NCBI GenBank assembly: GCA_021205185.1 | Contig: JAJPYB010000006.1 | Span: 124,001-188,000 of the forward strand | Length of the DNA stretch: 64,000 nt | From: Ruminococcus sp. | Lineage (GTDB): Bacteria > Bacillota > Clostridia > Oscillospirales > Ruminococcaceae | Reading direction: 5' to 3' | Shown here: positions 1 to 64,000 of the stretch, one piece after another | Position numbering within the stretch: the stretch's first letter is position 1 | How the letters are laid out: the number at the start of each line of letters is the position of its first letter | Position numbers and translations under genes: made by a program | The notes under the pieces: model-generated | Told to the model about the DNA's origin: nothing | Databases searched by the model: none | What the model saw: only the letters and a program-made list of their open reading frames with translations

Positions 1-624
<624 letters not shown>

Positions 625-651
625 TCAATATATAACTTTTTTGTGTACTCT

Positions 652-1209
652 TTACGGATTTGCAACCACAACCATTGCATATCTCAAAACCTTGTCGCCA
701 ATTCTGTAGCCCTTCTGGAAGACCTGCGCTACTTCGTTTTCGCCTAAATTCTCGTCCTCAATCTGATTTACTGCGTTCGCAACGTTCGGGTCAAACTTTT
801 CACCCAGAGGATTTATTTCCTCAATTCCAAGATTTTTCAAAACGTCGCCAAACTGCTTGAAAATCATTTCGATTCCTGCCTTATAGGTTTCGTCCTGCGT
901 CTGTGCCGAAAGCGCTCGCTCAAAGTTGTCAATCACAGGTAAAATCTGGGTAACGGCGTCCGCCTTTGCGGTGGAAATAAGCTCAAGCCTTTCCTTTGCT
1001 GTACGCTTTCTGAAGTTGTCATACTCAGCCATTACTCTGAGGTACTTATCCTTTTGCTCTGCAAGCTCCGCTTTAAGCTTTTCCTCCTCGGTCAAGCACT
1101 CAGCAGCTGCTTCCTCCTTATCAGGCTCAGTCTTAGATTCTTCCTTTGATTCCTCCTTTGGCTCATCAACAGTTTCTTCTAAATCCTTCTTTTCCTTGTT
1201 TTCTTCCAT
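652..1209 (-). CDS. grpE: Nucleotide exchange factor GrpE
   Basis: GrpE dimers release ADP from DnaK. The first 60 residues are very rich in Glu and Lys, as in other GrpE tails; a coiled-coil segment follows (LKAELAEQKDKYLRVMAEYD, then NFRKRTAKE), and the C-terminal beta domain holds the conserved GEKFDPNVANAV and VFQKGYRIGDKVLR stretches. The length of about 185 residues is normal. I chose ATG 1209 (MEENKEKK) because AAAGG lies 10 bases upstream; an in-frame ATG at 1227 (MKGCDEMEEN) is possible but has a poorer ribosome-binding site. The gene starts only a few bases after hrcA ends and is probably translationally coupled to it. Confidence 0.96.
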   Translation of the reverse strand: MEENKEKKDLEETVDEPKEESKEESKTEPDKEEAAAECLTEEEKLKAELAEQKDKYLRVMAEYDNFRKRTAKERLELISTAKADAVTQILPVIDNFERALSAQTQDETYKAGIEMIFKQFGDVLKNLGIEEINPLGEKFDPNVANAVNQIEDENLGENEVAQVFQKGYRIGDKVLRYAMVVVANP

Positions 1210-1230
1210 TTCATCACAACCTTTCATACG

Positions 1231-2235
1231 TCATTCTTCATCCTCGTCCAGCAAGTCCGTGATTTTATTTGTAAAATACTCAAGATAAGGAATAAACTTT
1301 GCGTAGTCAAGCCTCATTGGACCTATAAGTCCTAAGGTTCCAGCGGGCTTACCCTTTCTCTTGTATTGAGATGAAATAAAGCTTGAATTGTTGATTACAA
1401 AGCTGTCGTCCTCGTTTGAAAACATTACACGAAGTCCGGAAAAAGTATCCTCGACAAGTCTTGTTATTTCCTCCTTGTCGTTAATGAACTCAATAATCTC
1501 GTTTTGATTGAAATCGCTGCAACGGAGAAGATTGTCGGCTCCCTTTAAGGAAATCTTTTTCATTTTCATTTCGTGCGACATTTTGTAAATTTCAGCAAAC
1601 AGCGGCGTTAGCGTCATCATATACGTTCCTAAAGCTGTGTGAAGCTTTTCCAGCATTTCGTCCGAAAGCTCGTCAACACTCACGCCCTCAAGGTTTTCAT
1701 GCAGAAAGTTTGAGAAAAACTCTAGCTGCTCGTTCGTTAAATCAAACTGGAGTCTGCACACCTTATTTTGAATATCTCCGTTCGACGTTATCAGCAGCAG
1801 AACGTACATCCTTTTTCCTGTTGGAATTACCTCAACCTTAGTAATTACTGAAAACCTCGGTGTTTCGCTCGCAACTACTGTTGCGCACTTTGTAATCTCC
1901 GCTAAGGCGTTAGACGCTGATTCGACAATCACATCTTCCGTCAGCTGCTCGGTCGGAAACATCGAATCAATTAAAGCCTTTTCCTCTTCCGACAAGGGGT
2001 TGGTTTGCATCAGCGTATCTACATACAGCCTATAGCCCTTATACGTCGGAACTCTTCCGGCAGAGGTATGAGGCTGTTCAAGATAACCTTGTTTTTCCAG
2101 CTCCGCCATCTCGTTTCTTATTGTTGCGGAAGAAGCGTTGATGTGTTTTACTATCGCCTTTGAACCTATCGGCTCGCCTGTTACTATATATTCATCTACA
2201 ATAGCTGAGAGGATTTTTAATTTCCTCGAATCCAC
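1231..2235 (-). CDS. hrcA: Heat-inducible transcription repressor HrcA
   Basis: HrcA binds CIRCE operators and represses class I heat-shock genes. The N-terminal winged helix is clear (DEYIVTGEPIGSKAIVK, then SSATIRNEMAELEKQGYLEQ and PHTSAGRVPTYKGYR), followed by a GAF-like dimer region and the C-terminal GLIGPMRLDYAKFIPYLEY signature. The in-frame GTG at 2235 (VDSRKLKILSAIV) has a perfect GGAGG seven bases upstream and is the likely start. The longer frame to GTG 2256 would place its start codon upstream of that Shine-Dalgarno and add seven residues not typical of the family. It is first in hrcA-grpE-dnaK, and its own product should act on the CIRCE at 2273-2299. Confidence 0.97.
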   Translation of the reverse strand: MDSRKLKILSAIVDEYIVTGEPIGSKAIVKHINASSATIRNEMAELEKQGYLEQPHTSAGRVPTYKGYRLYVDTLMQTNPLSEEEKALIDSMFPTEQLTEDVIVESASNALAEITKCATVVASETPRFSVITKVEVIPTGKRMYVLLLITSNGDIQNKVCRLQFDLTNEQLEFFSNFLHENLEGVSVDELSDEMLEKLHTALGTYMMTLTPLFAEIYKMSHEMKMKKISLKGADNLLRCSDFNQNEIIEFINDKEEITRLVEDTFSGLRVMFSNEDDSFVINNSSFISSQYKRKGKPAGTLGLIGPMRLDYAKFIPYLEYFTNKITDLLDEDEE

Positions 2236-2272
2236 ATCATTACCTCCTTTTAGCACTTGGATTTCTCCTTTG

Positions 2273-2299
2273 TTAGCACTCCTTCTCCCTGAGTGCTAA
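2273..2299 (-). promoter_or_regulatory. CIRCE operator
   Basis: Perfect inverted repeat TTAGCACTC-N9-GAGTGCTAA, identical to the CIRCE consensus, lying just downstream of the hrcA -10 box so that bound HrcA would block initiation. Confidence 0.97.
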
Positions 2300-2304
2300 A
2301 TATA

Positions 2305-2332
2305 ATTATACCCACTTTTTATCATTTGTCAA
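2305..2332 (-). promoter_or_regulatory. hrcA operon sigma-A promoter
   Basis: On the minus strand TTGACA (2327-2332) and TATAAT (2305-2310) are separated by 16 bases. Transcription would start close to the CIRCE. Confidence 0.9.
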
Positions 2333-2576
2333 TACCTTTTCACAAAATTTTTAAAATTCTTTTTTATCGGGATATGGAGGTGACTGAATGCAATCAAGCT
2401 TATTTGCGGAGAATCTACTACTTTCTACTGTTTAGGTTACTATTAAATGCGTAATTCGTAACGCATTAAGCTACGCTTAACGCTAGGCAACTTCGTTGCC
2501 ACATCCTATTTTACAAAGCGGAAAAGGCGATCGGAAAGATTGTTTTTTCTTCCGATCCTTTGATAGTTCAAATAGT

Positions 2577-2608
2577 ATTCCCAGCGATTTATTTGCTGGG
2601 AATTTTTA
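2577..2608 (+). terminator. Terminator-like hairpin
   Basis: Nine-base arms ATTCCCAGC and GCTGGGAAT with a nine-base loop, followed by a short T run on the plus strand. No annotated plus-strand gene lies upstream, which supports a small transcript here. Confidence 0.45.
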
Positions 2609-2724
2609 ATGCTCAATAACCGACACTGGCGGAACTTTAAAATATTGTGTTCCCGCTTCTTCTCAAATATTTTTGATAAACGTTAATGTTGAATTATCGG
2701 GGAAATATCTGGGTAAAAAACAAA

Positions 2725-2762
2725 AAGCAGCAGGCGAAAGCTGCCTGCTGTTATTGTACGGT
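2725..2762 (-). terminator. Rho-independent terminator of the 2794-3414 gene
   Basis: On the minus strand the arms CAGCAGGC and GCCTGCTG flank a seven-base loop and are followed by a long T-rich tract. Confidence 0.8.
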
Positions 2763-2793
2763 TAATCGAAAGTAATTTTATCTTATCTTCGAT

Positions 2794-3414
2794 TTATGCA
2801 TTAACATCATACTCGCACGTCATTGGTTCCATAATTTCGCTCTCGATTTCATTTTCATATGTGTCGACCGCAGCTAAGTATTCCTGATTTTCGGAATAAT
2901 CATCACTCGCATTCGCTTCCTGTGCGTCTGAGCTGTCAATCAAGACATTAGAAACAGGTCCGGAGAGCAACAGCGTTCCGTCAGGCTGTGCGAAAGCGTA
3001 AAATACATATCTGTTTCCTGCTTCTGGCATACAATCTCCCTCGTACAAAACCAGATTTCCTGAAACATCCGAAATGCCGCCATCTTTATATACCATTATA
3101 TCTTCATCTGTTATAAGCTCGCCCTTTATATTTTCCTCAACTCTTATTGAATATTCCGTAACAGGCAGCGGCAATTCCTCATCGTTTTCAGTTTCGCCTT
3201 TTCTCACAATCTGACCCACAAATATGTAATCATTGGTTCCTGCAACCTGTCTTAAATCGTCGTAATCAATAATAAACGAGCCTTCAACATAAGAGATGTT
3301 ATCGGTACTATCTTCTTTGCTATTCTTAAAAACGAACAATAATATTACCGCCGCAATTACCAGCACAGCAACAACACATACTGCCAATATTATTTTTGAA
3401 GCTTTTGTTTTCAT
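2794..3414 (-). CDS. Membrane-anchored exported protein of unknown function
   Basis: A 206-residue protein with a short basic N-terminus and one hydrophobic segment (residues 8-29, ILAVCVVAVLVIAAVILLF), so it is probably held outside the membrane by an uncleaved signal anchor. The rest is predicted beta-rich: residues 60-165 follow the pattern DYIFVGQIV, YSIRVEENIKGEL, YVFYAFAQPDGTLLL. This order (transport-like strand, 'VEENIKGE', long strand ending in a compact DGTL turn) reminds me of TIMP/netrin-like OB-folds, but that is a resemblance by eye only. The tail is acidic. The start at ATG 3414 has GGAGG six to seven bases upstream, and a terminator follows the gene, so it seems to be monocistronic. 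Confidence 0.8.
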   Translation of the reverse strand: MKTKASKIILAVCVVAVLVIAAVILLFVFKNSKEDSTDNISYVEGSFIIDYDDLRQVAGTNDYIFVGQIVRKGETENDEELPLPVTEYSIRVEENIKGELITDEDIMVYKDGGISDVSGNLVLYEGDCMPEAGNRYVFYAFAQPDGTLLLSGPVSNVLIDSSDAQEANASDDYSENQEYLAAVDTYENEIESEIMEPMTCEYDVNA

Positions 3415-3542
3415 AAAACCCCTCCTGTTCTTAAAATATTAAAAATAACATGTTGCTTCTACTTTTATTTTACCACGCACATCTCCTCATTTCAATTGTG
3501 AGAAATGTAGAATTTTTAACGTACATTTTGTTCAAATTATAC

Positions 3543-3575
3543 AAAAAAGAGCTTGAACCGAAACAGCTCAAGCTC
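3543..3575 (-). terminator. Rho-independent terminator after the shorter GH5 gene
   Basis: Minus-strand arms GAGCTTGA/TCAAGCTC followed by six T. Confidence 0.85.
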
Positions 3576-3594
3576 ATATTATTTAGTTTTACGC

Positions 3595-5190
3595 CTACCA
3601 GAGCAAGCTAACGCCCTTTGCGTGAGAGTTAATAAGTCCAACATCTGCTGTTGTGACGCTTCCGTCAAGATTTACGTCAGCGCAAGCTAAAGCGTAATCT
3701 TCAAGCATTGAAACGCCCTTTGCGTGAGCATTGGCAAGTCCAACGTCGGCTGTAGTTACATATCCGTCGCAGTTTACGTCGCCATAATGAGTAAGAGTTA
3801 CGTCTTGAATTACATCGCAGTTGGTAACTGTAATATCATAGCTTCTCGGCACATAGCTTCCTCCGCTGATTGTGATAGTGTACTCGCCTTCGTCAAGCTC
3901 GTAGAAGTAGAAGTCACCTGCGCTTGTTGTAGCAACTGTGCTTTCTGTACCGTCGGAAGCGGTTAATACTACCGTCATTTCAGCTTCAGTATTTTCGTCA
4001 GTTACTGAAATTTCACCAGAGATTATATAGTTGCCGCCGGTGTATTCGTTTGACTTGAATACCTGAGCCATTTCCTCGTCTGCAATATAGCCGAGCGATC
4101 TCTTGTACCACTCACTGCAATCCCACGAAACCGGGCAGAGGTTATACTTTTCGCAGAATTTAAGTACGTAATCGTAATACTCATAAGTACCCTCTTTTAC
4201 AAGTCCGTTTTCGCCATGGAACGCTCCGAACTCGCCGACTACAACGCCGATTCCCTGCTCTGTGTAATACTTCATTTTGCCGAGCTGGTTGTCCATATAT
4301 TCGATTTCCTCGTCAGTTCCCCAAGTATCGCTATATCCCCAGCTGTTGTCAGGGTCAGAAACCAAGCAGTAGGTTGAGGGGTCGTAGTAGTGAACAGAAA
4401 TCATAAGGTGATTTTCTATAGTATCGGTTGGCATTATATAGCGCTCGTCAACAGTCTTATCGATGTTTGTATCAAATCCGGCGATCAACAAATATCTATC
4501 TGCGTTGTTTGAACCCTGCGAACGGATAATATCAACAAACTTCTGGTTTATCTCAGTCACTAGCGCATATCTCTTCTTTGTGCTCATTGAAAATGTGCTG
4601 CCAAGCTCCTCGTTTGCGCTTTCTAAAATAAGCTTGTGCGAATAGTCCTTGAATCTCTCGCCTACCTGAGTCCAGATAGCTTCGTATCTCTTCCAGGCTT
4701 CCTCAACTACCGTTTCATCCGAGCTGCCAAAGTCCTCCCACCAGCCGCCGTCCCAGTGGTCGTTTACAATTGCGTACATTCCAGCATTTAAAACGTAATT
4801 TACAATTTCCTCAACTCTGTCCAGATAAGCATCGTCGATTGTATATGTTCCGTCGTCAGACATCATATTTGACCACGCAACAGGAATTCTTACCGTGTTA
4901 AAGCCTGCTTCCTTCATTCCGTCAATCATAGCCTGAGTGGTAACCGGCTGTCCCCAGGCAGTTTCATAGTTTGTAGGACTTGAACCGTTTATCCAGCTTC
5001 CGCAAGCTTCCATAGTATTTCCTAAATTTATTCCGTTTCCCATATCCTTTACTACCGCTACGGCAGTATCGGGGACTCCGTCGTCAGTTACTGTTTCACT
5101 GTCAACTGCAAATGCCGAGCCGCAAAGACTGACAAGCGAAATTGCAGCCGCTGTAATAACGCTTAAAAGCGTCTTGCTGAATTTCTTCAT
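3595..5190 (-). CDS. Secreted GH5 endoglucanase-type glycanase with type I dockerin
   Basis: Predicted beta-1,4-glycanase that would cut cellulose or a related beta-glucan outside the cell, docked to a cellulosome. A signal peptide covers residues 1-28 (ends SAFA). The GH5 barrel (about 35-375) shows FNTVRIPVAW, ILESANEE with acid/base Glu194 after Asn193, HYYDPSTY, and nucleophile Glu320 in VVVGEFGAF. Residues about 387-466 form a small beta-sandwich (carboxypeptidase-regulatory-like) module, and 468-531 a dockerin with two calcium-binding repeats (GDVNCDGYVTTADVG and ADVNLDGSVTTADVG). The C-terminal 145 residues are closely similar to those of the next gene, which suggests tandem duplication of the enzyme or module. 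GGAGG lies just before ATG 5190. Substrate within GH5 cannot be fixed by eye. Confidence 0.93.
   Translation of the reverse strand: MKKFSKTLLSVITAAAISLVSLCGSAFAVDSETVTDDGVPDTAVAVVKDMGNGINLGNTMEACGSWINGSSPTNYETAWGQPVTTQAMIDGMKEAGFNTVRIPVAWSNMMSDDGTYTIDDAYLDRVEEIVNYVLNAGMYAIVNDHWDGGWWEDFGSSDETVVEEAWKRYEAIWTQVGERFKDYSHKLILESANEELGSTFSMSTKKRYALVTEINQKFVDIIRSQGSNNADRYLLIAGFDTNIDKTVDERYIMPTDTIENHLMISVHYYDPSTYCLVSDPDNSWGYSDTWGTDEEIEYMDNQLGKMKYYTEQGIGVVVGEFGAFHGENGLVKEGTYEYYDYVLKFCEKYNLCPVSWDCSEWYKRSLGYIADEEMAQVFKSNEYTGGNYIISGEISVTDENTEAEMTVVLTASDGTESTVATTSAGDFYFYELDEGEYTITISGGSYVPRSYDITVTNCDVIQDVTLTHYGDVNCDGYVTTADVGLANAHAKGVSMLEDYALACADVNLDGSVTTADVGLINSHAKGVSLLW
3598..3790 (-). other. Dockerin type I domain coding segment
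   Basis: Encodes two F-hand calcium loops with the TTADVG recognition pattern followed by AHAKGVSML or SHAKGVSLL; it should bind a cohesin of a scaffoldin encoded elsewhere. Confidence 0.85.
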
Positions 5191-5272
5191 AATGACCTCC
5201 TGCTTTTGCTTTCTTTAAGAACATTGTATCATATTTCTGACAGTATCATTTTGCCAGCATTTTTTGACATTC

Positions 5273-5304
5273 AAAAAGGACGGACGACTTAACGTCCGTC
5301 CCTT
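5273..5304 (-). terminator. Rho-independent terminator after the longer GH5 gene
   Basis: Minus-strand arms GGACGGACG/CGTCCGTCC with a six-base loop, then five T. It separates the two GH5 genes into independent units. Confidence 0.9.
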
Positions 5305-5323
5305 TAGCTTCAAATATTTTTAC

Positions 5324-7612
5324 CTACCAAAGCAGGCTGACACCCTTTGCGTGTGAGTTAATCTTTCCAACATCAGCTGTTGTTACTTCGCCGTCGATAT
5401 TAACGTCTGCGCAAACAAATTCGTAATCTTCAAGAGTTGTAACGCCCTTAGCGTGGCTGTTTGCAAGACCAACGTCAGCCGTCGTTACCTTGCCGTCGCC
5501 GTTTACGTCACCGTAAGGGTTAAGCTCTACGTCTTGTGCAAGATCTGCTGAAACTTCTACCTCGTAGCTTCTTGGAGCGTACTTACCGCCGCTGATTGTG
5601 AGCGTATAAGTTCTAGCTTCCAAGCCTTCGATTGTGTACTCACCCATGCTTGTTGCAGTTACGCTTGTTTTTGTTCCGTCGGAAGCTTCCGCTACAACTG
5701 TCATATCGGTTGCTGTATCCTCATCCGAAACGAAAATCGTTCCGCTGACTGAATAGGTTTCAGGCTCATCTGATGATTCCTTCTGATATACGCAGAATAC
5801 CATTTCCGAGCTGCTGATGTCAAGGCAAGCTCCCTTGTCGTCAGAATCAACTACTCCTGTGTAGCCTTGCCAGATGTTAAGTATACCGTTGCTGTAACCG
5901 TCGCTTGACAAAACATTTCCAACCTTCAGGTCAGTTGATGTAAACTTATAACCGTTAATTGTAATGCTGTTTACAACCAATGTAACATCGCTTGTCAGAG
6001 TTCCGAAGCCTAAGTTCCAGAAGCCTGTTGTTTCAGTTTCAGGATAAACTGTATAATCGTATGTTCCCTCTGTTACATCGAATGTGTATGTAGGAACATT
6101 TCCTGTTCCTGAGAACTGATAGCTGTATGTTGCGTCGCCGCCGGTTGCCGTAATGTTGTATATTACCTCTGTAATAGCTGTTTCAACAGGAACCTCGTCC
6201 TCATCTCTTTCAGCCTCTGTCAAGCCAAAATATGCTTCAACCAGAGTTTCATAAGCGCTTGCAGCGTCAGGTGTTGCACTCTTTGCTGCTTCTAAAGCTG
6301 CTGCAAATACTGCCCATGAATCTGCTGTGTAATCAGCCTCGTCCTTTTCGCTTGAATAAGCAATAGCTCTTGCGAGGTTTTCTTCATCTGTCGAGTAAAC
6401 GCTAACTGCTGCATCTATAAGCTCAGGGAATACAAGAGCGCATGAGCTTCTGTTGATAAGTCCGAAGCTGTTGGATGAAGCTCCGTTATCCCAGTATACC
6501 GGAACGCAGCCGTACTCCTTGGCGTATGTACAAAGAGTATTGATGTAGTAAGCTCTGTACTTTGTGTTTTCAGGGTCAGCGCTTGACTTGTTGATACAGC
6601 CATACTCGCCGATAACTACAGGATAGCCAGCCGATACAAACTTGTTGTAAACCTTCTTGAACTGGCCTTCCATATATTCTTCGGTATTGCTGTAGGATGC
6701 ACACTTGGACTGATCCGCATCACTTCCCCATTGACTGTATTTTGTGCTTGTATCGTCGCCACAGAAATCCCACGGAGCATAGTAGTGAACAGAAATCATA
6801 ATTCTCTGCTCATCGTCAGGAATTGACGAATCTCTGTAATTGTCCGTTGGAATTTCAAAGCTGTAGGAAGTGCCCTGATAGGTCTGAGAATTAACAGTCT
6901 GGTCAATGTCTGTGTTCCAGCCAGGAACCAGCAACCAACGCTTAGCGTTATTAGAGCCTGTCTGACGAACTGTGTCAACGAAAATCTGGTTGTAGTCGTT
7001 GATATTATCATATGCCGACCAATTCTGACCGCTGTACTTTCCGTCAAACTCCTCATTCATTGACTCGAAAATCAAATGCTCGTCGTAGTCTTTGAATGTT
7101 TCAGCAATCTGCTCCCAGACAGCAGCGTACTTTTCCTTGATTGTTGCCTGCTCTTCGTCATCCTCAGCACATAGCAGCCAGCTTCCTGTAACAGAATAGT
7201 AGCCGTCGCCGTGCATATTGATGATTACATACAAGCCTGCATCATAAGCGTAGTCAACTACCTCTTTGACTCTTGCAAGCCAATCCTCATCAACCTTATA
7301 GCCTGACGCTTCGTCGCCAATGTAGCCAAGATAAGATACAGGGATTCTTATTGTTGAATATCCTGCATCCTTAACCGTCTGAATAAGCTTCTCAGTAACT
7401 TTCGGGTTGCCCCATGCGGTTTCGTTTGGAACTCCGTCAGAGGTAGCTTCAAGCGAATTTCCGAGGTTCCAGCCTGCTGCCATTGCAGCGGTAATTTCTT
7501 CCTGACTCAAGTCTGTGAATGTATCTGCTTCAGCAAATGAAATAGATGTGCAGGTAGCACATATTGCCATAGCTGCTGCAGAAATCATACAAAGTAACTT
7601 CTTAAATTTCAT
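5324..7612 (-). CDS. Secreted multimodular GH5 glycanase with dockerin
   Basis: Start ATG 7612 (MKFKKLLCMISAAAMA) has AGGAGG six bases upstream; the frame extends 14 codons further but those lack a ribosome-binding site. The 762-residue protein has a signal peptide (1-28), a GH5 catalytic barrel (about 32-405) with acid/base Glu187 in FESMNEEF and nucleophile Glu336 in VVIGEYG, a short helical FIVAR-like segment (about 410-465), a beta-rich stretch (about 475-620) likely to be a carbohydrate-binding module, a beta-sandwich X-like module (about 625-700) and a C-terminal dockerin (about 702-762; GDVNGDGKVTTADVG and ADVNIDGEVTTADVG). It is a cellulosomal glycanase. The identity of the putative binding module is unknown to me. 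Confidence 0.93.
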   Translation of the reverse strand: MKFKKLLCMISAAAMAICATCTSISFAEADTFTDLSQEEITAAMAAGWNLGNSLEATSDGVPNETAWGNPKVTEKLIQTVKDAGYSTIRIPVSYLGYIGDEASGYKVDEDWLARVKEVVDYAYDAGLYVIINMHGDGYYSVTGSWLLCAEDDEEQATIKEKYAAVWEQIAETFKDYDEHLIFESMNEEFDGKYSGQNWSAYDNINDYNQIFVDTVRQTGSNNAKRWLLVPGWNTDIDQTVNSQTYQGTSYSFEIPTDNYRDSSIPDDEQRIMISVHYYAPWDFCGDDTSTKYSQWGSDADQSKCASYSNTEEYMEGQFKKVYNKFVSAGYPVVIGEYGCINKSSADPENTKYRAYYINTLCTYAKEYGCVPVYWDNGASSNSFGLINRSSCALVFPELIDAAVSVYSTDEENLARAIAYSSEKDEADYTADSWAVFAAALEAAKSATPDAASAYETLVEAYFGLTEAERDEDEVPVETAITEVIYNITATGGDATYSYQFSGTGNVPTYTFDVTEGTYDYTVYPETETTGFWNLGFGTLTSDVTLVVNSITINGYKFTSTDLKVGNVLSSDGYSNGILNIWQGYTGVVDSDDKGACLDISSSEMVFCVYQKESSDEPETYSVSGTIFVSDEDTATDMTVVAEASDGTKTSVTATSMGEYTIEGLEARTYTLTISGGKYAPRSYEVEVSADLAQDVELNPYGDVNGDGKVTTADVGLANSHAKGVTTLEDYEFVCADVNIDGEVTTADVGKINSHAKGVSLLW
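5327..5515 (-). other. Dockerin type I domain coding segment
   Basis: Two calcium-binding repeats nearly identical to those of the neighbouring GH5 enzyme, including the SHAKGV motif after each TTADVG. Confidence 0.85.
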
Positions 7613-7711
7613 ATTTTTCCTCCTTTTTAAAGTTGCAAGGGAACCTGTTCTCAAAAAGCTTGTGCAAACAAATTCCCTATTTATAATACCACAATTTGCG
7701 AGGTTAATCTA

Positions 7712-7727
7712 TTGACTAATTAGCCAA
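7712..7727. promoter_or_regulatory. Candidate operator upstream of the long GH5 gene
   Basis: TTGACTAATTAGCCAA is a 16-base palindrome with one imperfect pair, about 100 bases upstream of the GH5 start and just beyond a plausible -10 box (TATTAT on the minus strand near 7682). It could bind a regulator of glycanase expression. Function is inference. Confidence 0.35.
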
Positions 7728-7833
7728 ATATAGCGGCAACATTTTGTGCAATAACACAACTGAAATGGTTTATTTTAGCCATTTTTGCAATATCATCAAA
7801 GTGGTTACATCGTTTGTTTTAAAGATCTATTTT

Positions 7834-7869
7834 TGAAAAAGAAATGCCCTCGCCTATTCGGCAAGGGCA
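7834..7869 (-). terminator. Terminator after the EF-G-like gene
   Basis: Minus-strand arms GCCCTTGCC/GGCGAGGGC around a five-base loop, followed by a T-rich tract (TTTCTTTTT). Confidence 0.85.
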
Positions 7870-7881
7870 ATGATTGCAAAT

Positions 7882-9960
7882 TTATTCTGCCGAGCTTTTC
7901 AAAATTACGTCTGCTACAAGCTGTGGCGGAAGCTGTTCGTATCTTGTCGTTTCAAAATCAAACGATCCCATACCTCTTGTTGTCTGACGGAGATATAGCG
8001 TAAAGTCGGACATTTCCGAAACAGGAACGTCAGCTGTAATTTCAGTCATACCCTTCTTGCTTGCAGGGTTCATTCCTAAAACTCTTCCTCTTCTCTTGTT
8101 AAGCTCGCCCATAACGTCGCCTGTATTTTCATCAGGAACTGTAACGCTTAACGAACCGATTGGTTCTAACAGCACAGGATCAGCCTGACGCATACCCTCT
8201 TTATAAGCGATTGAAGCCGCCATTTTAAATGCCATTTCCGACGAGTCAACAGGATGATAGGAGCCGTCAACCAAAATTGCCTTTAATCCGACAACAGGGA
8301 ATCCTGCTAAAACGCCCTTGCTGACGCTATCCTGAAGTCCCTTTTCAACAGCAGGGAAGTAGTTCTTTGGAACTGCGCCGCCGAAAACTCTTTCCTCAAA
8401 TACAAGCTCGTCTGACATACAAGGCTCAAACTCAATCCAGACATCTCCGTACTGTCCGTGTCCGCCCGACTGCTTCTTGTGCTTGCCCTGAACCTTAACC
8501 TTCTTGCGAATAGTTTCCTTATACGCAACCTTTGGAGTTGCAAGCTCTACCTCTATGCCAAAATCCTTTTTGAGCTTTCCTACAATCGTATCGTGATGAA
8601 GTCCGCCTAAAGCGCTCAGAATCATTTCCTTTGTGGATTCGTCCTGCTCATAAGAAATTGTCTTATCCTCAGAAAGAAGCTTTGCTATAGCTGACGAAAT
8701 CTTGCTCTCGTCGCCGCCCTTGGACTTTACAGCCATTTTATGACAAGGCTTCGGGAATTGAATCTTCTCGAGCGTTACCACTCTTTCAGCGTCGCAAAGA
8801 GTATCGTTGGTTTCAGCAGCGAGCTTTGTCGCAACGACAATATCGCCGCTTACAGCCTCCTGCGTATCCTCGGTCTTTTTACCGCAAACGAACACCAGCT
8901 TTCCTATCTTTTCGCTCTCGCCTGTTCTTGCGTTTACAACCTCCGCTCCGGTTTTCAGCTTTCCGCTAAACACTTTTATATAGGACATCTTTCCAACAAA
9001 CGGGTCGGCAACAGTTTTGAAAACGAACGCTGAAAGCGGCGCGTTTTCGTCGCACTCAATTTCAACCATCTCTCCGTTTGCGTCCTCGCCGATTTTCTTT
9101 TCCTTCTCGCTCGGAGCAGGAAGAAGCAATGAAATTTCCTTTAACAGCATATCGACACCTGCGAGAGTTGTAGAAGAAACACAGGTAACAGGAGTAATGA
9201 TTCCCTCGTTCATTCCCTTGTGAATTCCGTCGATAAGCTCCTTTTGCGTGAACGGCTCACCAGAGAAGAACTTTTCAAAAAGCGCTTCGTCAGTCTCAGC
9301 TACCGCTTCGGAAACAGCCTCGATAAGTCCGTCGATTCTGTATTCCATTTTTTCTGAAATTTCAGCCGTCGGCATATCAGTTTCAACAGCGTTTCCGTTC
9401 TCGTCGTACTTGTACGCCTTCATCTCTATTAAATTTACATAAGAAACAATCTTTCTGTCTGCAATAACAGGAACTACAACAGGACAAACAGTAGGTCCAA
9501 ATTCCGCCTTGAGCGAGGTCAGGACATTATTGAAGTTTGCGTTTTCGTCATCAAGCTTTGTAACTACAAACATTCTTGGCTTTCCAGTTTCAACAGCATA
9601 ATCATAAGCCTTTTTGGTTCCGACATTAACGCCTGATTTTCCTGAAACGGTGATGATTACAGAGCCGCTTGCAAAAATACCCTCCATCATCTCTCCTGCA
9701 AAGTCAAACAGTCCCGGTGTGTCAATTAAATTCACCTTATAATCGTCCTTTTCAAAATAAGACAGAGATGTATAAACGGAGCATTTTCTCTTGATTTCTT
9801 CCGCTGTATAGTCGGAAACAGTATTGCCGTCAAGCACCTTTCCGAGTCTGTCAGACTTACCCGATTTGTACAAAAGCGCTTCAACGAGCGAGGTCTTTCC
9901 AGAGCCTGCGTGACCTGCAATAGCAATATTTTTTATTTTTGTACTGTCATATGTTTTCAT
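7882..9960 (-). CDS. Elongation factor G-like GTPase (EF-G paralogue)
   Basis: A 692-residue translation-factor GTPase. The G1 loop reads GHAGSGKTS instead of the GHVDAGKTT of canonical EF-G, a difference typical of the 'EF-G-like' second paralogue of Firmicutes; G3 is DTPGLFDF, G4 is TKLDDE. Domains II, III, IV (GGHGQYGDVWIEFEP) and V (PIGSLSVTVPDENTGDVMGE) follow in EF-G order. It probably acts on the ribosome, but whether it drives translocation, recycling or a stress role is not known from sequence. I place the start at ATG 9960 (MKTYDSTKIKNIAIAGHAG), with GGAG ten bases upstream; the open frame continues to 10062 with a non-homologous leader. Confidence 0.9.
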   Translation of the reverse strand: MKTYDSTKIKNIAIAGHAGSGKTSLVEALLYKSGKSDRLGKVLDGNTVSDYTAEEIKRKCSVYTSLSYFEKDDYKVNLIDTPGLFDFAGEMMEGIFASGSVIITVSGKSGVNVGTKKAYDYAVETGKPRMFVVTKLDDENANFNNVLTSLKAEFGPTVCPVVVPVIADRKIVSYVNLIEMKAYKYDENGNAVETDMPTAEISEKMEYRIDGLIEAVSEAVAETDEALFEKFFSGEPFTQKELIDGIHKGMNEGIITPVTCVSSTTLAGVDMLLKEISLLLPAPSEKEKKIGEDANGEMVEIECDENAPLSAFVFKTVADPFVGKMSYIKVFSGKLKTGAEVVNARTGESEKIGKLVFVCGKKTEDTQEAVSGDIVVATKLAAETNDTLCDAERVVTLEKIQFPKPCHKMAVKSKGGDESKISSAIAKLLSEDKTISYEQDESTKEMILSALGGLHHDTIVGKLKKDFGIEVELATPKVAYKETIRKKVKVQGKHKKQSGGHGQYGDVWIEFEPCMSDELVFEERVFGGAVPKNYFPAVEKGLQDSVSKGVLAGFPVVGLKAILVDGSYHPVDSSEMAFKMAASIAYKEGMRQADPVLLEPIGSLSVTVPDENTGDVMGELNKRRGRVLGMNPASKKGMTEITADVPVSEMSDFTLYLRQTTRGMGSFDFETTRYEQLPPQLVADVILKSSAE

Positions 9961-10150
9961 TGTATTCGTACTCCAATCTGTATAATTAGTTTTAATTGAC
10001 ATTTTGCAAGAGCTTGCGATGACAAAAAGTGCTGAAAAGCCTGACCTCACAAGCAACATCATACACTAAGTATATACTATTTCACCAAAAATTGCAATAG
10101 TTTAATCCGATTTTTTGTGAAACAATTCGCAATTTCAATGCCTTTGGGTC

Positions 10151-10179
10151 TTTACTTTTACGCTTTTATGTGTTAAAAT
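10151..10179 (+). promoter_or_regulatory. Probable promoter of the acyl-CoA synthetase-like gene
   Basis: TTTACT (10151-10156), 17 bases, TAAAAT (10174-10179), about 25 bases before the ribosome-binding site. Confidence 0.55.
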
Positions 10180-10209
10180 GTAAAAGTCGGAACTTTAGGA
10201 GGTAATTTT

Positions 10210-11850
10210 ATGCCGATTGTTGATATTTTAAGAAAAAACGCAAAAGAATATGGAAATGATGTTTGTCTTGTTGAGATAAATCCTTCGATAACAGAGAACA
10301 AGCGAAGAACATGGAAGGACTACGAGCTTATCGAGCCGTCAGCGCCGGAGCAGTACAGACGTGAGATAACCTGGGCGGTATTTGACGAAAAGGCTAACCG
10401 CTTCGCTAACCTTTTAATTTCAAGGGGAATCAAAAAGGGCGATAAGGTCGGAATACTTCTGATGAACTGCCTCGAATGGCTGCCAATTTATTTTGGCGCA
10501 TTAAAGGTAGGCGCACTTGCAGTTCCGCTTAATTTCAGGTACACGGCGCAGGAGATCAAATACTGTGTTGAGCTTGCTGACGTTGACGTTTTGATGTTCG
10601 GGCCTGAATTTATCGGAAGAGTTGAGGAGATTGCCGACTCTATCGATCGGGTCAGGTATCTGTTTTACGTTGGAGAGGGATGCCCTGTTTTTGCAGAGCA
10701 TTACGACAGCCTTGCTTCAAACTGCCAAAGCTGCGACCCGAACATTGAGCTTTGTGATGCAGACGACGCCGCTATTTACTTCTCTTCAGGAACTACAGGC
10801 TTCCCGAAGGCAATTTTACATAATCACGAAAGTCTTATGCACTCATGCAAGGTTGAGCAAAACCACCATTCGCAGACTAAGGACGATGTATTTTTATGTA
10901 TTCCTCCCCTTTACCACACGGGAGCTAAAATGCATTGGTTCGGCAGTCTTATATCAGGCTCAAAAGCAGTTTTACTAAAGGGCACAAAGCCAGAATTTAT
11001 CATTAAAGCTGCGAGCGAGGAAAAATGCTCGATAGTATGGCTGTTGGTTCCGTGGGCGCAGGATATTCTCGACGCTATTGACAGAGGAGATATTGATTTA
11101 TCGAAGTACGACCTTTCAAATTGGCGACTGATGCACATTGGCGCACAGCCTGTTCCGCCAAGCCTTATAAAGCGCTGGAAGGAAGTTTTCCCGAACCACC
11201 AATACGACACAAACTACGGTCTGTCCGAATCAATAGGGCCCGGCTGTGTTCATCTGGGTGTTGACAACATTCACAAGGTAGGTTCTATCGGAAAAGCAGG
11301 CTACGGCTGGCAGGTAAAAATCGTTGATGAGAACTCAGATCCTGTCGAGCAAGGAAAGGTTGGCGAGCTTTTAGTAAAGGGCCCGGGCGTTATGACCTGC
11401 TACTACAAGGACGAAAAAGCTACGGCTGAGGTTCTCAAAGACGGCTGGCTGTACACAGGCGATATGGCGGAGGAGGACGAGGACGGATTTATCTACCTTG
11501 TCGACAGAAAGAAGGACGTTATTATAAGCGGCGGCGAAAACCTCTACCCTGTTCAGATTGAGGACTTTTTAAGAGATAACGAGGCTGTTAAGGACGTTGC
11601 TGTTATCGGACTTCCCGACAAGCGTTTAGGAGAAATAGCTGCTGCTATAATCGAAGTCAAGGAAGGCTACTCTCTCACAGAGGACGATGTAAACATCTTC
11701 TGTATGGCGCTTCCGAGATACAAAAGACCGCACAAGATTATTTTTGCAGACGTTCCGAGAAAACCCACTGGTAAAATCGAAAAGCCAAAGCTAAGAGAGA
11801 TATACTGCGGTGAAAGCGTTGTCGCAAAGCAAAATGAAATAAACGTATAG
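10210..11850 (+). CDS. AMP-dependent acyl-CoA synthetase/ligase family protein
   Basis: Class I adenylate-forming enzyme of 546 residues. It activates a carboxylic acid with ATP to an acyl-adenylate and probably transfers it to CoA. Seen motifs: phosphate loop YFSSGTTGFPKA (about 197-208), NYGLSES (about 336-342), the YTGDMAEEDEDGFIYLVDRKKD hinge region split across about 417-438, and the catalytic lysine motif KPTGKIEK near the C-terminus (about 518-525). AGGAGG precedes ATG 10210 by seven bases. It is flanked by its own promoter and a strong terminator, so it is monocistronic; no neighbouring gene reveals the substrate, so fatty acid, aromatic acid or other acids remain possible. Confidence 0.88.
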   Translation: MPIVDILRKNAKEYGNDVCLVEINPSITENKRRTWKDYELIEPSAPEQYRREITWAVFDEKANRFANLLISRGIKKGDKVGILLMNCLEWLPIYFGALKVGALAVPLNFRYTAQEIKYCVELADVDVLMFGPEFIGRVEEIADSIDRVRYLFYVGEGCPVFAEHYDSLASNCQSCDPNIELCDADDAAIYFSSGTTGFPKAILHNHESLMHSCKVEQNHHSQTKDDVFLCIPPLYHTGAKMHWFGSLISGSKAVLLKGTKPEFIIKAASEEKCSIVWLLVPWAQDILDAIDRGDIDLSKYDLSNWRLMHIGAQPVPPSLIKRWKEVFPNHQYDTNYGLSESIGPGCVHLGVDNIHKVGSIGKAGYGWQVKIVDENSDPVEQGKVGELLVKGPGVMTCYYKDEKATAEVLKDGWLYTGDMAEEDEDGFIYLVDRKKDVIISGGENLYPVQIEDFLRDNEAVKDVAVIGLPDKRLGEIAAAIIEVKEGYSLTEDDVNIFCMALPRYKRPHKIIFADVPRKPTGKIEKPKLREIYCGESVVAKQNEINV

Positions 11851-11864
11851 AAACGCACAAGCGA

Positions 11865-11898
11865 GCCGCCCTTTACTTAAAGAAGGGGCGGCCTTTTT
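11865..11898 (+). terminator. Terminator of the acyl-CoA synthetase-like gene
   Basis: GCCGCCC and GGGCGGC arms with a 14-base loop, followed by CTTTTTG. Confidence 0.9.
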
Positions 11899-11911
11899 GT
11901 GCCTTAAGGAT

Positions 11912-12253
11912 TTAAATAAGAAGGTATCCGAGCGCAAGCATAAGCTTTATGTCTGCACCGTTTTTGTAAAGTATATAAATAAGTATTCCGATTATTGCCG
12001 CGTCCTCGTCTATGTGAAGCTCATCAAGTATAGATTTTTGACCTTTCTGCCCTCCGAGACCTGCAAGGGAATTTAAAAACCCGCTTAAAGGAGAAGCCGT
12101 TCGGCGATGAGGGGAAGGCGGCGGCTTTGACGTATCTTCCTTTACGCTCTTTTCTTCGATCGGTTCGGGCGGCGGTTCAGAATTTGCGTGCATCTGGTGC
12201 ATTCTTCTGAGCGCCTGCTCACGAAGAGTTGAAAAATCATCAGAGGATGCCAA
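11912..12253 (-). CDS. Small protein of unknown function, proline-rich middle, hydrophobic C-terminus
   Basis: I do not recognise this family. From TTG 12253 (ASSDDFSTLREQALRRMHQMH) a GGAGG sits eight bases upstream, while the longer frame starts at a GTG that overlaps the Shine-Dalgarno itself, so TTG is preferred. The protein has a charged N-terminal helix, a Pro/Glu/Ser linker (about 28-55), a Gly/Leu patch (GFLNSLAGLGGQKG) and a C-terminal hydrophobic pair (AAIIGILIYILYKNG and IKLMLALGYLLI) that could be membrane-associated. It overlaps the end of the upstream gene by 14 bases and belongs to a three-gene unit. Confidence 0.7.
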   Translation of the reverse strand: MASSDDFSTLREQALRRMHQMHANSEPPPEPIEEKSVKEDTSKPPPSPHRRTASPLSGFLNSLAGLGGQKGQKSILDELHIDEDAAIIGILIYILYKNGADIKLMLALGYLLI

Positions 12254-12653
12254 GGAAATCACCTCCGAGCAGTCCGCTTTCCCTTAAAAGCGGTAAAATT
12301 GTCATTAGTCTTAATATCTTTATAACGCTGTCAACCTTAGCCTGTTTTTCCTCCTTTAAAAGCGGCTTCAAAGCAAGCAGTAAGGCAACGTTCTTGTCGC
12401 TTTTCCCGCTCTTTTCTATCATACCCTTTAGCTGCATTATTTTTGCCAGATCTATGTCGGTTGAAGCGTTTGTTTCCTGCTCGCTTGTGTTTGTACCTCC
12501 GCTGAGTATTTTTGACATATCAAAGGGCGGATCAGAGTTATTGTTTGAATCGTCCGAGCCAAGCATAGCTGCAAGTTCCTTTATCTGCTTCATGCTTTCC
12601 TCATCATTGAGAACCTCATTTAGCTTGTTCATTAAATCGTCCGTTTCAATCAC
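12240..12653 (-). CDS. Helical protein of unknown function
   Basis: 137 residues from GTG 12653. The first 35 residues form an acidic helix (MNKLNEVLNDEESMKQIKEL); a low-complexity Asn/Ser/Asp linker follows (about 33-70); the last 60 residues are helical and leucine-rich (NVALLLALKPLLKEEKQAKV, then SVIKILRLMTILPLLRESGL) and end in GGDFLGIL. I cannot name a domain. The ribosome-binding site is weak (AAAGG close to the GTG). It is the middle gene of three co-oriented small genes at 11912-12913 and probably works with them. Confidence 0.65.
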   Translation of the reverse strand: MIETDDLMNKLNEVLNDEESMKQIKELAAMLGSDDSNNNSDPPFDMSKILSGGTNTSEQETNASTDIDLAKIMQLKGMIEKSGKSDKNVALLLALKPLLKEEKQAKVDSVIKILRLMTILPLLRESGLLGGDFLGIL

Positions 12654-12676
12654 CGCCCTTTAATGGTTTTCTTCTA

Positions 12677-12913
12677 TCATTTAGAAAGCTTTTTGTAAAT
12701 CTCCTGAGCCTGTGGCGTTGACAGTATTTTCTGAGCAACTTTAGGGTCGCTTAAAGCCTTTGTCGGCCGTTCAGCGTCAGTTTTATTCATACTGCTTAAA
12801 GCCTGATCGAAAACGCCGCTTTCAAGCTGACTTTTTAATGTTTCAGGAGAGGTGTTAAGCTTTTTGGACGCTACGCTTAACAATGCCTCTAACTGTTTGT
12901 CGTTAATCTTCAT
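12677..12913 (-). CDS. Small helical protein of unknown function
   Basis: 78 residues, ATG 12913 with GGAGG six bases upstream. All helical and polar (QLEALLSVASKKLNTSPETL, DPKVAQKILSTPQAQEIYKK), no signal peptide or membrane segment. First gene of the three-gene unit 12913-11912. No function can be given from sequence. Confidence 0.7.
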   Translation of the reverse strand: MKINDKQLEALLSVASKKLNTSPETLKSQLESGVFDQALSSMNKTDAERPTKALSDPKVAQKILSTPQAQEIYKKLSK

Positions 12914-12933
12914 AATTTACCTCCGAATATTAC

Positions 12934-12962
12934 TTGTATTTATTAAAATCATATGTTATAAT
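12934..12962 (+). promoter_or_regulatory. Probable promoter of the phosphodiesterase gene
   Basis: TTGTAT (12934-12939), 17 bases, TATAAT (12957-12962), 36 bases before ATG 12999. Confidence 0.7.
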
Positions 12963-12998
12963 GACTTGAAATATCCCACCAGAAAGAAGCGATTACAA

Positions 12999-13475
12999 AT
13001 GAAAATAGTCGTGTTTTCCGACACTCACGGACTTACCTCGTCTGCTGAAAAAATTGTTGAAAGCAATGCCAACGCAGACCTTTTTATATTTCTCGGCGAC
13101 GGCGAAAACGATTACAACTACGTCAGCCGTAAAAATCCTCAAAAGAACTTTCTTGCTGTTTCAGGAAATTGTGATTACTCATCGTCGCTGCCTGAGGTTG
13201 GCGAGTTTTTCTTAAAGGGCAAAAAGATAGTCTACACCCACGGACACAGATATAACGTTCGTGCGTCGGTCGACGTTCTTTACTATTTAGCGCGGGAGCG
13301 TGAAGCAGATATTGTGCTGTTCGGACACACTCATCAGCGCTTTTACAGCATTATCGACGGCATTCACTTTTTAAATCCCGGAAGTGCTGCTCTTCCTCGT
13401 GACGGAGCTGGCAAGTCATATGCTGTAATTGACCTTACCGACAAGGGTGTTGGCATCAGACACTTTAATCTCTAA
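12999..13475 (+). CDS. YfcE/MJ0936-type metallophosphodiesterase
   Basis: 158 residues from ATG 12999 (MKIVVFSDTHG). Calcineurin-like phosphoesterase with metal ligands in DTHG, GDGENDY, GNCD, THGH and GHTH, the order of the small YfcE/MJ0936/YsnB group. Such enzymes hydrolyse phosphodiesters with Mn2+ or a similar metal; the natural substrate is usually unknown. The open frame reaches back to 12852, but that part precedes the promoter and overlaps the divergent gene, so it is not coding. The gene is divergent from the small-gene trio and ends at a bidirectional terminator shared with the GH95 gene. Confidence 0.88.
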   Translation: MKIVVFSDTHGLTSSAEKIVESNANADLFIFLGDGENDYNYVSRKNPQKNFLAVSGNCDYSSSLPEVGEFFLKGKKIVYTHGHRYNVRASVDVLYYLAREREADIVLFGHTHQRFYSIIDGIHFLNPGSAALPRDGAGKSYAVIDLTDKGVGIRHFNL

Positions 13476-13505
13476 CAGAATATGCGTAAAAACGAATAGA
13501 CGTGA

Positions 13506-13545
13506 AAAAGGCGAGCGGAAAATTTCCACTCGCCTTTGCTTTTTG
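13506..13545. terminator. Bidirectional terminator between convergent genes
   Basis: Arms GGCGAG/CTCGCC with AT-rich interior, T-rich on the plus strand downstream and A-run upstream, so it can stop both the phosphodiesterase and the GH95 transcripts. Confidence 0.88.
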
Positions 13546-13549
13546 TGTT

Positions 13550-15829
13550 TTAGAATCTTATGTTAAGCGTTGCGCCCTTTTGCGTTTCAAAGACAAACGC
13601 TTCATTTTCATAACCCTTTAAGGTCATGCCGTCAGAAGCTTCTATTTCAGCGTTTTCAGGCGCCGCTACCCGAAGAACGCTTCCTGCTTTGGATAAGATT
13701 TCAGCGTCGACGCTGTCGCCCTTAAACTTAAAGTCAACCTCAAAGCCGCCTCTTGCCTGAGCGCCCTTAACCTCGCCCTCGTTCCACTGCTTTGGTCTTG
13801 CCGGCAGGAAAACGATCTCATTATTCTCGCTTTGCAAAAGAGCTTCAATGATAGCTGCTGTTCCGCCGAAATTTCCGTCAATCTGGAAAGGCGGATGGCT
13901 GTCGAACATATTCGGGTTTGTCGAACGATTTAAAAGCGCCTTTAAGTTTTCGTAAACCTTTTCGCCGTCGAACAATCTCGCCCACATATTTGTTATCCAC
14001 GCTCTGCTCCAGCCTGTATGGCCGCCGCCGTGAGCTAAGCGTCTGTCGATTGTAGCTCTCGCCGCCTTTGCAAGTGTCGGCGTTCCTCTGGTTGAAATAA
14101 TATCGGCAGGATAAAGCGCAAACAGCTGAGAAATGTGCCTGTGACCCGGCTCCTCCTCGTCGTAGTCCTCAGCCCATTCCTGAATCTGACCATACTTTCC
14201 GATTTCAGGCTTTGGCAGTCGGGAACGGATTTCGCTTACCTTTTCGCAAAACGCCTTATCTCTGTTCAAAAGCTTTCCTGATTCGATAACTGCTGTGAAA
14301 AGCTCGTATAAAATCTGACTGTCCATTGAAGGGCCGATACAAATCGAGCCCTTTGCGCCCGATTTTGTAATGTATGTATTTTCAGGCGATAGCGACGGAC
14401 AGGTAACAAGGTTACCCTGTTCGTTTGGAATCAAAAAGTCAACGAAAAATTTTGCTGCTTCCTTTAGCGTATCAAACTTGTTGTCCAAAAATTCTATATC
14501 CTGCGTGAATTTATAATGCTCCCAGATGTGAGTGCAGAGCCAAGCTGCGCCCATTGGCCATTGAGTTGCCGGAATCCACAAATCCTGCGGTGCGGTATCT
14601 CCCCAAAGATCGGTATTGTGGTGAGCGACAAAGCCGCCGCAGTTGTACATTTCCTTAGCTGTAACCCGTCCGTTTGGACGCATTTTTTCTATCAAATCAA
14701 ACAAAGGAGAATGAAGCTCAGAAAGATTACAAACCTCAACAGGCCAATAGTTCATCTCGGTGTTGATGTTTATTGTAAATCTTCCGCCCCATGCAGGCCA
14801 CATATTCTCGTTCCATATACCCTGTAGGTTAAGCGGCAGCGTTCCCTCTCGGCTTCCTGAAATCATCAGATATCTGCCGAAGTTAAAGTAAAGCTCTAAA
14901 AGCTTGTTGTCGACTAAATTCTCATCCCAAAAAGCGTTTAAGCGCTCGTTGGTCGGAAGGCTCTCCGTTTCGCTGCTTCCTCCAAGAGTTACGCTCATAC
15001 GATTGTAGTAGCTCTGGTAGTCCTTGATATGCTCTTCCTTTATTTCTTCAAAGCTCTTTTTTGCCGCCATTTCAGCGTCAAACATAGCCTTATCCTTATA
15101 GTCAGAGTGACGGTAGCTTGTCTGCGCTGAAATTAAAATCATAACCTCGTCGCAGTCCTTCGTTCTTAAAAAGCTTCCCTCGTAAAATACCTCGCCGCCT
15201 GTCGGCACCACCTTTACGACTGCCGCAAAGTTTATTCCGTCCTCGCCGCCGCAGCCGCCGTAGAACAAAATAGTATCGTTTGAAATTGGAGTATTGCTGT
15301 CAAAATAATCGTCACGTCCGTCGAGCAAAAGCCTTAAATTGATGCTGCCGCTTTTGTCGCTTGTATACCTGACTGCAATTACCTCATCAGGATAAGAAGC
15401 GATAATCTCACGGGTGTACTTCTTATCGCCCGCTTCAAACGAAACGGTAGCTACTGAGCTTTCAACATCAAGGGTTCTCTTATATTCCGTTTCCTCGCCG
15501 TCAAAATACTGCTCAACAGATAAATCGCCAAGCGGCATATAGTGACGCTCGTTAGAAGGAGTTCCACAGAAATTATCGTAAATAATTTTTTCAGCCTCAG
15601 CTATTTTCTCCTGCTTGATAAGAGTCCTTACCCTTTCGAGATTTGGCAAAGCGCTTTTGTTGTTTCTTTTTCTGGGGCCGCCCGACCAGACAGAATCCTC
15701 GTTCAGCTGATAGCGTTCCCTATGTGTACCGCCAAAAAGCATCGCACCCATTCTACCGTTTCCGATAGGAAGAGCTTCGTTCCAGTCTTTTGCGGGTTTG
15801 TCATACCAAAGTAATGTTGAATTGCTCAT
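13550..15829 (-). CDS. GH95 family alpha-L-fucosidase (cytoplasmic)
   Basis: 759 residues matching GH95 throughout: N-terminal beta-sandwich with LPIGNGRMGAMLFGG and QLNEDSVWSGGP, and an (alpha/alpha)6 barrel with NLQGIWNENMWPAWGG, NINTEMNYWPVEV, AHHNTDLWGDTAPQD and HRHISQLFALYP, which include the Asn/Asp/Glu positions used for catalysis in this family. These enzymes remove alpha-1,2-L-fucose or alpha-L-galactose. There is no signal peptide, so it should act on oligosaccharides already imported. It follows the ten-gene ABC operon in the same direction, after a terminator and about 270 bases, which suggests but does not prove a shared substrate. GAGAGG lies just before ATG 15829. Confidence 0.92.
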   Translation of the reverse strand: MSNSTLLWYDKPAKDWNEALPIGNGRMGAMLFGGTHRERYQLNEDSVWSGGPRKRNNKSALPNLERVRTLIKQEKIAEAEKIIYDNFCGTPSNERHYMPLGDLSVEQYFDGEETEYKRTLDVESSVATVSFEAGDKKYTREIIASYPDEVIAVRYTSDKSGSINLRLLLDGRDDYFDSNTPISNDTILFYGGCGGEDGINFAAVVKVVPTGGEVFYEGSFLRTKDCDEVMILISAQTSYRHSDYKDKAMFDAEMAAKKSFEEIKEEHIKDYQSYYNRMSVTLGGSSETESLPTNERLNAFWDENLVDNKLLELYFNFGRYLMISGSREGTLPLNLQGIWNENMWPAWGGRFTININTEMNYWPVEVCNLSELHSPLFDLIEKMRPNGRVTAKEMYNCGGFVAHHNTDLWGDTAPQDLWIPATQWPMGAAWLCTHIWEHYKFTQDIEFLDNKFDTLKEAAKFFVDFLIPNEQGNLVTCPSLSPENTYITKSGAKGSICIGPSMDSQILYELFTAVIESGKLLNRDKAFCEKVSEIRSRLPKPEIGKYGQIQEWAEDYDEEEPGHRHISQLFALYPADIISTRGTPTLAKAARATIDRRLAHGGGHTGWSRAWITNMWARLFDGEKVYENLKALLNRSTNPNMFDSHPPFQIDGNFGGTAAIIEALLQSENNEIVFLPARPKQWNEGEVKGAQARGGFEVDFKFKGDSVDAEILSKAGSVLRVAAPENAEIEASDGMTLKGYENEAFVFETQKGATLNIRF

Positions 15830-16046
15830 CTTGTTTGCCTCTCTTGTATTTTTACTGCTTCGTCATCCGTTCCAACTATAGTACCTGTATGAGCATCAGT
15901 ATGTTCATTAAACAAATAAAGTAAAATATCCCGCTTTTGGTAGCGGGTACATTCTTTATTTATTATATCAAAAATACGCTTTCTTTACAATACCATATAT
16001 GCCAAACTTTTTTAACGTTGTCTACCATATACACGACTGGTGACAA
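15830..16046. other. Intergenic region upstream of the GH95 gene
   Basis: Contains a hairpin with arms CCCGCT/AGCGGG (15930-15947) and AT-rich sequence. No clear -35/-10 pair; the GH95 promoter is presumably here. Confidence 0.4.
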
Positions 16047-16082
16047 CAAAAAACCGCCCCCGAGGATAACCCTTGGGGACGG
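16047..16082 (-). terminator. Terminator of the ten-gene ABC operon
   Basis: On the minus strand CCGTCCCCAAGG pairs with CCTCGGGGGCGG across a short loop and is followed by TTTTTT. Confidence 0.88.
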
Positions 16083-16099
16083 TAATTTTAAATCTACAA

Positions 16100-17149
16100 T
16101 TAACCTGTAAGACCTGAACGCTCGATACCCTCTGTAAAGTACTTCTGCAAGAAGATGTACAAAATAAGTATCGGTGCAATAGTGAGAATACATCCTGATT
16201 CAAGCCATACAATGAGCTGTCTTGGTCCAACCGTCTGGTTGTTAAATAAGTCAGCTGCAAGTGTTGAGTCAAGGTTCTTAAGCATCAGAGCTACTGTATC
16301 GTTCTGGTTGAAGAACGAAGACGATACGTAGTAGTCGTTCCAATACCATACTATTGAGAACAGGAATACTGTTAAGAATGCCGAACCTGCGTTTGGAACC
16401 ATTACAATAAGGAATGTCTTGAAAGGTCCGCAGCCGTCAAGATAAGCTGCGTCTTCAAGCTCCTTAGGAAGTCCCCTGAAGTTCTGCCTGAACAGGAATA
16501 TGAATAGTCCTGCTTTCAGTCCGTTTGCAAAGATTGCCGGTAGGTACATTGTCCAGCCCGTATTGATAAGGGAAATTCCCTCGCCGTTTGTGAACAATCC
16601 GATAATTCCCAGCGGATCAAAGTACGAATACTTTAAGTACATCGGGATTGTAATAATCTGAGGCGGAACAACGATCATCAAAATGACAATCATAAACAGC
16701 AAGCCCTTACCTTTAAACTGGAATCTTGCAAAGCCGTAGCCTGTAATAGCGCATGATGCAACATTGAGTACAGAAGCTACAAGATTGAGCTTTATGGTGT
16801 TTAAAACTGTTGAGCCGTATTTCATTACTTCCCATGTTTCTTTTATGTTTTGTAGGGTGAGCGACTTTGGAATCCAAATGATTGACGGGTCGTTCATCTG
16901 GGCATTCGGCCTGAATGCAGTTGAAATCATAAATATCAATGGATACAAAATGATGAAGCAAAGTCCGAACAGGATGAAAAATCTGAATATCGGCCAAACC
17001 TTTGAAATAATCGCCTTGTTTCTGTTGTAACGAATTTGCTCAGGAGTCAGATTTGGCTTGATTCCGAGTTTTTTCATTTCTTTGCGTTTGGCTTTCTTTG
17101 CAGCCTTCATTTCTTTCTCAAAGAGTTTTTCTTCTTTTCTGGTTGCCAA
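16100..17149 (-). CDS. CUT1-type sugar ABC permease, MalG-like (operon gene 10)
   Basis: Integral membrane subunit for solute passage. After a Lys-rich cytoplasmic N-terminus (KEMKAAKKAKRKEMKK) the MalG pattern of six membrane segments follows. The coupling loop reads LPKELEDAAYLDGCGPFKTF, which keeps the EAA-type contact site for a nucleotide-binding subunit. The start is uncertain: TTG 17149 (LATRKEEK), 14 bases after the previous stop and just behind a G8 tract that serves as Shine-Dalgarno, is the best choice and gives about 349 residues; the longer frame would overlap the upstream gene by more than 100 bases. Last gene of the operon, directly before its terminator. Confidence 0.88.
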   Translation of the reverse strand: MATRKEEKLFEKEMKAAKKAKRKEMKKLGIKPNLTPEQIRYNRNKAIISKVWPIFRFFILFGLCFIILYPLIFMISTAFRPNAQMNDPSIIWIPKSLTLQNIKETWEVMKYGSTVLNTIKLNLVASVLNVASCAITGYGFARFQFKGKGLLFMIVILMIVVPPQIITIPMYLKYSYFDPLGIIGLFTNGEGISLINTGWTMYLPAIFANGLKAGLFIFLFRQNFRGLPKELEDAAYLDGCGPFKTFLIVMVPNAGSAFLTVFLFSIVWYWNDYYVSSSFFNQNDTVALMLKNLDSTLAADLFNNQTVGPRQLIVWLESGCILTIAPILILYIFLQKYFTEGIERSGLTG

Positions 17150-17155
17150 GTCTAT

Positions 17156-17163
17156 CCCCCCCC
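17156..17163 (-). repeat. Homopolymer G8 tract acting as ribosome-binding site
   Basis: Eight consecutive G on the minus strand lie between the stop of one permease gene and the TTG start of the next. It replaces a normal GGAGG and is a possible site of slipped-strand length change. Confidence 0.6.
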
Positions 17164-18117
17164 TTATACTTCGTAATGAATGTGCTTGCTCAGGATTCCG
17201 GCCACTATTGCTAAGACTATGCCTACTATCGCAAAGTATGCCCAAGCCATAGCCGCCATATAACCGTAATTCCACGAGCTTTCTTGTGCCATGATAAGCT
17301 TCATTACCTGGTTCTCCGGGTCTACGAATGAATCAACAACCGTGTAAACCAGTGCAGCTAAAATCATAGGGCTGATATAAGGAATGGTAATCTTCCAGAA
17401 ATATTCCCAGCCTGTCGCTCCCTCCATCTGAGCCGCTTCCTTAGCGGTAAATGGAATGTTCTGTAAAGCTGAGAGGAATATCAGAATTTGTATTCCTGAA
17501 TCCCATACCAGATTGAAGATGTCGGTCGTTACTGATGAAATCGTTTCCGTCAGCGTATCGCTGATGTTGTAAATTCCTAAGAATTCCAACAGCTGATCGA
17601 CAAGGTCGGTTTCAAAGAGCGTGTTAAACTGCTCTGAACCTCCTGAATATCCACCTGTTGACATATTACCGTTGATAATTTCGATAACAGGTCCTGTTGC
17701 GATGATAACTGGCAGGAAGAATACTGCACGAGCGAAGGTTCTTCCTCTGAACTTCTGGTTCAGGATAACCGCTACGAATATCGAGAAGATAAGAATAAGC
17801 GGTGTGTTAAGTGCCGTATCACCAAGTACCGAAACCAGATACTGTGAATAGTGCTGGTCTTTTCTGAATGCGTCTATGTAGTGCTGTATTCCGTTCCATT
17901 CAAGTCCCATTACACCCTTTGATGGGGTTGTAATATTGAAGGAGTAAATAAGCGACTGTGCCAGCGGCATGATGAAGAAATATATAGTTCCGATCAGCCA
18001 CAGTGCGATAAACGCATATCCGTATAAAGCTTTTCTTCTTTCGTAAGGAATTCTCATTCCCTTTGCTTTTTTCTCTTTAGGAGGCTTAACTGCCTTTGCT
18101 GTTGCTTCCGTGCTCAT
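17164..18117 (-). CDS. CUT1-type sugar ABC permease, MalF-like (operon gene 9)
   Basis: 317-residue permease with a basic cytoplasmic N-terminus (AVKPPKEKKAKGMRIPYERR) and six membrane segments; residues 30-60 hold the first (YAFIALWLIGTIYFFIM). A sizeable extracellular loop after segment three contains Gly/Ser-rich sequence (NMSTGGYSGGSEQFN). The EAA loop is IPFTAKEAAQMEGATGWEYF. It begins in a TAATG overlap with the end of the DUF5696-like gene and is followed closely by its MalG-type partner, so the pair should form one heterodimer. No ATPase is adjacent. Confidence 0.9.
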   Translation of the reverse strand: MSTEATAKAVKPPKEKKAKGMRIPYERRKALYGYAFIALWLIGTIYFFIMPLAQSLIYSFNITTPSKGVMGLEWNGIQHYIDAFRKDQHYSQYLVSVLGDTALNTPLILIFSIFVAVILNQKFRGRTFARAVFFLPVIIATGPVIEIINGNMSTGGYSGGSEQFNTLFETDLVDQLLEFLGIYNISDTLTETISSVTTDIFNLVWDSGIQILIFLSALQNIPFTAKEAAQMEGATGWEYFWKITIPYISPMILAALVYTVVDSFVDPENQVMKLIMAQESSWNYGYMAAMAWAYFAIVGIVLAIVAGILSKHIHYEV

Positions 18118-20537
18118 TATTCTTCATCGCCTCCTTCCTCTAAGCATTGACTCACATCAATTTCCTGACCGTTTAGCTTTACGGTCTTGTTTGCGAGATC
18201 TACTTCAACTGTAGCTACATCCTCGCCGTCCTCAGTTCCGTAGGTCGTTACCGCTACCTGAGTTTCTGTGTCATAGTCGTAATTCGTAATTACATACTCG
18301 CCAAGATCCGATAGAACCTCGTCAACCACCTGCGACTGATTAGCTGCTTCATCAATCCATGATTCATAGTTTGCATAATACAAATCGTCATAATCTGTAT
18401 CGTGTAGAACTGAAGCGTCAGCGTAAATAAAGTCGTAATGAACGCTTGAGCCGTATGCTAACGCAAGCAGGAATGTTTCATCTGAATTTGAGCTTGCGTT
18501 TATAGCTGTTGTCGAATATGGAACATATCCGTGAACTATCATCTGATATAGAGGAATATCATAGTCAACGATGTTAAACTGGCTTGAGTAAACAGGTACG
18601 TTACTGATGTAATCTACATATGGAATGATGTAAGCGTTAGCCTCGTCTGCAAGTACCGAGCCGAGTGTTTCCTGAGCTTCCTGATAGTACTCAACTATTG
18701 TTTCAAGCATTTCCTTTCTGTTGCAATAGTTGCTTGAAGAGTAGTCAGAAACAAGCTTTGATGAGAATCCTCCGAAGGATACGTTTGTAAGCTCAGCGTC
18801 CGAATAGCTCTCTATAATCTGCGAGAATACCTTAGTATAAGCTGTTGGCGTCAATAGCGCCGGAGCTACTCCCGATTCCTCACCGAATGCCGGATTATAA
18901 CGAGTTTGTCTTGAGTAGGAGCCTGAAACTCTTATCGCTGTGCTTGTGAATGTGAAGTAGCCCCATGAGCTGCTTTCCATTTCCATATTGTCAAGCGCCG
19001 GATAAATCGTAATGTCATTCTCCTCGCCGTAAGCGATCAGAGCCTCGAGTCCGTCCGTTCCACCGACCGTTGAAGAAGCCTTCGCCTTAGTTGAAATCTT
19101 TCCGTCGATAGACTTATCAGTCCAGTCGTTGTAATTTACAACTATGTCGTCGGTTCCCGCATCCTTTAACAGCTGCAATATCTCCTGTGCCTGATCAAAG
19201 GTCGTTATCTCAGTCTGCAGGTCGAAAGGAATACCCAGAATAGAAGTTGACTTAATAACTGCGCCGTAGAAATCAACATACAAGCTTGTGCTGCTTTCCT
19301 CAGTTACGTTTGAAGTCATAGAGGTTGTTTCTACAAGATAATCTCTGTAAACCTTTGCAACGTCTGCGTAGTTAATTTCATCGTCTTCATCCTCAGTTGT
19401 AAGAGGATAGTAGGTAACGGCAATTGTTCCGAGCTGAATGTCGCCCTTTTCAAATACCTTCAGCGCTGAATTTTCACCGCTTAGCTCGTAGTCGTCAGAA
19501 CCGCGAACTTCAAATTCATAATAAAGCGAATTGTAGGTCTGGTTACCCTGACCGTTGATACGAGCGTTTACTATAACGTCCGAGTCGCCCTCAGTAACGA
19601 TTGCAACAAGCGCCTTGTTGTTCATAACGTGCGCTGCTACCGGGAAATACGCCTGCTCTGTAGTTCTTGGCTGCTGAAGAGGTACGTTTGTGTAGTTTCT
19701 TCCGTAAACCTTCTGCGAATAAACGGTTGAATAGTTGCCCTTGCCGTTGTTGTAATTGATAACTGCGCCCGTTCCGTCAGGAATAATCATATATCCTTCA
19801 ACGGCATTTCCCTCAGCGTCAGTTTCAGGCTGAGAAGCAAAGAACGGAGTGAGCTGAATTTCGGTAATTACCAGTCCCTCGTCGCTGTCCGGGTCTTCCT
19901 CTTCAATTTTCGACGTATCGCACGAAACTGTGAGGCCCTCCTCAGTAAGCGTATAGTCTACGGGAATTACAAAGCCCTGCTTTGTAAAGTCGTATGTAAT
20001 GGTAATTCCGTCACTGTTTGTTGTAATTGTTGTGTCAGCAACCTTTGATCTTCCTGATGTAGTTCCCGAATAAACTGTTGAAACCGTTCTGCTTTCACGG
20101 TTTCCGTAGGTTACTACAAGTCCTGAATTTAGCTGCTGTCTTTGAGCTGACTTCATAACCTTTGTGGAGTTCATAACAGTGTCGTCAGCTTCCGCATTTA
20201 TAGGTGTGCTCCACCAGTAGTTTGTCTGGCCGTTGCTTTCGTCGAGCAAGCAAACTCTTGCGTTTTCCTCGTCGTAGTAAAGAGATAAATCTCCTGCTGT
20301 CGCCGCAAGCTTACAAGCTGCAAGCGCTTCCTCGTCGGTTACCTTAGCGGGAAGCTCGTCGAGGTCCTCCTCAAGGTCTTCAAGAAGCTCTTCCTCGTCA
20401 ACTACCTCAGTAGTTGCTTCGGTTGCATCAGTCGTTTCCTCTTCGTCCTCAGCAAATGCGTTCATAATACCTGCCGGTAGGATCATGGTAACTACCAATG
20501 CACACGCTATGAGCTTTTTGATCTTATCCTTATGCAT
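18117..20537 (-). CDS. Exported DUF5696-like protein, probable TIM-barrel enzyme (operon gene 8)
   Basis: 806 residues. Signal peptide 1-29 (ends NAFA) without lipobox, then a Glu/Asp/Thr-rich spacer (30-62). The N-terminal third is beta-rich (LSLYYDEENARVCLLDESNG, GYMIIPDGTGAVINYNNGKG); the middle (about 420-690) has an alternating beta/alpha pattern (DDIVVNYNDWTDKSI, DITIYPALDNMEM, AYIIPYVDYIS, IPLYQMIVHGY) like a glycosidase-type barrel, and the end is a beta-sandwich. The overall layout matches what I remember of DUF5696 proteins next to sugar ABC genes; this is recall, not a search. No catalytic pair can be assigned. GGAGG is seven bases before ATG 20537. Confidence 0.75.
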   Translation of the reverse strand: MHKDKIKKLIACALVVTMILPAGIMNAFAEDEEETTDATEATTEVVDEEELLEDLEEDLDELPAKVTDEEALAACKLAATAGDLSLYYDEENARVCLLDESNGQTNYWWSTPINAEADDTVMNSTKVMKSAQRQQLNSGLVVTYGNRESRTVSTVYSGTTSGRSKVADTTITTNSDGITITYDFTKQGFVIPVDYTLTEEGLTVSCDTSKIEEEDPDSDEGLVITEIQLTPFFASQPETDAEGNAVEGYMIIPDGTGAVINYNNGKGNYSTVYSQKVYGRNYTNVPLQQPRTTEQAYFPVAAHVMNNKALVAIVTEGDSDVIVNARINGQGNQTYNSLYYEFEVRGSDDYELSGENSALKVFEKGDIQLGTIAVTYYPLTTEDEDDEINYADVAKVYRDYLVETTSMTSNVTEESSTSLYVDFYGAVIKSTSILGIPFDLQTEITTFDQAQEILQLLKDAGTDDIVVNYNDWTDKSIDGKISTKAKASSTVGGTDGLEALIAYGEENDITIYPALDNMEMESSSWGYFTFTSTAIRVSGSYSRQTRYNPAFGEESGVAPALLTPTAYTKVFSQIIESYSDAELTNVSFGGFSSKLVSDYSSSNYCNRKEMLETIVEYYQEAQETLGSVLADEANAYIIPYVDYISNVPVYSSQFNIVDYDIPLYQMIVHGYVPYSTTAINASSNSDETFLLALAYGSSVHYDFIYADASVLHDTDYDDLYYANYESWIDEAANQSQVVDEVLSDLGEYVITNYDYDTETQVAVTTYGTEDGEDVATVEVDLANKTVKLNGQEIDVSQCLEEGGDEE

Positions 20538-20549
20538 CGTGTTACCTCC

Positions 20550-21179
20550 TTAACCTCTTATACGGTATGTGATTTCCGTATAAATCTGATAGAAAAATGC
20601 GTATACCTGCTGGAACAAGCTTATAAGCAAAATTGCTAAGAACAGGATTATAAGCATTGCTACAAGCGTAAGAATTATCGAAAGGATTGTCTTTGAGAAG
20701 GAGTATTGGTGAACAGCTCTCATTCCCTGTATCATCAATATTACCGACCAGCCAAGTCCTACATATTCAAAAATGTATACCCAGACGGATTCGTCCAATG
20801 TCATAAAGTTTGTCAAAAATACGGAGATGTATGTTCCTATAATGTACGGAACCAGCGCATAAGCCGAATTTATACAAACCTTTTTCATTGTTCCTTCTCC
20901 GTCGAGAAGTGTACATATCGACCAGTTGCCGACAACCCATGTTGCAAAGTACACTACCGACTGAACAATAAGCGGAACTACGTTAAAGAACTTCTGCGGG
21001 TCTTCTGTATACTGAAAGCCCTTCAGACGCTCCTGCGCTACCATTGCAACAAACAAAAGTGCAACAATGATAAATGCGTATTTTAGCGAGCCTTTTTTCT
21101 TCCAACGTAAATCCTCAAAGCCTTCAACGGGGTGGAAAATAACGTGCTTTAACCAGCCGAGTTCTGAAAATTCATACAT
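20550..21179 (-). CDS. YIP1-type integral membrane protein (operon gene 7)
   Basis: 209 residues with about five membrane segments. The N-terminal FSELGWLKHVIFHPVEGFED and the first segment after KKKGSLKYAF are typical of bacterial YIP1/DUF1282-like proteins, whose function is unknown; some are thought to help assemble or position membrane complexes. It starts two bases after the NHL protein gene ends and stops 12 bases before the DUF5696-like gene, so it is firmly within the operon. A tempting inference is that it scaffolds the surface proteins with the permeases. Confidence 0.8.
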   Translation of the reverse strand: MYEFSELGWLKHVIFHPVEGFEDLRWKKKGSLKYAFIIVALLFVAMVAQERLKGFQYTEDPQKFFNVVPLIVQSVVYFATWVVGNWSICTLLDGEGTMKKVCINSAYALVPYIIGTYISVFLTNFMTLDESVWVYIFEYVGLGWSVILMIQGMRAVHQYSFSKTILSIILTLVAMLIILFLAILLISLFQQVYAFFYQIYTEITYRIRG

Positions 21180-21181
21180 TG

Positions 21182-22774
21182 CTATTTTCCTCCCTTCTTT
21201 TTAGGCTTTTTTCGTCGTGCAATAATTCGCCATACGACGATTGCTACTATAATAATCAGAAGTATCACTATTATTGCTGTGAAATGCCTTGACAAAAACT
21301 CTTCACGGTAATACTGATATGCCTTGTCGTAATTTTCGTTATCCTCAGCATATTCAAAATAATCCATCGCTTCTTCGTAGTTTCCTTCGTTAAGCGCTGC
21401 CTTACCGAGTCCCATATAAGCCATCCAGTATCCGCCGTCACGGCTTAATACCTCTTCCCATGGCTCCTTAGCTTCCTCGTACTTACCCTCTGCGTAAAGG
21501 TCTGCCGCCTCGTGAACCATTTTACCGAACTGAGTTTCTGTGAAGACTGTTATGTCGTTTTTCTTTCCGTCGATAACGTAAATCTTTTCACCTCTCGACT
21601 CAATAGCGTTAGGAGCTGTAAACGTTCCCTCCTGGTCTGAGGTTGAGTTCTTTGAACCGAATACGAACAGAAGGTTATTTTCCTGGTCGTACTGGAAAAT
21701 TCTTCCCGACTCATAGTCAAGCACGTTTATGTTCATATTGTCGCTTATAACAAGGTTGTCACTTATAACAAGGTCGGTAAGTCTTGTTTCAAAGCTCTCG
21801 TCTACCTCTGCTGTTGTGAAGTCTACCAAGTCGCCGAACTTGTATTCGTTACCTGTTGTGGTATCCCAGATGTTATATCCGGCAGGGTTTAGCTTCTTGA
21901 CAGCGTCCGTTGAAGTATTAGCGGCTTCTGTTACTGTATAAATGAAGCCTTCGCTGTCTATATCGAAGTTTGCAAACTCGACGTTTACATTTCTCTCCAT
22001 TGAAGCTAACTGCTCGTTTGAAGCAAACATTCTCCAAACTCTTTGTGCGACAACCGCAGCTGTAACCTCAACACGGTTAGCTCCGTAGAAGCCCTTAAAC
22101 TCACCGTCGGAAGCAAATTCAACCGCACCTTCTGTTACTGAAGATTCAACTGCATAAACGTTTCCTGTGCTGTCTACTAAAACCTTTGTCGGGTTAAAGG
22201 TTGAGGATGTGTAAAGCGCTGAATCCTCAGGCTTTACAAACTCCTGATCTACCGTTAAAAGCGTCGATGTTTCTGCGATTGCTCTGACAACTCTTGCATT
22301 GCTCGTATCTGCGATGTATACAAGCGGCAAGCCGTCGTCAGTTACTGCCACAAACAATCCTGTCGGACTGCTGAAATTTTCTGTATCGCTTCCTGAAACT
22401 GTATCGTAAGCGCCGATAACATTAAGGTCTGCGTCCAGTCTTAAAATTCTGTTGTTGCCTGTATCTGCAACCCAGAATTCGTCAAGCTCAGACTCATAGT
22501 AAATATCGCTTGCGCCCGATAAGCTATCAGAAGCTGCTTCTGATAAGAATAGTTCGTCATCAGGATCGGACAGTCTGTCAAGTCCCATACTGCTTCCGGC
22601 AACTACCTCATCAACTCTGTAACCGCTCTGCGAAGGAATTGCGTCATTCCAAGCGTCATAGTTATACGACACGTAAGGCTCGTCAGCTGATGCCGCTACG
22701 GCTGTCGTACTGAACACAAGTCCTGCTGCAAGAACGATTGACAATGTTTTCTTGAATTTATTCATTCTTGACAC
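21182..22774 (-). CDS. Surface NHL-repeat beta-propeller with TPR and C-terminal anchor (operon gene 6)
   Basis: 530 residues. Signal peptide about 1-30; residues about 65-420 are NHL-type propeller blades (DIYYESELDEFWVADTGNNR, LVYIADTSNARVVR, GNVYAVESSV, IRSF-like repeats); about 425-495 hold tetratricopeptide helices (AADLYAEGKYEEAKEPWEEV and GLGKAALNEGNYEEAMDYFE). A C-terminal membrane span (about 500-520, AIIVILLIIIVAIVVW) and a Lys/Arg-rich tail fix it with the propeller and TPRs outside the cell. It could act as a docking or substrate-presenting module for the transporter. Start at GTG 22774 or ATG 22765; neither ribosome-binding site is clearly better. Confidence 0.82.
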   Translation of the reverse strand: MSRMNKFKKTLSIVLAAGLVFSTTAVAASADEPYVSYNYDAWNDAIPSQSGYRVDEVVAGSSMGLDRLSDPDDELFLSEAASDSLSGASDIYYESELDEFWVADTGNNRILRLDADLNVIGAYDTVSGSDTENFSSPTGLFVAVTDDGLPLVYIADTSNARVVRAIAETSTLLTVDQEFVKPEDSALYTSSTFNPTKVLVDSTGNVYAVESSVTEGAVEFASDGEFKGFYGANRVEVTAAVVAQRVWRMFASNEQLASMERNVNVEFANFDIDSEGFIYTVTEAANTSTDAVKKLNPAGYNIWDTTTGNEYKFGDLVDFTTAEVDESFETRLTDLVISDNLVISDNMNINVLDYESGRIFQYDQENNLLFVFGSKNSTSDQEGTFTAPNAIESRGEKIYVIDGKKNDITVFTETQFGKMVHEAADLYAEGKYEEAKEPWEEVLSRDGGYWMAYMGLGKAALNEGNYEEAMDYFEYAEDNENYDKAYQYYREEFLSRHFTAIIVILLIIIVAIVVWRIIARRKKPKKKGGK

Positions 22775-22815
22775 TACTTATCACCATTCCTTTTCTGTAT
22801 ATTCGTTAAAACCGT

Positions 22816-23763
22816 CTAGTCCTTAATACCCGAATTAGCCATTGTTTCCATTACGTTGCCTTGAGCAACCATAAATATTACCAATGGCGGAATCATAAGT
22901 AGTACCGCTGTTGCAAATGTTACGCCCTGACGTGCAATACCTGATGCTGAAACCTGCTGCATAATTGTCGGGAGGGTTTTTAGCTCCTCTGAGTAAATTA
23001 AGGAACCTCCCTGTACCTGCCAAGCTGCCTGGAATGCGAAAATCAAAAGCGTCATCATAGCAGGCTTTGAGTTTGGTATTACTACCTGCCAGCAGATTCT
23101 GAAAAGTCCTGCGCCGTCTACTCTCGCCGCTTCAATCATTGAGTCGTGTATAGTTGAAATACTCTGTCTCATAAGGAAGAGGTTCATTGACGTTGCAACG
23201 CTCGGAAGTATCAGCGCCCAGTATGTATCAATCATATTAAGAGTTGCCATTACGAGGAACTGCATAATCCACAGCGCTGAAGACGTAAACAAAAGTGCCG
23301 TAACAATTATTTTGTTTATTGCCGCTGCTCCCGGGAACTTACATTTTGCAAGTACGAATGCCGCACAGCAAGAAACGAAGATGTTTGAAATTGTAACTAC
23401 TACTGTAACAAATACGCTGTTAAATATGTATCTTGAAAGCGGAACCCAAAGGCTTGACGCTACCTTAAACATATCCGAATAGTTTACAAGCGTGGGCTCT
23501 AATACGTAAAGCTTTGGCGGGAATACGAAAAGCTCGTGTACCGGCTTAAACGATTGAATTACTGCGTAGTAAAGCGGGAATATCATAAATAATCCCAAAA
23601 GTGTCAGGAAGATAAAGATTACAATATCACCTGCGAGAGAGCTGCTAGATTTTCTTTTTCTCTTTTTAACATGGACCTTGTTAATGTCCATATTCTTTTG
23701 TCTTTTTCTAAGCCTTTTAATGGCTTTTTCTTGTTTCTTTTTCTCTTTTTCGCTAAGTCCCAT
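22816..23763 (-). CDS. CUT1-type sugar ABC permease, MalG-like (operon gene 5)
   Basis: 315 residues from ATG 23763 (MGLSEKEKKKQEKAIKRLRK). The alternative GTG 23775 lies inside the GGAGGTGA ribosome-binding site and is unlikely. A long, strongly basic cytoplasmic N-terminus of about 45 residues precedes six membrane segments. The coupling loop contains DSMIEAARVDGAGLFRICWQ, a good EAA motif. Forms a pair with the MalF-like permease directly upstream (stop/start nearly contiguous). Confidence 0.9.
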   Translation of the reverse strand: MGLSEKEKKKQEKAIKRLRKRQKNMDINKVHVKKRKRKSSSSLAGDIVIFIFLTLLGLFMIFPLYYAVIQSFKPVHELFVFPPKLYVLEPTLVNYSDMFKVASSLWVPLSRYIFNSVFVTVVVTISNIFVSCCAAFVLAKCKFPGAAAINKIIVTALLFTSSALWIMQFLVMATLNMIDTYWALILPSVATSMNLFLMRQSISTIHDSMIEAARVDGAGLFRICWQVVIPNSKPAMMTLLIFAFQAAWQVQGGSLIYSEELKTLPTIMQQVSASGIARQGVTFATAVLLMIPPLVIFMVAQGNVMETMANSGIKD

Positions 23764-23778
23764 TTGTAATCTCACCTC

Positions 23779-24717
23779 CTAGTCTAAGTATTTGGCAAGC
23801 AATCGATTGATAAGCTGATTTACCAAGAGCATTGCCAGGAACAATACGAAACATATTGCTGACGCATATCCCATTTCGTAACGAATTGTACCATAGTCGG
23901 TAGCGTGGTTCATAACCGTGTGCGCTACATAGTCTGTTGAAGGTAATCCTACCAATGACTGTCCGACTGTACCTACTGTGAACGCTGCTGAAATCTGAAG
24001 TACGGCTGCGAACAAAAGCTGTGGTCCCATTGAAGGAATTGTGATGGAGAATAGCTCCTGCCAGCGGTTTTTAATTCCCTCAACGGCGCCTGCTTCATAC
24101 ATCGTCTTATCGATGTTCTGGAAACCTGCACGGAGTGAAAGGAATCCGGCACCCATTGAAATCCAAAGCTGTACGATAACTACAACGGTAAAGATGTAGG
24201 TCGTATCTGTCAGCCACTGAATTGGTGAAGTGATAATTCCGAGATCCAATAGCACTGCGTTGAAGTATCCATATGTATCTCCTGAGAACAGAAGCTGCCA
24301 GATAACGTATACTGACGGTGTCATTGAAGGTGCGTAGAATACGAATGTAAATATTGTTTTGAGCGCAGGGTGCATCTCATTTATTAGCCACGCCAGGAAG
24401 AACGAAAGCACATATGAGAATGGTCCTGTGAAGATTGCCATTACAAGAGTGTTCTTAACGGCTATCATAAACGTATCGTCGTTCAGGAACAGGGTTGTAA
24501 AGTTTGAAAGTCCGACAAACTGTGGGAACTGTACCATATTAAAGTTTGTAAATCCCATTGGGAGTGACATTATAACCGGTACAATAGTAAAGATTGTGAA
24601 GAGAATCATAAACGGAGCAAGCATTGCATAGCAGCCGATGTTATTTCTCATCAAATGAAGTGTATATCTGACTTTGCCTTGATTTTTAAGTGGTCCTTCC
24701 ACCTTAGTTTTTGCCAT
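23779..24717 (-). CDS. CUT1-type sugar ABC permease, MalF-like (operon gene 4)
   Basis: 312 residues with six membrane segments, the first at about residues 32-54 (AMLAPFMILFTIFTIVPVIM). Its coupling loop is DKTMYEAGAVEGIKNRWQEL, an EAG variant of the EAA motif. It begins 14 bases after the solute-binding protein gene, with GGGAG seven bases before ATG 24717. Order solute-binding protein, MalF, MalG is the standard sugar-importer order. Confidence 0.92.
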   Translation of the reverse strand: MAKTKVEGPLKNQGKVRYTLHLMRNNIGCYAMLAPFMILFTIFTIVPVIMSLPMGFTNFNMVQFPQFVGLSNFTTLFLNDDTFMIAVKNTLVMAIFTGPFSYVLSFFLAWLINEMHPALKTIFTFVFYAPSMTPSVYVIWQLLFSGDTYGYFNAVLLDLGIITSPIQWLTDTTYIFTVVVIVQLWISMGAGFLSLRAGFQNIDKTMYEAGAVEGIKNRWQELFSITIPSMGPQLLFAAVLQISAAFTVGTVGQSLVGLPSTDYVAHTVMNHATDYGTIRYEMGYASAICFVLFLAMLLVNQLINRLLAKYLD

Positions 24718-24731
24718 TTACTCACTCCCCC

Positions 24732-27695
24732 TTAATCGCTTCCGACCGATATTTCAAGGTCTTCAAGTTTTCTCTCAATCTCGCTGTTAATATCCTTGTT
24801 GTACCACATCAGAGTATCTCTTGGATTTTCTGAATTATTAACAGTTTCTCTGAAAGCGTTCATTATATTTCTCGTTACAGCATATGAAGCAGGAATTACA
24901 GGAATCTCATCTTGTGTTTCAAACTGTGCAAGAAGCTTTGTCATATCCGATGTGCTCCATGAAAGCTGCTCAAGAGCTTCGAGGTTCGCAGTATCAAATC
25001 TACCCATTGTGCCCATTACAGCTTCAATGTCATAAGCGTACTCAACCTGAGTTTCAGTAGAAGTAAACCACTTGATAAACTCCCAAGCTGCCTCCTGGTT
25101 TTCGCACTTCTTAAAGATTATAGCGCCCGTACCTGTTGAGTTAGCTGTGTGGTCGATTGTTCCGTCCTCCTGAAGAGTTCCCGGAACTGTTGTCATTCCC
25201 CAGCAGCCCTTGATTTCAGGTGCTGATACTGTTACCTGATTATAGAATGTATACGGCTGAATCAAAAGCGGCATATCACCGGTTCTGAATCTTGTAAAGC
25301 CGTCGTACTGCTGATCAAACGAATATGTTGTATAGAACTTTGTCCATGTGGTGAATGCGTCAATTGCTTCCTGCTGGTCAAAGGTTGTTGACGTCTGATC
25401 CTCTGTATAGTAGTTAAGTCCCTGCTGAAGCATCAGCATAGCGAATGTGTTACCGGCTTCAACTGTTGTAGAAACTACCGCAGTACCGTTTGCAGATGTG
25501 TTCTGAGTTGTAGGAAGTACAAGTCCTACTTCCATATAGTTGCTCTGAAGTACAGGGAGAATATCAATCAGGTCGTCCCATGTTTTAATATCCTCTTCAG
25601 CGTCGATTCCATACTCCTCTAAAATGTCTTCTCGGTAGAACATCATCGGTATCGTCTGACTGACAGGCAATCCGTAAGTTCCGCCGTTGTACTCATACAA
25701 AACAGAAGCATTTTCCTGGAATCTCGTCATAACCTCATCATAGTCGTCAAAGGTTGTAAGGTCCGTTAAAACGTCACGCGCGGCTAGCTGTATCGGGAAG
25801 TCTCCTCCGATAAACAGCGCTATGTCCGGACCCTTGCCGGCGAGCGTCGCTTCGACTATACCTCCTTGAACCAGATTTACGGTTATCTTTGTATCGCTTG
25901 TCGGGTTAAAGTCACTTTCTACTAGCTGGTTTACAACCTGCGCCTGGTCACGTCCTAAAGATACCCAGCATACCAGCGAGTCTTCGGTTTCTGTTGAAAG
26001 TGAGTTATAATCCTCAAAGAAGGAACCGATGAAAGCCTGGAAGCCAAATGAAAGGCTGTCGAGGAATCCCTCGTCGACTGAATCGAAATCCTTACCCGCA
26101 GGAGCTAACTGGAACATATCAATTTCCAGCGGCTGCTCTCTGTATTCTCTCATCCATGATGAAACTGATGTGATGTTATCCTTGATCTGAGAAAGGTTTG
26201 AAGGAATGTTTATAGGTCTGTCAACACAGTTGTCCAGAACGATTGCCATCTTTTCAAGCGTAACCGCTTCTGAACCTGCAACACCTGAAAGTGCTTCGAT
26301 TTCGTCCTTCTTGGCGATAAGCTCATCGCTCAAACGCTCGAAATCGCTGATAATATCAGGAAGGACCTTGTCTATCTGATAGTCGTTGTACTCGTCCGGA
26401 TCAGGACCTGTTATCTGACGAATCTTTCTGTAGTAGCTTGTAATCTCGTATACTACGTCGTCAAGCTCTGCCATTATATCTCCGATTTCTCCAGGAATTG
26501 CTTCAAGAGTAATCGTGTGAGTTCCAGCTTCGAGATAATAATAGATGTCGTTTCCGTCCTCGTCCTGAGGTGTTGTAACCGTCCAGTCGGAAGAATAGTA
26601 GAACTTGATCTGCTCGCTCTCGGTGTTTGGAACAACTCCGTCGATGTAGAGCTTTCTGTTTGAATAAAGACCTCTCATCTGATCCTGTCTGCCGCGGATA
26701 CCTAATTTATAGTATCCCGACGTTTCAACCTCAACCTCCCATGTTATTGATTGAGTTGACTGCGACCAGTTTTCAGAACCGATTGTGTTATACTTTGTCT
26801 TTGTAGGGTCTGACGGCTGTGTGATAGATGAGTTTCTGTCACTTGTAGGGGATAATGTTCTGTCAGACTTATAAATTGCGTCCTCGCCCTGAACTGTAAT
26901 AACGTCTGCGTCGCTGTTAGCTTCAAGCTCAGAATCGCTCGGAGCTACGTAAGCTTCAGTTTCAGGTTCCTGAGTAAGCTTGATGCTCTCGATAGCAAAT
27001 TGAGCCTTTACAGATTCAAGAGTGACTGTATGCTCACCAGCTTCAAAATAGAACCAAAGAGCGTCGTTGTAAAGTCCGTCGATGTCCTTCAAGTAGGTTT
27101 CCTGCCAGCAAACCTCTTCAACCTGTCCAGGTCTGATGTCGTTACCGTTGTCGTCCTTCTTGATGTCCTCCTCGTTTACCCATCTCTTGGATAATGTAAT
27201 ACGAGTAGCGGTGTCGTATGGAGCCTCCCCGTCAATTTGTAGCTCAAGCTCAACGCTGTCTGTTGAACCTGCTAACGCCTCGTAGCTAATTGTTATTGCG
27301 TAAAGTCCGCTCTCTGCAACAGTTACAGGAAAGCTTACGCTTCCGTCCTGATTTGCCCATTTCAAAGCTGTCTTTCCGTCAACCTCTTCAACTGAAAGCT
27401 CAGCTACAGAGTCGCCTGTATATTCCGGCTGATATTCGCTTGAATAGATATAGCCCTCGTCGTCGGCTACCTCTGGACGAGTTTCGTCTGCATACATCTC
27501 ACGATAGTCTATGTATGAAGGAACGTCGTCCGACTCGTCTTCGTCTTCGTCAAGATCAAGATCGTCGTCAGCAGTTTCAGAAGCGGTAGTTGTATCCTGC
27601 TCTTCGTCATCTGCATAAACGGCAACCGCCGATGAAGCGAACGTCGTCAAAGCAAGCGAAAAAGCTAAAACTCTCATCAAAAGTTTGTGTTTCAC
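24732..27695 (-). CDS. Very large exported solute-binding protein with N-terminal carbohydrate-binding-like modules (operon gene 3)
   Basis: 987 residues from GTG 27695 (AAAGGTGG upstream). Signal peptide 1-28 (ends VYA) lacks a lipobox cysteine. After an acidic spacer come two beta-sandwich modules at about 100-250 and 265-420; both carry the ESGLYAITISYE / TSGYYKLGIRG and EAGEHTVTLESV / EAGTHTITLEAIPG pattern of CBM6/35-like or galactose-binding folds. A helical stretch (about 425-560) follows, then a family 1 sugar-binding lobe pair (about 565-970: GKGPDIALFIGGDFPIQLA, LPVSQTIPMMFYRED, NSTGTGAIIFKK). This is twice the length of an ordinary solute-binding protein. Together with the permeases it defines an importer-like unit of unknown substrate. 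Confidence 0.88.
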   Translation of the reverse strand: MKHKLLMRVLAFSLALTTFASSAVAVYADDEEQDTTTASETADDDLDLDEDEDESDDVPSYIDYREMYADETRPEVADDEGYIYSSEYQPEYTGDSVAELSVEEVDGKTALKWANQDGSVSFPVTVAESGLYAITISYEALAGSTDSVELELQIDGEAPYDTATRITLSKRWVNEEDIKKDDNGNDIRPGQVEEVCWQETYLKDIDGLYNDALWFYFEAGEHTVTLESVKAQFAIESIKLTQEPETEAYVAPSDSELEANSDADVITVQGEDAIYKSDRTLSPTSDRNSSITQPSDPTKTKYNTIGSENWSQSTQSITWEVEVETSGYYKLGIRGRQDQMRGLYSNRKLYIDGVVPNTESEQIKFYYSSDWTVTTPQDEDGNDIYYYLEAGTHTITLEAIPGEIGDIMAELDDVVYEITSYYRKIRQITGPDPDEYNDYQIDKVLPDIISDFERLSDELIAKKDEIEALSGVAGSEAVTLEKMAIVLDNCVDRPINIPSNLSQIKDNITSVSSWMREYREQPLEIDMFQLAPAGKDFDSVDEGFLDSLSFGFQAFIGSFFEDYNSLSTETEDSLVCWVSLGRDQAQVVNQLVESDFNPTSDTKITVNLVQGGIVEATLAGKGPDIALFIGGDFPIQLAARDVLTDLTTFDDYDEVMTRFQENASVLYEYNGGTYGLPVSQTIPMMFYREDILEEYGIDAEEDIKTWDDLIDILPVLQSNYMEVGLVLPTTQNTSANGTAVVSTTVEAGNTFAMLMLQQGLNYYTEDQTSTTFDQQEAIDAFTTWTKFYTTYSFDQQYDGFTRFRTGDMPLLIQPYTFYNQVTVSAPEIKGCWGMTTVPGTLQEDGTIDHTANSTGTGAIIFKKCENQEAAWEFIKWFTSTETQVEYAYDIEAVMGTMGRFDTANLEALEQLSWSTSDMTKLLAQFETQDEIPVIPASYAVTRNIMNAFRETVNNSENPRDTLMWYNKDINSEIERKLEDLEISVGSD

Positions 27696-27768
27696 AGTGT
27701 ATCCACCTTTCCTATAAAATGTTTTCGCCGATTTATTATTTCCCTACAACGGGTGAAAGCGATATTTG

Positions 27769-28746
27769 TCAGGTTGATTTAAAAATCTGGATTTTTCCAG
27801 ATTGTTCATCAAGCTCAACCTTCAGCTTATCTCCGCCCTTGATTCCGAGCGTTTCAAGATAATCCTTTGGAATCTGAAGCCGTCCTGAGCGGTCAAGCAC
27901 TATCAGCTCCTCCGGCTGGGAGTCTTCAAGCTGCGACTTATCGCCCTTTTCGGCAATGTCTTCAAGATTTCCGCCGAGGTCTTTGATCTCTTCGGCATAG
28001 GATTTCTTTCTTATAATTTCAGAGCTTGTTCTGCCATCTCTGATAGCAACTACCCTGTCTATGTGCTTTGCAAGCTTAACGTCGTGGGTAACAATTACAA
28101 CTGTTATCCCCTCGGTTCTGTTAAGCTCCTTGAAAATGTCGAGAATTACGTTCGACGTTTTGGTATCAACCGCTCCTGTCGGCTCGTCGGCGAGCAAAAG
28201 CTTCGGAGAATTCGCAAGTGCTATTGCAATTGCTACTCTTTGCTGCTCTCCTCCTGACATCTGGTCAAGTCGTGAGCCTGCACGGTTTGAAAGTCCTACC
28301 TTGTCAAGCAGCTCAAGCGCTCTTTCACGCCGCTGCTTTGAACCCTTCAGGAGCATTGGCATTTCAACATTCTGAACTGCCGTCAGATACGGAATAAGGT
28401 TTCTCGCATTATTCTGCCACACAAAACCAACCGTATTTCTCTTGTACTCCATATAATCTCTGTCGGAAAATTTAAGCAAGTTCTTTCCGTCTACGGTAAG
28501 GCTTCCTGCGCTCGGCTTATCAAGTCCTCCGAGCATATTGAGCAGCGTACTTTTACCGCTTCCTGAATTTCCGACAATCGCCATCAGCTCTCCACGCTTG
28601 ACGTCAAGGTCCAGGCCTTGAAGAGCTACTACCTCAACCTCGCTTGTTTTGTAAATTTTTACGAGGTTTTCACAGCGTATCATATACTCGTCATTTATGT
28701 CTGCTATATTATTTTCATCAACTAAAGTGTCACTCAACAATCTCAC
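27769..28746 (-). CDS. MacB/LolD-type ABC ATPase with C-terminal AbrB-like domain (operon gene 2)
   Basis: 325 residues. Residues about 20-255 form a complete nucleotide-binding domain: Walker A GNSGSGKST, Q-loop WQNN, signature MSGGEQQRVAIAIALA, Walker B LLLADEPTGAVD, H-loop THD. It belongs to the FtsE/LolD/MacB class, not to the MalK class. After a polar linker the last 48 residues (278-325) read LDRSGRLQIPKDYLETLGIK then GGDKLKVELDEQSGKIQIFK, which is an AbrB/SpoVT swapped-hairpin pattern normally found in DNA-binding regulators. Such a fusion is unusual. The start (GTG 28746, or TTG 28740/28737) overlaps the upstream ATPase gene by up to 17 bases, so the two are translationally coupled. 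Confidence 0.88.
   Translation of the reverse strand: MRLLSDTLVDENNIADINDEYMIRCENLVKIYKTSEVEVVALQGLDLDVKRGELMAIVGNSGSGKSTLLNMLGGLDKPSAGSLTVDGKNLLKFSDRDYMEYKRNTVGFVWQNNARNLIPYLTAVQNVEMPMLLKGSKQRRERALELLDKVGLSNRAGSRLDQMSGGEQQRVAIAIALANSPKLLLADEPTGAVDTKTSNVILDIFKELNRTEGITVVIVTHDVKLAKHIDRVVAIRDGRTSSEIIRKKSYAEEIKDLGGNLEDIAEKGDKSQLEDSQPEELIVLDRSGRLQIPKDYLETLGIKGGDKLKVELDEQSGKIQIFKST
27772..27915 (-). other. AbrB/SpoVT-like domain coding segment
   Basis: Covers residues 278-325 of the ABC ATPase. SGRLQIPKDYLETLGIKGG has the 'x-I-P-x-x-x-R/L-x-x-L-x-I-x-x-G-D' spacing of AbrB-fold proteins. Confidence 0.7.
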
Positions 28747-29407
28747 CGTCCTCTAGTGTGTAAACCTTATCGGCTACATCCATCATGCTGGGGTCGTGAG
28801 TGGTCATAACAATTGTCATTCCCTCTTTTGCGACAAGCTCTTTGAATAGCTTTACTATGTACAGTGCCGTCTGAGTGTCAAGCTCTGCGGTAGGCTCGTC
28901 GGCAAAAATAATCTTTGGCGAGTGTGCAATCGCTCTTGCAATCGCTACTCTCTGCTGCTCGCCTCCGCTCATCTCACCGGGTCGGTGATGCATTCTTTTA
29001 GCAAGGCCGACGTTTGCCAGGCATTCCTTGACTCTTTCATCCCGCTTCGCTGCCGGGTATCCCGAAAGCCGAAGTCCGAACTCAACATTTTCATATCCGG
29101 TCATACTGGATATGAGCGCAACAGACTGGAATACAAACGCCATATCATATCGCCGTTTTTCATCCCTTTGTCCATCACTGAGCGATGTAAGGTCCTCGTC
29201 GAGAAACATTACCTTTCCTTCGGTGGGTCGGTCGAGACAGCCTAAAATGTTTATAAGTGTTGTCTTTCCGCTTCCCGAACGTCCTCTCAAGACGGTAAGC
29301 TTGCCCTGCTCTATTTCAATATTTATATTTTTAAGCGCATGAACAATATTCTGATCGCTGATTTTAAAATCTCTGCTGACGTTTTCAGCAGATAATATAA
29401 CGCTCAA
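28730..29407 (-). CDS. MacB/LolD-type ABC ATPase (operon gene 1)
   Basis: About 225 residues from TTG 29407 (LSVILSAENVSRDF) with a GGAAGG/GGCGG purine tract upstream; an in-frame TTG at 29434 is possible. Complete nucleotide-binding domain: Walker A GRSGSGKTT, Q-loop FQSVA, signature MSGGEQQRVAIARAIA, Walker B IIFADEPTAELD, H-loop THDP. It is the exporter-type class that usually partners FtsX-like permeases, yet no FtsX-like gene is in the operon. It would form a heterodimer with the next ATPase. What it energises, the four MalF/G permeases or something else, is the central open question of the locus. Confidence 0.9.
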   Translation of the reverse strand: MSVILSAENVSRDFKISDQNIVHALKNINIEIEQGKLTVLRGRSGSGKTTLINILGCLDRPTEGKVMFLDEDLTSLSDGQRDEKRRYDMAFVFQSVALISSMTGYENVEFGLRLSGYPAAKRDERVKECLANVGLAKRMHHRPGEMSGGEQQRVAIARAIAHSPKIIFADEPTAELDTQTALYIVKLFKELVAKEGMTIVMTTHDPSMMDVADKVYTLEDGEIVE

Positions 29408-29449
29408 TGTACCGCCGCCCTTCCGAAAACGCAAAAAAGCATTTTTATT

Positions 29450-29464
29450 TGTGCAAATTGCACA
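29450..29464. promoter_or_regulatory. Inverted repeat A in the ABC operon leader
   Basis: TGTGCAAATTGCACA, a perfect 15-base palindrome around its central base, about 45 bases upstream of the first ATPase start. It resembles inverted repeat B upstream of the promoter; a LacI-like or other dimeric regulator could bind both. Confidence 0.45.
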
Positions 29465-29478
29465 TTTTGATTTTTAGG

Positions 29479-29519
29479 AAAAAGAATAATAAGCTTTCTA
29501 GCACTTTTGGCTAAAAGCT
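29479..29519 (-). terminator. Terminator-like hairpin in the ABC operon leader (possible attenuator)
   Basis: Minus-strand arms AGCTTTTAGC and GCTAGAAAGCT (one bulge), then TATTATTCTTTTT, between promoter and first gene. It could attenuate the operon. Confidence 0.4.
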
Positions 29520-29601
29520 ACTATAAATCCCCCATTTTCGCACCCATTTTTTAGCAAATGAAACAAATAATCGCCAATCTGAGCGCAATTTTCTATTCAT
29601 A

Positions 29602-29630
29602 ATTATAGCAAAAAGGCTTGATGATGTCAA
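29602..29630 (-). promoter_or_regulatory. Sigma-A promoter of the ten-gene ABC operon
   Basis: TTGACA (29625-29630) and TATAAT (29602-29607), spacing exactly 17: a full consensus promoter on the minus strand. Confidence 0.92.
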
Positions 29631-29681
29631 GGTTTTTGTGGATTTTTACCAAATGTTTTATCTTTTAACGTGACTTCGATT

Positions 29682-29700
29682 TTTGTGCAATTTTCACAAA
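29682..29700. promoter_or_regulatory. Inverted repeat B upstream of the ABC operon promoter
   Basis: TTTGTG-N7-CACAAA, containing TGTGCAA as in repeat A, about 52 bases upstream of the -35 box. Confidence 0.4.
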
Positions 29701-29803
29701 TATGCGTGTCGAATTTTGGTGAAACAGCCTATTGACTTATAACAACTCGCTTTCTTTTGTTTAATCAATCGTCTTGTTCATAAATTGTTCAGTAATTCGT
29801 TAC

Positions 29804-29841
29804 AAAAAATACCGCCTGCCCACAACGTGTGAGCAAGCGGT
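29804..29841 (-). terminator. Terminator of the thrS operon
   Basis: Minus-strand arms ACCGCTTGCTCACA/TGTGGGCAGGCGGT followed by ATTTTTT. Confidence 0.88.
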
Positions 29842-29861
29842 TTTCTCTTTATTTTTCAGGG

Positions 29862-31820
29862 TTATCTGCCGACGCCCTTCGACTTCGTTTCGATTTCAAC
29901 TCTTAGCTTTTCGACAAGCTCGTCAGCAGGCATTGCGCCTATATCTCCCTCGTTTCTTGAACGAACCGATACAGCGTTCACTTCGACCTCCTTATCGCCG
30001 ATAACAAGCATATAAGGAATCCTGTCAAGACGAGAGTTTTTGATCTTTCTGCCGATAGTTTCATCTCGCTTATCAACTGTAACTCTCATTCCCATTTCAG
30101 TCAATCTGTCAACCAGAGCTTCAGCGTACTCAATATGCTCCTCTCCGATTGGCAGAACTCTTACCTGCTCAGGAGCAAGCCACAGAGGAAATACTCCGGC
30201 GTAATGCTCTATCATATATGCAAGCGTTCTTTCATAGCAGCCAAGCGACGTTCTGTGAATAATATACGGAAACTTTTTCTGTCCGTCCTTGTCAATATAG
30301 TACATACCGAACTTTTCAGCAAGCAGCATATCAATCTGAATTGTAACAAGGGTGTCCTCCTTGCCGAATACGTTTTTGTACTGAATGTCAAGCTTCGGAC
30401 CGTAAAATGCCGCTTCGTCAATTCCAATCTCATAATCCACTCCAAGATCGTCAAGGATTGTAGCCATTGCAGCCTGAGATGCGTCCCATTGCTCAGCGGT
30501 GCCCTCGTACTTGTTGTCGGGGTTTTCAGGATCCCATTGTGAAAATCTGAAGGTACAGTCCTCCAAAAGTCCGACAGTATCAAGCATATATTTTGCAAGC
30601 TCCAGACATCCCTTGAATTCCTCTTCAAGCTGGTCAGGGCGCAAAACGATATGTCCCTCTGAAATGGTAAACTGACGGACACGGATAAGTCCGTGCATTT
30701 CGCCGCTGTCCTCGTTTCTGAAAATGGTTGACGTTTCGCCAAGTCTCATCGGCAAATCTCTGTATGAACGCTGTCTGTTTAAATATACCTGATACTGGAA
30801 CGGACATGTCATCGGACGAAGCGCAAAGCACTCCTTTGTTTCGTCGTAAGGGTCGCCTAGTACAAACATTCCGTCAAGGTAATGATCCCAGTGACCCGAA
30901 ATTTTATAAAGCTCTCTCTTTGCGAGATACGGTGTTTTTGTAAGCAGATAGCCGTGCGCCTGCTCGGTATCTTCAACCCATCTTTGCAGCGTCTGGACAA
31001 CTCTTGCGCCCTTTGGCAGGAGTATAGGAAGTCCCTGTCCTACATAATCAACGGTTGTAAAATATTCAAGCTCACGTCCCAGCTTATTGTGATCTCTTTT
31101 CTTTGCTTCTTCAAGCTTTGCTAAATGCTCCTCGAGCATCGAAGCCTTCGGGAACGCTACCGCATAGATACGGGAAAGCATTTTGTTTTTCTCGTCGCCT
31201 CTCCAGTAAGCGCCCGTGCAGGAGGTAAGCTTTATCGCCTTTACAGGCGCCGTCGTCATAAGGTGAGGGCCTGCGCAAAGGTCAACAAACTCGCCCTGCT
31301 TGTAAAATGAAATAGGCTCGCCCTTGTCAGCGTGCTCCTGGCAAAGCTCAACCTTATAGATTTCGCCCTTCGATGAAAGGTAATCAATCGCTTCGCCCGG
31401 CGACATTTCAAACTGCTCAAGCGAGAGCCCTTCCTTTACTATCTTTTTCATTTCGTTTTCAATCTTTACAAGGTCGTCCTCGGAAAACGGAGTTTCCCTG
31501 TCAAAGTCGTAATAAAATCCGCTGTCAATCGAAGGTCCGATCGCCAGAAGAGTATCCGGGTACAGTCTTTTTACCGCCTGCGCCATAATATGCGAAGCGG
31601 TATGCCAGAAGGTTTTCTTTCCGTCGATGTCATCAAAAGTCAGAACCTCAAACGTGCAGTCGCTGTCAACTGTTGTTCTTAAATCCTTTACCTCTCCGTT
31701 GATTTTTACAGCGCAAGCCGCCTTGTAAAGTCCCATTCCTATTCCCTTTACAATTTCAGCAGCGCTTGAAGCGTTTTCGATTTCACGAACGCTTCCGTCC
31801 TTTAAAGTAAGCTTAATCAT
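29862..31820 (-). CDS. thrS: Threonyl-tRNA synthetase
   Basis: 652 residues, full length. Charges tRNA-Thr. N-terminal TGS domain (1-62), editing domain with zinc-type HTASHIMAQAVKRL and CQEHADKG, class II core with RPMTCPFQYQVY, FRNEDSGEMHGLIRVRQF, ADQW-like QWDPENPDNKY and HRTSLGCYERTLAYMIEHYA, and a C-terminal anticodon-binding domain. The gene follows a small membrane-protein gene by 18 bases, and both lie behind a T-box with an ACC threonine specifier. The ribosome-binding site AAAGGG precedes ATG 31820. Confidence 0.97.
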   Translation of the reverse strand: MIKLTLKDGSVREIENASSAAEIVKGIGMGLYKAACAVKINGEVKDLRTTVDSDCTFEVLTFDDIDGKKTFWHTASHIMAQAVKRLYPDTLLAIGPSIDSGFYYDFDRETPFSEDDLVKIENEMKKIVKEGLSLEQFEMSPGEAIDYLSSKGEIYKVELCQEHADKGEPISFYKQGEFVDLCAGPHLMTTAPVKAIKLTSCTGAYWRGDEKNKMLSRIYAVAFPKASMLEEHLAKLEEAKKRDHNKLGRELEYFTTVDYVGQGLPILLPKGARVVQTLQRWVEDTEQAHGYLLTKTPYLAKRELYKISGHWDHYLDGMFVLGDPYDETKECFALRPMTCPFQYQVYLNRQRSYRDLPMRLGETSTIFRNEDSGEMHGLIRVRQFTISEGHIVLRPDQLEEEFKGCLELAKYMLDTVGLLEDCTFRFSQWDPENPDNKYEGTAEQWDASQAAMATILDDLGVDYEIGIDEAAFYGPKLDIQYKNVFGKEDTLVTIQIDMLLAEKFGMYYIDKDGQKKFPYIIHRTSLGCYERTLAYMIEHYAGVFPLWLAPEQVRVLPIGEEHIEYAEALVDRLTEMGMRVTVDKRDETIGRKIKNSRLDRIPYMLVIGDKEVEVNAVSVRSRNEGDIGAMPADELVEKLRVEIETKSKGVGR

Positions 31821-31838
31821 AATTTCTCAATCCCTTTC

Positions 31839-32174
31839 CTAAAATATAGCATAAAAATAATAATCAATAAATACAACCGCTCCGACTGCGAAAAGCGCAA
31901 TGCTTGTCAGAAGGCTTATTACATTAAACAGCTTTCGCATTCCCTTGGAAAGCACGCTGTTGCCCTTTTCGTCAACGCACATACCGTTGTAAGCCGAATT
32001 AGACCAATAAACCAATATGAACATTATTATCGCCCAGAGCAGCGCTTCGTACATTGTTATCGTCGACTTAAAAACTGCAGCTAATAAAAACATCGCCATA
32101 ATTCCAAGCTCCAGAACGGTCGACAGAACAAACGATATTATACAGCCCTTCTTTTTAGCTTTTACTGTAAGCAT
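31839..32174 (-). CDS. Small integral membrane protein of unknown function in the thrS operon
   Basis: 111 residues with about three to four hydrophobic segments (GCIISFVLSTVLELGIMAMF, ALLWAIIMFILVYW, VISLLTSIALFAVGAVVF). I do not recognise a family. It starts at ATG 32174 with GGGAG six bases upstream, right after the T-box terminator, and ends 18 bases before thrS. It should therefore share the uncharged tRNA-Thr control. Its role in threonine metabolism, if any, is unknown. Confidence 0.72.
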   Translation of the reverse strand: MLTVKAKKKGCIISFVLSTVLELGIMAMFLLAAVFKSTITMYEALLWAIIMFILVYWSNSAYNGMCVDEKGNSVLSKGMRKLFNVISLLTSIALFAVGAVVFIDYYFYAIF

Positions 32175-32191
32175 AGCATACTCCCTTCTTT

Positions 32192-32430
32192 AAAAACAAA
32201 ATCCCGATATTCAGCAACGCTCTGAACATCGGGACGAATTTACTCGTGGTTCCACCCAACTTTCCAACCCTTTTACGGTTGGCTTTGATGCCTTTAACGC
32301 AGGCTTGCGGCGTTTATTAGACGCTCTCAAAAGCGGTGTTCCCGATTGCCTCCCTAGTAAGCGAAATTTCAGCCTGACGTTTCGCTCTCTCTGCTCTAAA
32401 GACTGCTGCAACAGGACTTCTTTATCAACA
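32192..32430 (-). ncRNA. T-box riboswitch, threonine type
   Basis: On the minus strand an AGAGAG-containing stem I region (about 32390), a specifier candidate ACC (32335-32337, after GGGAAC), the T-box core GGGTGGAACCACG (32245-32257) and a Rho-independent terminator (32192-32234; arms with CCCGAT/ATCGGG, then TTTTGTTTTT). It senses uncharged tRNA-Thr and lets transcription continue into the membrane-protein gene and thrS. Confidence 0.95.
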
Positions 32431-32457
32431 AATTGAAGTATTTAAATTGTTGCCTTA

Positions 32458-32486
32458 ATTGTAGCACTATTGAACACTATTGTCAA
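32458..32486 (-). promoter_or_regulatory. Promoter of the T-box/thrS operon
   Basis: TTGACA (32481-32486), 17 bases, TACAAT (32458-32463) on the minus strand. Confidence 0.9.
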
Positions 32487-32533
32487 GAGAAGAGGAAAAA
32501 TCTTTTGTATTTTGGTTAATTGCACCAAAAGGC

Positions 32534-32562
32534 TTGACACAAGAATGTATTTGGGATATAAT
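32534..32562 (+). promoter_or_regulatory. Promoter of the RNase Y gene
   Basis: TTGACA (32534-32539), 17 bases, TATAAT (32557-32562): full consensus, divergent from the thrS promoter. Confidence 0.92.
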
Positions 32563-32806
32563 ATTTTTGTATATTATGTATTTATGCAATTGAAATGTGT
32601 GCAGCAGACGGCAGAAATTGCTGTTTGGCAGCGCGTTTTATTGTGTTAATAGATATTATCACTCTTTTTATACATTACTCCCGAGGGTGTATGTTTAAAT
32701 ATAACGGGGATATTCCCCTGACCTTTAAAATTTAATATTGAGCATAACGCCTTCGAGGGTACGTATCCAATAAAAATACAGACTGAGAAGGAGGAAGCTT
32801 AAAATC
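32563..32806 (+). other. Long RNase Y leader
   Basis: About 235 bases of untranslated leader between promoter and ATG. It contains possible hairpins (ATACA...TGTAT around CTCCCGAGGG near 32670-32695; GGGGATATTCCCC near 32706; CGCCTTCGAGGGTACG near 32748). No known riboswitch recognised. Confidence 0.5.
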
Positions 32807-34372
32807 ATGGATTGGACATTAACCATTCTATTGTGCGTTGTAGCCCTTATTCTTGGCGCCGGAATTTCATTTTACTTTGCGTTTAAATTTGGTGAAAATC
32901 ATCGTAAGAAAACTGCCGAGGCACAAATCGGCTCGGCTGAAGAGGAAGCCAAAAGAATCGTTGAGGACGCAAAGAAAAATGCTGACGGTTTAAAAAAGGA
33001 AGCTTTGGTAGAGGCTAAGGACGAAACTCATAAGTATCGTCGAGAAGCCGAAAAGGAAATCAAAGAAAGAAGAAACGAAGTTTCACGCCAGGAAAGAAGA
33101 CTTCAGCAAAAGGAAGAAACGCTCGACAAGAAAGTCAACAACATTGAAAAGAAGGAAGAGCTTTTACAGTCGAAAATCAAATCGGCTGATGAAAAGCTTG
33201 AGGAATCGGAAAGAATTAAGAGAAGTCAGCTTGAAATGCTGGAGCGAATTTCTGAATTCACCAAGGATCAGGCAAAGGATTATCTGCTTAATCTTCTCGA
33301 CGACGAGCTTGTTCACGAGAAAGCAGTTAAAATTCAAAGCTACGAGGCACAGATTAAAGAAGAATGTGAGGACAAGGCAAGACAGTATATCTCACTTGCA
33401 ATTTCCAGATGTGCGGCGGATCAGGTTTCTGAAACAGCCGTATCTGTCGTACCACTTCCTAACGACGAAATGAAGGGAAGAATTATCGGCAGAGAGGGTA
33501 GAAACATCCGCACAATTGAAACTCTTACAGGAGTCGATCTTATCATCGACGACACACCGGAAGCTATTACTCTTTCCTGCTTTGATCAGGTAAGAAGAGA
33601 AATAGCAAGACTCACACTCGAAAAGCTTATTCAGGACGGAAGAATTCATCCGACCAGAATAGAAGAAATGTATGAAAAGTCAAAACGCGAGGTCGAATAC
33701 AAAATTAAGCAGGAGGGCGAAAGAGCCATTCTTGAAACCAATGTACATGGCATTAACAACGAACTTGTTAAGCTTATCGGTAGACTTCGCTATAGAACGA
33801 GCTACAGGCAAAATGTACTTGACCACTCGATTGAGGTTGCTCACCTTGCAGGTATGATGGCATCAGAGCTTGGCGTAGACGCAACCCTTGCAAGAAGAGC
33901 AGGCTTGCTTCACGATATAGGTAAGGCACTAAGCTACGAAATTGAGGGTTCTCATGTACAGATAGGCGTTGACGTTTGTAAGAAATACAAGGAAAGCCCC
34001 GACGTTATACACGCTATTGAAGCTCACCACGGCGACGTTGAAACAAGAACCGTTGTCGCAGCGCTTGTTCAGGCAGCCGACGCTATTTCAGCGGCAAGAC
34101 CGGCTGCAAGAAGCGAGAATTATGAGAATTACATCAAGCGATTAGAAAGGCTTGAGGAAATTTGCACCTCTTACGACGGAGTTGAAAAGTCCTACGCTAT
34201 TCAGGCAGGACGCGAGGTCAGAATTATTATTCAGCCTGAAAAGGTAAACGACGAAAAGATGGTTTTGGTCGCAAGAGATATTGCAAAGCAAATTGAAGAT
34301 GAAATGGATTACCCAGGACAGATCAAGGTAAATCTCATCAGAGAAAGCCGAGCTGTCGAATACGCTAAGTAA
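32807..34372 (+). CDS. rny: Ribonuclease Y
   Basis: 521 residues, normal length. Membrane-anchored endoribonuclease that starts bulk mRNA decay. Order: N-terminal membrane helix (3-26), long Glu/Lys/Arg coiled coil (35-190), KH domain with [15 protein letters not shown] (about 225-240) and an HD domain with [12 protein letters not shown] and the EAHHGD metal site (about 350-415). A GGAGG lies upstream of ATG 32807. Transcribed alone from its own promoter, with a terminator after it. Confidence 0.97.
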
Positions 34373-34406
34373 TCCACAAGACACAAATTACAAATTGAAA
34401 GCAACA

Positions 34407-34440
34407 GGCAAGCAGCGTTTAAACTGCTTGCCTTATTTTT
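34407..34440 (+). terminator. Terminator of rny
   Basis: GGCAAGCAG/CTGCTTGCC arms, eight-base loop, then TTATTTTT. Confidence 0.9.
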
Positions 34441-34529
34441 GTGCTTAAAGCGATATAAGCCTTACTATAAATAATCACAAGAAATTGAGTTACTGCCACA
34501 TGACTGTCGGCAGGAGCATCTTTAAACAA

Positions 34530-34562
34530 CAAAAATCCCCCGCCGTAAAGACGAGGGATTGA
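34530..34562 (-). terminator. Terminator of the MsmX-like ATPase gene
   Basis: Minus-strand arms AATCCCTCG and CGGGGGATT (one wobble pair), followed by TTTTTG. Confidence 0.75.
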
Positions 34563-34572
34563 AATGTACAAA

Positions 34573-35715
34573 TTAGTTGATAAGAGATTTCTCTGTTTCC
34601 TTGTCGAACAGGTGAATTCTGTTAGGATCAATAGCAACCTTAATCTTATCCTGTGGACGAGCCGTTGATCTTGGTGAAACTCTTGCTGTAAGAGGAATAC
34701 CCTCACAGTTGATGTAAAGATAAGTTTCAGCACCCATCATTTCTGTAACTTCAACAGTTGTATCAATGATACCTGTCTTTGCAGTAGACAGGAACATTTC
34801 CTCATCGTGGATACACTCAGGACGAACGCCCATAACAACTTCCTTGCCAACCATCGGCTCTAAAACCTCAGCGTCAGCCTTAGCTTCAGGAACCTCAACT
34901 GTGTACTTGACACCTCTTGTTGTCTTAGTATCCTCAGAACCAAATTCAACAATGTACTTGCCATCATTCTTGAGAAGCTTAGCGTCGATAAAGTTCATCT
35001 GTGGTGAACCGATAAATCCAGCAACGAACTGGTTAACCGGGTCGTTGTAAAGGTTTGTAGGTGTATCAACCTGCTGAATGATACCGTCCTTCATAACAAC
35101 GATTCTGTCACCCATTGTCATAGCTTCTGTCTGGTCGTGAGTTACGTAGATAAATGTTGTACCAAGCTTCTTGTGGAGCTTAGAAATCTCGGTCCTCATC
35201 TGAGCACGGAGCTTAGCGTCAAGGTTTGAAAGAGGCTCGTCAAGTAAGAATACCTGCGGCTCACGAACGATAGCACGACCAAGCGCAACTCTCTGTCTTT
35301 GTCCTCCTGACAAAGCCTTTGGCTTTCTGTCAAGCAAATGCGCAATGTCAAGGATTCTTGCAGCTTCCTCAACCTTCTTAGCAATCTGGTCCTTAGGAAC
35401 CTTTCTAAGCTTTAGTCCGAAAGCCATGTTCTCAAATACCGTCATGTGTGGGTATAGAGCGTAGTTCTGGAAAACCATTGCAATATCTCTGTCCTTCGGT
35501 GCGATGTCGTTTACAAGTCTTTCACCAATGTAAAGCTCACCGTCACTGATTTCCTCAAGTCCTGCAATCATTCTCAGCGTTGTCGATTTTCCGCATCCAG
35601 AAGGACCTACAAGAATAATAAATTCCTTGTCCTTGATTTGTAGGTTGAAGTCTGTAACAGCTACAACATTTCCTGGATACTTTTTGTAAATGTTCTTAAG
35701 TGTAACACTTGCCAT
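34573..35715 (-). CDS. ugpC: Shared sugar-import ABC ATPase, MsmX/UgpC/MalK type
   Basis: 380 residues. Cytoplasmic ATPase that powers CUT1 sugar permeases; in Firmicutes one orphan copy often serves many importers. Motifs: Walker [11 protein letters not shown]-loop [20 protein letters not shown] region, signature [16 protein letters not shown], Walker [15 protein letters not shown]-loop THDQTEAM; the C-terminal 140 residues form the MalK regulatory OB-fold part ([14 protein letters not shown]). It is encoded alone with its own promoter and terminator, 5 kb from the operon that lacks a MalK-type ATPase, and is the natural candidate partner for those four permeases. Confidence 0.94.
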
Positions 35716-35776
35716 TTATCAAAACCTCCTAAAATAATATAATAGAAAATCAATCTACTAAAATTGTTCCTCTATT

Positions 35777-35805
35777 ATAATAGCAGGTGTCGCAAGAAAT
35801 TTCAA
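35777..35805 (-). promoter_or_regulatory. Promoter of the MsmX-like ATPase gene
   Basis: TTGAAA (35800-35805), 17 bases, TATTAT (35777-35782) on the minus strand. Confidence 0.75.
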
Positions 35806-35870
35806 GTGGTGAAATGACTAAACTTTGACCCCAGAAATTATACATATTTACCAAAACATTTTCGAAAATT

Positions 35871-36593
35871 CTATATTATGTCCAAAAATTGAGGTAAATA
35901 TTTGTGCAAAATCTCTAAACAATTTCCAACAGGTAGATTTTCGTCCAAAAAAATTTTTCCGATGCTTATACGCTTCAGATAGGTGACTTTATTGCCTACC
36001 GCTCCGAACATTCGTTTCACCTGATGGTACTTTCCTTCGTTCAAAATCAAGTAACATTTGCGAGCTTCTCCGTCGATTCTCTCAAGCTTTGCCGGCAGAC
36101 ATTTTTCATTTCCGTCGATCGTTATACCCTCCTCAAAGAGTCTGGCGGTATCTTCTCTTATATCTCTTTCAAGCTCGACATAGTATTTTTTATCGACATG
36201 GTTTTTCGGCGAAAGCATTTTATGAGAAAGCTCGCCGTCGTCGGTAATAAGAACAAGGCCCTCCGTATCCTTGTCAAGTCTTCCGGCAGGGAAAAGCCCT
36301 TCTCTGTAAAGCTCCTTTGGAACAAGCTCCAAAACTGTCGGCGAAGCTCCGTCCTTAGTCGAGCAAACATAACCCTTCGGCTTGTTGAGCATTATGTAAA
36401 TGTGCTCCTTATATTCGATTTTTTTACCGTCGAGAAAAATCTCGTCCTTTTCGGCGTCAATCTTATCGTCAGGTCGAGCGTTCTTTCCGTTGACTGAGAT
36501 TTTTCCCTTTTTGCAAAGAAGCTTTACCTCGCTTCGGGATACCTCGTAAACCTGATTTGACACAAACCTGTCAAGCCGCATTATTTTCGACAT
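35871..36593 (-). CDS. rsuA: RsuA-family rRNA pseudouridine synthase
   Basis: 240 residues. Isomerises one uridine of rRNA, probably position 516 of 16S rRNA. N-terminal S4 RNA-binding domain (MRLDRFVSNQVYEVSRSEVK), catalytic motif GRLDKDTEGLVLITDDG with the active-site Asp, and the RsuA-like MLSPKNHVDKKYYVEL and GKYHQVKRMFGAVG blocks. AAAGGA precedes ATG 36593. It follows the DUF4830-like gene by 14 bases. Confidence 0.9.
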   Translation of the reverse strand: MSKIMRLDRFVSNQVYEVSRSEVKLLCKKGKISVNGKNARPDDKIDAEKDEIFLDGKKIEYKEHIYIMLNKPKGYVCSTKDGASPTVLELVPKELYREGLFPAGRLDKDTEGLVLITDDGELSHKMLSPKNHVDKKYYVELERDIREDTARLFEEGITIDGNEKCLPAKLERIDGEARKCYLILNEGKYHQVKRMFGAVGNKVTYLKRISIGKIFLDENLPVGNCLEILHKYLPQFLDII

Positions 36594-36607
36594 CCTGAAA
36601 TTCCTTT

Positions 36608-37063
36608 CTACTCCGCTTTTTTAAGCCCCTGCATAAAGCCGTCTAGCTCGTTGCAGGAAACATCTCCGCCTATCAGCTTGCCGTCAAAGATTATAAGGCT
36701 CAGATAGACGTTTTCCCTGTCGTTCGGATAATTTTTCACCAAGTAGGTGTAAATCTCTACTTCCTTCCCCTTGTATTTTTCAAGGTTAAACCCCTGCTGC
36801 TTTTGAATTTCGTTGTAATCCTCGTATACGTCGTCAAATTCAACAGGTATTTTTACGACCTTGCTGCTTGTGTACTCTGAGTCCGTTTCCCAGCCGAGAT
36901 CCTTTATAAACTCCTGTCGTAGCTCCTCGGTATCAAGCGTTATGCAATCATCCGAATACGCCTTTGCAACTCCGTATACCACTAAAAATATAAACAAAGC
37001 GGAAACGGCACAGACAGCAATTACAAGTCCCAGCTTTTTCACCTTTATCGTTTTGATTATCAT
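36608..37063 (-). CDS. DUF4830-like membrane-anchored protein
   Basis: 151 residues. One N-terminal membrane span (about 10-33) then an extracytoplasmic domain with EFIKDLGWETDSE, IPVEFDDVYEDYNEIQKQQG, FNLEKYKGKEVEIYTYLVKN and LIIFDGKLIGGDV, the order I remember for DUF4830 of clostridia. Function unknown. GAGGGG lies five bases before ATG 37063. It is co-directional with the pseudouridine synthase downstream. Confidence 0.82.
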   Translation of the reverse strand: MIIKTIKVKKLGLVIAVCAVSALFIFLVVYGVAKAYSDDCITLDTEELRQEFIKDLGWETDSEYTSSKVVKIPVEFDDVYEDYNEIQKQQGFNLEKYKGKEVEIYTYLVKNYPNDRENVYLSLIIFDGKLIGGDVSCNELDGFMQGLKKAE

Positions 37064-37194
37064 ATTGACCCCTCTTTCGCATAGCTTTTTTGTAATTAAG
37101 TATATGCGTAAGGATAACGAAAAAGAAGCGTAAACACCAAGTCCCCAAGCCTAAAAGCTCAGGGACTTAAAACTTGTAAATTCAAAATGTAATC

Positions 37195-38037
37195 TTAATA
37201 AACCAATCCGTTAATCAAATATAACAGCCACTGCGCTAAGCTAACGCAGAAGAAAATAGCTGTAATCGCATATGGAAGCTTGTTATCGTCCTTGAGTTCA
37301 GCCTTTAAGCCGTAAGCTACAAGGAAGTAGCCCAAAATGCTTCCTATTAACATAAACAGGTTTCCAAAATCTGCGCTTGCAAGTCCGAACAGGAAGTCAA
37401 GCACTGTCATTGGAATTACAGGCATCAAAAACAGCGAAGCGATTGAAAGCGACTTAACAAACGATACCTTCGTCTTGCTAAACAGGCTTGCGCACGCCAT
37501 TACAAGAGATGCAATAATTGCGACCGTTGCTGCGGCAATCAGAAGCTCGATGAAAAATCTCATTAAGAAATGAATTGCCTTTTCTGCTGTTGTGTAGTAG
37601 GAATAAAAGCCGCTGCTGCTATTGCTATGAACAATCGCAACATTTATCATTCCAAAAATAATTCTAAGTACAGCATAGATGATTGTAAGAGTTAATGAAG
37701 CGACAAGGCTTTGCTTTGTGACAACCTTTGGTGCGTTAGTTGCAGGAGCCTTAAAAACTTCAATAGTATCTGTAAAGGTTTCGCCTAACTCCTTGCCAAA
37801 GTCAATTCCCGGCTTTTTAGGAGCTTGATAATACATATTTGGGTTTGGATTCTGCTGTGGATAGCCCTGATACATATTCGGGTTAGGATTTGGGTTAGGA
37901 TTTTGATTTGGATTTACATTCTGATATCCCTGATACATATTTGGATTTGGGTTTTGCTGAGGTGCGCCCTGTACTGGCTGAGCGTTATTTGGCTGCTGTG
38001 CGCCGTTTACATTCTGAACATTTTGATTTTCATTCAT
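37195..38037 (-). CDS. Membrane protein with Asn/Pro/Gln-rich repeat tail (YIP1-like)
   Basis: 280 residues. The first 70 are low-complexity, built of repeats of QNPNPNMYQGY and NPNPNP, probably disordered and cytoplasmic. Residues about 105-280 contain five hydrophobic segments (LTLTIIYAVLRIIFGMI, LLIAAATVAIIASLVMACAS, IASLFLMPVIPMTVLDFLFG, LMLIGSILGYFLVAYGL, ITAIFFCVSLAQWLLYL) resembling YIP1-type or DUF-like zinc-ribbon-linked membrane proteins. A good promoter (TTGCCA-N17-TATACT) and AAGGGAAG before ATG 38037 support the start. Function unknown. Confidence 0.78.
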   Translation of the reverse strand: MNENQNVQNVNGAQQPNNAQPVQGAPQQNPNPNMYQGYQNVNPNQNPNPNPNPNMYQGYPQQNPNPNMYYQAPKKPGIDFGKELGETFTDTIEVFKAPATNAPKVVTKQSLVASLTLTIIYAVLRIIFGMINVAIVHSNSSSGFYSYYTTAEKAIHFLMRFFIELLIAAATVAIIASLVMACASLFSKTKVSFVKSLSIASLFLMPVIPMTVLDFLFGLASADFGNLFMLIGSILGYFLVAYGLKAELKDDNKLPYAITAIFFCVSLAQWLLYLINGLVY

Positions 38038-38106
38038 ATAACTTACTTCCCTTCCTCCAGTCTTTTGCCTTACCGTTTAAGCTGACTGAATTGTTATTTC
38101 AAGATA

Positions 38107-38135
38107 AGTATATCACAACTTTTTTCTCTTGGCAA
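38107..38135 (-). promoter_or_regulatory. Promoter of the YIP1-like gene
   Basis: TTGCCA (38130-38135), 17 bases, TATACT (38107-38112) on the minus strand. Confidence 0.8.
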
Positions 38136-38254
38136 TATAAAAATCTTTTTTTGACAGATTTTCTACAAAACCTACAAAAATAACTTCCAGAATATGTACA
38201 AGTAGCCCCCTCTCTTTGAGCAAAATGTTCAAAAATCCAATTTTCAAAAAAGTG

Positions 38255-38283
38255 TTGACATATTATGGATTGTGTGCTATACT
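38255..38283 (+). promoter_or_regulatory. Promoter of the FtsX-type ABC exporter
   Basis: TTGACA (38255-38260), 17 bases, TATACT (38278-38283). Confidence 0.9.
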
Positions 38284-38290
38284 TACGTCG

Positions 38291-38306
38291 GTTAGCTAAT
38301 GCTAAC
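38291..38306. promoter_or_regulatory. Operator-like inverted repeat 1
   Basis: GTTAGC-TAAT-GCTAAC immediately downstream of the -10 box, where a repressor would block initiation. The half-site GTTAG/CTAAC resembles DtxR/IdeR-type metal-regulator boxes; the regulator itself is not in the window. Confidence 0.6.
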
Positions 38307-38350
38307 TCCAAGCAACAGCGGTTTATTTATGATGCGAAGTTGTGTACTGC

Positions 38351-38368
38351 AGTTAGCTCAGACTAACT
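38351..38368. promoter_or_regulatory. Operator-like inverted repeat 2
   Basis: AGTTAG-N6-CTAACT, the same half-site as repeat 1, centred about 61 bases downstream of it (nearly six helical turns). Confidence 0.6.
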
Positions 38369-38409
38369 TAATGGCGAACAAATAACAAATAATATTCGGG
38401 AGGAAAAAT

Positions 38410-39108
38410 ATGTTTTTAAAAATTCACAACCTGCAAAAGTTTTACGGCGACGGCGAAAACAGAATACAGGTTCTAAAAGGCATCGACGCAGAAATTGAAA
38501 GGGGCGAGATGTGCGTCCTTCTCGGTCCGTCAGGCTCAGGAAAAACCACACTTTTAAATATCCTCGGCGGAATTGAAACAGCTGAGGAGGGTTACGTATC
38601 AATTAACGGCGACAAAATTAAGGATATGAGCGAGAAAAACCTCACCCTTTACCGTAGAAAGCATTTAGGCTATATTTTCCAGATGTACAACCTGATTCCT
38701 AACTTAAACATAAAGGAGAATATCGAGGTTGGCGCATATTTAAGTGATAACCCGCTGGATGTTGACGATATTTTAAAAACCTTAGGACTTTACGAGCATC
38801 GCCACAAGCTTCCAAACCAGCTTTCAGGAGGTCAGCAGCAGAGAACTGCTATCGGCAGAGCGATTGTAAAAAACCCTAATATTTTGCTTTGCGACGAGCC
38901 GACCGGCGCGCTCGACTATAAAACATCAAAGGAGATTTTAGGGCTTATTCAGCAAATCAACGAAAAGTACGGCAGCACGGTAATAATGGTAACTCACAAC
39001 GACGCTATAAAGAATATGGCTGACAGGGTTATTAAGCTTCGTGACGGAGCGGTAAGAAAAAATTACCTGAACGAACAAAAAATCTCAGCAGAAATGCTTG
39101 AATGGTAA
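38410..39108 (+). CDS. MacB/FtsE-type ABC ATPase
   Basis: 232 residues. Nucleotide-binding subunit of an FtsX-type system: Walker A GPSGSGKTT, Q-loop FQMYN, signature LSGGQQQRTAIGRAIV, Walker B ILLCDEPTGALD, H-loop THND. GGGAGG lies upstream of ATG 38410, and the stop sits 14 bases before the permease start. Such pairs expel peptides, lipids or drugs, or couple to cell-wall enzymes; substrate not predictable. Confidence 0.93.
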   Translation: MFLKIHNLQKFYGDGENRIQVLKGIDAEIERGEMCVLLGPSGSGKTTLLNILGGIETAEEGYVSINGDKIKDMSEKNLTLYRRKHLGYIFQMYNLIPNLNIKENIEVGAYLSDNPLDVDDILKTLGLYEHRHKLPNQLSGGQQQRTAIGRAIVKNPNILLCDEPTGALDYKTSKEILGLIQQINEKYGSTVIMVTHNDAIKNMADRVIKLRDGAVRKNYLNEQKISAEMLEW

Positions 39109-39121
39109 GGGAGGTTTTTAT

Positions 39122-41374
39122 ATGAAATGCCCTTTAAGAAAGCGTTTGCTGAGAGAACTTAAAAGCGATTTTGGAAAATACGCAGTAATTTTCGTTTTGA
39201 TGACATTGTCTATCGGATTCATCTCAGGCTTTTTAGTTGCCGCAGAAAGCATTTCCGCTTCGCTTGACGAAGGATACGAAAAGTACAACATAGAAAACGG
39301 AAACTTTGAAACCTACTCCGAGCTGACCGATGAGCAGATAAGCGAGATTGAAGATAACGATATTACAATTTACAACAACAACTACGTTGAAGCGCAAACG
39401 GACGACAGCAAGACAATACGCATTTTTGCGATTCGGGAAGAGGTAAATAAAGTCTGCCTTATGGAGGGCGAAATGCCTTCAGGACTTGATGAGATTGCGC
39501 TCGATAGAGCCTTTTGCAACAACAATGATATTTCCGTTGGCGACAGCATTGTAATTTCAGGCGAAGAAAAGAAAGTAACAGGCTTTGTTGCTCTGTCAGA
39601 TTACAGCAGCTTGTTTTCAGACAACTCAGAAACGATGTTTGACGCTACAGCTTTTTCGGTAGCGGTCGTAACAAACGCGGAGCTTGACGGCTTGAGTGAC
39701 AAAGACTGCCACTACAGCTACTCGTGGCTTTACGACAATGAGCCTGAGGACGAAGCAGCGGAAAAGGAGATATCAGACGAGCTTCTGACAAAAATCAACA
39801 GCATATCGCCGCTTGTAAGCTTTACGCCGAGATATTTAAATCAAGCTATAAATTATGCGAGGGATGACACAAGCGGCGACGCTACTATTATGGCTGTGCT
39901 TTTGTATATAATGATAGCTATAATGGCATTTGTGTTTGCGGTTACCATTTCAAACACTATAACCAAAGAAGCAGGCACAATAGGTACCCTTCGGGCTTCA
40001 GGCTACACAAAAGCGGAGCTTATTCGCCATTACCTTGCTATGCCGATTATTGTAACGCTGATAAGCGCTGTTATCGGAAACATTTTAGGCTACACGGTAT
40101 TTCGTGTTATGTGCGCCGCTATATACTACAACAGCTACAGCCTGACTACTTACGTTACGCATTGGAACGCTTCGGCATTTATAAAAACAACAGCTGTGCC
40201 GATTGTAATAATGTTTGTAATAACACTTGGCGTTCTGGCAAGAAAGCTTTCCCTCTCCCCTCTCAGCTTTTTGCGGCGTGAGCTTAAAAGGCATCAGCGC
40301 AAAAAAGCGTTTAAGCTGAACACTCGCATTCCAATCTTTACACGCTTCAGAATAAGAATAATCTTCCAGAATATAGCAAACTATATAACGCTTCTTGTCG
40401 GAATTATTTTTGCAAACGTCCTTTTGATATTCGGCCTTGGACTTCCCGACGTTTTGGACAACTATCAGGCCGACATAACCTCCAATATGATAGCAGAGTA
40501 CCAATATATTTTAAAAGCGCCTGTCGAAACAGAGGTTGAGGACGCTGAAAAGTTCAGTCTGCAGTCGCTTGAAAATACGCTTGAGGGTTATGAAAACGAG
40601 GAGATTTCCGTTTACGGAATCGACCCTGACAGCGAGTATATAGACGCTGATTTTTCAGTTGACGGAATTTACATAAGCGACGGCTTAGCTGAAAAATATT
40701 CCTACAAAAAGGGCGACAGCATAACCCTTTCGGATAAATATTCAAAAGACAGCTACGAATTTAAAATTGCGGGAATTTACAAATACCCCAGCTCGTTTGC
40801 TGTATTTATGGACTCCTACTGCTACATTTCGACCTTTGATTTGGAGGACGGCTATTACACAGGCTATTTTTCAAACGAAAGCTTAGACGATATTGATGAA
40901 AGCTTTATAGCTACAGTAATTGACAAGCAGGAACTTACCAAGATTTCAAGACAGCTTGATGTGTCTATGGGAGAGCTTGTGTATATAATAGACGCTTTTG
41001 CTATTATAATTTTTGCGGTGATTATATTCCTCTTGTCAAAAATTATTGTTGAGAAAAACGCAAGCTCGATTTCAATGACGAAAATTCTCGGCTACACAAA
41101 CAGAGAGATAAACAGGCTTTATACAACCGCTACGACGATTGTTGTAGTAATCTGCCTTATCGGAACTATTCCACTTTCGACCTATCTTATGAAGCAGCTT
41201 TTTGCGTATATGATGAAAACTCAGATGACAGGCTGGATTCCGCTAAATCTATCAGCTTCAGTATATGTAAAGCTGGCAGCGATAGGACTTATAACCTACT
41301 TTATTGTTTCTCTTTTACAGCGTAAAAAGATAGCTCGGGTACCTCTCGGCGAAGCGCTTAAAAATGCGGAGTAA
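39122..41374 (+). CDS. FtsX-like ABC permease
   Basis: 750 residues from ATG 39122 (MKCPLRKRLLRELKSD) with GGAGG seven bases upstream; the frame back to 39098 overlaps the ATPase gene and is not needed. Two FtsX-type halves: membrane span at about 20-42, a large extracytoplasmic domain (about 45-255, MacB periplasmic-core-like), three spans about 262-380, a fifth at about 420, a second outer domain (about 450-620) and three C-terminal spans with the conserved KILGYTNREINRLY coupling region. It pairs with the ATPase just upstream. Confidence 0.9.
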   Translation: MKCPLRKRLLRELKSDFGKYAVIFVLMTLSIGFISGFLVAAESISASLDEGYEKYNIENGNFETYSELTDEQISEIEDNDITIYNNNYVEAQTDDSKTIRIFAIREEVNKVCLMEGEMPSGLDEIALDRAFCNNNDISVGDSIVISGEEKKVTGFVALSDYSSLFSDNSETMFDATAFSVAVVTNAELDGLSDKDCHYSYSWLYDNEPEDEAAEKEISDELLTKINSISPLVSFTPRYLNQAINYARDDTSGDATIMAVLLYIMIAIMAFVFAVTISNTITKEAGTIGTLRASGYTKAELIRHYLAMPIIVTLISAVIGNILGYTVFRVMCAAIYYNSYSLTTYVTHWNASAFIKTTAVPIVIMFVITLGVLARKLSLSPLSFLRRELKRHQRKKAFKLNTRIPIFTRFRIRIIFQNIANYITLLVGIIFANVLLIFGLGLPDVLDNYQADITSNMIAEYQYILKAPVETEVEDAEKFSLQSLENTLEGYENEEISVYGIDPDSEYIDADFSVDGIYISDGLAEKYSYKKGDSITLSDKYSKDSYEFKIAGIYKYPSSFAVFMDSYCYISTFDLEDGYYTGYFSNESLDDIDESFIATVIDKQELTKISRQLDVSMGELVYIIDAFAIIIFAVIIFLLSKIIVEKNASSISMTKILGYTNREINRLYTTATTIVVVICLIGTIPLSTYLMKQLFAYMMKTQMTGWIPLNLSASVYVKLAAIGLITYFIVSLLQRKKIARVPLGEALKNAE

Positions 41375-41381
41375 ATGAAAA

Positions 41382-41417
41382 GTCCCCTGCACCACAAGTG
41401 GTGCAGGGGACGAGCTT
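41382..41417. terminator. Bidirectional terminator
   Basis: Perfect 14-base arms GTCCCCTGCACCAC/GTGGTGCAGGGGAC between the convergent FtsX permease and citrate synthase genes, with CTTTTTC on the plus side. Confidence 0.92.
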
Positions 41418-41420
41418 TTT

Positions 41421-42761
41421 CTATCTTTGATCCATTGGAATGTATTCCTTTGACTTTAAGACGCTCTTGTATGCAGGACGGATAATTCTGTTTCCGGTTA
41501 CCATTTCCTCAAATCTGTGAGCGCACCAGCCGGGCATTCTCGAAATTGCAAACAGCGGCGTAAACAAATCCGACGGAATTTTAAGCATTGTATACACAAG
41601 TCCTGAATACATATCGACATTTGCGCAAACAACCTTATCCTTGCCTGCTTCCTTTAAAATTACAGGCGTTAATCTTTCAATCATTTCCAGAAGATTAAAC
41701 TCCGCTTCGTATTCGGTTCCCTTTGCAAGCTTTTCAGCGTTCTTCTTTAAAATTACAGCTCTCGGATCTGAAAGAGTATAAACTGCGTGACCCATACCGT
41801 AAATTTTCCCGCTGCCGTCGTTAGCTTCCTTTTTGACGATTTTACGAAGGAAGTCTGCTACCTCTCCCTCGTCGTTCCAGTTTTTAACGTTAGACTTTAT
41901 GCACTCCTGCATCTGTCTTACCTTAGCGTTAGCTCCGCCGTGTCTTGAACCTTTAAGAGATCCGATTGCCGCAGAATACGCTGCATAAGGATCAGTTCCC
42001 GACGAGGTCAGAACTCTACAGCTGAAGGTTGAGTTGTTTCCTCCGCCGTGCTCTGCGTGAAGCATCATAAGAAGATCTAAAAGCTTCGCTTCATCGTCAG
42101 TAAACTGCCTGTCGGCACGAAGAGTTGACAAAATCATTTCTGCTGTGCTCTGTCCCTCAATAAGCGGATGCATATACATACTTTTTCCGAAAAAGCTTCT
42201 TTGCTGAACCTGATATGCGTTTACCATAATTCTTGGAAGCTTTGCTATAATCGAAATAGCTGTGTTAAGCTCGTGGTCAGGCGTTTGCGCTTCAGGGTTC
42301 GGATCATACGAATAAAGAGCGAGAATCGACCTTCCCATTTTATTCATAATATTTCTCGAAGGCGCTTTTAAAATCATATCCTCGAAAAAGTCGTTAGGTA
42401 ATTCCCTTTGAGCTTCAATTATCTTGTTAAAGGTTTCAAGCTCTGACTTTGTCGGCAAATTTCCAAAAAGCAGCAAAAATACTACCTCTTCAAATCCGAA
42501 GCGGTTTTCAGCTCGAGCGTTTTTAACAATATCCTCAACATCGTAGCCTCGATAGAAAAGCTTACCCTCTGCCGGCTCCTTTTCACCGTCGTTGATAACA
42601 TAGCCGTGAACATTACAAATGTTCGTAACGCCTGCCATTACTCCGGTGCCGTCCGGATTTCTGAGTCCTCTTTTAACGCCGTACTTGTCGTTATACTTTT
42701 TGTCTATCAGATTGTTGTTCACAAACTGTTCTCTGAGCATTTCCTGTGGGCTTACTGCCAT
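41421..42761 (-). CDS. gltA: Citrate synthase
   Basis: 446 residues from ATG 42761 (MAVSPQEML) with AAAGG ten bases upstream; the ATG at 42779 is less well placed. Condenses oxaloacetate and acetyl-CoA. Conserved parts: KLFYRGYDVEDI, HAEHGGGNNSTFSCRVLTSS (first catalytic His), KGSRHGGANAKV, GMGHAVYTLSDPRA (second His) and the RMPGWCAHRFEEM region with the catalytic-region Arg. In a fermenting anaerobe it probably feeds glutamate synthesis by a partial TCA pathway. The gene has its own promoter and an unusually structured leader. Confidence 0.94.
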   Translation of the reverse strand: MAVSPQEMLREQFVNNNLIDKKYNDKYGVKRGLRNPDGTGVMAGVTNICNVHGYVINDGEKEPAEGKLFYRGYDVEDIVKNARAENRFGFEEVVFLLLFGNLPTKSELETFNKIIEAQRELPNDFFEDMILKAPSRNIMNKMGRSILALYSYDPNPEAQTPDHELNTAISIIAKLPRIMVNAYQVQQRSFFGKSMYMHPLIEGQSTAEMILSTLRADRQFTDDEAKLLDLLMMLHAEHGGGNNSTFSCRVLTSSGTDPYAAYSAAIGSLKGSRHGGANAKVRQMQECIKSNVKNWNDEGEVADFLRKIVKKEANDGSGKIYGMGHAVYTLSDPRAVILKKNAEKLAKGTEYEAEFNLLEMIERLTPVILKEAGKDKVVCANVDMYSGLVYTMLKIPSDLFTPLFAISRMPGWCAHRFEEMVTGNRIIRPAYKSVLKSKEYIPMDQR

Positions 42762-42840
42762 TTTTATCAATCCTTTCATATCCTTAAACGGATAATTTCC
42801 CCATCACATTTATATTCTTATATTCCATCCACTTAAGCTC

Positions 42841-42900
42841 TCAGCAAGAAAGCATAGCCCTTAACTGAAAGGCTTTATCGTCCCTCGCTGAAAGCCGCAA
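42841..42900 (-). ncRNA. Structured leader of the citrate synthase mRNA
   Basis: In the roughly 165-base leader, GGCTTTCAGC pairs with GCTGAGAGCT (ten pairs with wobble, about 42886-42895 with 42835-42845), and GCCTT-N6-AAGGGC forms an inner hairpin. It has the look of a cis-acting RNA but matches no class I know. Confidence 0.4.
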
Positions 42901-42934
42901 GGAAACAATACACCAGCTTACATCTAGTAGTAAA

Positions 42935-42963
42935 ATTATAGCAAAATTTTCCCCTTCTGTCAA
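42935..42963 (-). promoter_or_regulatory. Promoter of citrate synthase gene
   Basis: TTGACA (42958-42963), 17 bases, TATAAT (42935-42940) on the minus strand. Confidence 0.92.
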
Positions 42964-43055
42964 GTACTGACATATACCCTTCTCGACTTGAATATATTAA
43001 ATACAAAGGTCGTCCGAAAGACACCCCAAAAACCAAGTTGAAAGGAACTTAAAAA

Positions 43056-43994
43056 GTGAAAGGTACTGCAAAAACTCTACTCATTTTAGCGTTTGGAATT
43101 ATGCTTATCCCCTGTCTTGTTTTCTTTAAAGACAAGCTTCAGACAAATTCTGTTACTCTCAGCGACGAGGTAAAAATACTTTGTGAGGAAACGGGCGAGA
43201 TTACAACCCTTTCAAGGCGGGATTATCTTTTGTATTCCACTCTTTCGGCAATTTCTACCGATGTGAGCGATGAAACGCTAAAGGCGCAGATAGTTTTGCA
43301 AAACACGTATCTTTCCCACGAGCAAAGCTTTTCAAATAACAATCTAAACGGAGCAGATTTAAGCGATGACGAAACGGTTTATCAAAAAATTCTTACAGAA
43401 GATGAAGCGAGAGAGCTGATTGACAGCTACGACGACGAAAAGGAACGCATATTAAGCCTTATCGACGAGGTAAGCGACGAGATTTTAACCTACAAATCCT
43501 CGCCAATTGCGGTAGCGTACTTTGAAAGCTCGTTTGGACAGACGGAAAGCGCTAAGGATATCTGGGACGAGGATATAAGCTACCTTCAATCGGTAAAGTG
43601 TGTAACGGACGAAGATATTGAAGCTCAGACGACTACTCTTTCAGCAGATGAGGTGAAAGAAGCTCTTGAATCAGCATTCAATATAACCCTTTCGGAAGAT
43701 TATAGCAGCTGGCTTGAGATTACAAGCACCAGCAAGGGCGGCACTCCGCTTAAGGTTAAAATCGGTGGTGAAATTGAAGCTTTAGCAAGCGAGCTCTCCT
43801 CACTTTTATCTCTCCCCTCTCAGCATTTTGAGCTAACGATCGAGGAGGATGAATTTACCTTTATTACAAAGGGCGTGGGGCATTTGGTCGGAATGAGTCA
43901 GGCTTATGCCGAAACGCTTGCGCTTGAGGGCAAAAGCTACGAGGAGATTTTACTCTACTTTTTTGACGGCTGTAAGCTTCAGACGGTTAAATAG
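43056..43994 (+). CDS. SpoIID/LytB-like protein, diverged
   Basis: 312 residues from GTG 43056 with AAAGGA upstream. A single N-terminal membrane span (about 5-23). SpoIID family features: SDETLKAQIVLQNTYL (corresponds to the EALKAQAVAARTY block that carries the catalytic Glu of SpoIID), SPIAVAYFESSFGQTESAKD, YLQSVKC, and GVGHLVGMSQAYAETLALEG, where the usual GHGVGMSQYGA has lost its second Gly. SpoIID is a lytic transglycosylase that removes peptidoglycan during engulfment. The substitutions suggest a diverged member, so sporulation or another wall function is open. Confidence 0.72.
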   Translation: MKGTAKTLLILAFGIMLIPCLVFFKDKLQTNSVTLSDEVKILCEETGEITTLSRRDYLLYSTLSAISTDVSDETLKAQIVLQNTYLSHEQSFSNNNLNGADLSDDETVYQKILTEDEARELIDSYDDEKERILSLIDEVSDEILTYKSSPIAVAYFESSFGQTESAKDIWDEDISYLQSVKCVTDEDIEAQTTTLSADEVKEALESAFNITLSEDYSSWLEITSTSKGGTPLKVKIGGEIEALASELSSLLSLPSQHFELTIEEDEFTFITKGVGHLVGMSQAYAETLALEGKSYEEILLYFFDGCKLQTVK

Positions 43995-44004
43995 GCAAAA
44001 CTCC

Positions 44005-44033
44005 TTGAAAAAGCCTCTCTGTTTTGGTATAAT
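44005..44033 (+). promoter_or_regulatory. Promoter of the FGGY kinase-araD unit
   Basis: TTGAAA (44005-44010), 17 bases, TATAAT (44028-44033), 32 bases before ATG 44066. Confidence 0.9.
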
Positions 44034-44065
44034 TGCAATAGAGTAAATGACAGGGAGGAAATTTT

Positions 44066-45649
44066 ATGCAGCAGATAAACGATATAAAAGCTGGCAGAAC
44101 CGCTATTGGAATTGAATTTGGCTCTACAAGAATAAAAGCCGTTTTAACAGGCTCAGACAACAAGCCGTTAGCGGTTGGCGGACATACATGGGAAAACAGA
44201 CTCGAAAATGGAATCTGGACATACTCAAAAAAGGATATTATTTCAGGACTTCAAGCGGCTTATTCTTCTCTTTGCGAGGAGGTAGAGCGTAAATTTGGCA
44301 TAACGCTTAAAACGACGGGCGCTATTGGAGTCAGCGCTATGATGCACGGATATATTGCGCTTGACGGAAACGACGTGCTTTTGGTTCCCTTCAGAACGTG
44401 GCGAAACAATACCACCTCTGCTGCCGCCGATAAGCTTTCAAAGCTGTTTGAATTTAACATTCCTGAACGCTGGAGCATAGCACATCTCTATCAGGCGATG
44501 CTAGATAACGAGCCGCACTTAGCACACCTTAAACGGGTATTCACACTTGCAGGCTACGTTCATTACCTCCTGACGGACAACTGCGTTTTAGGTATAGGAG
44601 ACGCGTCGGGAATGTTTCCCGTCGACAGCAAAACGCTCGATTACGATAAAGCTATGCAAGACAAGTTCGATAAGATTATAAAGTCCTGCGGCTACGATTT
44701 TAAAATTTCTGAAATTTTCCCCGAGATTCTGTGCGCCGGAAAATGCGCAGGAAATTTAACAGCTAAGGGTGCTCGTCTTCTTGACCCGTCTGGAAATTTA
44801 ACGAGCGGCATACCTCTTTGTCCACCTGAGGGCGACGCAGGAACTGGTATGACTGCTACAAACAGCGTTTTGAAGAGAATGGGAAACGTATCAGCAGGAA
44901 CGTCGGTATTTGCAATGGTTGTGCTTGAGGACAAGCTTAAAAACGTATATCCTCAGATTGATATGGTAACAACCCCTGACGGCAGTCCTGTCGCTATGGT
45001 ACACGCCAACAACTGCACTTCGGAAATCAACTGCTGGGCGGCATTGTTTCAGGACGTTTTAAAAGCGTTTGGACAGGAGGCATCGCCCGACAAGCTTTAC
45101 AGCGTTTTATATTCCTCAGCCTTAAACGGTGAAAAAGACGGCGGCGGACTGATTCCATTTGGATACATATCCGGTGAAAATATCACCGCTACAAAAAGCG
45201 GCAGACCGCTTTTGCTTCGCTCAGAGGACGCATCTCTTACCCTTTCAAATCTTATGAGATCGCAGATGTATTCAGCTCTCGGGGCGCTTAAAATCGGACT
45301 TGATATACTTTTTGAAAAGGAAGGCGTAAAGGTCGACAAGCTAAACTGCCACGGCGGATTTTTCAAAACGCCTATCGTCGGACAAAAAATAATGTCTGCT
45401 GCGGCAAATGTAAAAACAAGCGTTACAAAAGAAGCCGGCGAGGGCGGCGCCTGGGGAATGGCTCTTTTAGCCTCTTTTATGAACTCGAATTATTCATCCC
45501 TTGCCGACTTTTTAAACGAGCAGGTGTTTGCCGACAGCAAAACTATAGACCTAGAGCCTGACGAGCAGGACGTTTTGGGCTTTGAAAAATTTATGCAAAG
45601 CTACAAGAGCGCACTACCGCTTGAACAGGCAGCGGCGGATTACATTTAA
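44066..45649 (+). CDS. FGGY-family carbohydrate kinase, probable L-ribulokinase-type
   Basis: 527 residues. Phosphorylates a sugar with ATP. The N-terminal actin-like motif is AIGIEFGSTRIKAVL, the substrate-side block is GAIGVSAMMHGYIALDG, and the second domain holds GDAGTGMTATNSV and GEGGAWGMALLASF. The next gene, 14 bases downstream, is L-ribulose-5-phosphate 4-epimerase, so L-ribulose is the likely substrate, by context; L-xylulose or another ketose cannot be excluded. No isomerase or transporter gene is beside it. AGGGAGG is eight bases before ATG 44066. Confidence 0.85.
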   Translation: MQQINDIKAGRTAIGIEFGSTRIKAVLTGSDNKPLAVGGHTWENRLENGIWTYSKKDIISGLQAAYSSLCEEVERKFGITLKTTGAIGVSAMMHGYIALDGNDVLLVPFRTWRNNTTSAAADKLSKLFEFNIPERWSIAHLYQAMLDNEPHLAHLKRVFTLAGYVHYLLTDNCVLGIGDASGMFPVDSKTLDYDKAMQDKFDKIIKSCGYDFKISEIFPEILCAGKCAGNLTAKGARLLDPSGNLTSGIPLCPPEGDAGTGMTATNSVLKRMGNVSAGTSVFAMVVLEDKLKNVYPQIDMVTTPDGSPVAMVHANNCTSEINCWAALFQDVLKAFGQEASPDKLYSVLYSSALNGEKDGGGLIPFGYISGENITATKSGRPLLLRSEDASLTLSNLMRSQMYSALGALKIGLDILFEKEGVKVDKLNCHGGFFKTPIVGQKIMSAAANVKTSVTKEAGEGGAWGMALLASFMNSNYSSLADFLNEQVFADSKTIDLEPDEQDVLGFEKFMQSYKSALPLEQAAADYI

Positions 45650-45662
45650 GGGAGGTTTTTAT

Positions 45663-46355
45663 ATGCTTGAAAGCTTAAAGGAAGCGGTCTACAAAGCGAA
45701 TATGCTTTTGCCGAAATACAAGCTCGTGACGTTCACCTGGGGGAACGTAAGCGCAATAGATCGAAGCTCAGGACTATTTGTAATAAAGCCGAGCGGCGTT
45801 GATTATGAGCTTTTGACGCCTGACGATATGGTGGTGGTTGACCTTGACGGAAGCAAGGTCGAGGGTAAGCTTAACCCCTCCTCTGACACGCCTACCCACC
45901 TTGAGCTTTACAAGGCGTTTGAAAATATCGGCGGAATCGTTCACACGCACTCGTCTTACGCTACCTCCTGGGCGCAGGCGGGAAAGGATATACCCTGCTA
46001 CGGCACAACGCACGCCGACTACATTTACGGCGCAGTTCCCTGCGTCAGATGTTTGACAAATCAGGAAATAAATTCCGCTTACGAGCAAAACACAGGGCTT
46101 TTAATTGCCTCAGAGTTTAAAAGACTGGGACTTGACCCTGTTGCAACTCCTGCTGTGCTTTGCAAAAATCACGGACCGTTCGCCTGGGGAAAAACGGCGG
46201 CGAAGGCGGTAGAATGCGCAGTCGTTTTAGAAGAAATTGCAAAAATGGCTTACCGAACTGAGCTTATAAACCCAAGCGTCAAGCCTGCGCCGCAGGAGCT
46301 TCAGGACAAGCACTATTTCAGAAAGCACGGCGAAAACGCTTATTACGGACAGTAA
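45663..46355 (+). CDS. araD: L-ribulose-5-phosphate 4-epimerase
   Basis: 230 residues from ATG 45663 (MLESLKEAVYKANMLLPKY) with GGGAGG eight bases upstream. Class II aldolase fold; converts L-ribulose 5-phosphate to D-xylulose 5-phosphate. Seen: TWGNVSAIDR, KPSGVDYELL, SSDTPTHLELYKAF, zinc ligands HTHSSYATSWAQAG and a third His in the KNHGPFAWG block, and HADYIYGAVPC. The frame continues back to 45582 inside the kinase gene and should be ignored. Completes a two-gene pentose unit. Confidence 0.94.
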   Translation: MLESLKEAVYKANMLLPKYKLVTFTWGNVSAIDRSSGLFVIKPSGVDYELLTPDDMVVVDLDGSKVEGKLNPSSDTPTHLELYKAFENIGGIVHTHSSYATSWAQAGKDIPCYGTTHADYIYGAVPCVRCLTNQEINSAYEQNTGLLIASEFKRLGLDPVATPAVLCKNHGPFAWGKTAAKAVECAVVLEEIAKMAYRTELINPSVKPAPQELQDKHYFRKHGENAYYGQ

Positions 46356-46364
46356 AAATGAATA

Positions 46365-46405
46365 CAAAAAAGGACGAAGCTTTATTGCCTCGTCCTTTAT
46401 TATTT
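46365..46405. terminator. Bidirectional terminator between araD and secDF
   Basis: Arms AGGACGA/TCGTCCT with A-run upstream and T-rich tract downstream; serves both convergent genes. Confidence 0.88.
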
Positions 46406-46422
46406 TGTATGAATTTTATATT

Positions 46423-48771
46423 TTATGCTCTGGCCTTCTTTTGCTTAGCTTCCTTTGCCGCACGCTTATTCTGAAGCGTTACCCAAAGAGTAGGAGCTAT
46501 TACGTTTGAAGAATAAACACCTGCGAGCATTCCTATAATAATCGGGAATACGAACGGAAGTATCGATGTAACGCCCGTTACCAGACAAACTATACAAACG
46601 GTCAGCATTGAAATAATTGTCGTTACGTTTGTATGAATGCTTCTTCCTACCGTCTGCGTTACTGACATATTTACAAGATCGGCAAGCTGAGTTTTCTTTC
46701 CGTAAAGGCGCTTGTTTTCTCTTATTCTGTCGTAAATGATGATTGTAGCGTTAATCGAGTAACCTAAGATTGTCAGAATTACCGCCATAAAGTTATCGTC
46801 TATATCAAATCCGCAGAATGCAAAGCACGCAAATACCATTAGCGCGTCGTGCAACAGCGCTACAACCGCCATACAGCCGGCTGAAATACCGCCGATCTTT
46901 CTGAATCTGAAGCCGATGTAGATAATCATTACAATCGCCGCAAAGGCAACCGCTACAAAGCACTTCAGGAAAAATTCCTTACCGTTTGAAGGTGAAACGT
47001 CGCTTGACGAGTAAACCTCAAGATTAGTATCCGCAAACTCCTCCTGCAAAGCTGTTGTAAGCTCAGTCTGAACTGAGTTTGTAAGTCCGTCGCCTGATGC
47101 AAACGACAGGGTTACAGTCTGCGTATCGTTCGCCATGCTTTCACCGGTCTTAACCGTTACGTCTTCTCCGATAGCCTCCTTGACAACGTCCGCTACAGCG
47201 TCTGTGTCAATTTCGCCTTCATACGAGTATTCAATAAGCGTACCGCCCTTAAACTCAATAGCGAGATCTACGCCGCCTATCGGCGATACAGCGCCTAGTG
47301 CCGTATAAGCTAAAGCTGCTACGATTATAACAACTGAGATTGTATAGAAAACCTTTCTCTTTCCGTAAACGTTTAAAGTCTTGCGTTCCTTAGCCTTTTC
47401 TCTTAAGCCGTAAAGACTTGGCTTTTTAAAGCACTTAAACTTCGACAACGCCGAAAGCATCAGACGAGAAGCCAAAATTCCAAATACGAAGTTCAAAATA
47501 ATTCCGACTAAAAGCGTATAGCCGAGCGAATAAATCGTTCCAGCAGTTGAAGCTCCAAACGAGAAGAATACAAAGTTTAACATCTTTGCAAACACGCCGT
47601 CGGTCGGTCCGAACGCACCCATCAGAATTATTGCAACAAATACTACTGTAATGTTGCTGTCGAAAACTGCGCTCCAAGCCTTTTTGAATCCGCTTTCTAT
47701 TGCGCCGTTTAAGGTCTTGCCGTTTCTGAGCTCTTCCTTGATTCTCTCGAATGTAACTACGTTTGCGTCAACGCCCATTCCGACAGCAAGAATAATACCT
47801 GCGATACCCGGTATGGTGAGCGTAAAGCTCGATATGTTAGAGAAGAATCCTGAGATAGCGGCAATTGTACATACAACCTGTCCGATAAGCGAAATGGTAG
47901 CGACAACGCCTGCCAGTCTGTAAATGAATATCATATAAATTGCAATCAGAACGAAAGCAACGATTCCAGCAATTACTATTGATGTGAGCGCTCCCTCGCC
48001 GAGTGTTGGCGAAACGATGCTCGTGCTTGTAGCTTCAAGCTTGAACGGAAGCGAACCAGCGTTGATGTTGTCGGCAAGCTTCTTGGCTTCATCATAAGTG
48101 AAGTCGCCTTCGATTACACACTTACCGTCTGTAATGGCTGAATTAACGGTAGGATACGAAATACATTCGTCGTCCATATAAATAGAGATAGAACCGCTTC
48201 CAGCAAGCTCAGCAGTAGCCTCAGCAAAAGCTTCGGTTCCTTCGTCGTCAAATTCAAGGCTTACAACAACCTCAGTAGAGCCTGTTGTTTCGTCCGTCTG
48301 GTATCCGGCCTCAGCCTTTGTAACCTGATCACCTGTCAGGATTATCGTTCCGTCAGGGTCCTGCGAGCCTTCTCTGAAGGTTAATATTGCGCTCTCGCCA
48401 AGCTCTTCAATAGCAGTTTCGGGATCGAAATCTGTATCTCCTGCCTGCCATGGAAACTCAACTACGACTCTCTTTTCGTTTTCGTCAACATAAACCTCAC
48501 TGTCGGTTATGTTGTTGTTTACAAGTCGCTGCTCAATAAGGCTCTTCGCTGCAGCCATATCGTCCTCAGACGCATCATAATCGTCGGCAGGCTCAAAAGT
48601 AGCGTTAACTCCTCCTTGAATATCAATTCCCCACCTGATTTCATCAACGCCCTTGATGTATGTTATTTCCGTATCACCGTACTGCCCATGAACGCCGAAT
48701 ATTGTCAGGTATGTAAGCACTGCAATAACAGCTACGACGATAAAGAAAACGGGCTTTTTAACTTTACGCAA
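46423..48771 (-). CDS. secDF: SecDF protein-export membrane protein (fused)
   Basis: 782 residues, SecD and SecF in one chain. SecD half (1-450): membrane span 8-26, WGIDIQGGVNATFEP motif, large extracytoplasmic domain, then five spans with GMGVDANVVTFERIKEELR. SecF half (460-775): span, GVDLAIEFKGGTLIEYS, then spans with GYSINATIIIYDRIRENKR. It uses the proton or sodium gradient to pull preproteins through SecYEG. Start TTG 48771 with GGAGG eight bases upstream. Fused SecDF occurs in Bacillus and many clostridia. Confidence 0.96.
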   Translation of the reverse strand: MRKVKKPVFFIVVAVIAVLTYLTIFGVHGQYGDTEITYIKGVDEIRWGIDIQGGVNATFEPADDYDASEDDMAAAKSLIEQRLVNNNITDSEVYVDENEKRVVVEFPWQAGDTDFDPETAIEELGESAILTFREGSQDPDGTIILTGDQVTKAEAGYQTDETTGSTEVVVSLEFDDEGTEAFAEATAELAGSGSISIYMDDECISYPTVNSAITDGKCVIEGDFTYDEAKKLADNINAGSLPFKLEATSTSIVSPTLGEGALTSIVIAGIVAFVLIAIYMIFIYRLAGVVATISLIGQVVCTIAAISGFFSNISSFTLTIPGIAGIILAVGMGVDANVVTFERIKEELRNGKTLNGAIESGFKKAWSAVFDSNITVVFVAIILMGAFGPTDGVFAKMLNFVFFSFGASTAGTIYSLGYTLLVGIILNFVFGILASRLMLSALSKFKCFKKPSLYGLREKAKERKTLNVYGKRKVFYTISVVIIVAALAYTALGAVSPIGGVDLAIEFKGGTLIEYSYEGEIDTDAVADVVKEAIGEDVTVKTGESMANDTQTVTLSFASGDGLTNSVQTELTTALQEEFADTNLEVYSSSDVSPSNGKEFFLKCFVAVAFAAIVMIIYIGFRFRKIGGISAGCMAVVALLHDALMVFACFAFCGFDIDDNFMAVILTILGYSINATIIIYDRIRENKRLYGKKTQLADLVNMSVTQTVGRSIHTNVTTIISMLTVCIVCLVTGVTSILPFVFPIIIGMLAGVYSSNVIAPTLWVTLQNKRAAKEAKQKKARA

Positions 48772-48872
48772 CTTTACTTCCTCCCAATTAAAAGATTTTC
48801 ATTGTCTGCATTAAAAATTACTGAAAGACAAAATAGACCACACGCTTTTTCAGCGCAGGACATTACTTGTCT

Positions 48873-48901
48873 ATTATACAGTTATCTCACAAAAAAGTCA
48901 A
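48873..48901 (-). promoter_or_regulatory. Promoter of secDF
   Basis: TTGACT (48896-48901), 17 bases, TATAAT (48873-48878) on the minus strand. Confidence 0.9.
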
Positions 48902-48930
48902 GCAAAATTCACATTGTTTTGCCCTTTTGC

Positions 48931-49467
48931 TCAAACAATATATTCAAGCGTTTCACCGTTGTCCATAAAATAGCCTGCAAAATCCTCCATTGAAAGATCC
49001 TCAAAATACATCCTTGCCACTCTGCAAACTCCGCCGTGACAAACGACAAGCACCGTCTTATCAGGGTAGCGCTCTTTAAGTCCGTCAATTCCGCTGAAAA
49101 CTCTGTGAGCCAGCTCCATTACCGATTCTCCGCCGCCAAGCCGCTTGCCAAATTCAAGCTTTGACGCTTGAAATTCATCATAAACGCCTAAAAAATCTAG
49201 TCCCTCATAGTCTCCATAATTCCATTCTGTAAAATGCTCGTCAATCACAATCTCCCGATTCAGCGCTTCGTTGGCAAGAGTCGCTGTATCAATCGCCCTC
49301 TGAAGCGGCGAAGAAACTATTATATCAATTCCCTTGTCCTTCAGGCGAACGCCCAGCTCCTTAGCCTGACGCTCGCCCTCGTTAGTCAGCATCGCAGGAC
49401 TTATGCCGCAAACCCTTTGCGCTACATTGTAGTCGGTTTGTCCGTGTCTTGCAAATATAAGCTTCAT
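48931..49467 (-). CDS. Histidine phosphatase (phosphoglycerate mutase family)
   Basis: 178 residues from ATG 49467 (MKLIFARHGQTDYN) with GGGAG seven bases upstream. The phospho-histidine is in FARHGQTDYN, further catalytic residues in SSPLQRAIDTA, EWNYGDYEGL and VCHGGVCR. Such proteins are broad phosphatases or act on alpha-ribazole phosphate, fructose 2,6-bisphosphate or similar; no cobalamin genes are nearby, so the substrate is open. It has its own promoter and a terminator-like hairpin in the leader. Confidence 0.9.
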   Translation of the reverse strand: MKLIFARHGQTDYNVAQRVCGISPAMLTNEGERQAKELGVRLKDKGIDIIVSSPLQRAIDTATLANEALNREIVIDEHFTEWNYGDYEGLDFLGVYDEFQASKLEFGKRLGGGESVMELAHRVFSGIDGLKERYPDKTVLVVCHGGVCRVARMYFEDLSMEDFAGYFMDNGETLEYIV

Positions 49468-49500
49468 AATTTCTCTCCCTTTCCTCACTTTAAGAAAGCC

Positions 49501-49529
49501 AAAACCCCGAAGAATATTTCCTTCGGGGC
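49501..49529 (-). terminator. Terminator-like hairpin in the phosphatase leader
   Basis: Perfect arms CCCCGAAG/CTTCGGGG, minus-strand TTTTGG after it, located between promoter and ribosome-binding site. Possible attenuator. Confidence 0.55.
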
Positions 49530-49578
49530 TTCAAGCCATTTATGGTGGGGTCGTTAAACTCAAAATTTATCTGCAATG

Positions 49579-49607
49579 ATTGTACCAAATATCGACAAAA
49601 TTGTAAA
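49579..49607 (-). promoter_or_regulatory. Promoter of the histidine phosphatase gene
   Basis: TTTACA (49602-49607), 17 bases, TACAAT (49579-49584) on the minus strand. Confidence 0.75.
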
Positions 49608-49919
49608 ATGCAAAAAAGGAATGACCTCATATACATTTTCATATGACGTTTTTATTACTTTTTCAAAATTCTGCCGGATCTTGTCGTATCGCGGTTAATC
49701 TTAAGCTTTGCAGCATACTGCCATATAAATTTTTACATATCTAAAATTTGAAAAAATAGTCGATTTGCACAATTTTTGGCGTCATAAATTATGCAATATT
49801 CCTAAAGCTCTTCAAATTTCGCATTGTTTGTTCTTGTGAAAATCGCATATGGCTATGTTAAAATTTATATATTGGCAGTTTTGTACAGGAATTTTACAAA
49901 AATTAGTTCGGCTTAATTA

Positions 49920-49948
49920 TAGAAAAAAACATCGGTTTTTGTTATAAT
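49920..49948 (+). promoter_or_regulatory. Probable promoter of the hydrogenase operon
   Basis: TATAAT at 49943-49948 with a weak -35 TAGAAA (49920-49925) 17 bases upstream. Confidence 0.55.
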
Positions 49949-50013
49949 AGTAGTTGTGTAAGTATGGGTTAACAACTCGTACAGCTACAAATATTTTTAG
50001 GAGGTTTTGATGA

Positions 50014-50511
50014 ATGGCAGCAAAAATTTGTTCGATTCCATTTTCCGGCACCGAGCAGCAGGAAGCAAAGCTCAGGGAAATTATAGCTTCTCACAAGGAT
50101 GACAAGGGAGCTTTAATGCCCGTTTTGCAGCAGGCGCAGGAAGTATACGGATACCTGCCTATTGAGGTTCAGAAGATAATTGCAGAAGAAATGAATATTC
50201 CGCTTGAAAAGATTTACGGCGTTGTAACATTCTACTCGCAGTTCTCTCTTAATCCAAAGGGAAAATACACTATTTCCGTTTGTCTTGGAACCGCTTGCTA
50301 TGTTAAGGGTTCGGGAGACATTTTTAATGAAATTTCCGCTAAGCTGGGAATTGGCGGTGGCGAAACCACTCCTGACGGAAAATTCACTCTCGTTGACTGT
50401 CGTTGTATCGGCGCTTGCGGACTTGCGCCTGTGCTTACCGTAAACGACGACGTATACGGACGACTGACAACTGACGACGTGGACGGAATCTTAGCAAAGT
50501 ACAACGACTAA
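50014..50511 (+). CDS. hndA: Bifurcating [FeFe] hydrogenase subunit HndA (NuoE-like)
   Basis: 165 residues. Thioredoxin-like [2Fe-2S] subunit of the multimeric hydrogenase that couples NADH or NADPH and ferredoxin to H2. Cluster ligands: CLGTACYVKG and DCRCIGACGLAP. N-terminal helical region includes LMPVLQQAQEVYGYLPIEVQ and GVVTFYSQFSLNPKGKY, as in NuoE. AGGAGG lies nine bases before ATG 50014. First gene of a five-gene operon. Confidence 0.95.
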   Translation: MAAKICSIPFSGTEQQEAKLREIIASHKDDKGALMPVLQQAQEVYGYLPIEVQKIIAEEMNIPLEKIYGVVTFYSQFSLNPKGKYTISVCLGTACYVKGSGDIFNEISAKLGIGGGETTPDGKFTLVDCRCIGACGLAPVLTVNDDVYGRLTTDDVDGILAKYND

Positions 50512-51012
50512 ATGCTAAGCGACATTTCACAGCACGCTCTTGACATTGCGATAAACTCGCTCAGATCGGGAGCAAAAAACATTTGTGTATCTGTTTCTCA
50601 TTCGTCAAACGGAACGGCGCTTGAAATTTCAGACGACGGTTGTGGAATTGACGAGCCGCTTTTAAGTGAAATTAAAAGCTCGCTTGACCTACCCCCTTCG
50701 GGCAGCTCCCACAACGGACTCAAAAGCCTTTTTGCATCAAGCGAGGGCAGACTTAAAATTACGTCTGAAAAGGGCGTGGGCACAACCATTTTTGCAACAT
50801 TTTCTAAGGATTTTCCATTAGGCAATATTAAAGAAACTGCAAAGTGCCTTTTTACTCTTTGCTCAGCACAGGGCATTCGCTTTGAGCTATTGACAAACGG
50901 TAAGCGATTTGACAGCGAGGAATTTATAAGCAACACAGAAAAAAATGGAATACAGGGCGCCCAGCTTTATAAGCTTTTAGACGAGCGTTTGACTATTTCC
51001 ACAAAAATATAA
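50512..51012 (+). CDS. Small HATPase-fold ATP-binding protein within the hydrogenase operon
   Basis: 166 residues. GHKL-type ATP-binding fold: N-box HALDIAINSLRSGA with the Mg-binding Asn, G1 box SDDGCGIDE, a glycine patch SSHNGLKSL, and KGVGTTIFATFS as the last core strand. There is no dimerisation/phospho-acceptor domain, so it is not a normal sensor kinase; it looks like an isolated ATPase lobe similar to anti-sigma kinases. Its ATG directly follows the hndA stop (TAAATG) and has no own Shine-Dalgarno, so it is translationally coupled. Role in hydrogenase regulation or maturation is inference from position. Confidence 0.82.
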   Translation: MLSDISQHALDIAINSLRSGAKNICVSVSHSSNGTALEISDDGCGIDEPLLSEIKSSLDLPPSGSSHNGLKSLFASSEGRLKITSEKGVGTTIFATFSKDFPLGNIKETAKCLFTLCSAQGIRFELLTNGKRFDSEEFISNTEKNGIQGAQLYKLLDERLTISTKI

Positions 51013-51028
51013 ACAGGAGGAAGATAAT

Positions 51029-51388
51029 TTGAAAACTTTAGAAGAACTTAAAGCTATCAAAGATAAAATGCGAGATACTATTGCGCTTCGCCACGAGGAT
51101 CCAAACGCAACAAAGGTAATTGTTGCAATGGCTACCTGCGGAATTGCAAGCGGCGCAAGAGGTGTACTTAACGCATTTGCCGAAGCTGTTGCTGAAAACG
51201 GACTTATCGGCGAGGTAACGGTTTCTCAGTCCGGCTGTATCGGGCTTTGCAAGTACGAGCCTGTCGCGCAGGTTGTAACGCCTGACGGAAACAAGGTAAC
51301 CTACATCAATCTTACGCCTCAAAAGGCTAAGGAAATCGTTGAAAAACATCTTGTCGGCGGAAATATAGTCGACGAGTACAAGCTATAA
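51029..51388 (+). CDS. hndB: Hydrogenase subunit HndB ([2Fe-2S] thioredoxin-like)
   Basis: 119 residues, thioredoxin-like ferredoxin. Cluster cysteines in VAMATCGIASGARG and SQSGCIGLCKYEP. Electron carrier between the flavoprotein and other subunits. GGAGGA lies upstream of the TTG start codon at 51029, 16 bases after the HATPase gene. Fits the hndA-hndB-hndC-hndD order. Confidence 0.92.
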   Translation: MKTLEELKAIKDKMRDTIALRHEDPNATKVIVAMATCGIASGARGVLNAFAEAVAENGLIGEVTVSQSGCIGLCKYEPVAQVVTPDGNKVTYINLTPQKAKEIVEKHLVGGNIVDEYKL

Positions 51389-51404
51389 AGGAGGATGTAC
51401 TAAT

Positions 51405-53198
51405 ATGTATCGTTCACACGTATTGGTTTGCGGCGGAACAGGATGTACCTCCTCGGGAAGCCAGCAGATTATCAACACACTTGAAAGAGAAATAAAGGCT
51501 AACGGACTTGAAAACGAGGTTGAGGTAGTTAAAACCGGCTGCTTCGGACTTTGTGCGCTGGGTCCGATTATGATTGTTTATCCGGAAGGCACCTTCTACT
51601 CTATGGTAAAGGAGCAGGATATTCCTGAAATTGTTTCAGAGCATTTGCTAAAGGGAAGAATTGTTTCCCGACTTGTATATGATGAAACTGTAACGGATAA
51701 CGAAATCAAATCTCTTCAGGACACAGCTTTTTACAGCAAGCAGCACAGAGTAGCTCTTCGTAATTGCGGCGTTATCAGTCCTGAAAACATCGAAGAGTAC
51801 ATAGGAACAGGCGGATATGAAGCGCTTGGTAAGGTTCTTACGGAAATGACGCCTGAAGACGTTATTCAGACAATTTTAGACTCGGGTCTTCGCGGAAGAG
51901 GCGGCGGCGGCTTCCCAACAGGTATGAAATGGCGTCTTGCAAGGAATATCGTTCCTGACGCTGACCAGAAGTACGTTTGCTGTAACGCCGACGAGGGCGA
52001 CCCGGGCGCATTTATGGATCGTTCGGTTTTAGAGGGCGACCCACACGTTGTTCTCGAAGCTATGGCAATCGCAGGCTACGCTATCGGCGCATCACAGGGC
52101 TACATCTACGTTCGTGCTGAATACCCTATCGCTGTTAAGCGTCTTGAAATTGCAATCAATCAGGCAAGAGAGTACGGAATGCTCGGAAAGAACATTTTCG
52201 GAACAGGCTTTGATTTTGACATCGGCTTGCGTCTTGGCGCAGGAGCTTTCGTTTGCGGTGAGGAAACCGCTCTTATGACTTCAATCGAAGGAAACAGAGG
52301 AGAGCCCAGACCTCGTCCTCCATTCCCTGCTGAAAAGGGACTTTTCGGAAAGCCTACTATTTTAAATAACGTTGAAACCTACGCTAACGTGCCTCAGATT
52401 ATTCTTAACGGCGCAGAGTGGTTCTCATCAATGGGAACTGCAAAGAGCAAGGGTACCAAGGTATTCGCTCTCGGCGGAAAGATCAAAAACACAGGACTTG
52501 TTGAGGTTCCAATGGGAACAACACTCAGAACTGTTATTGAGGAAATCGGCGGCGGCATTCCTAACGGCAAAAAGTTTAAGGCAGCTCAGACAGGCGGCCC
52601 TTCAGGCGGATGCATTCCGGCTGAGCATTACGACATTCCTATCGACTACGATAACCTTATTGCTATCGGCTCAATGATGGGTTCTGGCGGACTTATCGTA
52701 ATGGACGAGGACAACTGTATGGTAGATATTGCTAAGTTCTTCCTTGCATTTACAGTTGACGAATCCTGCGGAAAGTGTACTCCTTGCCGTCTTGGTACAA
52801 AGCGTCTTTACGAAATGCTTGATAAGATTACAAAGGGTCAGGGAACTCTTGAGGACCTCGACAAGATCGAAGAGCTTTGCTACTACATTAAAGCAAATTC
52901 GCTCTGCGGACTTGGCCAGACAGCTCCAAACCCTGTTCTTTCAACCCTGCGTTATTTCAGAGATGAATATGTAGCTCACGTTGTTGACAAGACCTGTCCT
53001 GCGGGCGTTTGTAAGGATCTCTTGAAATACAACATCGACCCTGACAAGTGCCGCGGTTGTACGCTGTGTTCAAGAAAGTGTCCTGCTGGCGCTATCACAG
53101 GTACTGTCAAGCAACCACATATGATAGATCAGAATAAGTGCCTGAAGTGCGGCGCTTGTATGGAAGCCTGCAAGTTCGGCGCAATTTCCAAGAAGTAA
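51405..53198 (+). CDS. hndC: Hydrogenase flavoprotein subunit HndC (NuoF-like)
   Basis: 597 residues. NAD(P)H-binding, FMN-containing subunit where electron bifurcation is thought to occur. N-terminal [2Fe-2S] thioredoxin-like domain (CGGTGCTSSG, KTGCFGLCALGP), FMN site GLRGRGGGGFPTGMKW, nucleotide site GAGAFVCGEETAL, [4Fe-4S] motif ESCGKCTPCRLG, and two C-terminal ferredoxin clusters (CRGCTLCSRKCPAGAI, CLKCGACMEACKFGAI). GGAGG precedes ATG 51405. Confidence 0.96.
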   Translation: MYRSHVLVCGGTGCTSSGSQQIINTLEREIKANGLENEVEVVKTGCFGLCALGPIMIVYPEGTFYSMVKEQDIPEIVSEHLLKGRIVSRLVYDETVTDNEIKSLQDTAFYSKQHRVALRNCGVISPENIEEYIGTGGYEALGKVLTEMTPEDVIQTILDSGLRGRGGGGFPTGMKWRLARNIVPDADQKYVCCNADEGDPGAFMDRSVLEGDPHVVLEAMAIAGYAIGASQGYIYVRAEYPIAVKRLEIAINQAREYGMLGKNIFGTGFDFDIGLRLGAGAFVCGEETALMTSIEGNRGEPRPRPPFPAEKGLFGKPTILNNVETYANVPQIILNGAEWFSSMGTAKSKGTKVFALGGKIKNTGLVEVPMGTTLRTVIEEIGGGIPNGKKFKAAQTGGPSGGCIPAEHYDIPIDYDNLIAIGSMMGSGGLIVMDEDNCMVDIAKFFLAFTVDESCGKCTPCRLGTKRLYEMLDKITKGQGTLEDLDKIEELCYYIKANSLCGLGQTAPNPVLSTLRYFRDEYVAHVVDKTCPAGVCKDLLKYNIDPDKCRGCTLCSRKCPAGAITGTVKQPHMIDQNKCLKCGACMEACKFGAISKK

Positions 53199-53212
53199 GG
53201 AGGGAGCCAAAG

Positions 53213-54979
53213 ATGGATATGCTAAACATTAAAATAAACGGAATGGAGTTTGAGGCTCCTAAAGGAATAACGGTGCTTGAAGCTGCAAGGCTTGCAAACG
53301 TTGAAATTCCTACTCTTTGTTTCCTCAAGGATATAAATGAAATCGGCGCTTGCAGAATATGTATCGTTGAGGTTTCAGAAAAAAGAGGAGAAGCGATGGG
53401 TCCTAAGAAAATGGTCGCTTCCTGCGTATATCCTGTTTCTGAGGGTATGCACATTTATACAAACACGCCAAAGGTTTTGGAATCGAGAAAGAAAACGCTT
53501 GAGCTTATTCTTTCAAACCACGAGAGAAAGTGCCTCTCCTGTGTAAGAAGCGGAAACTGCGAGCTTCAGAAGCTCTGTAAGGATATGGGCGTTGACGCTG
53601 AAAGCGCTTACGACGGCGAGGTTACCAAGTTTGAGCTTGACACCTCCGCTCCTCATATGGTAAGAGATAACAACAAGTGTATTCTTTGCAGAAGATGCGT
53701 TGCAGTTTGCGAAAAGACTCAGGGAATTGGAATTATTGGCGCAAACGAAAGAGGATTCAGAACGAATATTTCCTGTGCTTTTGAGGACGATTTAGCTAAT
53801 ACCTCCTGCGTTTCCTGCGGACAGTGCATTTCAGTTTGTCCTGTTGGCGCTCTTTACGAAAAGGACAACACAGCAGCTATCTTTGAAGCGCTTGCTGATG
53901 AGAGCAAAACTGTTATCGTGCAGACTGCTCCTGCTGTTCGTGCAGCTTTAGGCGAGGAATTTGGTTATCCGATCGGTACTGACGTTGAAGGAAAAATGGC
54001 GGCTGCTCTCAGACGTCTTGGATTTGACAAGGTGTTCGACACCGATTTTGCTGCTGACCTCACTATTATGGAGGAAGCAAACGAGTTCTTAGACAGATTT
54101 AAAAACGGCGGAAAGCTTCCGCTTATAACCTCCTGCTCACCGGGATGGGTTAAATACTGCGAGCATTACTTCCCTGATATGACAGAAAACCTTTCGTCAT
54201 GTAAGTCGCCAATGCAAATGTTCGGCGCTACAGCTAAGACATATTACGCTGAGAAGATGGGAATCAAGCCTGACGATATGGTAGTCGTTGCTGTTATGCC
54301 TTGTACGGCTAAGAAGTTTGAGATTGGCAGAAATGACGAGAACGCTGCCGGCGTTGCTGACGTTGATTTTGCTATCACAACCCGTGAGCTTGCAAGAATG
54401 ATTGACAGAGCAGGAATCAAGTTCACAGAGCTTGAAAACGAAGAATTTGACGCACCTCTTGGAATTTCAACAGGCGCAGGCGTTATCTTCGGAGCTACAG
54501 GAGGCGTTATGGAGGCAGCTCTCAGAACTGCTGTTGAAACACTTACAGGCGAAGAGCTTGAAGCTGTTGAATTTACAGACGTCAGAGGAACCGAGGGCAT
54601 CAAGGATGCTTCATATGACGTTGCAGGAACAACCATTAAGGTTGCGGTAGCTTCAGGACTTGCTAATGCAAGAGAGCTTTTGAATAAGGTTAAATCAGGC
54701 GAGGCTGATTATCAGTTTATTGAAATTATGGGTTGTCCGGGCGGCTGTGTAAACGGCGGCGGCCAGCCACAACAGCCGGGCTGGGTAAGAAATACTGTTG
54801 ATATCAAGGGTCTTCGTGCTAAGGTTCTTTACGACATTGATAAGAATATGCCGATAAGAAAATCTCACGAGAATCCAGCTATCAAGCAGGTTTACGCTGA
54901 ATACTTCGGCGAGCCGGGAAGCGAAAAGGCGCATCACGTATTGCACACCTCTTACGTTAAGAGAGGGCTTTTCAAATAA
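53213..54979 (+). CDS. hndD: [FeFe] hydrogenase catalytic subunit HndD/HydA
   Basis: 588 residues from ATG 53213 (MDMLNIKINGMEFEAPKG) with AGGAGG upstream; the longer frame to 53138 overlaps hndC and is discarded. N-terminal [2Fe-2S] ferredoxin (CRICIVEV), His-type motif (HERKCLSCVRSGNCELQ), two [4Fe-4S] sites (CILCRRCVAVC, CVSCGQCISVCPVGAL), and the H-cluster motifs TSCSPGW, MPCTAKK and EIMGCPGGCVNGGGQP. Reduces protons to H2 with electrons from ferredoxin plus NAD(P)H. The maturases HydEFG are not in this window. Confidence 0.97.
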   Translation: MDMLNIKINGMEFEAPKGITVLEAARLANVEIPTLCFLKDINEIGACRICIVEVSEKRGEAMGPKKMVASCVYPVSEGMHIYTNTPKVLESRKKTLELILSNHERKCLSCVRSGNCELQKLCKDMGVDAESAYDGEVTKFELDTSAPHMVRDNNKCILCRRCVAVCEKTQGIGIIGANERGFRTNISCAFEDDLANTSCVSCGQCISVCPVGALYEKDNTAAIFEALADESKTVIVQTAPAVRAALGEEFGYPIGTDVEGKMAAALRRLGFDKVFDTDFAADLTIMEEANEFLDRFKNGGKLPLITSCSPGWVKYCEHYFPDMTENLSSCKSPMQMFGATAKTYYAEKMGIKPDDMVVVAVMPCTAKKFEIGRNDENAAGVADVDFAITTRELARMIDRAGIKFTELENEEFDAPLGISTGAGVIFGATGGVMEAALRTAVETLTGEELEAVEFTDVRGTEGIKDASYDVAGTTIKVAVASGLANARELLNKVKSGEADYQFIEIMGCPGGCVNGGGQPQQPGWVRNTVDIKGLRAKVLYDIDKNMPIRKSHENPAIKQVYAEYFGEPGSEKAHHVLHTSYVKRGLFK

Positions 54980-55002
54980 GGCAAAACTAAAGATACAAAA
55001 AT

Positions 55003-55035
55003 ACCGCTGCGGAAAACCGTAGCGGTAATTTTTTG
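55003..55035. terminator. Bidirectional terminator after the hydrogenase operon
   Basis: Arms ACCGCTGCGG/CCGTAGCGGT, AAAA loop, TTTTTT on the plus side and ATTTTTG on the minus side. Confidence 0.92.
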
Positions 55036-55048
55036 TGTAAGAAAAGAT

Positions 55049-56365
55049 TTACTCTTCCTTTTTCTTTGTGGTTGTGTCCTCCGCTTTATCAGCGTCTGCG
55101 GCAGTAGTCGTTGTCGTGTCCTCAGGAACGGGATTTTCAGGCAGGGTTGTAGTTTCCTCACCCAGCGGCGTATAGAAACACGCCATCCAGTATTCAAAGT
55201 TATAATTCTCGTCGTCCTCAACGTAAAAATGCGAGCTTCCAAAATATACAAAGTCAGGGTTTAAAATGTTGCTTTTCATACTTTCGCTTGACATCCATTG
55301 AGAAACGGTATCAATAGCGCTCTGCTGACCGGCGGCGATATTTTCCCCGTAAAGTGCAAACGACAGACCATAGTCGCTCATTATCGTTTTAAGCTCTCTG
55401 CCGTCAAGTCTTGTGTGCGAAAAGCTTTGAGAAATTTCCTTAGCTCTTACAAGCGCCGCCTGATCGAGCGTTTTATACGCTTTAAGCGGCTCAAGTCCTC
55501 TGTTTGTACGCTCCAGGTTTACAAGCCTTAAAAGCTCTGTACAATAGCTGTCAACAGGGTCGTAATCGGGAAGAGTTGTGGTGGTAGTAGTCGTTGTGGT
55601 AGTTGTGGTTGTAGTCGTTTCCTCAGTTGTAGTGGTGGTAGTCGTTGTTGTGGTAGTAGTTGTCGTCGTGGTTGTAGTTGTGGTAGTTTCCTCAGTTTCC
55701 TCCGTTGTGGTGGTTATTGTATTTCCTTCCTCGTCCGTTTCAGCGGTCGTGGTAGTAGTGGTTGTAGGCTCGGTCGTTGTAGTTTTCGGCGCCGCCGTGA
55801 ACTTTGACTTTTCTCCGCTGGCGGTTGTCTTTTTGGTAGTCGTAGTAGTGGTTGTCGTTTCGCTCGTCGGCTCGGCGTGCAAAACCTTCATAGTCAGAAG
55901 GTCAATATAAATGCTTCCGTCTACAACCTCAAGCGTGTGACCGTTTACAAGAAACGTGTTCGTTTCACTTCCCGAGCTTGTTTTAAAGGTCAGCTTTCCG
56001 TTTTCTTCTTTTACAGTCAGCCTGTTTCCCAAGTCGTCTAAAAACTCGCTTTGTGAAAGTCTGTTCCCTAGCGAATCGCAAAGCTTGTAGCTGCTCTCAC
56101 CGTCAAGCTTTATATAGGTTACGGCGTCAAGCATAAAGCTTTCAACATACTCCTTTTCAGTTCCCTCAACCGTTACCTTTGTAACAGCGTCCACCGCCTC
56201 AAAGGTTTCGTCACCTTCAAGAGTAATTCCAGAAATGCTAAACTCTGCAAGCTCAGACTTTCCCGTATCGCTGTCAGACTTAAAAACAAAGTAAACAGCA
56301 CCCGCCGCAACGGCAAGTATTATAAGAGATACCAGCACGGCACCTGCTCTTTGTAGCTTCTTCAA
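55049..56365 (-). CDS. Surface CAP-domain protein with poly-Thr linker (CAP-1)
   Basis: 438 residues. N-terminal membrane span (8-27) and a beta-rich domain to about 165 (SFMLDAVTYIKLDGESSYKL, NTFLVNGHTLEVVDGSIYID), then about 100 residues made almost only of threonine with a few Glu, and a CAP/PR-1 domain (about 275-405) with LLRLVNLERTNRGLEPLK, SHTRLDGRELKT, YGENIA. The second conserved His of the CAP site is lost (SESMKSNIL instead of the usual HxxNIL), so metal binding may be impaired. The start is a TTG at 56365 with a weak ribosome-binding site. It is downstream of and paralogous to CAP-2. The linker is probably glycosylated. Confidence 0.86.
   Translation of the reverse strand: MKKLQRAGAVLVSLIILAVAAGAVYFVFKSDSDTGKSELAEFSISGITLEGDETFEAVDAVTKVTVEGTEKEYVESFMLDAVTYIKLDGESSYKLCDSLGNRLSQSEFLDDLGNRLTVKEENGKLTFKTSSGSETNTFLVNGHTLEVVDGSIYIDLLTMKVLHAEPTSETTTTTTTTKKTTASGEKSKFTAAPKTTTTEPTTTTTTTAETDEEGNTITTTTEETEETTTTTTTTTTTTTTTTTTTTTEETTTTTTTTTTTTTTTLPDYDPVDSYCTELLRLVNLERTNRGLEPLKAYKTLDQAALVRAKEISQSFSHTRLDGRELKTIMSDYGLSFALYGENIAAGQQSAIDTVSQWMSSESMKSNILNPDFVYFGSSHFYVEDDENYNFEYWMACFYTPLGEETTTLPENPVPEDTTTTTAADADKAEDTTTKKKEE
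55570..55870 (-). repeat. Threonine-codon repeat tract (CAP-1 linker)
   Basis: Trinucleotide ACN runs encoding mostly Thr, broken by a few Glu codons; an unstable-looking low-complexity tract. Confidence 0.9.
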
Positions 56366-56388
56366 TCTTCACACATCCATTTAACAAA

Positions 56389-56420
56389 GCCGCCGATTCT
56401 GCTCGACAGGCGGCATTTTT
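56389..56420. terminator. Hairpin between the two CAP genes
   Basis: GCCGCC/GGCGGC arms with a 14-base loop. The T run is good only on the plus strand, so it may be a processing or partial-termination hairpin between the two genes. Confidence 0.45.
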
Positions 56421-56444
56421 TCAGTTGACTTAAAGGCTTTTTCT

Positions 56445-57584
56445 TTATAGCGGAGTATAAAACAGCTGTACCCAGTAGTCGTAATAGTTGTTGGAGTCAT
56501 TGGAAACGTAAACGTGTCCAAGTCCCATATATTCGTAATTTGCGTTTAAAATGTTCGCCTTGTGGTTTGCTGAATTCATCCAATCGCTTACAACCTCTTC
56601 GGCTGAAGCAGAACCGCAGGCTATATTTTCACCCATATAGCTAAATGATAGTCCGTAATCGCTCAAAACTGTGCTTATTGATCTTCCGTCGGGACGAACG
56701 TGGTCCCGAACGGAAACTACTTCCCTTGCTCGAACCAATGCCGCCTGATCAAGCGTAACTATCGCCTTTAGCTCGCTAAGTCCGTATTTCTTTCTTTCAG
56801 CGTTTACAAGCTTTAAAACCTCCGCTGCATCACCGCTCGGCGTATAGGTAACTATTGTGGTTGTAGTAGTTGTCGCCTTTGTGGTGGTTGTGGTCGTTGT
56901 AGCTTTGGTTGTCGCCTTTGTGGTAGCTTGAGTTGTCGCCTGAGTAGTAGCGGCAGCTGCTTTTGTTGTGGTAGTTGTAGCTTTGGTCGTAGACTTTGAG
57001 GTAGTGGTTGTAGTCGTGGTGGTAGTGGTTGTTGTAGTAGTTGTTGCTTTTGTAGTTGTTGTAGTGGTAGTTGCTTCCTCATTTGAAACCTGCAAAGCAT
57101 AGCCGTCGGCATAAAGCACGCCGTCCTGCATTGTGACAAGGTGAGTGTTTACAGTAAATTCTTCTACCTCCGCTCCAGCTACATTTTCAAAGCGAAGCAC
57201 GCCGTCTGAAGCATAAGCTGTGAGCATATTACCGTCGTCGTCCAGAAACTCAAAGGACGTATACTCCACACCGGTATTTGTGATTATAATATACTTTCCG
57301 TCAACCTGCTTGATCGACGTAATTGCGTCAAGATCGAAGGATGCAATAATCTCTTCTCCTGTGGTTTCATCCGTTTGAATGTCAAGAGAATAATCGGCAG
57401 TATAAATTTCTCCGGTACCCTCAATTGAAATAGCAGAAAGCTTCTGCTCTAAAACCTCGGTTTCGGAGTTGATATAAAGGGCTGCCGCATAAACGTACAG
57501 CAAAATCATAGCTATTCCTATACAGAATACTACTGCGGCTATTGACCGCTCATGCTTTTGAAGCTTCTCCATCAAATTTTTCAT
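56445..57584 (-). CDS. Surface CAP-domain protein with poly-Thr linker (CAP-2)
   Basis: 379 residues. Membrane span about 14-37, a beta-rich domain to about 170 that shows the same FDLDAITSIKQVDGKYIIIT pattern as CAP-1, then an 80-residue Thr/Lys/Ala linker and a CAP domain (about 255-378): LKLVNAERKKYGLSELK, RDHVRPDGRSISTV, GENIACGSASAEEV and NHKANILNANYEYMG, with both conserved His present. CAP domains of bacteria are found outside the cell and their reaction is unresolved. AAGGG lies nine bases before ATG 57584, 13 bases after the sugar transferase stop, so it belongs to the same transcript. Confidence 0.88.
   Translation of the reverse strand: MKNLMEKLQKHERSIAAVVFCIGIAMILLYVYAAALYINSETEVLEQKLSAISIEGTGEIYTADYSLDIQTDETTGEEIIASFDLDAITSIKQVDGKYIIITNTGVEYTSFEFLDDDGNMLTAYASDGVLRFENVAGAEVEEFTVNTHLVTMQDGVLYADGYALQVSNEEATTTTTTTKATTTTTTTTTTTTTTTSKSTTKATTTTTKAAAATTQATTQATTKATTKATTTTTTTKATTTTTTIVTYTPSGDAAEVLKLVNAERKKYGLSELKAIVTLDQAALVRAREVVSVRDHVRPDGRSISTVLSDYGLSFSYMGENIACGSASAEEVVSDWMNSANHKANILNANYEYMGLGHVYVSNDSNNYYDYWVQLFYTPL
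56850..57071 (-). repeat. Threonine-codon repeat tract (CAP-2 linker)
   Basis: ACN triplet runs with interspersed Lys and Ala codons. Confidence 0.9.
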
Positions 57585-57597
57585 AAGTCATTTCCCT

Positions 57598-59067
57598 TCA
57601 GTCATTGTTACCAGATTCCTTAATCTTTTCGGGCGCCTTTGCGGAAGGAGTATATTCCGTTTCAGCAATTCCCTCAGTGCTTTCAGGCGTAAATAGAATT
57701 TTTATTGTCTGTAATAGTATACGCAAATCGAGCAGCAAAGAATACTGTTCAATGTACATTAAATCAAGCTTTAATTTATCGTATGGTGTAGTGTTGTATT
57801 TTCCTAAAATCTGAGCGTAGCCCGTAAGTCCTGCCTTTACCTTTAAACGGTAAGCAAATTCAGGCATATAATGCTCATAAGCCTCAGCAATTTCAGGTCT
57901 TTCAGGACGTGGTCCTACAAAGGACATATCTCCCTTTAAAACATTTAAAAGCTGCGGCAGCTCGTCAAAGCGAACCTTTCTCATAAACCGTCCGATAGGG
58001 GTAATTCTATCGTCCTTTTCGGTTGCCAGTCGGGGCTTGCCGTCCTTCTCAGCGTTTTCTATCATACTTCTGAATTTGTAAACGTAAAACTCCTTGCGAT
58101 CGCGAGTCAGGCGAACCTGCTTATAAAATACCGGTCCCCTGTCGTAAAGCTTGATAAGCAATGCGCATATCAGCATAATAGGAGAGGTTAGTATTACGCA
58201 AACCAGGCTTAAAACAATATCAATCGTTCGCTTGATAATTTTTTCCTCAAAGGTAAAGCCGATGTTTCTCGAAAGGTAAAGGGGCGTATCCAGAACGTGA
58301 ATCTCGTCGCAGCCCTTTAAAATTATATCGGAGATTTTTGGATTGATATAAGTCCGAAGCGACTTTTCATAAGCAAATTTTAAAAGCTTGTTTCTGATGT
58401 CCGCTGGTATGTCGCAAATAATAAGTCCGTCGTAGTCTACTATCTTTTCCTTGATTTCTTCGAGCGGCACGTTGATGCTGATCGAAGAGCAAATTATATA
58501 CTTGTCCACCCGCATACTCATTTTCTGAACAAGATCCCTTGCCGCCTTGCTTCCGTAAACGATAATCATTCGCTTTGGCGGATAGATATGAGCATACACC
58601 TTTTTGGAAGCTATGCTCCAGATAATAGCCACCGCCAGATCAAACATAGTTAATGCAAACATCGGCGCCAAGGATAAAAATCCACGCCTGATAAGGCTTA
58701 TCATAATATACATTACAAAGTTTGTCATAATAATAGCAAGCGTTTGCGAAAGGACAAGTCCTGAAATTTTAAGCGACCCTACCTTATAGCCGTTGACTAA
58801 CCTTGAAAACATAATATATACGAGCATATATACAAGTTCTAACAGAATGTTACCTCTTGCCCAGAAGGTATCTGTTCTGAGCTCTGGAGAATAGTTGTAG
58901 TAATTTTGCCATGTAGCATTAAACGCCGCACCAAGAACTATGACGATGATAAGCGCAAACATAAACATTACCATTCGTTTAAATTGTTCCTTATTCTTCA
59001 AGTTCCGTATTACCACCTTTCGGACAGACAGCTTTTTAAACCTCTTAATTTTCACTATCATTGGCAT
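57598..59067 (-). CDS. Undecaprenyl-phosphate sugar phosphotransferase (WcaJ/PssY type)
   Basis: Starts polymer synthesis by moving sugar-1-phosphate to undecaprenyl phosphate. About 489 residues from ATG 59067 (MPMIVKIKRFKKLSVRK). The frame is open to 59460, but a promoter sits at 59129-59157 so the first 113 codons of that frame are untranscribed; TTG 59001 is another possible start. Seen: four N-terminal membrane segments, a nucleotide-binding-like middle domain (RMIIVYGSKAARDLVQKM), and the C-terminal bacterial sugar transferase domain with FKRTIDIV-type membrane hairpin, YKFRSMIENAEKDG, FDELPQLLNVLKGDMSFVGP and KAGLTGYAQI. First gene of the sugar transferase-CAP-2-CAP-1 unit. Confidence 0.9.
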   Translation of the reverse strand: MPMIVKIKRFKKLSVRKVVIRNLKNKEQFKRMVMFMFALIIVIVLGAAFNATWQNYYNYSPELRTDTFWARGNILLELVYMLVYIMFSRLVNGYKVGSLKISGLVLSQTLAIIMTNFVMYIMISLIRRGFLSLAPMFALTMFDLAVAIIWSIASKKVYAHIYPPKRMIIVYGSKAARDLVQKMSMRVDKYIICSSISINVPLEEIKEKIVDYDGLIICDIPADIRNKLLKFAYEKSLRTYINPKISDIILKGCDEIHVLDTPLYLSRNIGFTFEEKIIKRTIDIVLSLVCVILTSPIMLICALLIKLYDRGPVFYKQVRLTRDRKEFYVYKFRSMIENAEKDGKPRLATEKDDRITPIGRFMRKVRFDELPQLLNVLKGDMSFVGPRPERPEIAEAYEHYMPEFAYRLKVKAGLTGYAQILGKYNTTPYDKLKLDLMYIEQYSLLLDLRILLQTIKILFTPESTEGIAETEYTPSAKAPEKIKESGNND

Positions 59068-59128
59068 TCGACGGGAATCCCACTCGTTTGAAAGTCCTAC
59101 AAAAGAGCAACACTTCCCATTAAGAAGT

Positions 59129-59157
59129 AGTATACCACAAAATCGTCTGCATTTCAA
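59129..59157 (-). promoter_or_regulatory. Promoter of the sugar transferase-CAP unit
   Basis: TTGAAA (59152-59157), 17 bases, TATACT (59129-59134) on the minus strand. Confidence 0.88.
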
Positions 59158-59197
59158 GGCATATTTTGACATACTTTGGATTTTTGGTTTTATCTCA

Positions 59198-59227
59198 TTG
59201 ACAAAACATAGCCTTGTATAGTAAAAT
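59198..59227 (+). promoter_or_regulatory. Promoter of the GT2 gene
   Basis: TTGACA (59198-59203), 18 bases, TAAAAT (59222-59227) on the plus strand. Confidence 0.75.
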
Positions 59228-59275
59228 AGGTATAGTGCATTCGCGCTAAAAAATGATGATTGGAACTTGACCTTT

Positions 59276-60121
59276 ATGGATATGGATTTTATAAGAAAGA
59301 ATTTACCGCCGTACAGCGTTCTGATGTCGGTGTACGTTAAGGAAAAGCCTGCGAACCTGACAGAAAGCTTGGAAAGCATTTTGCAGCAGACCGTTCCGCC
59401 AGACGAGCTTGTTCTGGTCTGTGACGGAAAGCTTACCGACGAACTGAACGTAATTATCAAGGCGTTTGAAAGCGAGTACAGCGAGATTTTTCATTCGGTT
59501 CGGCTTCTGGAAAACGTCGGTACGGGAATGGCGGCGAACGAAGGTATTAAAGCCTGCCGCAACGAGCTTATAGCTAAAATGGATTCTGACGACATTTGTG
59601 TTCCGGACAGATTCAGACTTCAGCTGATGATGTTTGTGAAAAATCCGAAGCTCGATATGATTGGCGGCTACATTGAGGAATTTGACGACGCCACAAGACA
59701 GCCTATTGCGATCAAGAAAACTCCGCTGACTCACGAGGAGATTTTAAAATTCGCAAAAAGAAGAAATCCGTTTAACAACCAGACGCTTGTGTATAGAAAG
59801 TCCTTTGCGCAAAAGGTTGGCGGCTATACCGACATAAAGCGCTGTGAGGACTATGAGTTCATCACGAAAACGCTGATGGAGGGCGCAGTTTGCGAAAACC
59901 TTCCCGAGGTTTTGGTAAAGTATCGTGTTACCAAGGATAACTACAAGCGCCGCAAAAACAGCGCCAACACAAAGAGCTTTATAAAGGTTCGCTGGGGTCT
60001 TCACAAGGCAGGATTTTCCTCCCTCTGGGACTTTTTAGTACCGACTGTCGCACAGCTTATCCTGTTTATTATGCCCGAAAGGTTTACAGGCTGGGCGTAT
60101 AAAAAGTTTTTAAGGAAATAA
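59276..60121 (+). CDS. Family 2 glycosyltransferase
   Basis: 281 residues from ATG 59276 (MDMDFIRKNLPPYSVLMSV); an in-frame TTG at 59267 is possible, and neither has a strong ribosome-binding site. GT-A fold: LMSVYVKEKPANLTESLESI, ELVLVCDGKL, the nucleotide-sugar DXD-like site in AKMDSDDICVPDRF, and a downstream CEDYEFITKTLM region with a likely catalytic Asp/Glu. It builds exopolysaccharide or cell-wall glycan. It is divergent from the sugar transferase gene, which fits a shared surface-polysaccharide role. Confidence 0.9.
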   Translation: MDMDFIRKNLPPYSVLMSVYVKEKPANLTESLESILQQTVPPDELVLVCDGKLTDELNVIIKAFESEYSEIFHSVRLLENVGTGMAANEGIKACRNELIAKMDSDDICVPDRFRLQLMMFVKNPKLDMIGGYIEEFDDATRQPIAIKKTPLTHEEILKFAKRRNPFNNQTLVYRKSFAQKVGGYTDIKRCEDYEFITKTLMEGAVCENLPEVLVKYRVTKDNYKRRKNSANTKSFIKVRWGLHKAGFSSLWDFLVPTVAQLILFIMPERFTGWAYKKFLRK

Positions 60122-60125
60122 GAAT

Positions 60126-60159
60126 AGCCGCATCGAAAATCGATGCGGCTTTATTTTTT
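60126..60159 (+). terminator. Terminator of the GT2 gene
   Basis: AGCCGCATCG/CGATGCGGCT arms, then TTATTTTTT. Confidence 0.92.
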
Positions 60160-60164
60160 CAGAC

Positions 60165-60198
60165 ACAAAAACCCTCTTGCCTAAATTGACAAGAGGGT
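60165..60198 (-). terminator. Terminator of the PFOR gene
   Basis: Minus-strand ACCCTCTTG/CAAGAGGGT arms followed by TTTTTG. Confidence 0.9.
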
Positions 60199-60226
60199 CG
60201 TTTTGTTTTAACAGTAACTGCGGAGA

Positions 60227-63200
60227 TTATTCCTCGCTGTCGTTATAAAGCTTAGCTAAGCGCTTGAGATAATCATATCTGTCTGCTGCGTTCTTAACTG
60301 CGCTGTCGAAGAGCTTTTCAGCTCTCTCAGGATTCTGTCTTGCAAGAGCGTTGTATCTGACCTCGCCCATAATGAAGTCCTTATAATCCTTAGTCGGAGC
60401 CTTGGAATCAAGAATGAACGGATCCTTGCCCTGCTTCTTGAGATCAGGATTAAATCTGTAAAGGTGCCAGTAGCCTGCCTCAACAGCCTTCTTCTCCTCT
60501 GTCTGAGCGATGCTCATACCGCCCTTGATACCATGGTTGATACATGGAGCGTAAGCGATGATGAGTGAAGGTCCGTGATAAGCCTCAGCCTCAGAAATTG
60601 CCTTAATGCACTGATTGTAATCTGCACCCATAGCGATATGAGCAACATATACATAGCCGTAAGTCATAGCAATTCCAGCTAGGTCCTTCTTCTTAACCTC
60701 CTTACCAGCAGCTGCGAACTGTGCGATAGCACCGGTTGGAGTTGACTTAGAGGACTGTCCGCCTGTATTTGAGTAAACCTCAGTATCAAATACGAAGATG
60801 TTTACGTCCTCGCCCTGAGCGATAACGTGGTCAAGACCCGAGAAGCCAATATCGTAAGCCCAGCCGTCTCCGCCGAAGATCCACATTGACTTCTTTCTGA
60901 GGAAGTCTGCGTCCTTAAGGATTTCCTCAGCAGCCTTTGACTTGCTCTTCTTAAGAGCTGCAATAAGAGTATCAGTTGCTGCGCTGTTAGCTGCGCCGTC
61001 GTCAATAGTTGAAAGATAGCCTTCGATAGCTTCCTTGAGAGCTGCTGTCTTTGTAGTCTTCTGAAGGTCAAGAACCTTAGCAACCGTTCTCTGTCTGATT
61101 GTATTTTGTGCAAGGAACATACCGTAGCCGTACTCTGCGTTATCCTCAAACAATGAGTTTGCCCAAGCAGGACCCTTGCCGTCCTTGTTTACTGTGTATG
61201 GTGTTGTAGGTGCCGAGCCGCCCCAGATTGAAGAACAACCTGTAGCGTTAGCGATATACATTCTGTCGCCAAACAGCTGAGTGATAAGCTTAGCATAAGG
61301 AGTTTCACCACAGCCAGCGCAAGCGCCTGAGAATTCAAGAAGCGGCTGCTTGAACTGTGAACCCTTAACGGTTGTTTCCTTAAACTTAGCAAGAACGTCC
61401 TTCTTCTCAGGAAGCGTAAGAGCGTAGTTGAATACCTCCTGCTCAGCAAGCTGAGATTCAAGCGGCATCATATTCAAAGCCTTGTTACCCTTCTTACCAG
61501 GACAAACATTTACGCAGGAGCCGCAGCCTGTACAGTCAAGAGCTGACATTGTCATTACAAAGTTATAGCCCGGCATACCTGTCATCTTAACAGCCTTTTC
61601 CTGAGCGAGCTTTGGTGCCTTAGCAAGCTCCTCGTCTGTCATTACAGCAGGTCTGATAACTGCGTGCGGACAAACGTATGAGCAGAAGTTACACTGAATA
61701 CAATTCTCGCTGTTCCAGCAAGGTACGTCAACAGCAATTCCTCTCTTTTCAAAGGCAGCTGAACCCTGTGGGAATGTACCGTCAGCCATATCCTTGAATG
61801 TAGAAACCGGAAGCTTGTCGCCCTCCTGAGCGTTACAAGGAATCAGAATATCGTTTACGAACTTCTGAAGGTTCTTATCAGCAATCTTAACTGCCTTCTG
61901 ACCCATCTTAGTATCCTTAGCTGTCTTCCAAGCCTCAGGAACCTTAACCTCAACTACCTGCTCGCAACCAGCGTCGATAGCGTCGTGGTTCATCTTAACG
62001 ATAGCTTCGCCCTTCTTTGAATAAGAAGCAGTAGCAGCGTCCTTCATATACTTGATAGCGTCTTCCATTGGAATAATTCCGGAAAGCTTGAAGAATGCAG
62101 ACTGCAAAACTGTGTTGATTCTGTTTCCAAGTCCGATTTCCTTACCAATCTTAACGCCGTTGATGATGTAGAACTTGATGTTGTTCTGAGCGATATATCT
62201 CTTAACCTGTCCGGGAAGATGCTTTTCAAGTCCCTTTTCGTCCCACTGAGTGTTCAAAAGGAATGTTCCGCCCGGCTTGATGTCGTTTACGATATTGTAC
62301 TTTGTGATGTATGACTCGTTGTGGCAGGCTACAAAGTCAGCCTGATTGATGAGGTATGTCGACTTGATAGGCGTCTTACCGAATCTCAGGTGAGAAACTG
62401 TTACGCCGCCTGACTTCTTGGAGTCATATGAGAAATATGCCTGCGCATAAAGATCTGTGTGGTCACCGATAATCTTGATAGAATTCTTGTTAGCTCCAAC
62501 AGTACCGTCAGCTCCAAGTCCCCAGAACTTACATGATGTAGTTCCAGCTGGTGCTGTGTCAATCTTCTCCTCAACGTCGAGTGAAAGATATGTTACGTCG
62601 TCGTCGATACCGATTGTAAATCTCGGCTTGAAGTTTTCCTTCCAGTCAGCGTTCCAGTAAACCGCCTTGATCTGTGCAGGAGTTGTGTCCTTAGAACCAA
62701 GTCCGTATCTACCGGAAGCGACTGTTACGTCGTGGAACTGAGTTCCCTTCAAAGCTGCGACAACGTCAAGATACAAAGGCTCGCCAAGTGAACCCGGCTC
62801 CTTGGTTCTGTCAAGAACAGAAATCTGTGTAACTGTATCAGGAATAACCTCAACAAGCTTTGAAGCTACGAAAGGTCTGTAAAGACGAACCTTAACAAGT
62901 CCCAGCTCTGCGCCTTCAGCGTTAAGTGCGTCGATTGTTTCCTCGATAGTGTCACAAACAGAACCCATAGCAATGATAATATGCTTAGCCTGTGGATGTC
63001 CGTAATAGTTAAATAGCTTGTAGTCGGTACCGATCTTCTCGTTTACCTTGTTCATATACTCTTCAACAACACCAGGAATTGCATCGTAGTAGCTGTTGCA
63101 AGCTTCTCTTGCCTGAAAGAATATATCAGGGTTCTGAGCTGTACCTCTGAGGGACGGATGCTCAGGATTGATAGCTCTGTTTCTGAATTCCTGAATAGCG

Positions 63201-63793
63201 TCCATATCAACCATTTCCGCAACGTCAGCCTTGTCCCATGTTTCAATCTTCTGAATCTCATGAGATGTTCTGAATCCGTCAAAGAAGTGAATAAACGGAA
63301 CTCTGCCCTTGATTGTTGCCAAATGTGCAACTGTACCGAGATCCATTACCTCCTGCGGATTTGTCGAGCAAAGCATTGCAAATCCTGTCTGACGGCAAGC
63401 GTATATGTCAGAATGGTCGCCAAAAATGTTAAGAGCGTGAGAAGCTACACATCTTGCTGAAACGTGAATTACGCAAGGAAGAAGCTCACCTGCAATCTTA
63501 TACATATTCGGAATCATAAGCAATAAGCCCTGTGATGCTGTATAAGTAGTAGTGAGTGCGCCTGCTGATAAAGAGCCGTGTACTGTTCCTGAAGCTCCTG
63601 CCTCAGACTGCATTTCAGCAACCTTTACAGGTGTACCGAAAATATTTGTCTGACCCTTTGCAGACCACTGGTCGGTTGCCTCCGCCATAACTGACGACGG
63701 TGTGATAGGATAGATAGCAGCTACCTCAGTGAACGGATATGACGCCCATGCAGCAGCATTGTTACCATCCATGGTTTTCATTTTTCTTGCCAT
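60227..63793 (-). CDS. nifJ: Pyruvate:ferredoxin (flavodoxin) oxidoreductase
   Basis: 1188 residues from ATG 63793 (MARKMKTMDGNNAAAWASY) with GGAGG six bases upstream; the frame beyond it to 63856 lacks homology. Oxidises pyruvate with CoA to acetyl-CoA, CO2 and reduced ferredoxin, the electron source for the Hnd hydrogenase. Single-chain homodimer type: domain I YPITPSSVMAEATDQWS, two ferredoxin clusters CIQCNFCSYVCPHAV and CTGCGSCVNVCPGKK, proximal-cluster CAGCGETPY, and the thiamine diphosphate site GDGWAYDIGFSGLDHV with FDTEVYSNTGGQSS. Transcribed alone from a promoter at 63890-63918. Confidence 0.97.
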   Translation of the reverse strand: MARKMKTMDGNNAAAWASYPFTEVAAIYPITPSSVMAEATDQWSAKGQTNIFGTPVKVAEMQSEAGASGTVHGSLSAGALTTTYTASQGLLLMIPNMYKIAGELLPCVIHVSARCVASHALNIFGDHSDIYACRQTGFAMLCSTNPQEVMDLGTVAHLATIKGRVPFIHFFDGFRTSHEIQKIETWDKADVAEMVDMDAIQEFRNRAINPEHPSLRGTAQNPDIFFQAREACNSYYDAIPGVVEEYMNKVNEKIGTDYKLFNYYGHPQAKHIIIAMGSVCDTIEETIDALNAEGAELGLVKVRLYRPFVASKLVEVIPDTVTQISVLDRTKEPGSLGEPLYLDVVAALKGTQFHDVTVASGRYGLGSKDTTPAQIKAVYWNADWKENFKPRFTIGIDDDVTYLSLDVEEKIDTAPAGTTSCKFWGLGADGTVGANKNSIKIIGDHTDLYAQAYFSYDSKKSGGVTVSHLRFGKTPIKSTYLINQADFVACHNESYITKYNIVNDIKPGGTFLLNTQWDEKGLEKHLPGQVKRYIAQNNIKFYIINGVKIGKEIGLGNRINTVLQSAFFKLSGIIPMEDAIKYMKDAATASYSKKGEAIVKMNHDAIDAGCEQVVEVKVPEAWKTAKDTKMGQKAVKIADKNLQKFVNDILIPCNAQEGDKLPVSTFKDMADGTFPQGSAAFEKRGIAVDVPCWNSENCIQCNFCSYVCPHAVIRPAVMTDEELAKAPKLAQEKAVKMTGMPGYNFVMTMSALDCTGCGSCVNVCPGKKGNKALNMMPLESQLAEQEVFNYALTLPEKKDVLAKFKETTVKGSQFKQPLLEFSGACAGCGETPYAKLITQLFGDRMYIANATGCSSIWGGSAPTTPYTVNKDGKGPAWANSLFEDNAEYGYGMFLAQNTIRQRTVAKVLDLQKTTKTAALKEAIEGYLSTIDDGAANSAATDTLIAALKKSKSKAAEEILKDADFLRKKSMWIFGGDGWAYDIGFSGLDHVIAQGEDVNIFVFDTEVYSNTGGQSSKSTPTGAIAQFAAAGKEVKKKDLAGIAMTYGYVYVAHIAMGADYNQCIKAISEAEAYHGPSLIIAYAPCINHGIKGGMSIAQTEEKKAVEAGYWHLYRFNPDLKKQGKDPFILDSKAPTKDYKDFIMGEVRYNALARQNPERAEKLFDSAVKNAADRYDYLKRLAKLYNDSEE

Positions 63794-63889
63794 TTTTATC
63801 CTCCTCCGGAATATAAAATAAACTATACAAAAATTTCGGCGAGCTGCCAGCATCAACCAACAGCTTCGACCTACATTATGTTCTTATTT

Positions 63890-63918
63890 ATTTTATCACA
63901 AGATACTTAATTTGTAAA
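63890..63918 (-). promoter_or_regulatory. Promoter of the PFOR gene
   Basis: TTTACA (63913-63918), 17 bases, TAAAAT (63890-63895) on the minus strand, about 97 bases before ATG 63793. Confidence 0.75.
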
Positions 63919-63956
63919 GCGTAAAACTCAACTTTTTACGTGATTTTCTACACAAT

Positions 63957-63990
63957 TACCGCAGCTCGTCACATAAACGGGCTGCGGTAT
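63957..63990. terminator. Hairpin at the right edge
   Basis: ACCGCAGC/GCTGCGGT arms with a long loop; probably a terminator of a gene beyond the window. Direction cannot be fixed. Confidence 0.35.
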
Positions 63991-64000
63991 ACTTGATTTG

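Follow-up and report, generated by a model that had tools for sequence, protein, structure and literature searches.

Sugar importers of the CUT1 kind that use a shared MsmX/MsmK-type ATPase, such as C. thermocellum transporter B with Clo1313_2554 and B. subtilis AraNPQ with MsmX, combine MalF/G-type permeases carrying EAA loops with a sugar solute-binding protein (SBP), and their clusters lack an ATPase gene, a multitask ATPase being encoded elsewhere. According to PMC9601137, cellodextrin transporter B of C. thermocellum is powered by Clo1313_2554, an ATPase encoded outside its cluster; a deletion mutant of this ATPase grew neither on Avicel nor on cellobiose, and the protein has been crystallised and its structure solved. 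Exporters of the YknWXYZ, MacAB and Spr0693-0695 kinds join a LolD/MacB-class ATPase to an FtsX-domain permease and an HlyD-type adaptor (MFP), and PMC4887032 describes YknW, a Yip1 protein, as a modulator of YknXYZ exporter assembly in Bacillus. The genome analysed here shares these features of both kinds, and comparison of related genomes makes it probable that two transport systems lie on one transcript: a cassette importer driven by an MsmX-type ATPase, and an exporter in which two ATPases, NbdA and NbdB, work with an HlyD-type adaptor and an FtsX permease.

The window, a 64-kb stretch of a 1.75-Mb host genome, contains ten minus-strand open reading frames at positions 16100-29434 with short gaps or overlaps, as the sequence-only reading had described. 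Pfam and NCBIfam bore out its gene assignments, identifying two ATPases of the LolD/MacB class, an SBP, an NHL/TPR protein, a Yip1 protein (7.9e-16), a DUF5696 protein (9.6e-155) and four permeases, three of them as BPD_transp_1 by Pfam; the fourth, PermA, had no Pfam match and was caught by NCBIfam sugar/polyamine permease models only, below their cut-offs. The operon itself contains neither an FtsX-like nor a MalK-like gene; a MalK/MsmX-like gene is found at 34573-35715. The candidate sigma-70 promoter (29602-29630, minus strand) matches TTGACA-17-TATAAT at 12/12 positions when read from 29630 to 29602, and this predicted site ranks first among 28 promoter-like sites in the region, where shuffles lead one to expect 25.6 +/- 5.1. 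The predicted intrinsic terminator on the same strand is a hairpin at about 16047-16082 (-23.4 kcal/mol, z -4.6; equalled by 0/200 shuffles, folded as 16040-16090); a consensus terminator scan restricted to loops of 3-8 did not list it, probably because of that loop limit. A shared transcript would run between these two sites. Operator-like palindromes related to TTGTGCAAWWTGCACAA flank the promoter on both sides, upstream at 29683-29699 and downstream at 29449-29465; nowhere else does the 64-kb window contain a 16/17 match. The best palindrome score was reached by 0/200 Markov shuffles of the upstream region, and the best site 5' of NbdB scored at least 14/17 in 13/15 sequences examined.

Judged by gene order, the conserved unit is the eight genes SBP-PermA-PermB-NHL-YIP1-DUF5696-PermC-PermD, not ten. 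DUF5696 matches were present in 33/299 genomes of the phylum, 119/391 of the class, 37/61 relatives and 15/15 of the genus, those above the family cut-off numbering 26, 96 and 37 genomes for phylum, class and relatives. We fetched 80 loci (up to 20 kb) around such matches, picked for spread and kinship and including 14 from the genus, and counted gene order from HMM scans of all six frames, which are free of the tendency of an ORF-based gene finder to hide genes beneath longer antisense frames. The exact order was found in 41/80. Thirty further loci without a separate YIP1 carried NHL and YIP1 as one ORF in every case (for example L128:6087-8180, and likewise the 29 others), 25 of them with the other cassette genes all present and in order, and one more had a split YIP1, so that 67/80 hold the cassette; nine of the remaining 13 end at a contig edge, and L066, L067, L083 and L147 differ in content or order. 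A second set consisted of 80 named loci, those with the highest-ranking PermA matches out of at least 594; the exact order occurred in 68/80, and L290 showed the NHL-YIP1 fusion. The nearest cassettes among these best 80 of at least 594 belong to MAGs labelled Lapin (uncultured Clostridia) and to Ruminococcus, including R. bicirculans 80/3; overall, carriers are numerous among rumen MAGs and include gut Ruminococcus, for instance R. bicirculans and R. callidus. One record titled Alistipes (L249) has a Ruminococcus-type cassette, with PermA at 64-68%, and is probably a mislabelled MAG.

Models of NbdA and NbdB detected no ATPase within the cassette in the 80 fetched and 80 named loci. The NbdB-NbdA pair stood directly 5' of it in 15 of the exact-order fetched loci and 31 of the exact-order named loci, to which L274, cut at its far end, adds one, giving 32/80 named loci headed by the pair. 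Other, more distant ABC ATPases adjoin the cassette in L098 and L139. The sequence-only reading had named a lack of conservation of the gene set elsewhere as a refuting outcome, and this did not occur, as eight of the ten genes are conserved together. A single composite machine driven by the MacB-type ATPases is not supported, because the cassette is conserved across Bacillota mostly without them.

NbdB (28730-29434, minus strand), a LolD/MacB/DevA-class ABC ATPase, and NbdA (27769-28746, minus strand), of the LolD class, were assigned by Pfam and NCBIfam and are putative exporter motors. All four ATPase motifs are kept in 32/32 relatives of NbdB passing filters, and the motifs of NbdA in 29/29; OB and TOBE domains are absent from both. 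A C-terminal AbrB/MazE-like domain is fused to the NbdA ATPase at aa 285-321, its motif being present in 28/29 relatives. The host genome (G000) gave 14 FtsX-domain matches, whose locations were set against those of the ATPase matches. The closest FtsX permease to the pair (about 10 kb, C8:163896) proved to have its own ATPase alongside (C8:162473). A 970-aa permease with two PF02687 domains (C11:159451-162360) has no ATPase match nearby and is directly preceded by an HlyD-type adaptor gene (HlyD_2, 1e-9), the two together spanning C11:158405-162360. The genome contains each constituent of a MacAB/YknXYZ-type exporter, namely LolD/MacB-class ATPases with complete motifs, an FtsX-domain partner and an HlyD-type MFP.

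Of 61 relatives, 20 have both NbdA (at E <= 1e-100) and the 970-aa permease, and the other 41 have neither (Fisher 1.6e-16, a statistic that ignores kinship). The threshold matters here, as at E <= 1e-45 some ABC match is present in 60/61, the next value below the twenty being 1e-63. One genome that is 84% complete (G681) keeps the cassette, with NbdA and the FtsX permease both missing. A second sample, covering 50 of the 80 named loci and overlapping the first by three genomes, gave the FtsX permease in 31/32 NbdA-positive genomes (the miss being G757) and 0/18 NbdA-negative ones; both samples together yield 51/52 NbdA-positive genomes, with three genomes counted twice. In distant genomes (L208, L209, L210 and L349-L352) the order MFP-FtsX-NbdB-NbdA is found together and away from the cassette, and L348 has NbdB-MFP-FtsX-NbdA. 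A tblastn adaptor match adjoins FtsX in the FtsX-holding regions, weak in some, with 21-29% identity in several distant loci, and the adaptor-position gene of L210 had no Pfam match. The AbrB-like domain ends NbdA in L208-L210 too. Because the pair tracks an FtsX permease without an ATPase of its own, and not the cassette, NbdA and NbdB are most likely the motors of a distinct export pump whose other genes lie elsewhere in the genome; on co-occurrence and distribution we reject the pair as part of the cassette. The sequence-only reading had named a pairing of the ATPases with an FtsX-like permease elsewhere as an outcome that would tell against it, and this is where co-occurrence and linkage point. 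The exporter would differ from YknWXYZ, MacAB and Spr0693-0695 in its two distinct ATPases, its single permease with two FtsX domains, the AbrB-like ATPase tail and, in this lineage, the splitting of ATPase and permease genes; a permease with two FtsX domains and two unequal ATPases may fit one asymmetric complex.

In R. bicirculans the MFP-FtsX genes directly follow PermD, so that the whole locus reads NbdB-NbdA-cassette-MFP-FtsX, and in five other loci they lie within about 2.5 kb 3' of the cassette (6/20 regions in total); in the earlier-fetched regions (L149, L213, L214 and L216-L218) they were near the cassette in 0/6. Cassette-linked NbdA sequences (34 rows) formed one group against 9 others with support 99/96 in a tree that contained row L348 in a wrong frame, and with support 89 in a corrected quick tree. 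Of the 32 named loci with NbdA, L221, L227, L228 and L294 are missing from both trees, having been removed by length and identity filters. This grouping is compatible with a single joining event. An operator common to both exporter halves is not supported: before the MFP gene, 7/30 rows contained the palindrome at a score reached by at most 3/200 shuffles and the other 23 did not, in a set where four pairs of rows are the same place taken twice and one row (L187) is misplaced.

The heading of the cassette by the ATPase pair in 32/80 named loci and its flanking by exporter halves in 6/20 regions hint at a functional link that two separate systems do not explain. An alternative that we regard as unlikely would unite NbdA, NbdB, MFP, FtsX permease and cassette in one functional import-export machine; alongside import by the cassette, the exporter would for example secrete, load or release something such as a surface component or an unwanted part of the glycan. 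Besides the R. bicirculans locus, this reading draws on the class sample, where 53/391 genomes have NbdA orthologues (E <= 1e-75) and 30/53 of these have a strong DUF5696 match (Fisher 2.6e-10), and it is kept alive because YknW, a Yip1 protein, modulates YknXYZ assembly according to PMC4887032, the YIP1 protein here being taken as a YknW-type partner. Within families, however, co-occurrence of NbdA and cassette was not significant (CMH p 0.11; 13 families from listings, 8 informative). The exporter genes also stand apart from the cassette in distant families, most cassettes are without exporter genes, no Yip1 protein was found among ten neighbours of three exporters (L208-L210), and the NbdB palindrome is not general before MFP (duplicates included in the 30 rows).

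The cassette itself begins with a giant secreted SBP (24732-27695, minus strand, as are all the genes that follow), in which a pair of beta-sandwich regions and a helical linker accompany an extracytoplasmic SBP domain of the sugar class; one of the beta-sandwich regions matches CBM35, though at a score under the Pfam cut-off. No lipobox was present in 55/55 relatives examined, and a looser pattern matched 6/76 named-locus SBPs. The permeases are PermA (23779-24717, MalF/UgpA-like by NCBIfam; highly conserved, at 45-85% identity in 16 relatives) and, by Pfam and NCBIfam, PermB (22816-23775, MalG/UgpE-like), PermC (17164-18117, UgpA-like) and PermD (16100-17275, MalG-like), the listed start of the last giving a 112-base overlap with PermC and the true start probably lying near 17149. 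All four have EAA-type loops in the window. With our own widened regular expression, the motif was found in 69/70 relatives of PermA, 66/66 of PermB, 60/75 of PermC (15/75 being without it as so defined) and 69/71 of PermD, and in none of the shuffled permeases (one shuffle each). Between the permease genes lie those for the NHL/TPR surface protein (21182-22774), with a signal peptide and a C-terminal transmembrane segment (hydrophobic at aa 491), the YIP1-family membrane protein (20550-21179) and the extracellular DUF5696 protein (18117-20537). The cassette differs from the CUT1/MsmX importers in having two pairs of permeases, a single giant SBP that carries CBM-like domains but no lipobox, and constant partners of the NHL, YIP1 and DUF5696 families.

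NHL and YIP1 scaffolds are unusual in importers. This, the missing lipobox and the presence of one SBP for two permease pairs would suit a glycan sensor, or a system that assembles the cell envelope, whose membrane parts resemble permeases but do not import; we consider that reading improbable, as the EAA loops and the SBP fold are intact and extra SBPs and glycosidases adjoin the cassette in some species.

The proposed motor of the four permeases is the MsmX-type multitask importer ATPase at 34573-35715 (minus strand), which has the ABC, OB and TOBE domains expected of a CUT1 importer ATPase. Among solved structures it matches best 7x0q (573 bits, "ABC transporter related protein"), which may correspond to Clo1313_2554, and B. 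subtilis MsmX 6yir (437 bits). PMC7658222 discusses the MsmX residues D77, R104, E110 and K154, and the window protein keeps two of the four, D77 and R104. An MsmX-type gene (E <= 1e-90) is present in 76/80 cassette genomes, defined by a strong DUF5696 match (E below 1e-60), against 210/311 others; the four without a close match are 72, 88, 93 and 96% complete. Such genes are frequent overall (286/391 class genomes), and the enrichment is not specific, since sugar importers of the CUT1 kind may all use MsmX. The host genome has a second PF00528 permease pair with no ATPase match nearby (C6:35091-36577), also a candidate client of the MsmX-like ATPase.

In a still wider arrangement, thirteen components (the cassette, the MsmX-type motor, MFP and FtsX, and the two ATPases) would make one two-way machine, in which the AbrB-like tail reports transporter state to the paired operators and the exporter extrudes a molecule, or moves the secreted SBP and GH129-like proteins, so that glycans are released and imported. 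The exporter is tied to the cassette there by the operon of this lineage and the R. bicirculans locus; taken jointly, these proposals seem to us improbable. It is very improbable that in this lineage NbdA and NbdB have taken over from MsmX as the motor of PermA-D: the two are the first genes of the same operon and a pair would suit hetero-dimeric permeases, but they are of the LolD/MacB class without OB/TOBE, almost every NbdA-positive genome (51/52) has the FtsX permease, the cassette persists without the pair, and the window genome retains its MsmX-type gene.

Under the preferred reading of two transport systems on one transcript, the cassette probably captures and imports plant sugars. A glycan role is supported indirectly by the GH129 fold, the CBM35-like and sugar-SBP domains and neighbouring glycosidases; a GH95 glycosidase outside the operon (13550-15829, minus strand, 3' of the terminator) is a clue to substrate. 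Pfam scans of the flanks covered 77 upstream and 110/111 downstream proteins, one having been left out for its size, and the first 25 of 89 and of 152 families were listed. In 13/14 genus loci the cassette is followed by an ORF of 759-779 aa, some of these ORFs having been scanned; the remaining locus is cut. The DUF5696 protein shows a GH129 fold and sequence kinship by fold and profile matches, at about 14% identity to GH129 hydrolases (NagBb, ZgGH129). The main profile alignment to 5opq ends before the catalytic region: its last residue is 435, whereas the title of 8rzk names D486; a second short piece spans the C-terminus only. A narrower profile gave no longer alignment, and a narrow 48-row profile matched GH129 at E 0.48 only. 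The conserved acids of the DUF5696 protein are not universal (D598 in 32/40, D658 in 31/40).

The cassette would act as a surface machine for glycan capture and import. The secreted SBP, through its carbohydrate-binding-like domains, and the GH129-fold DUF5696 protein would bind a plant oligosaccharide outside the membrane and perhaps trim it, the NHL/TPR-YIP1 pair may serve as a membrane-anchored scaffold, and PermA/B and PermC/D would form two CUT1-type permease pairs, both driven by the shared MsmX-type ATPase. NbdB and NbdA would be the unequal ATPases of a MacAB/YknXYZ-like exporter with the HlyD-type adaptor and the 970-aa two-FtsX-domain permease. The second option of the sequence-only reading, in which import is powered by the MsmX-like ATPase and the MacB-type ATPases serve another purpose, is well supported by the comparison.

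With good comparative support, the presence of exporter ATPases next to importer permeases is best explained by two systems on one transcript. The exporter is a clear case of an ATPase pair parted from its permease, which can mislead annotation that relies on operons. The cassette appears to be a variant, found widely, of an importer type already known, and no description of it was found in the literature searched: no paper there mentions DUF5696 (PF18952), yet the family exceeds its cut-off in 96/391 class genomes, and nothing relevant to the YIP1/NHL/SBP combination was among the matches listed. The association of a GH129-like surface protein, a giant SBP, an NHL-YIP1 scaffold and two permease pairs suggests a Gram-positive counterpart of surface glycan-capture complexes.
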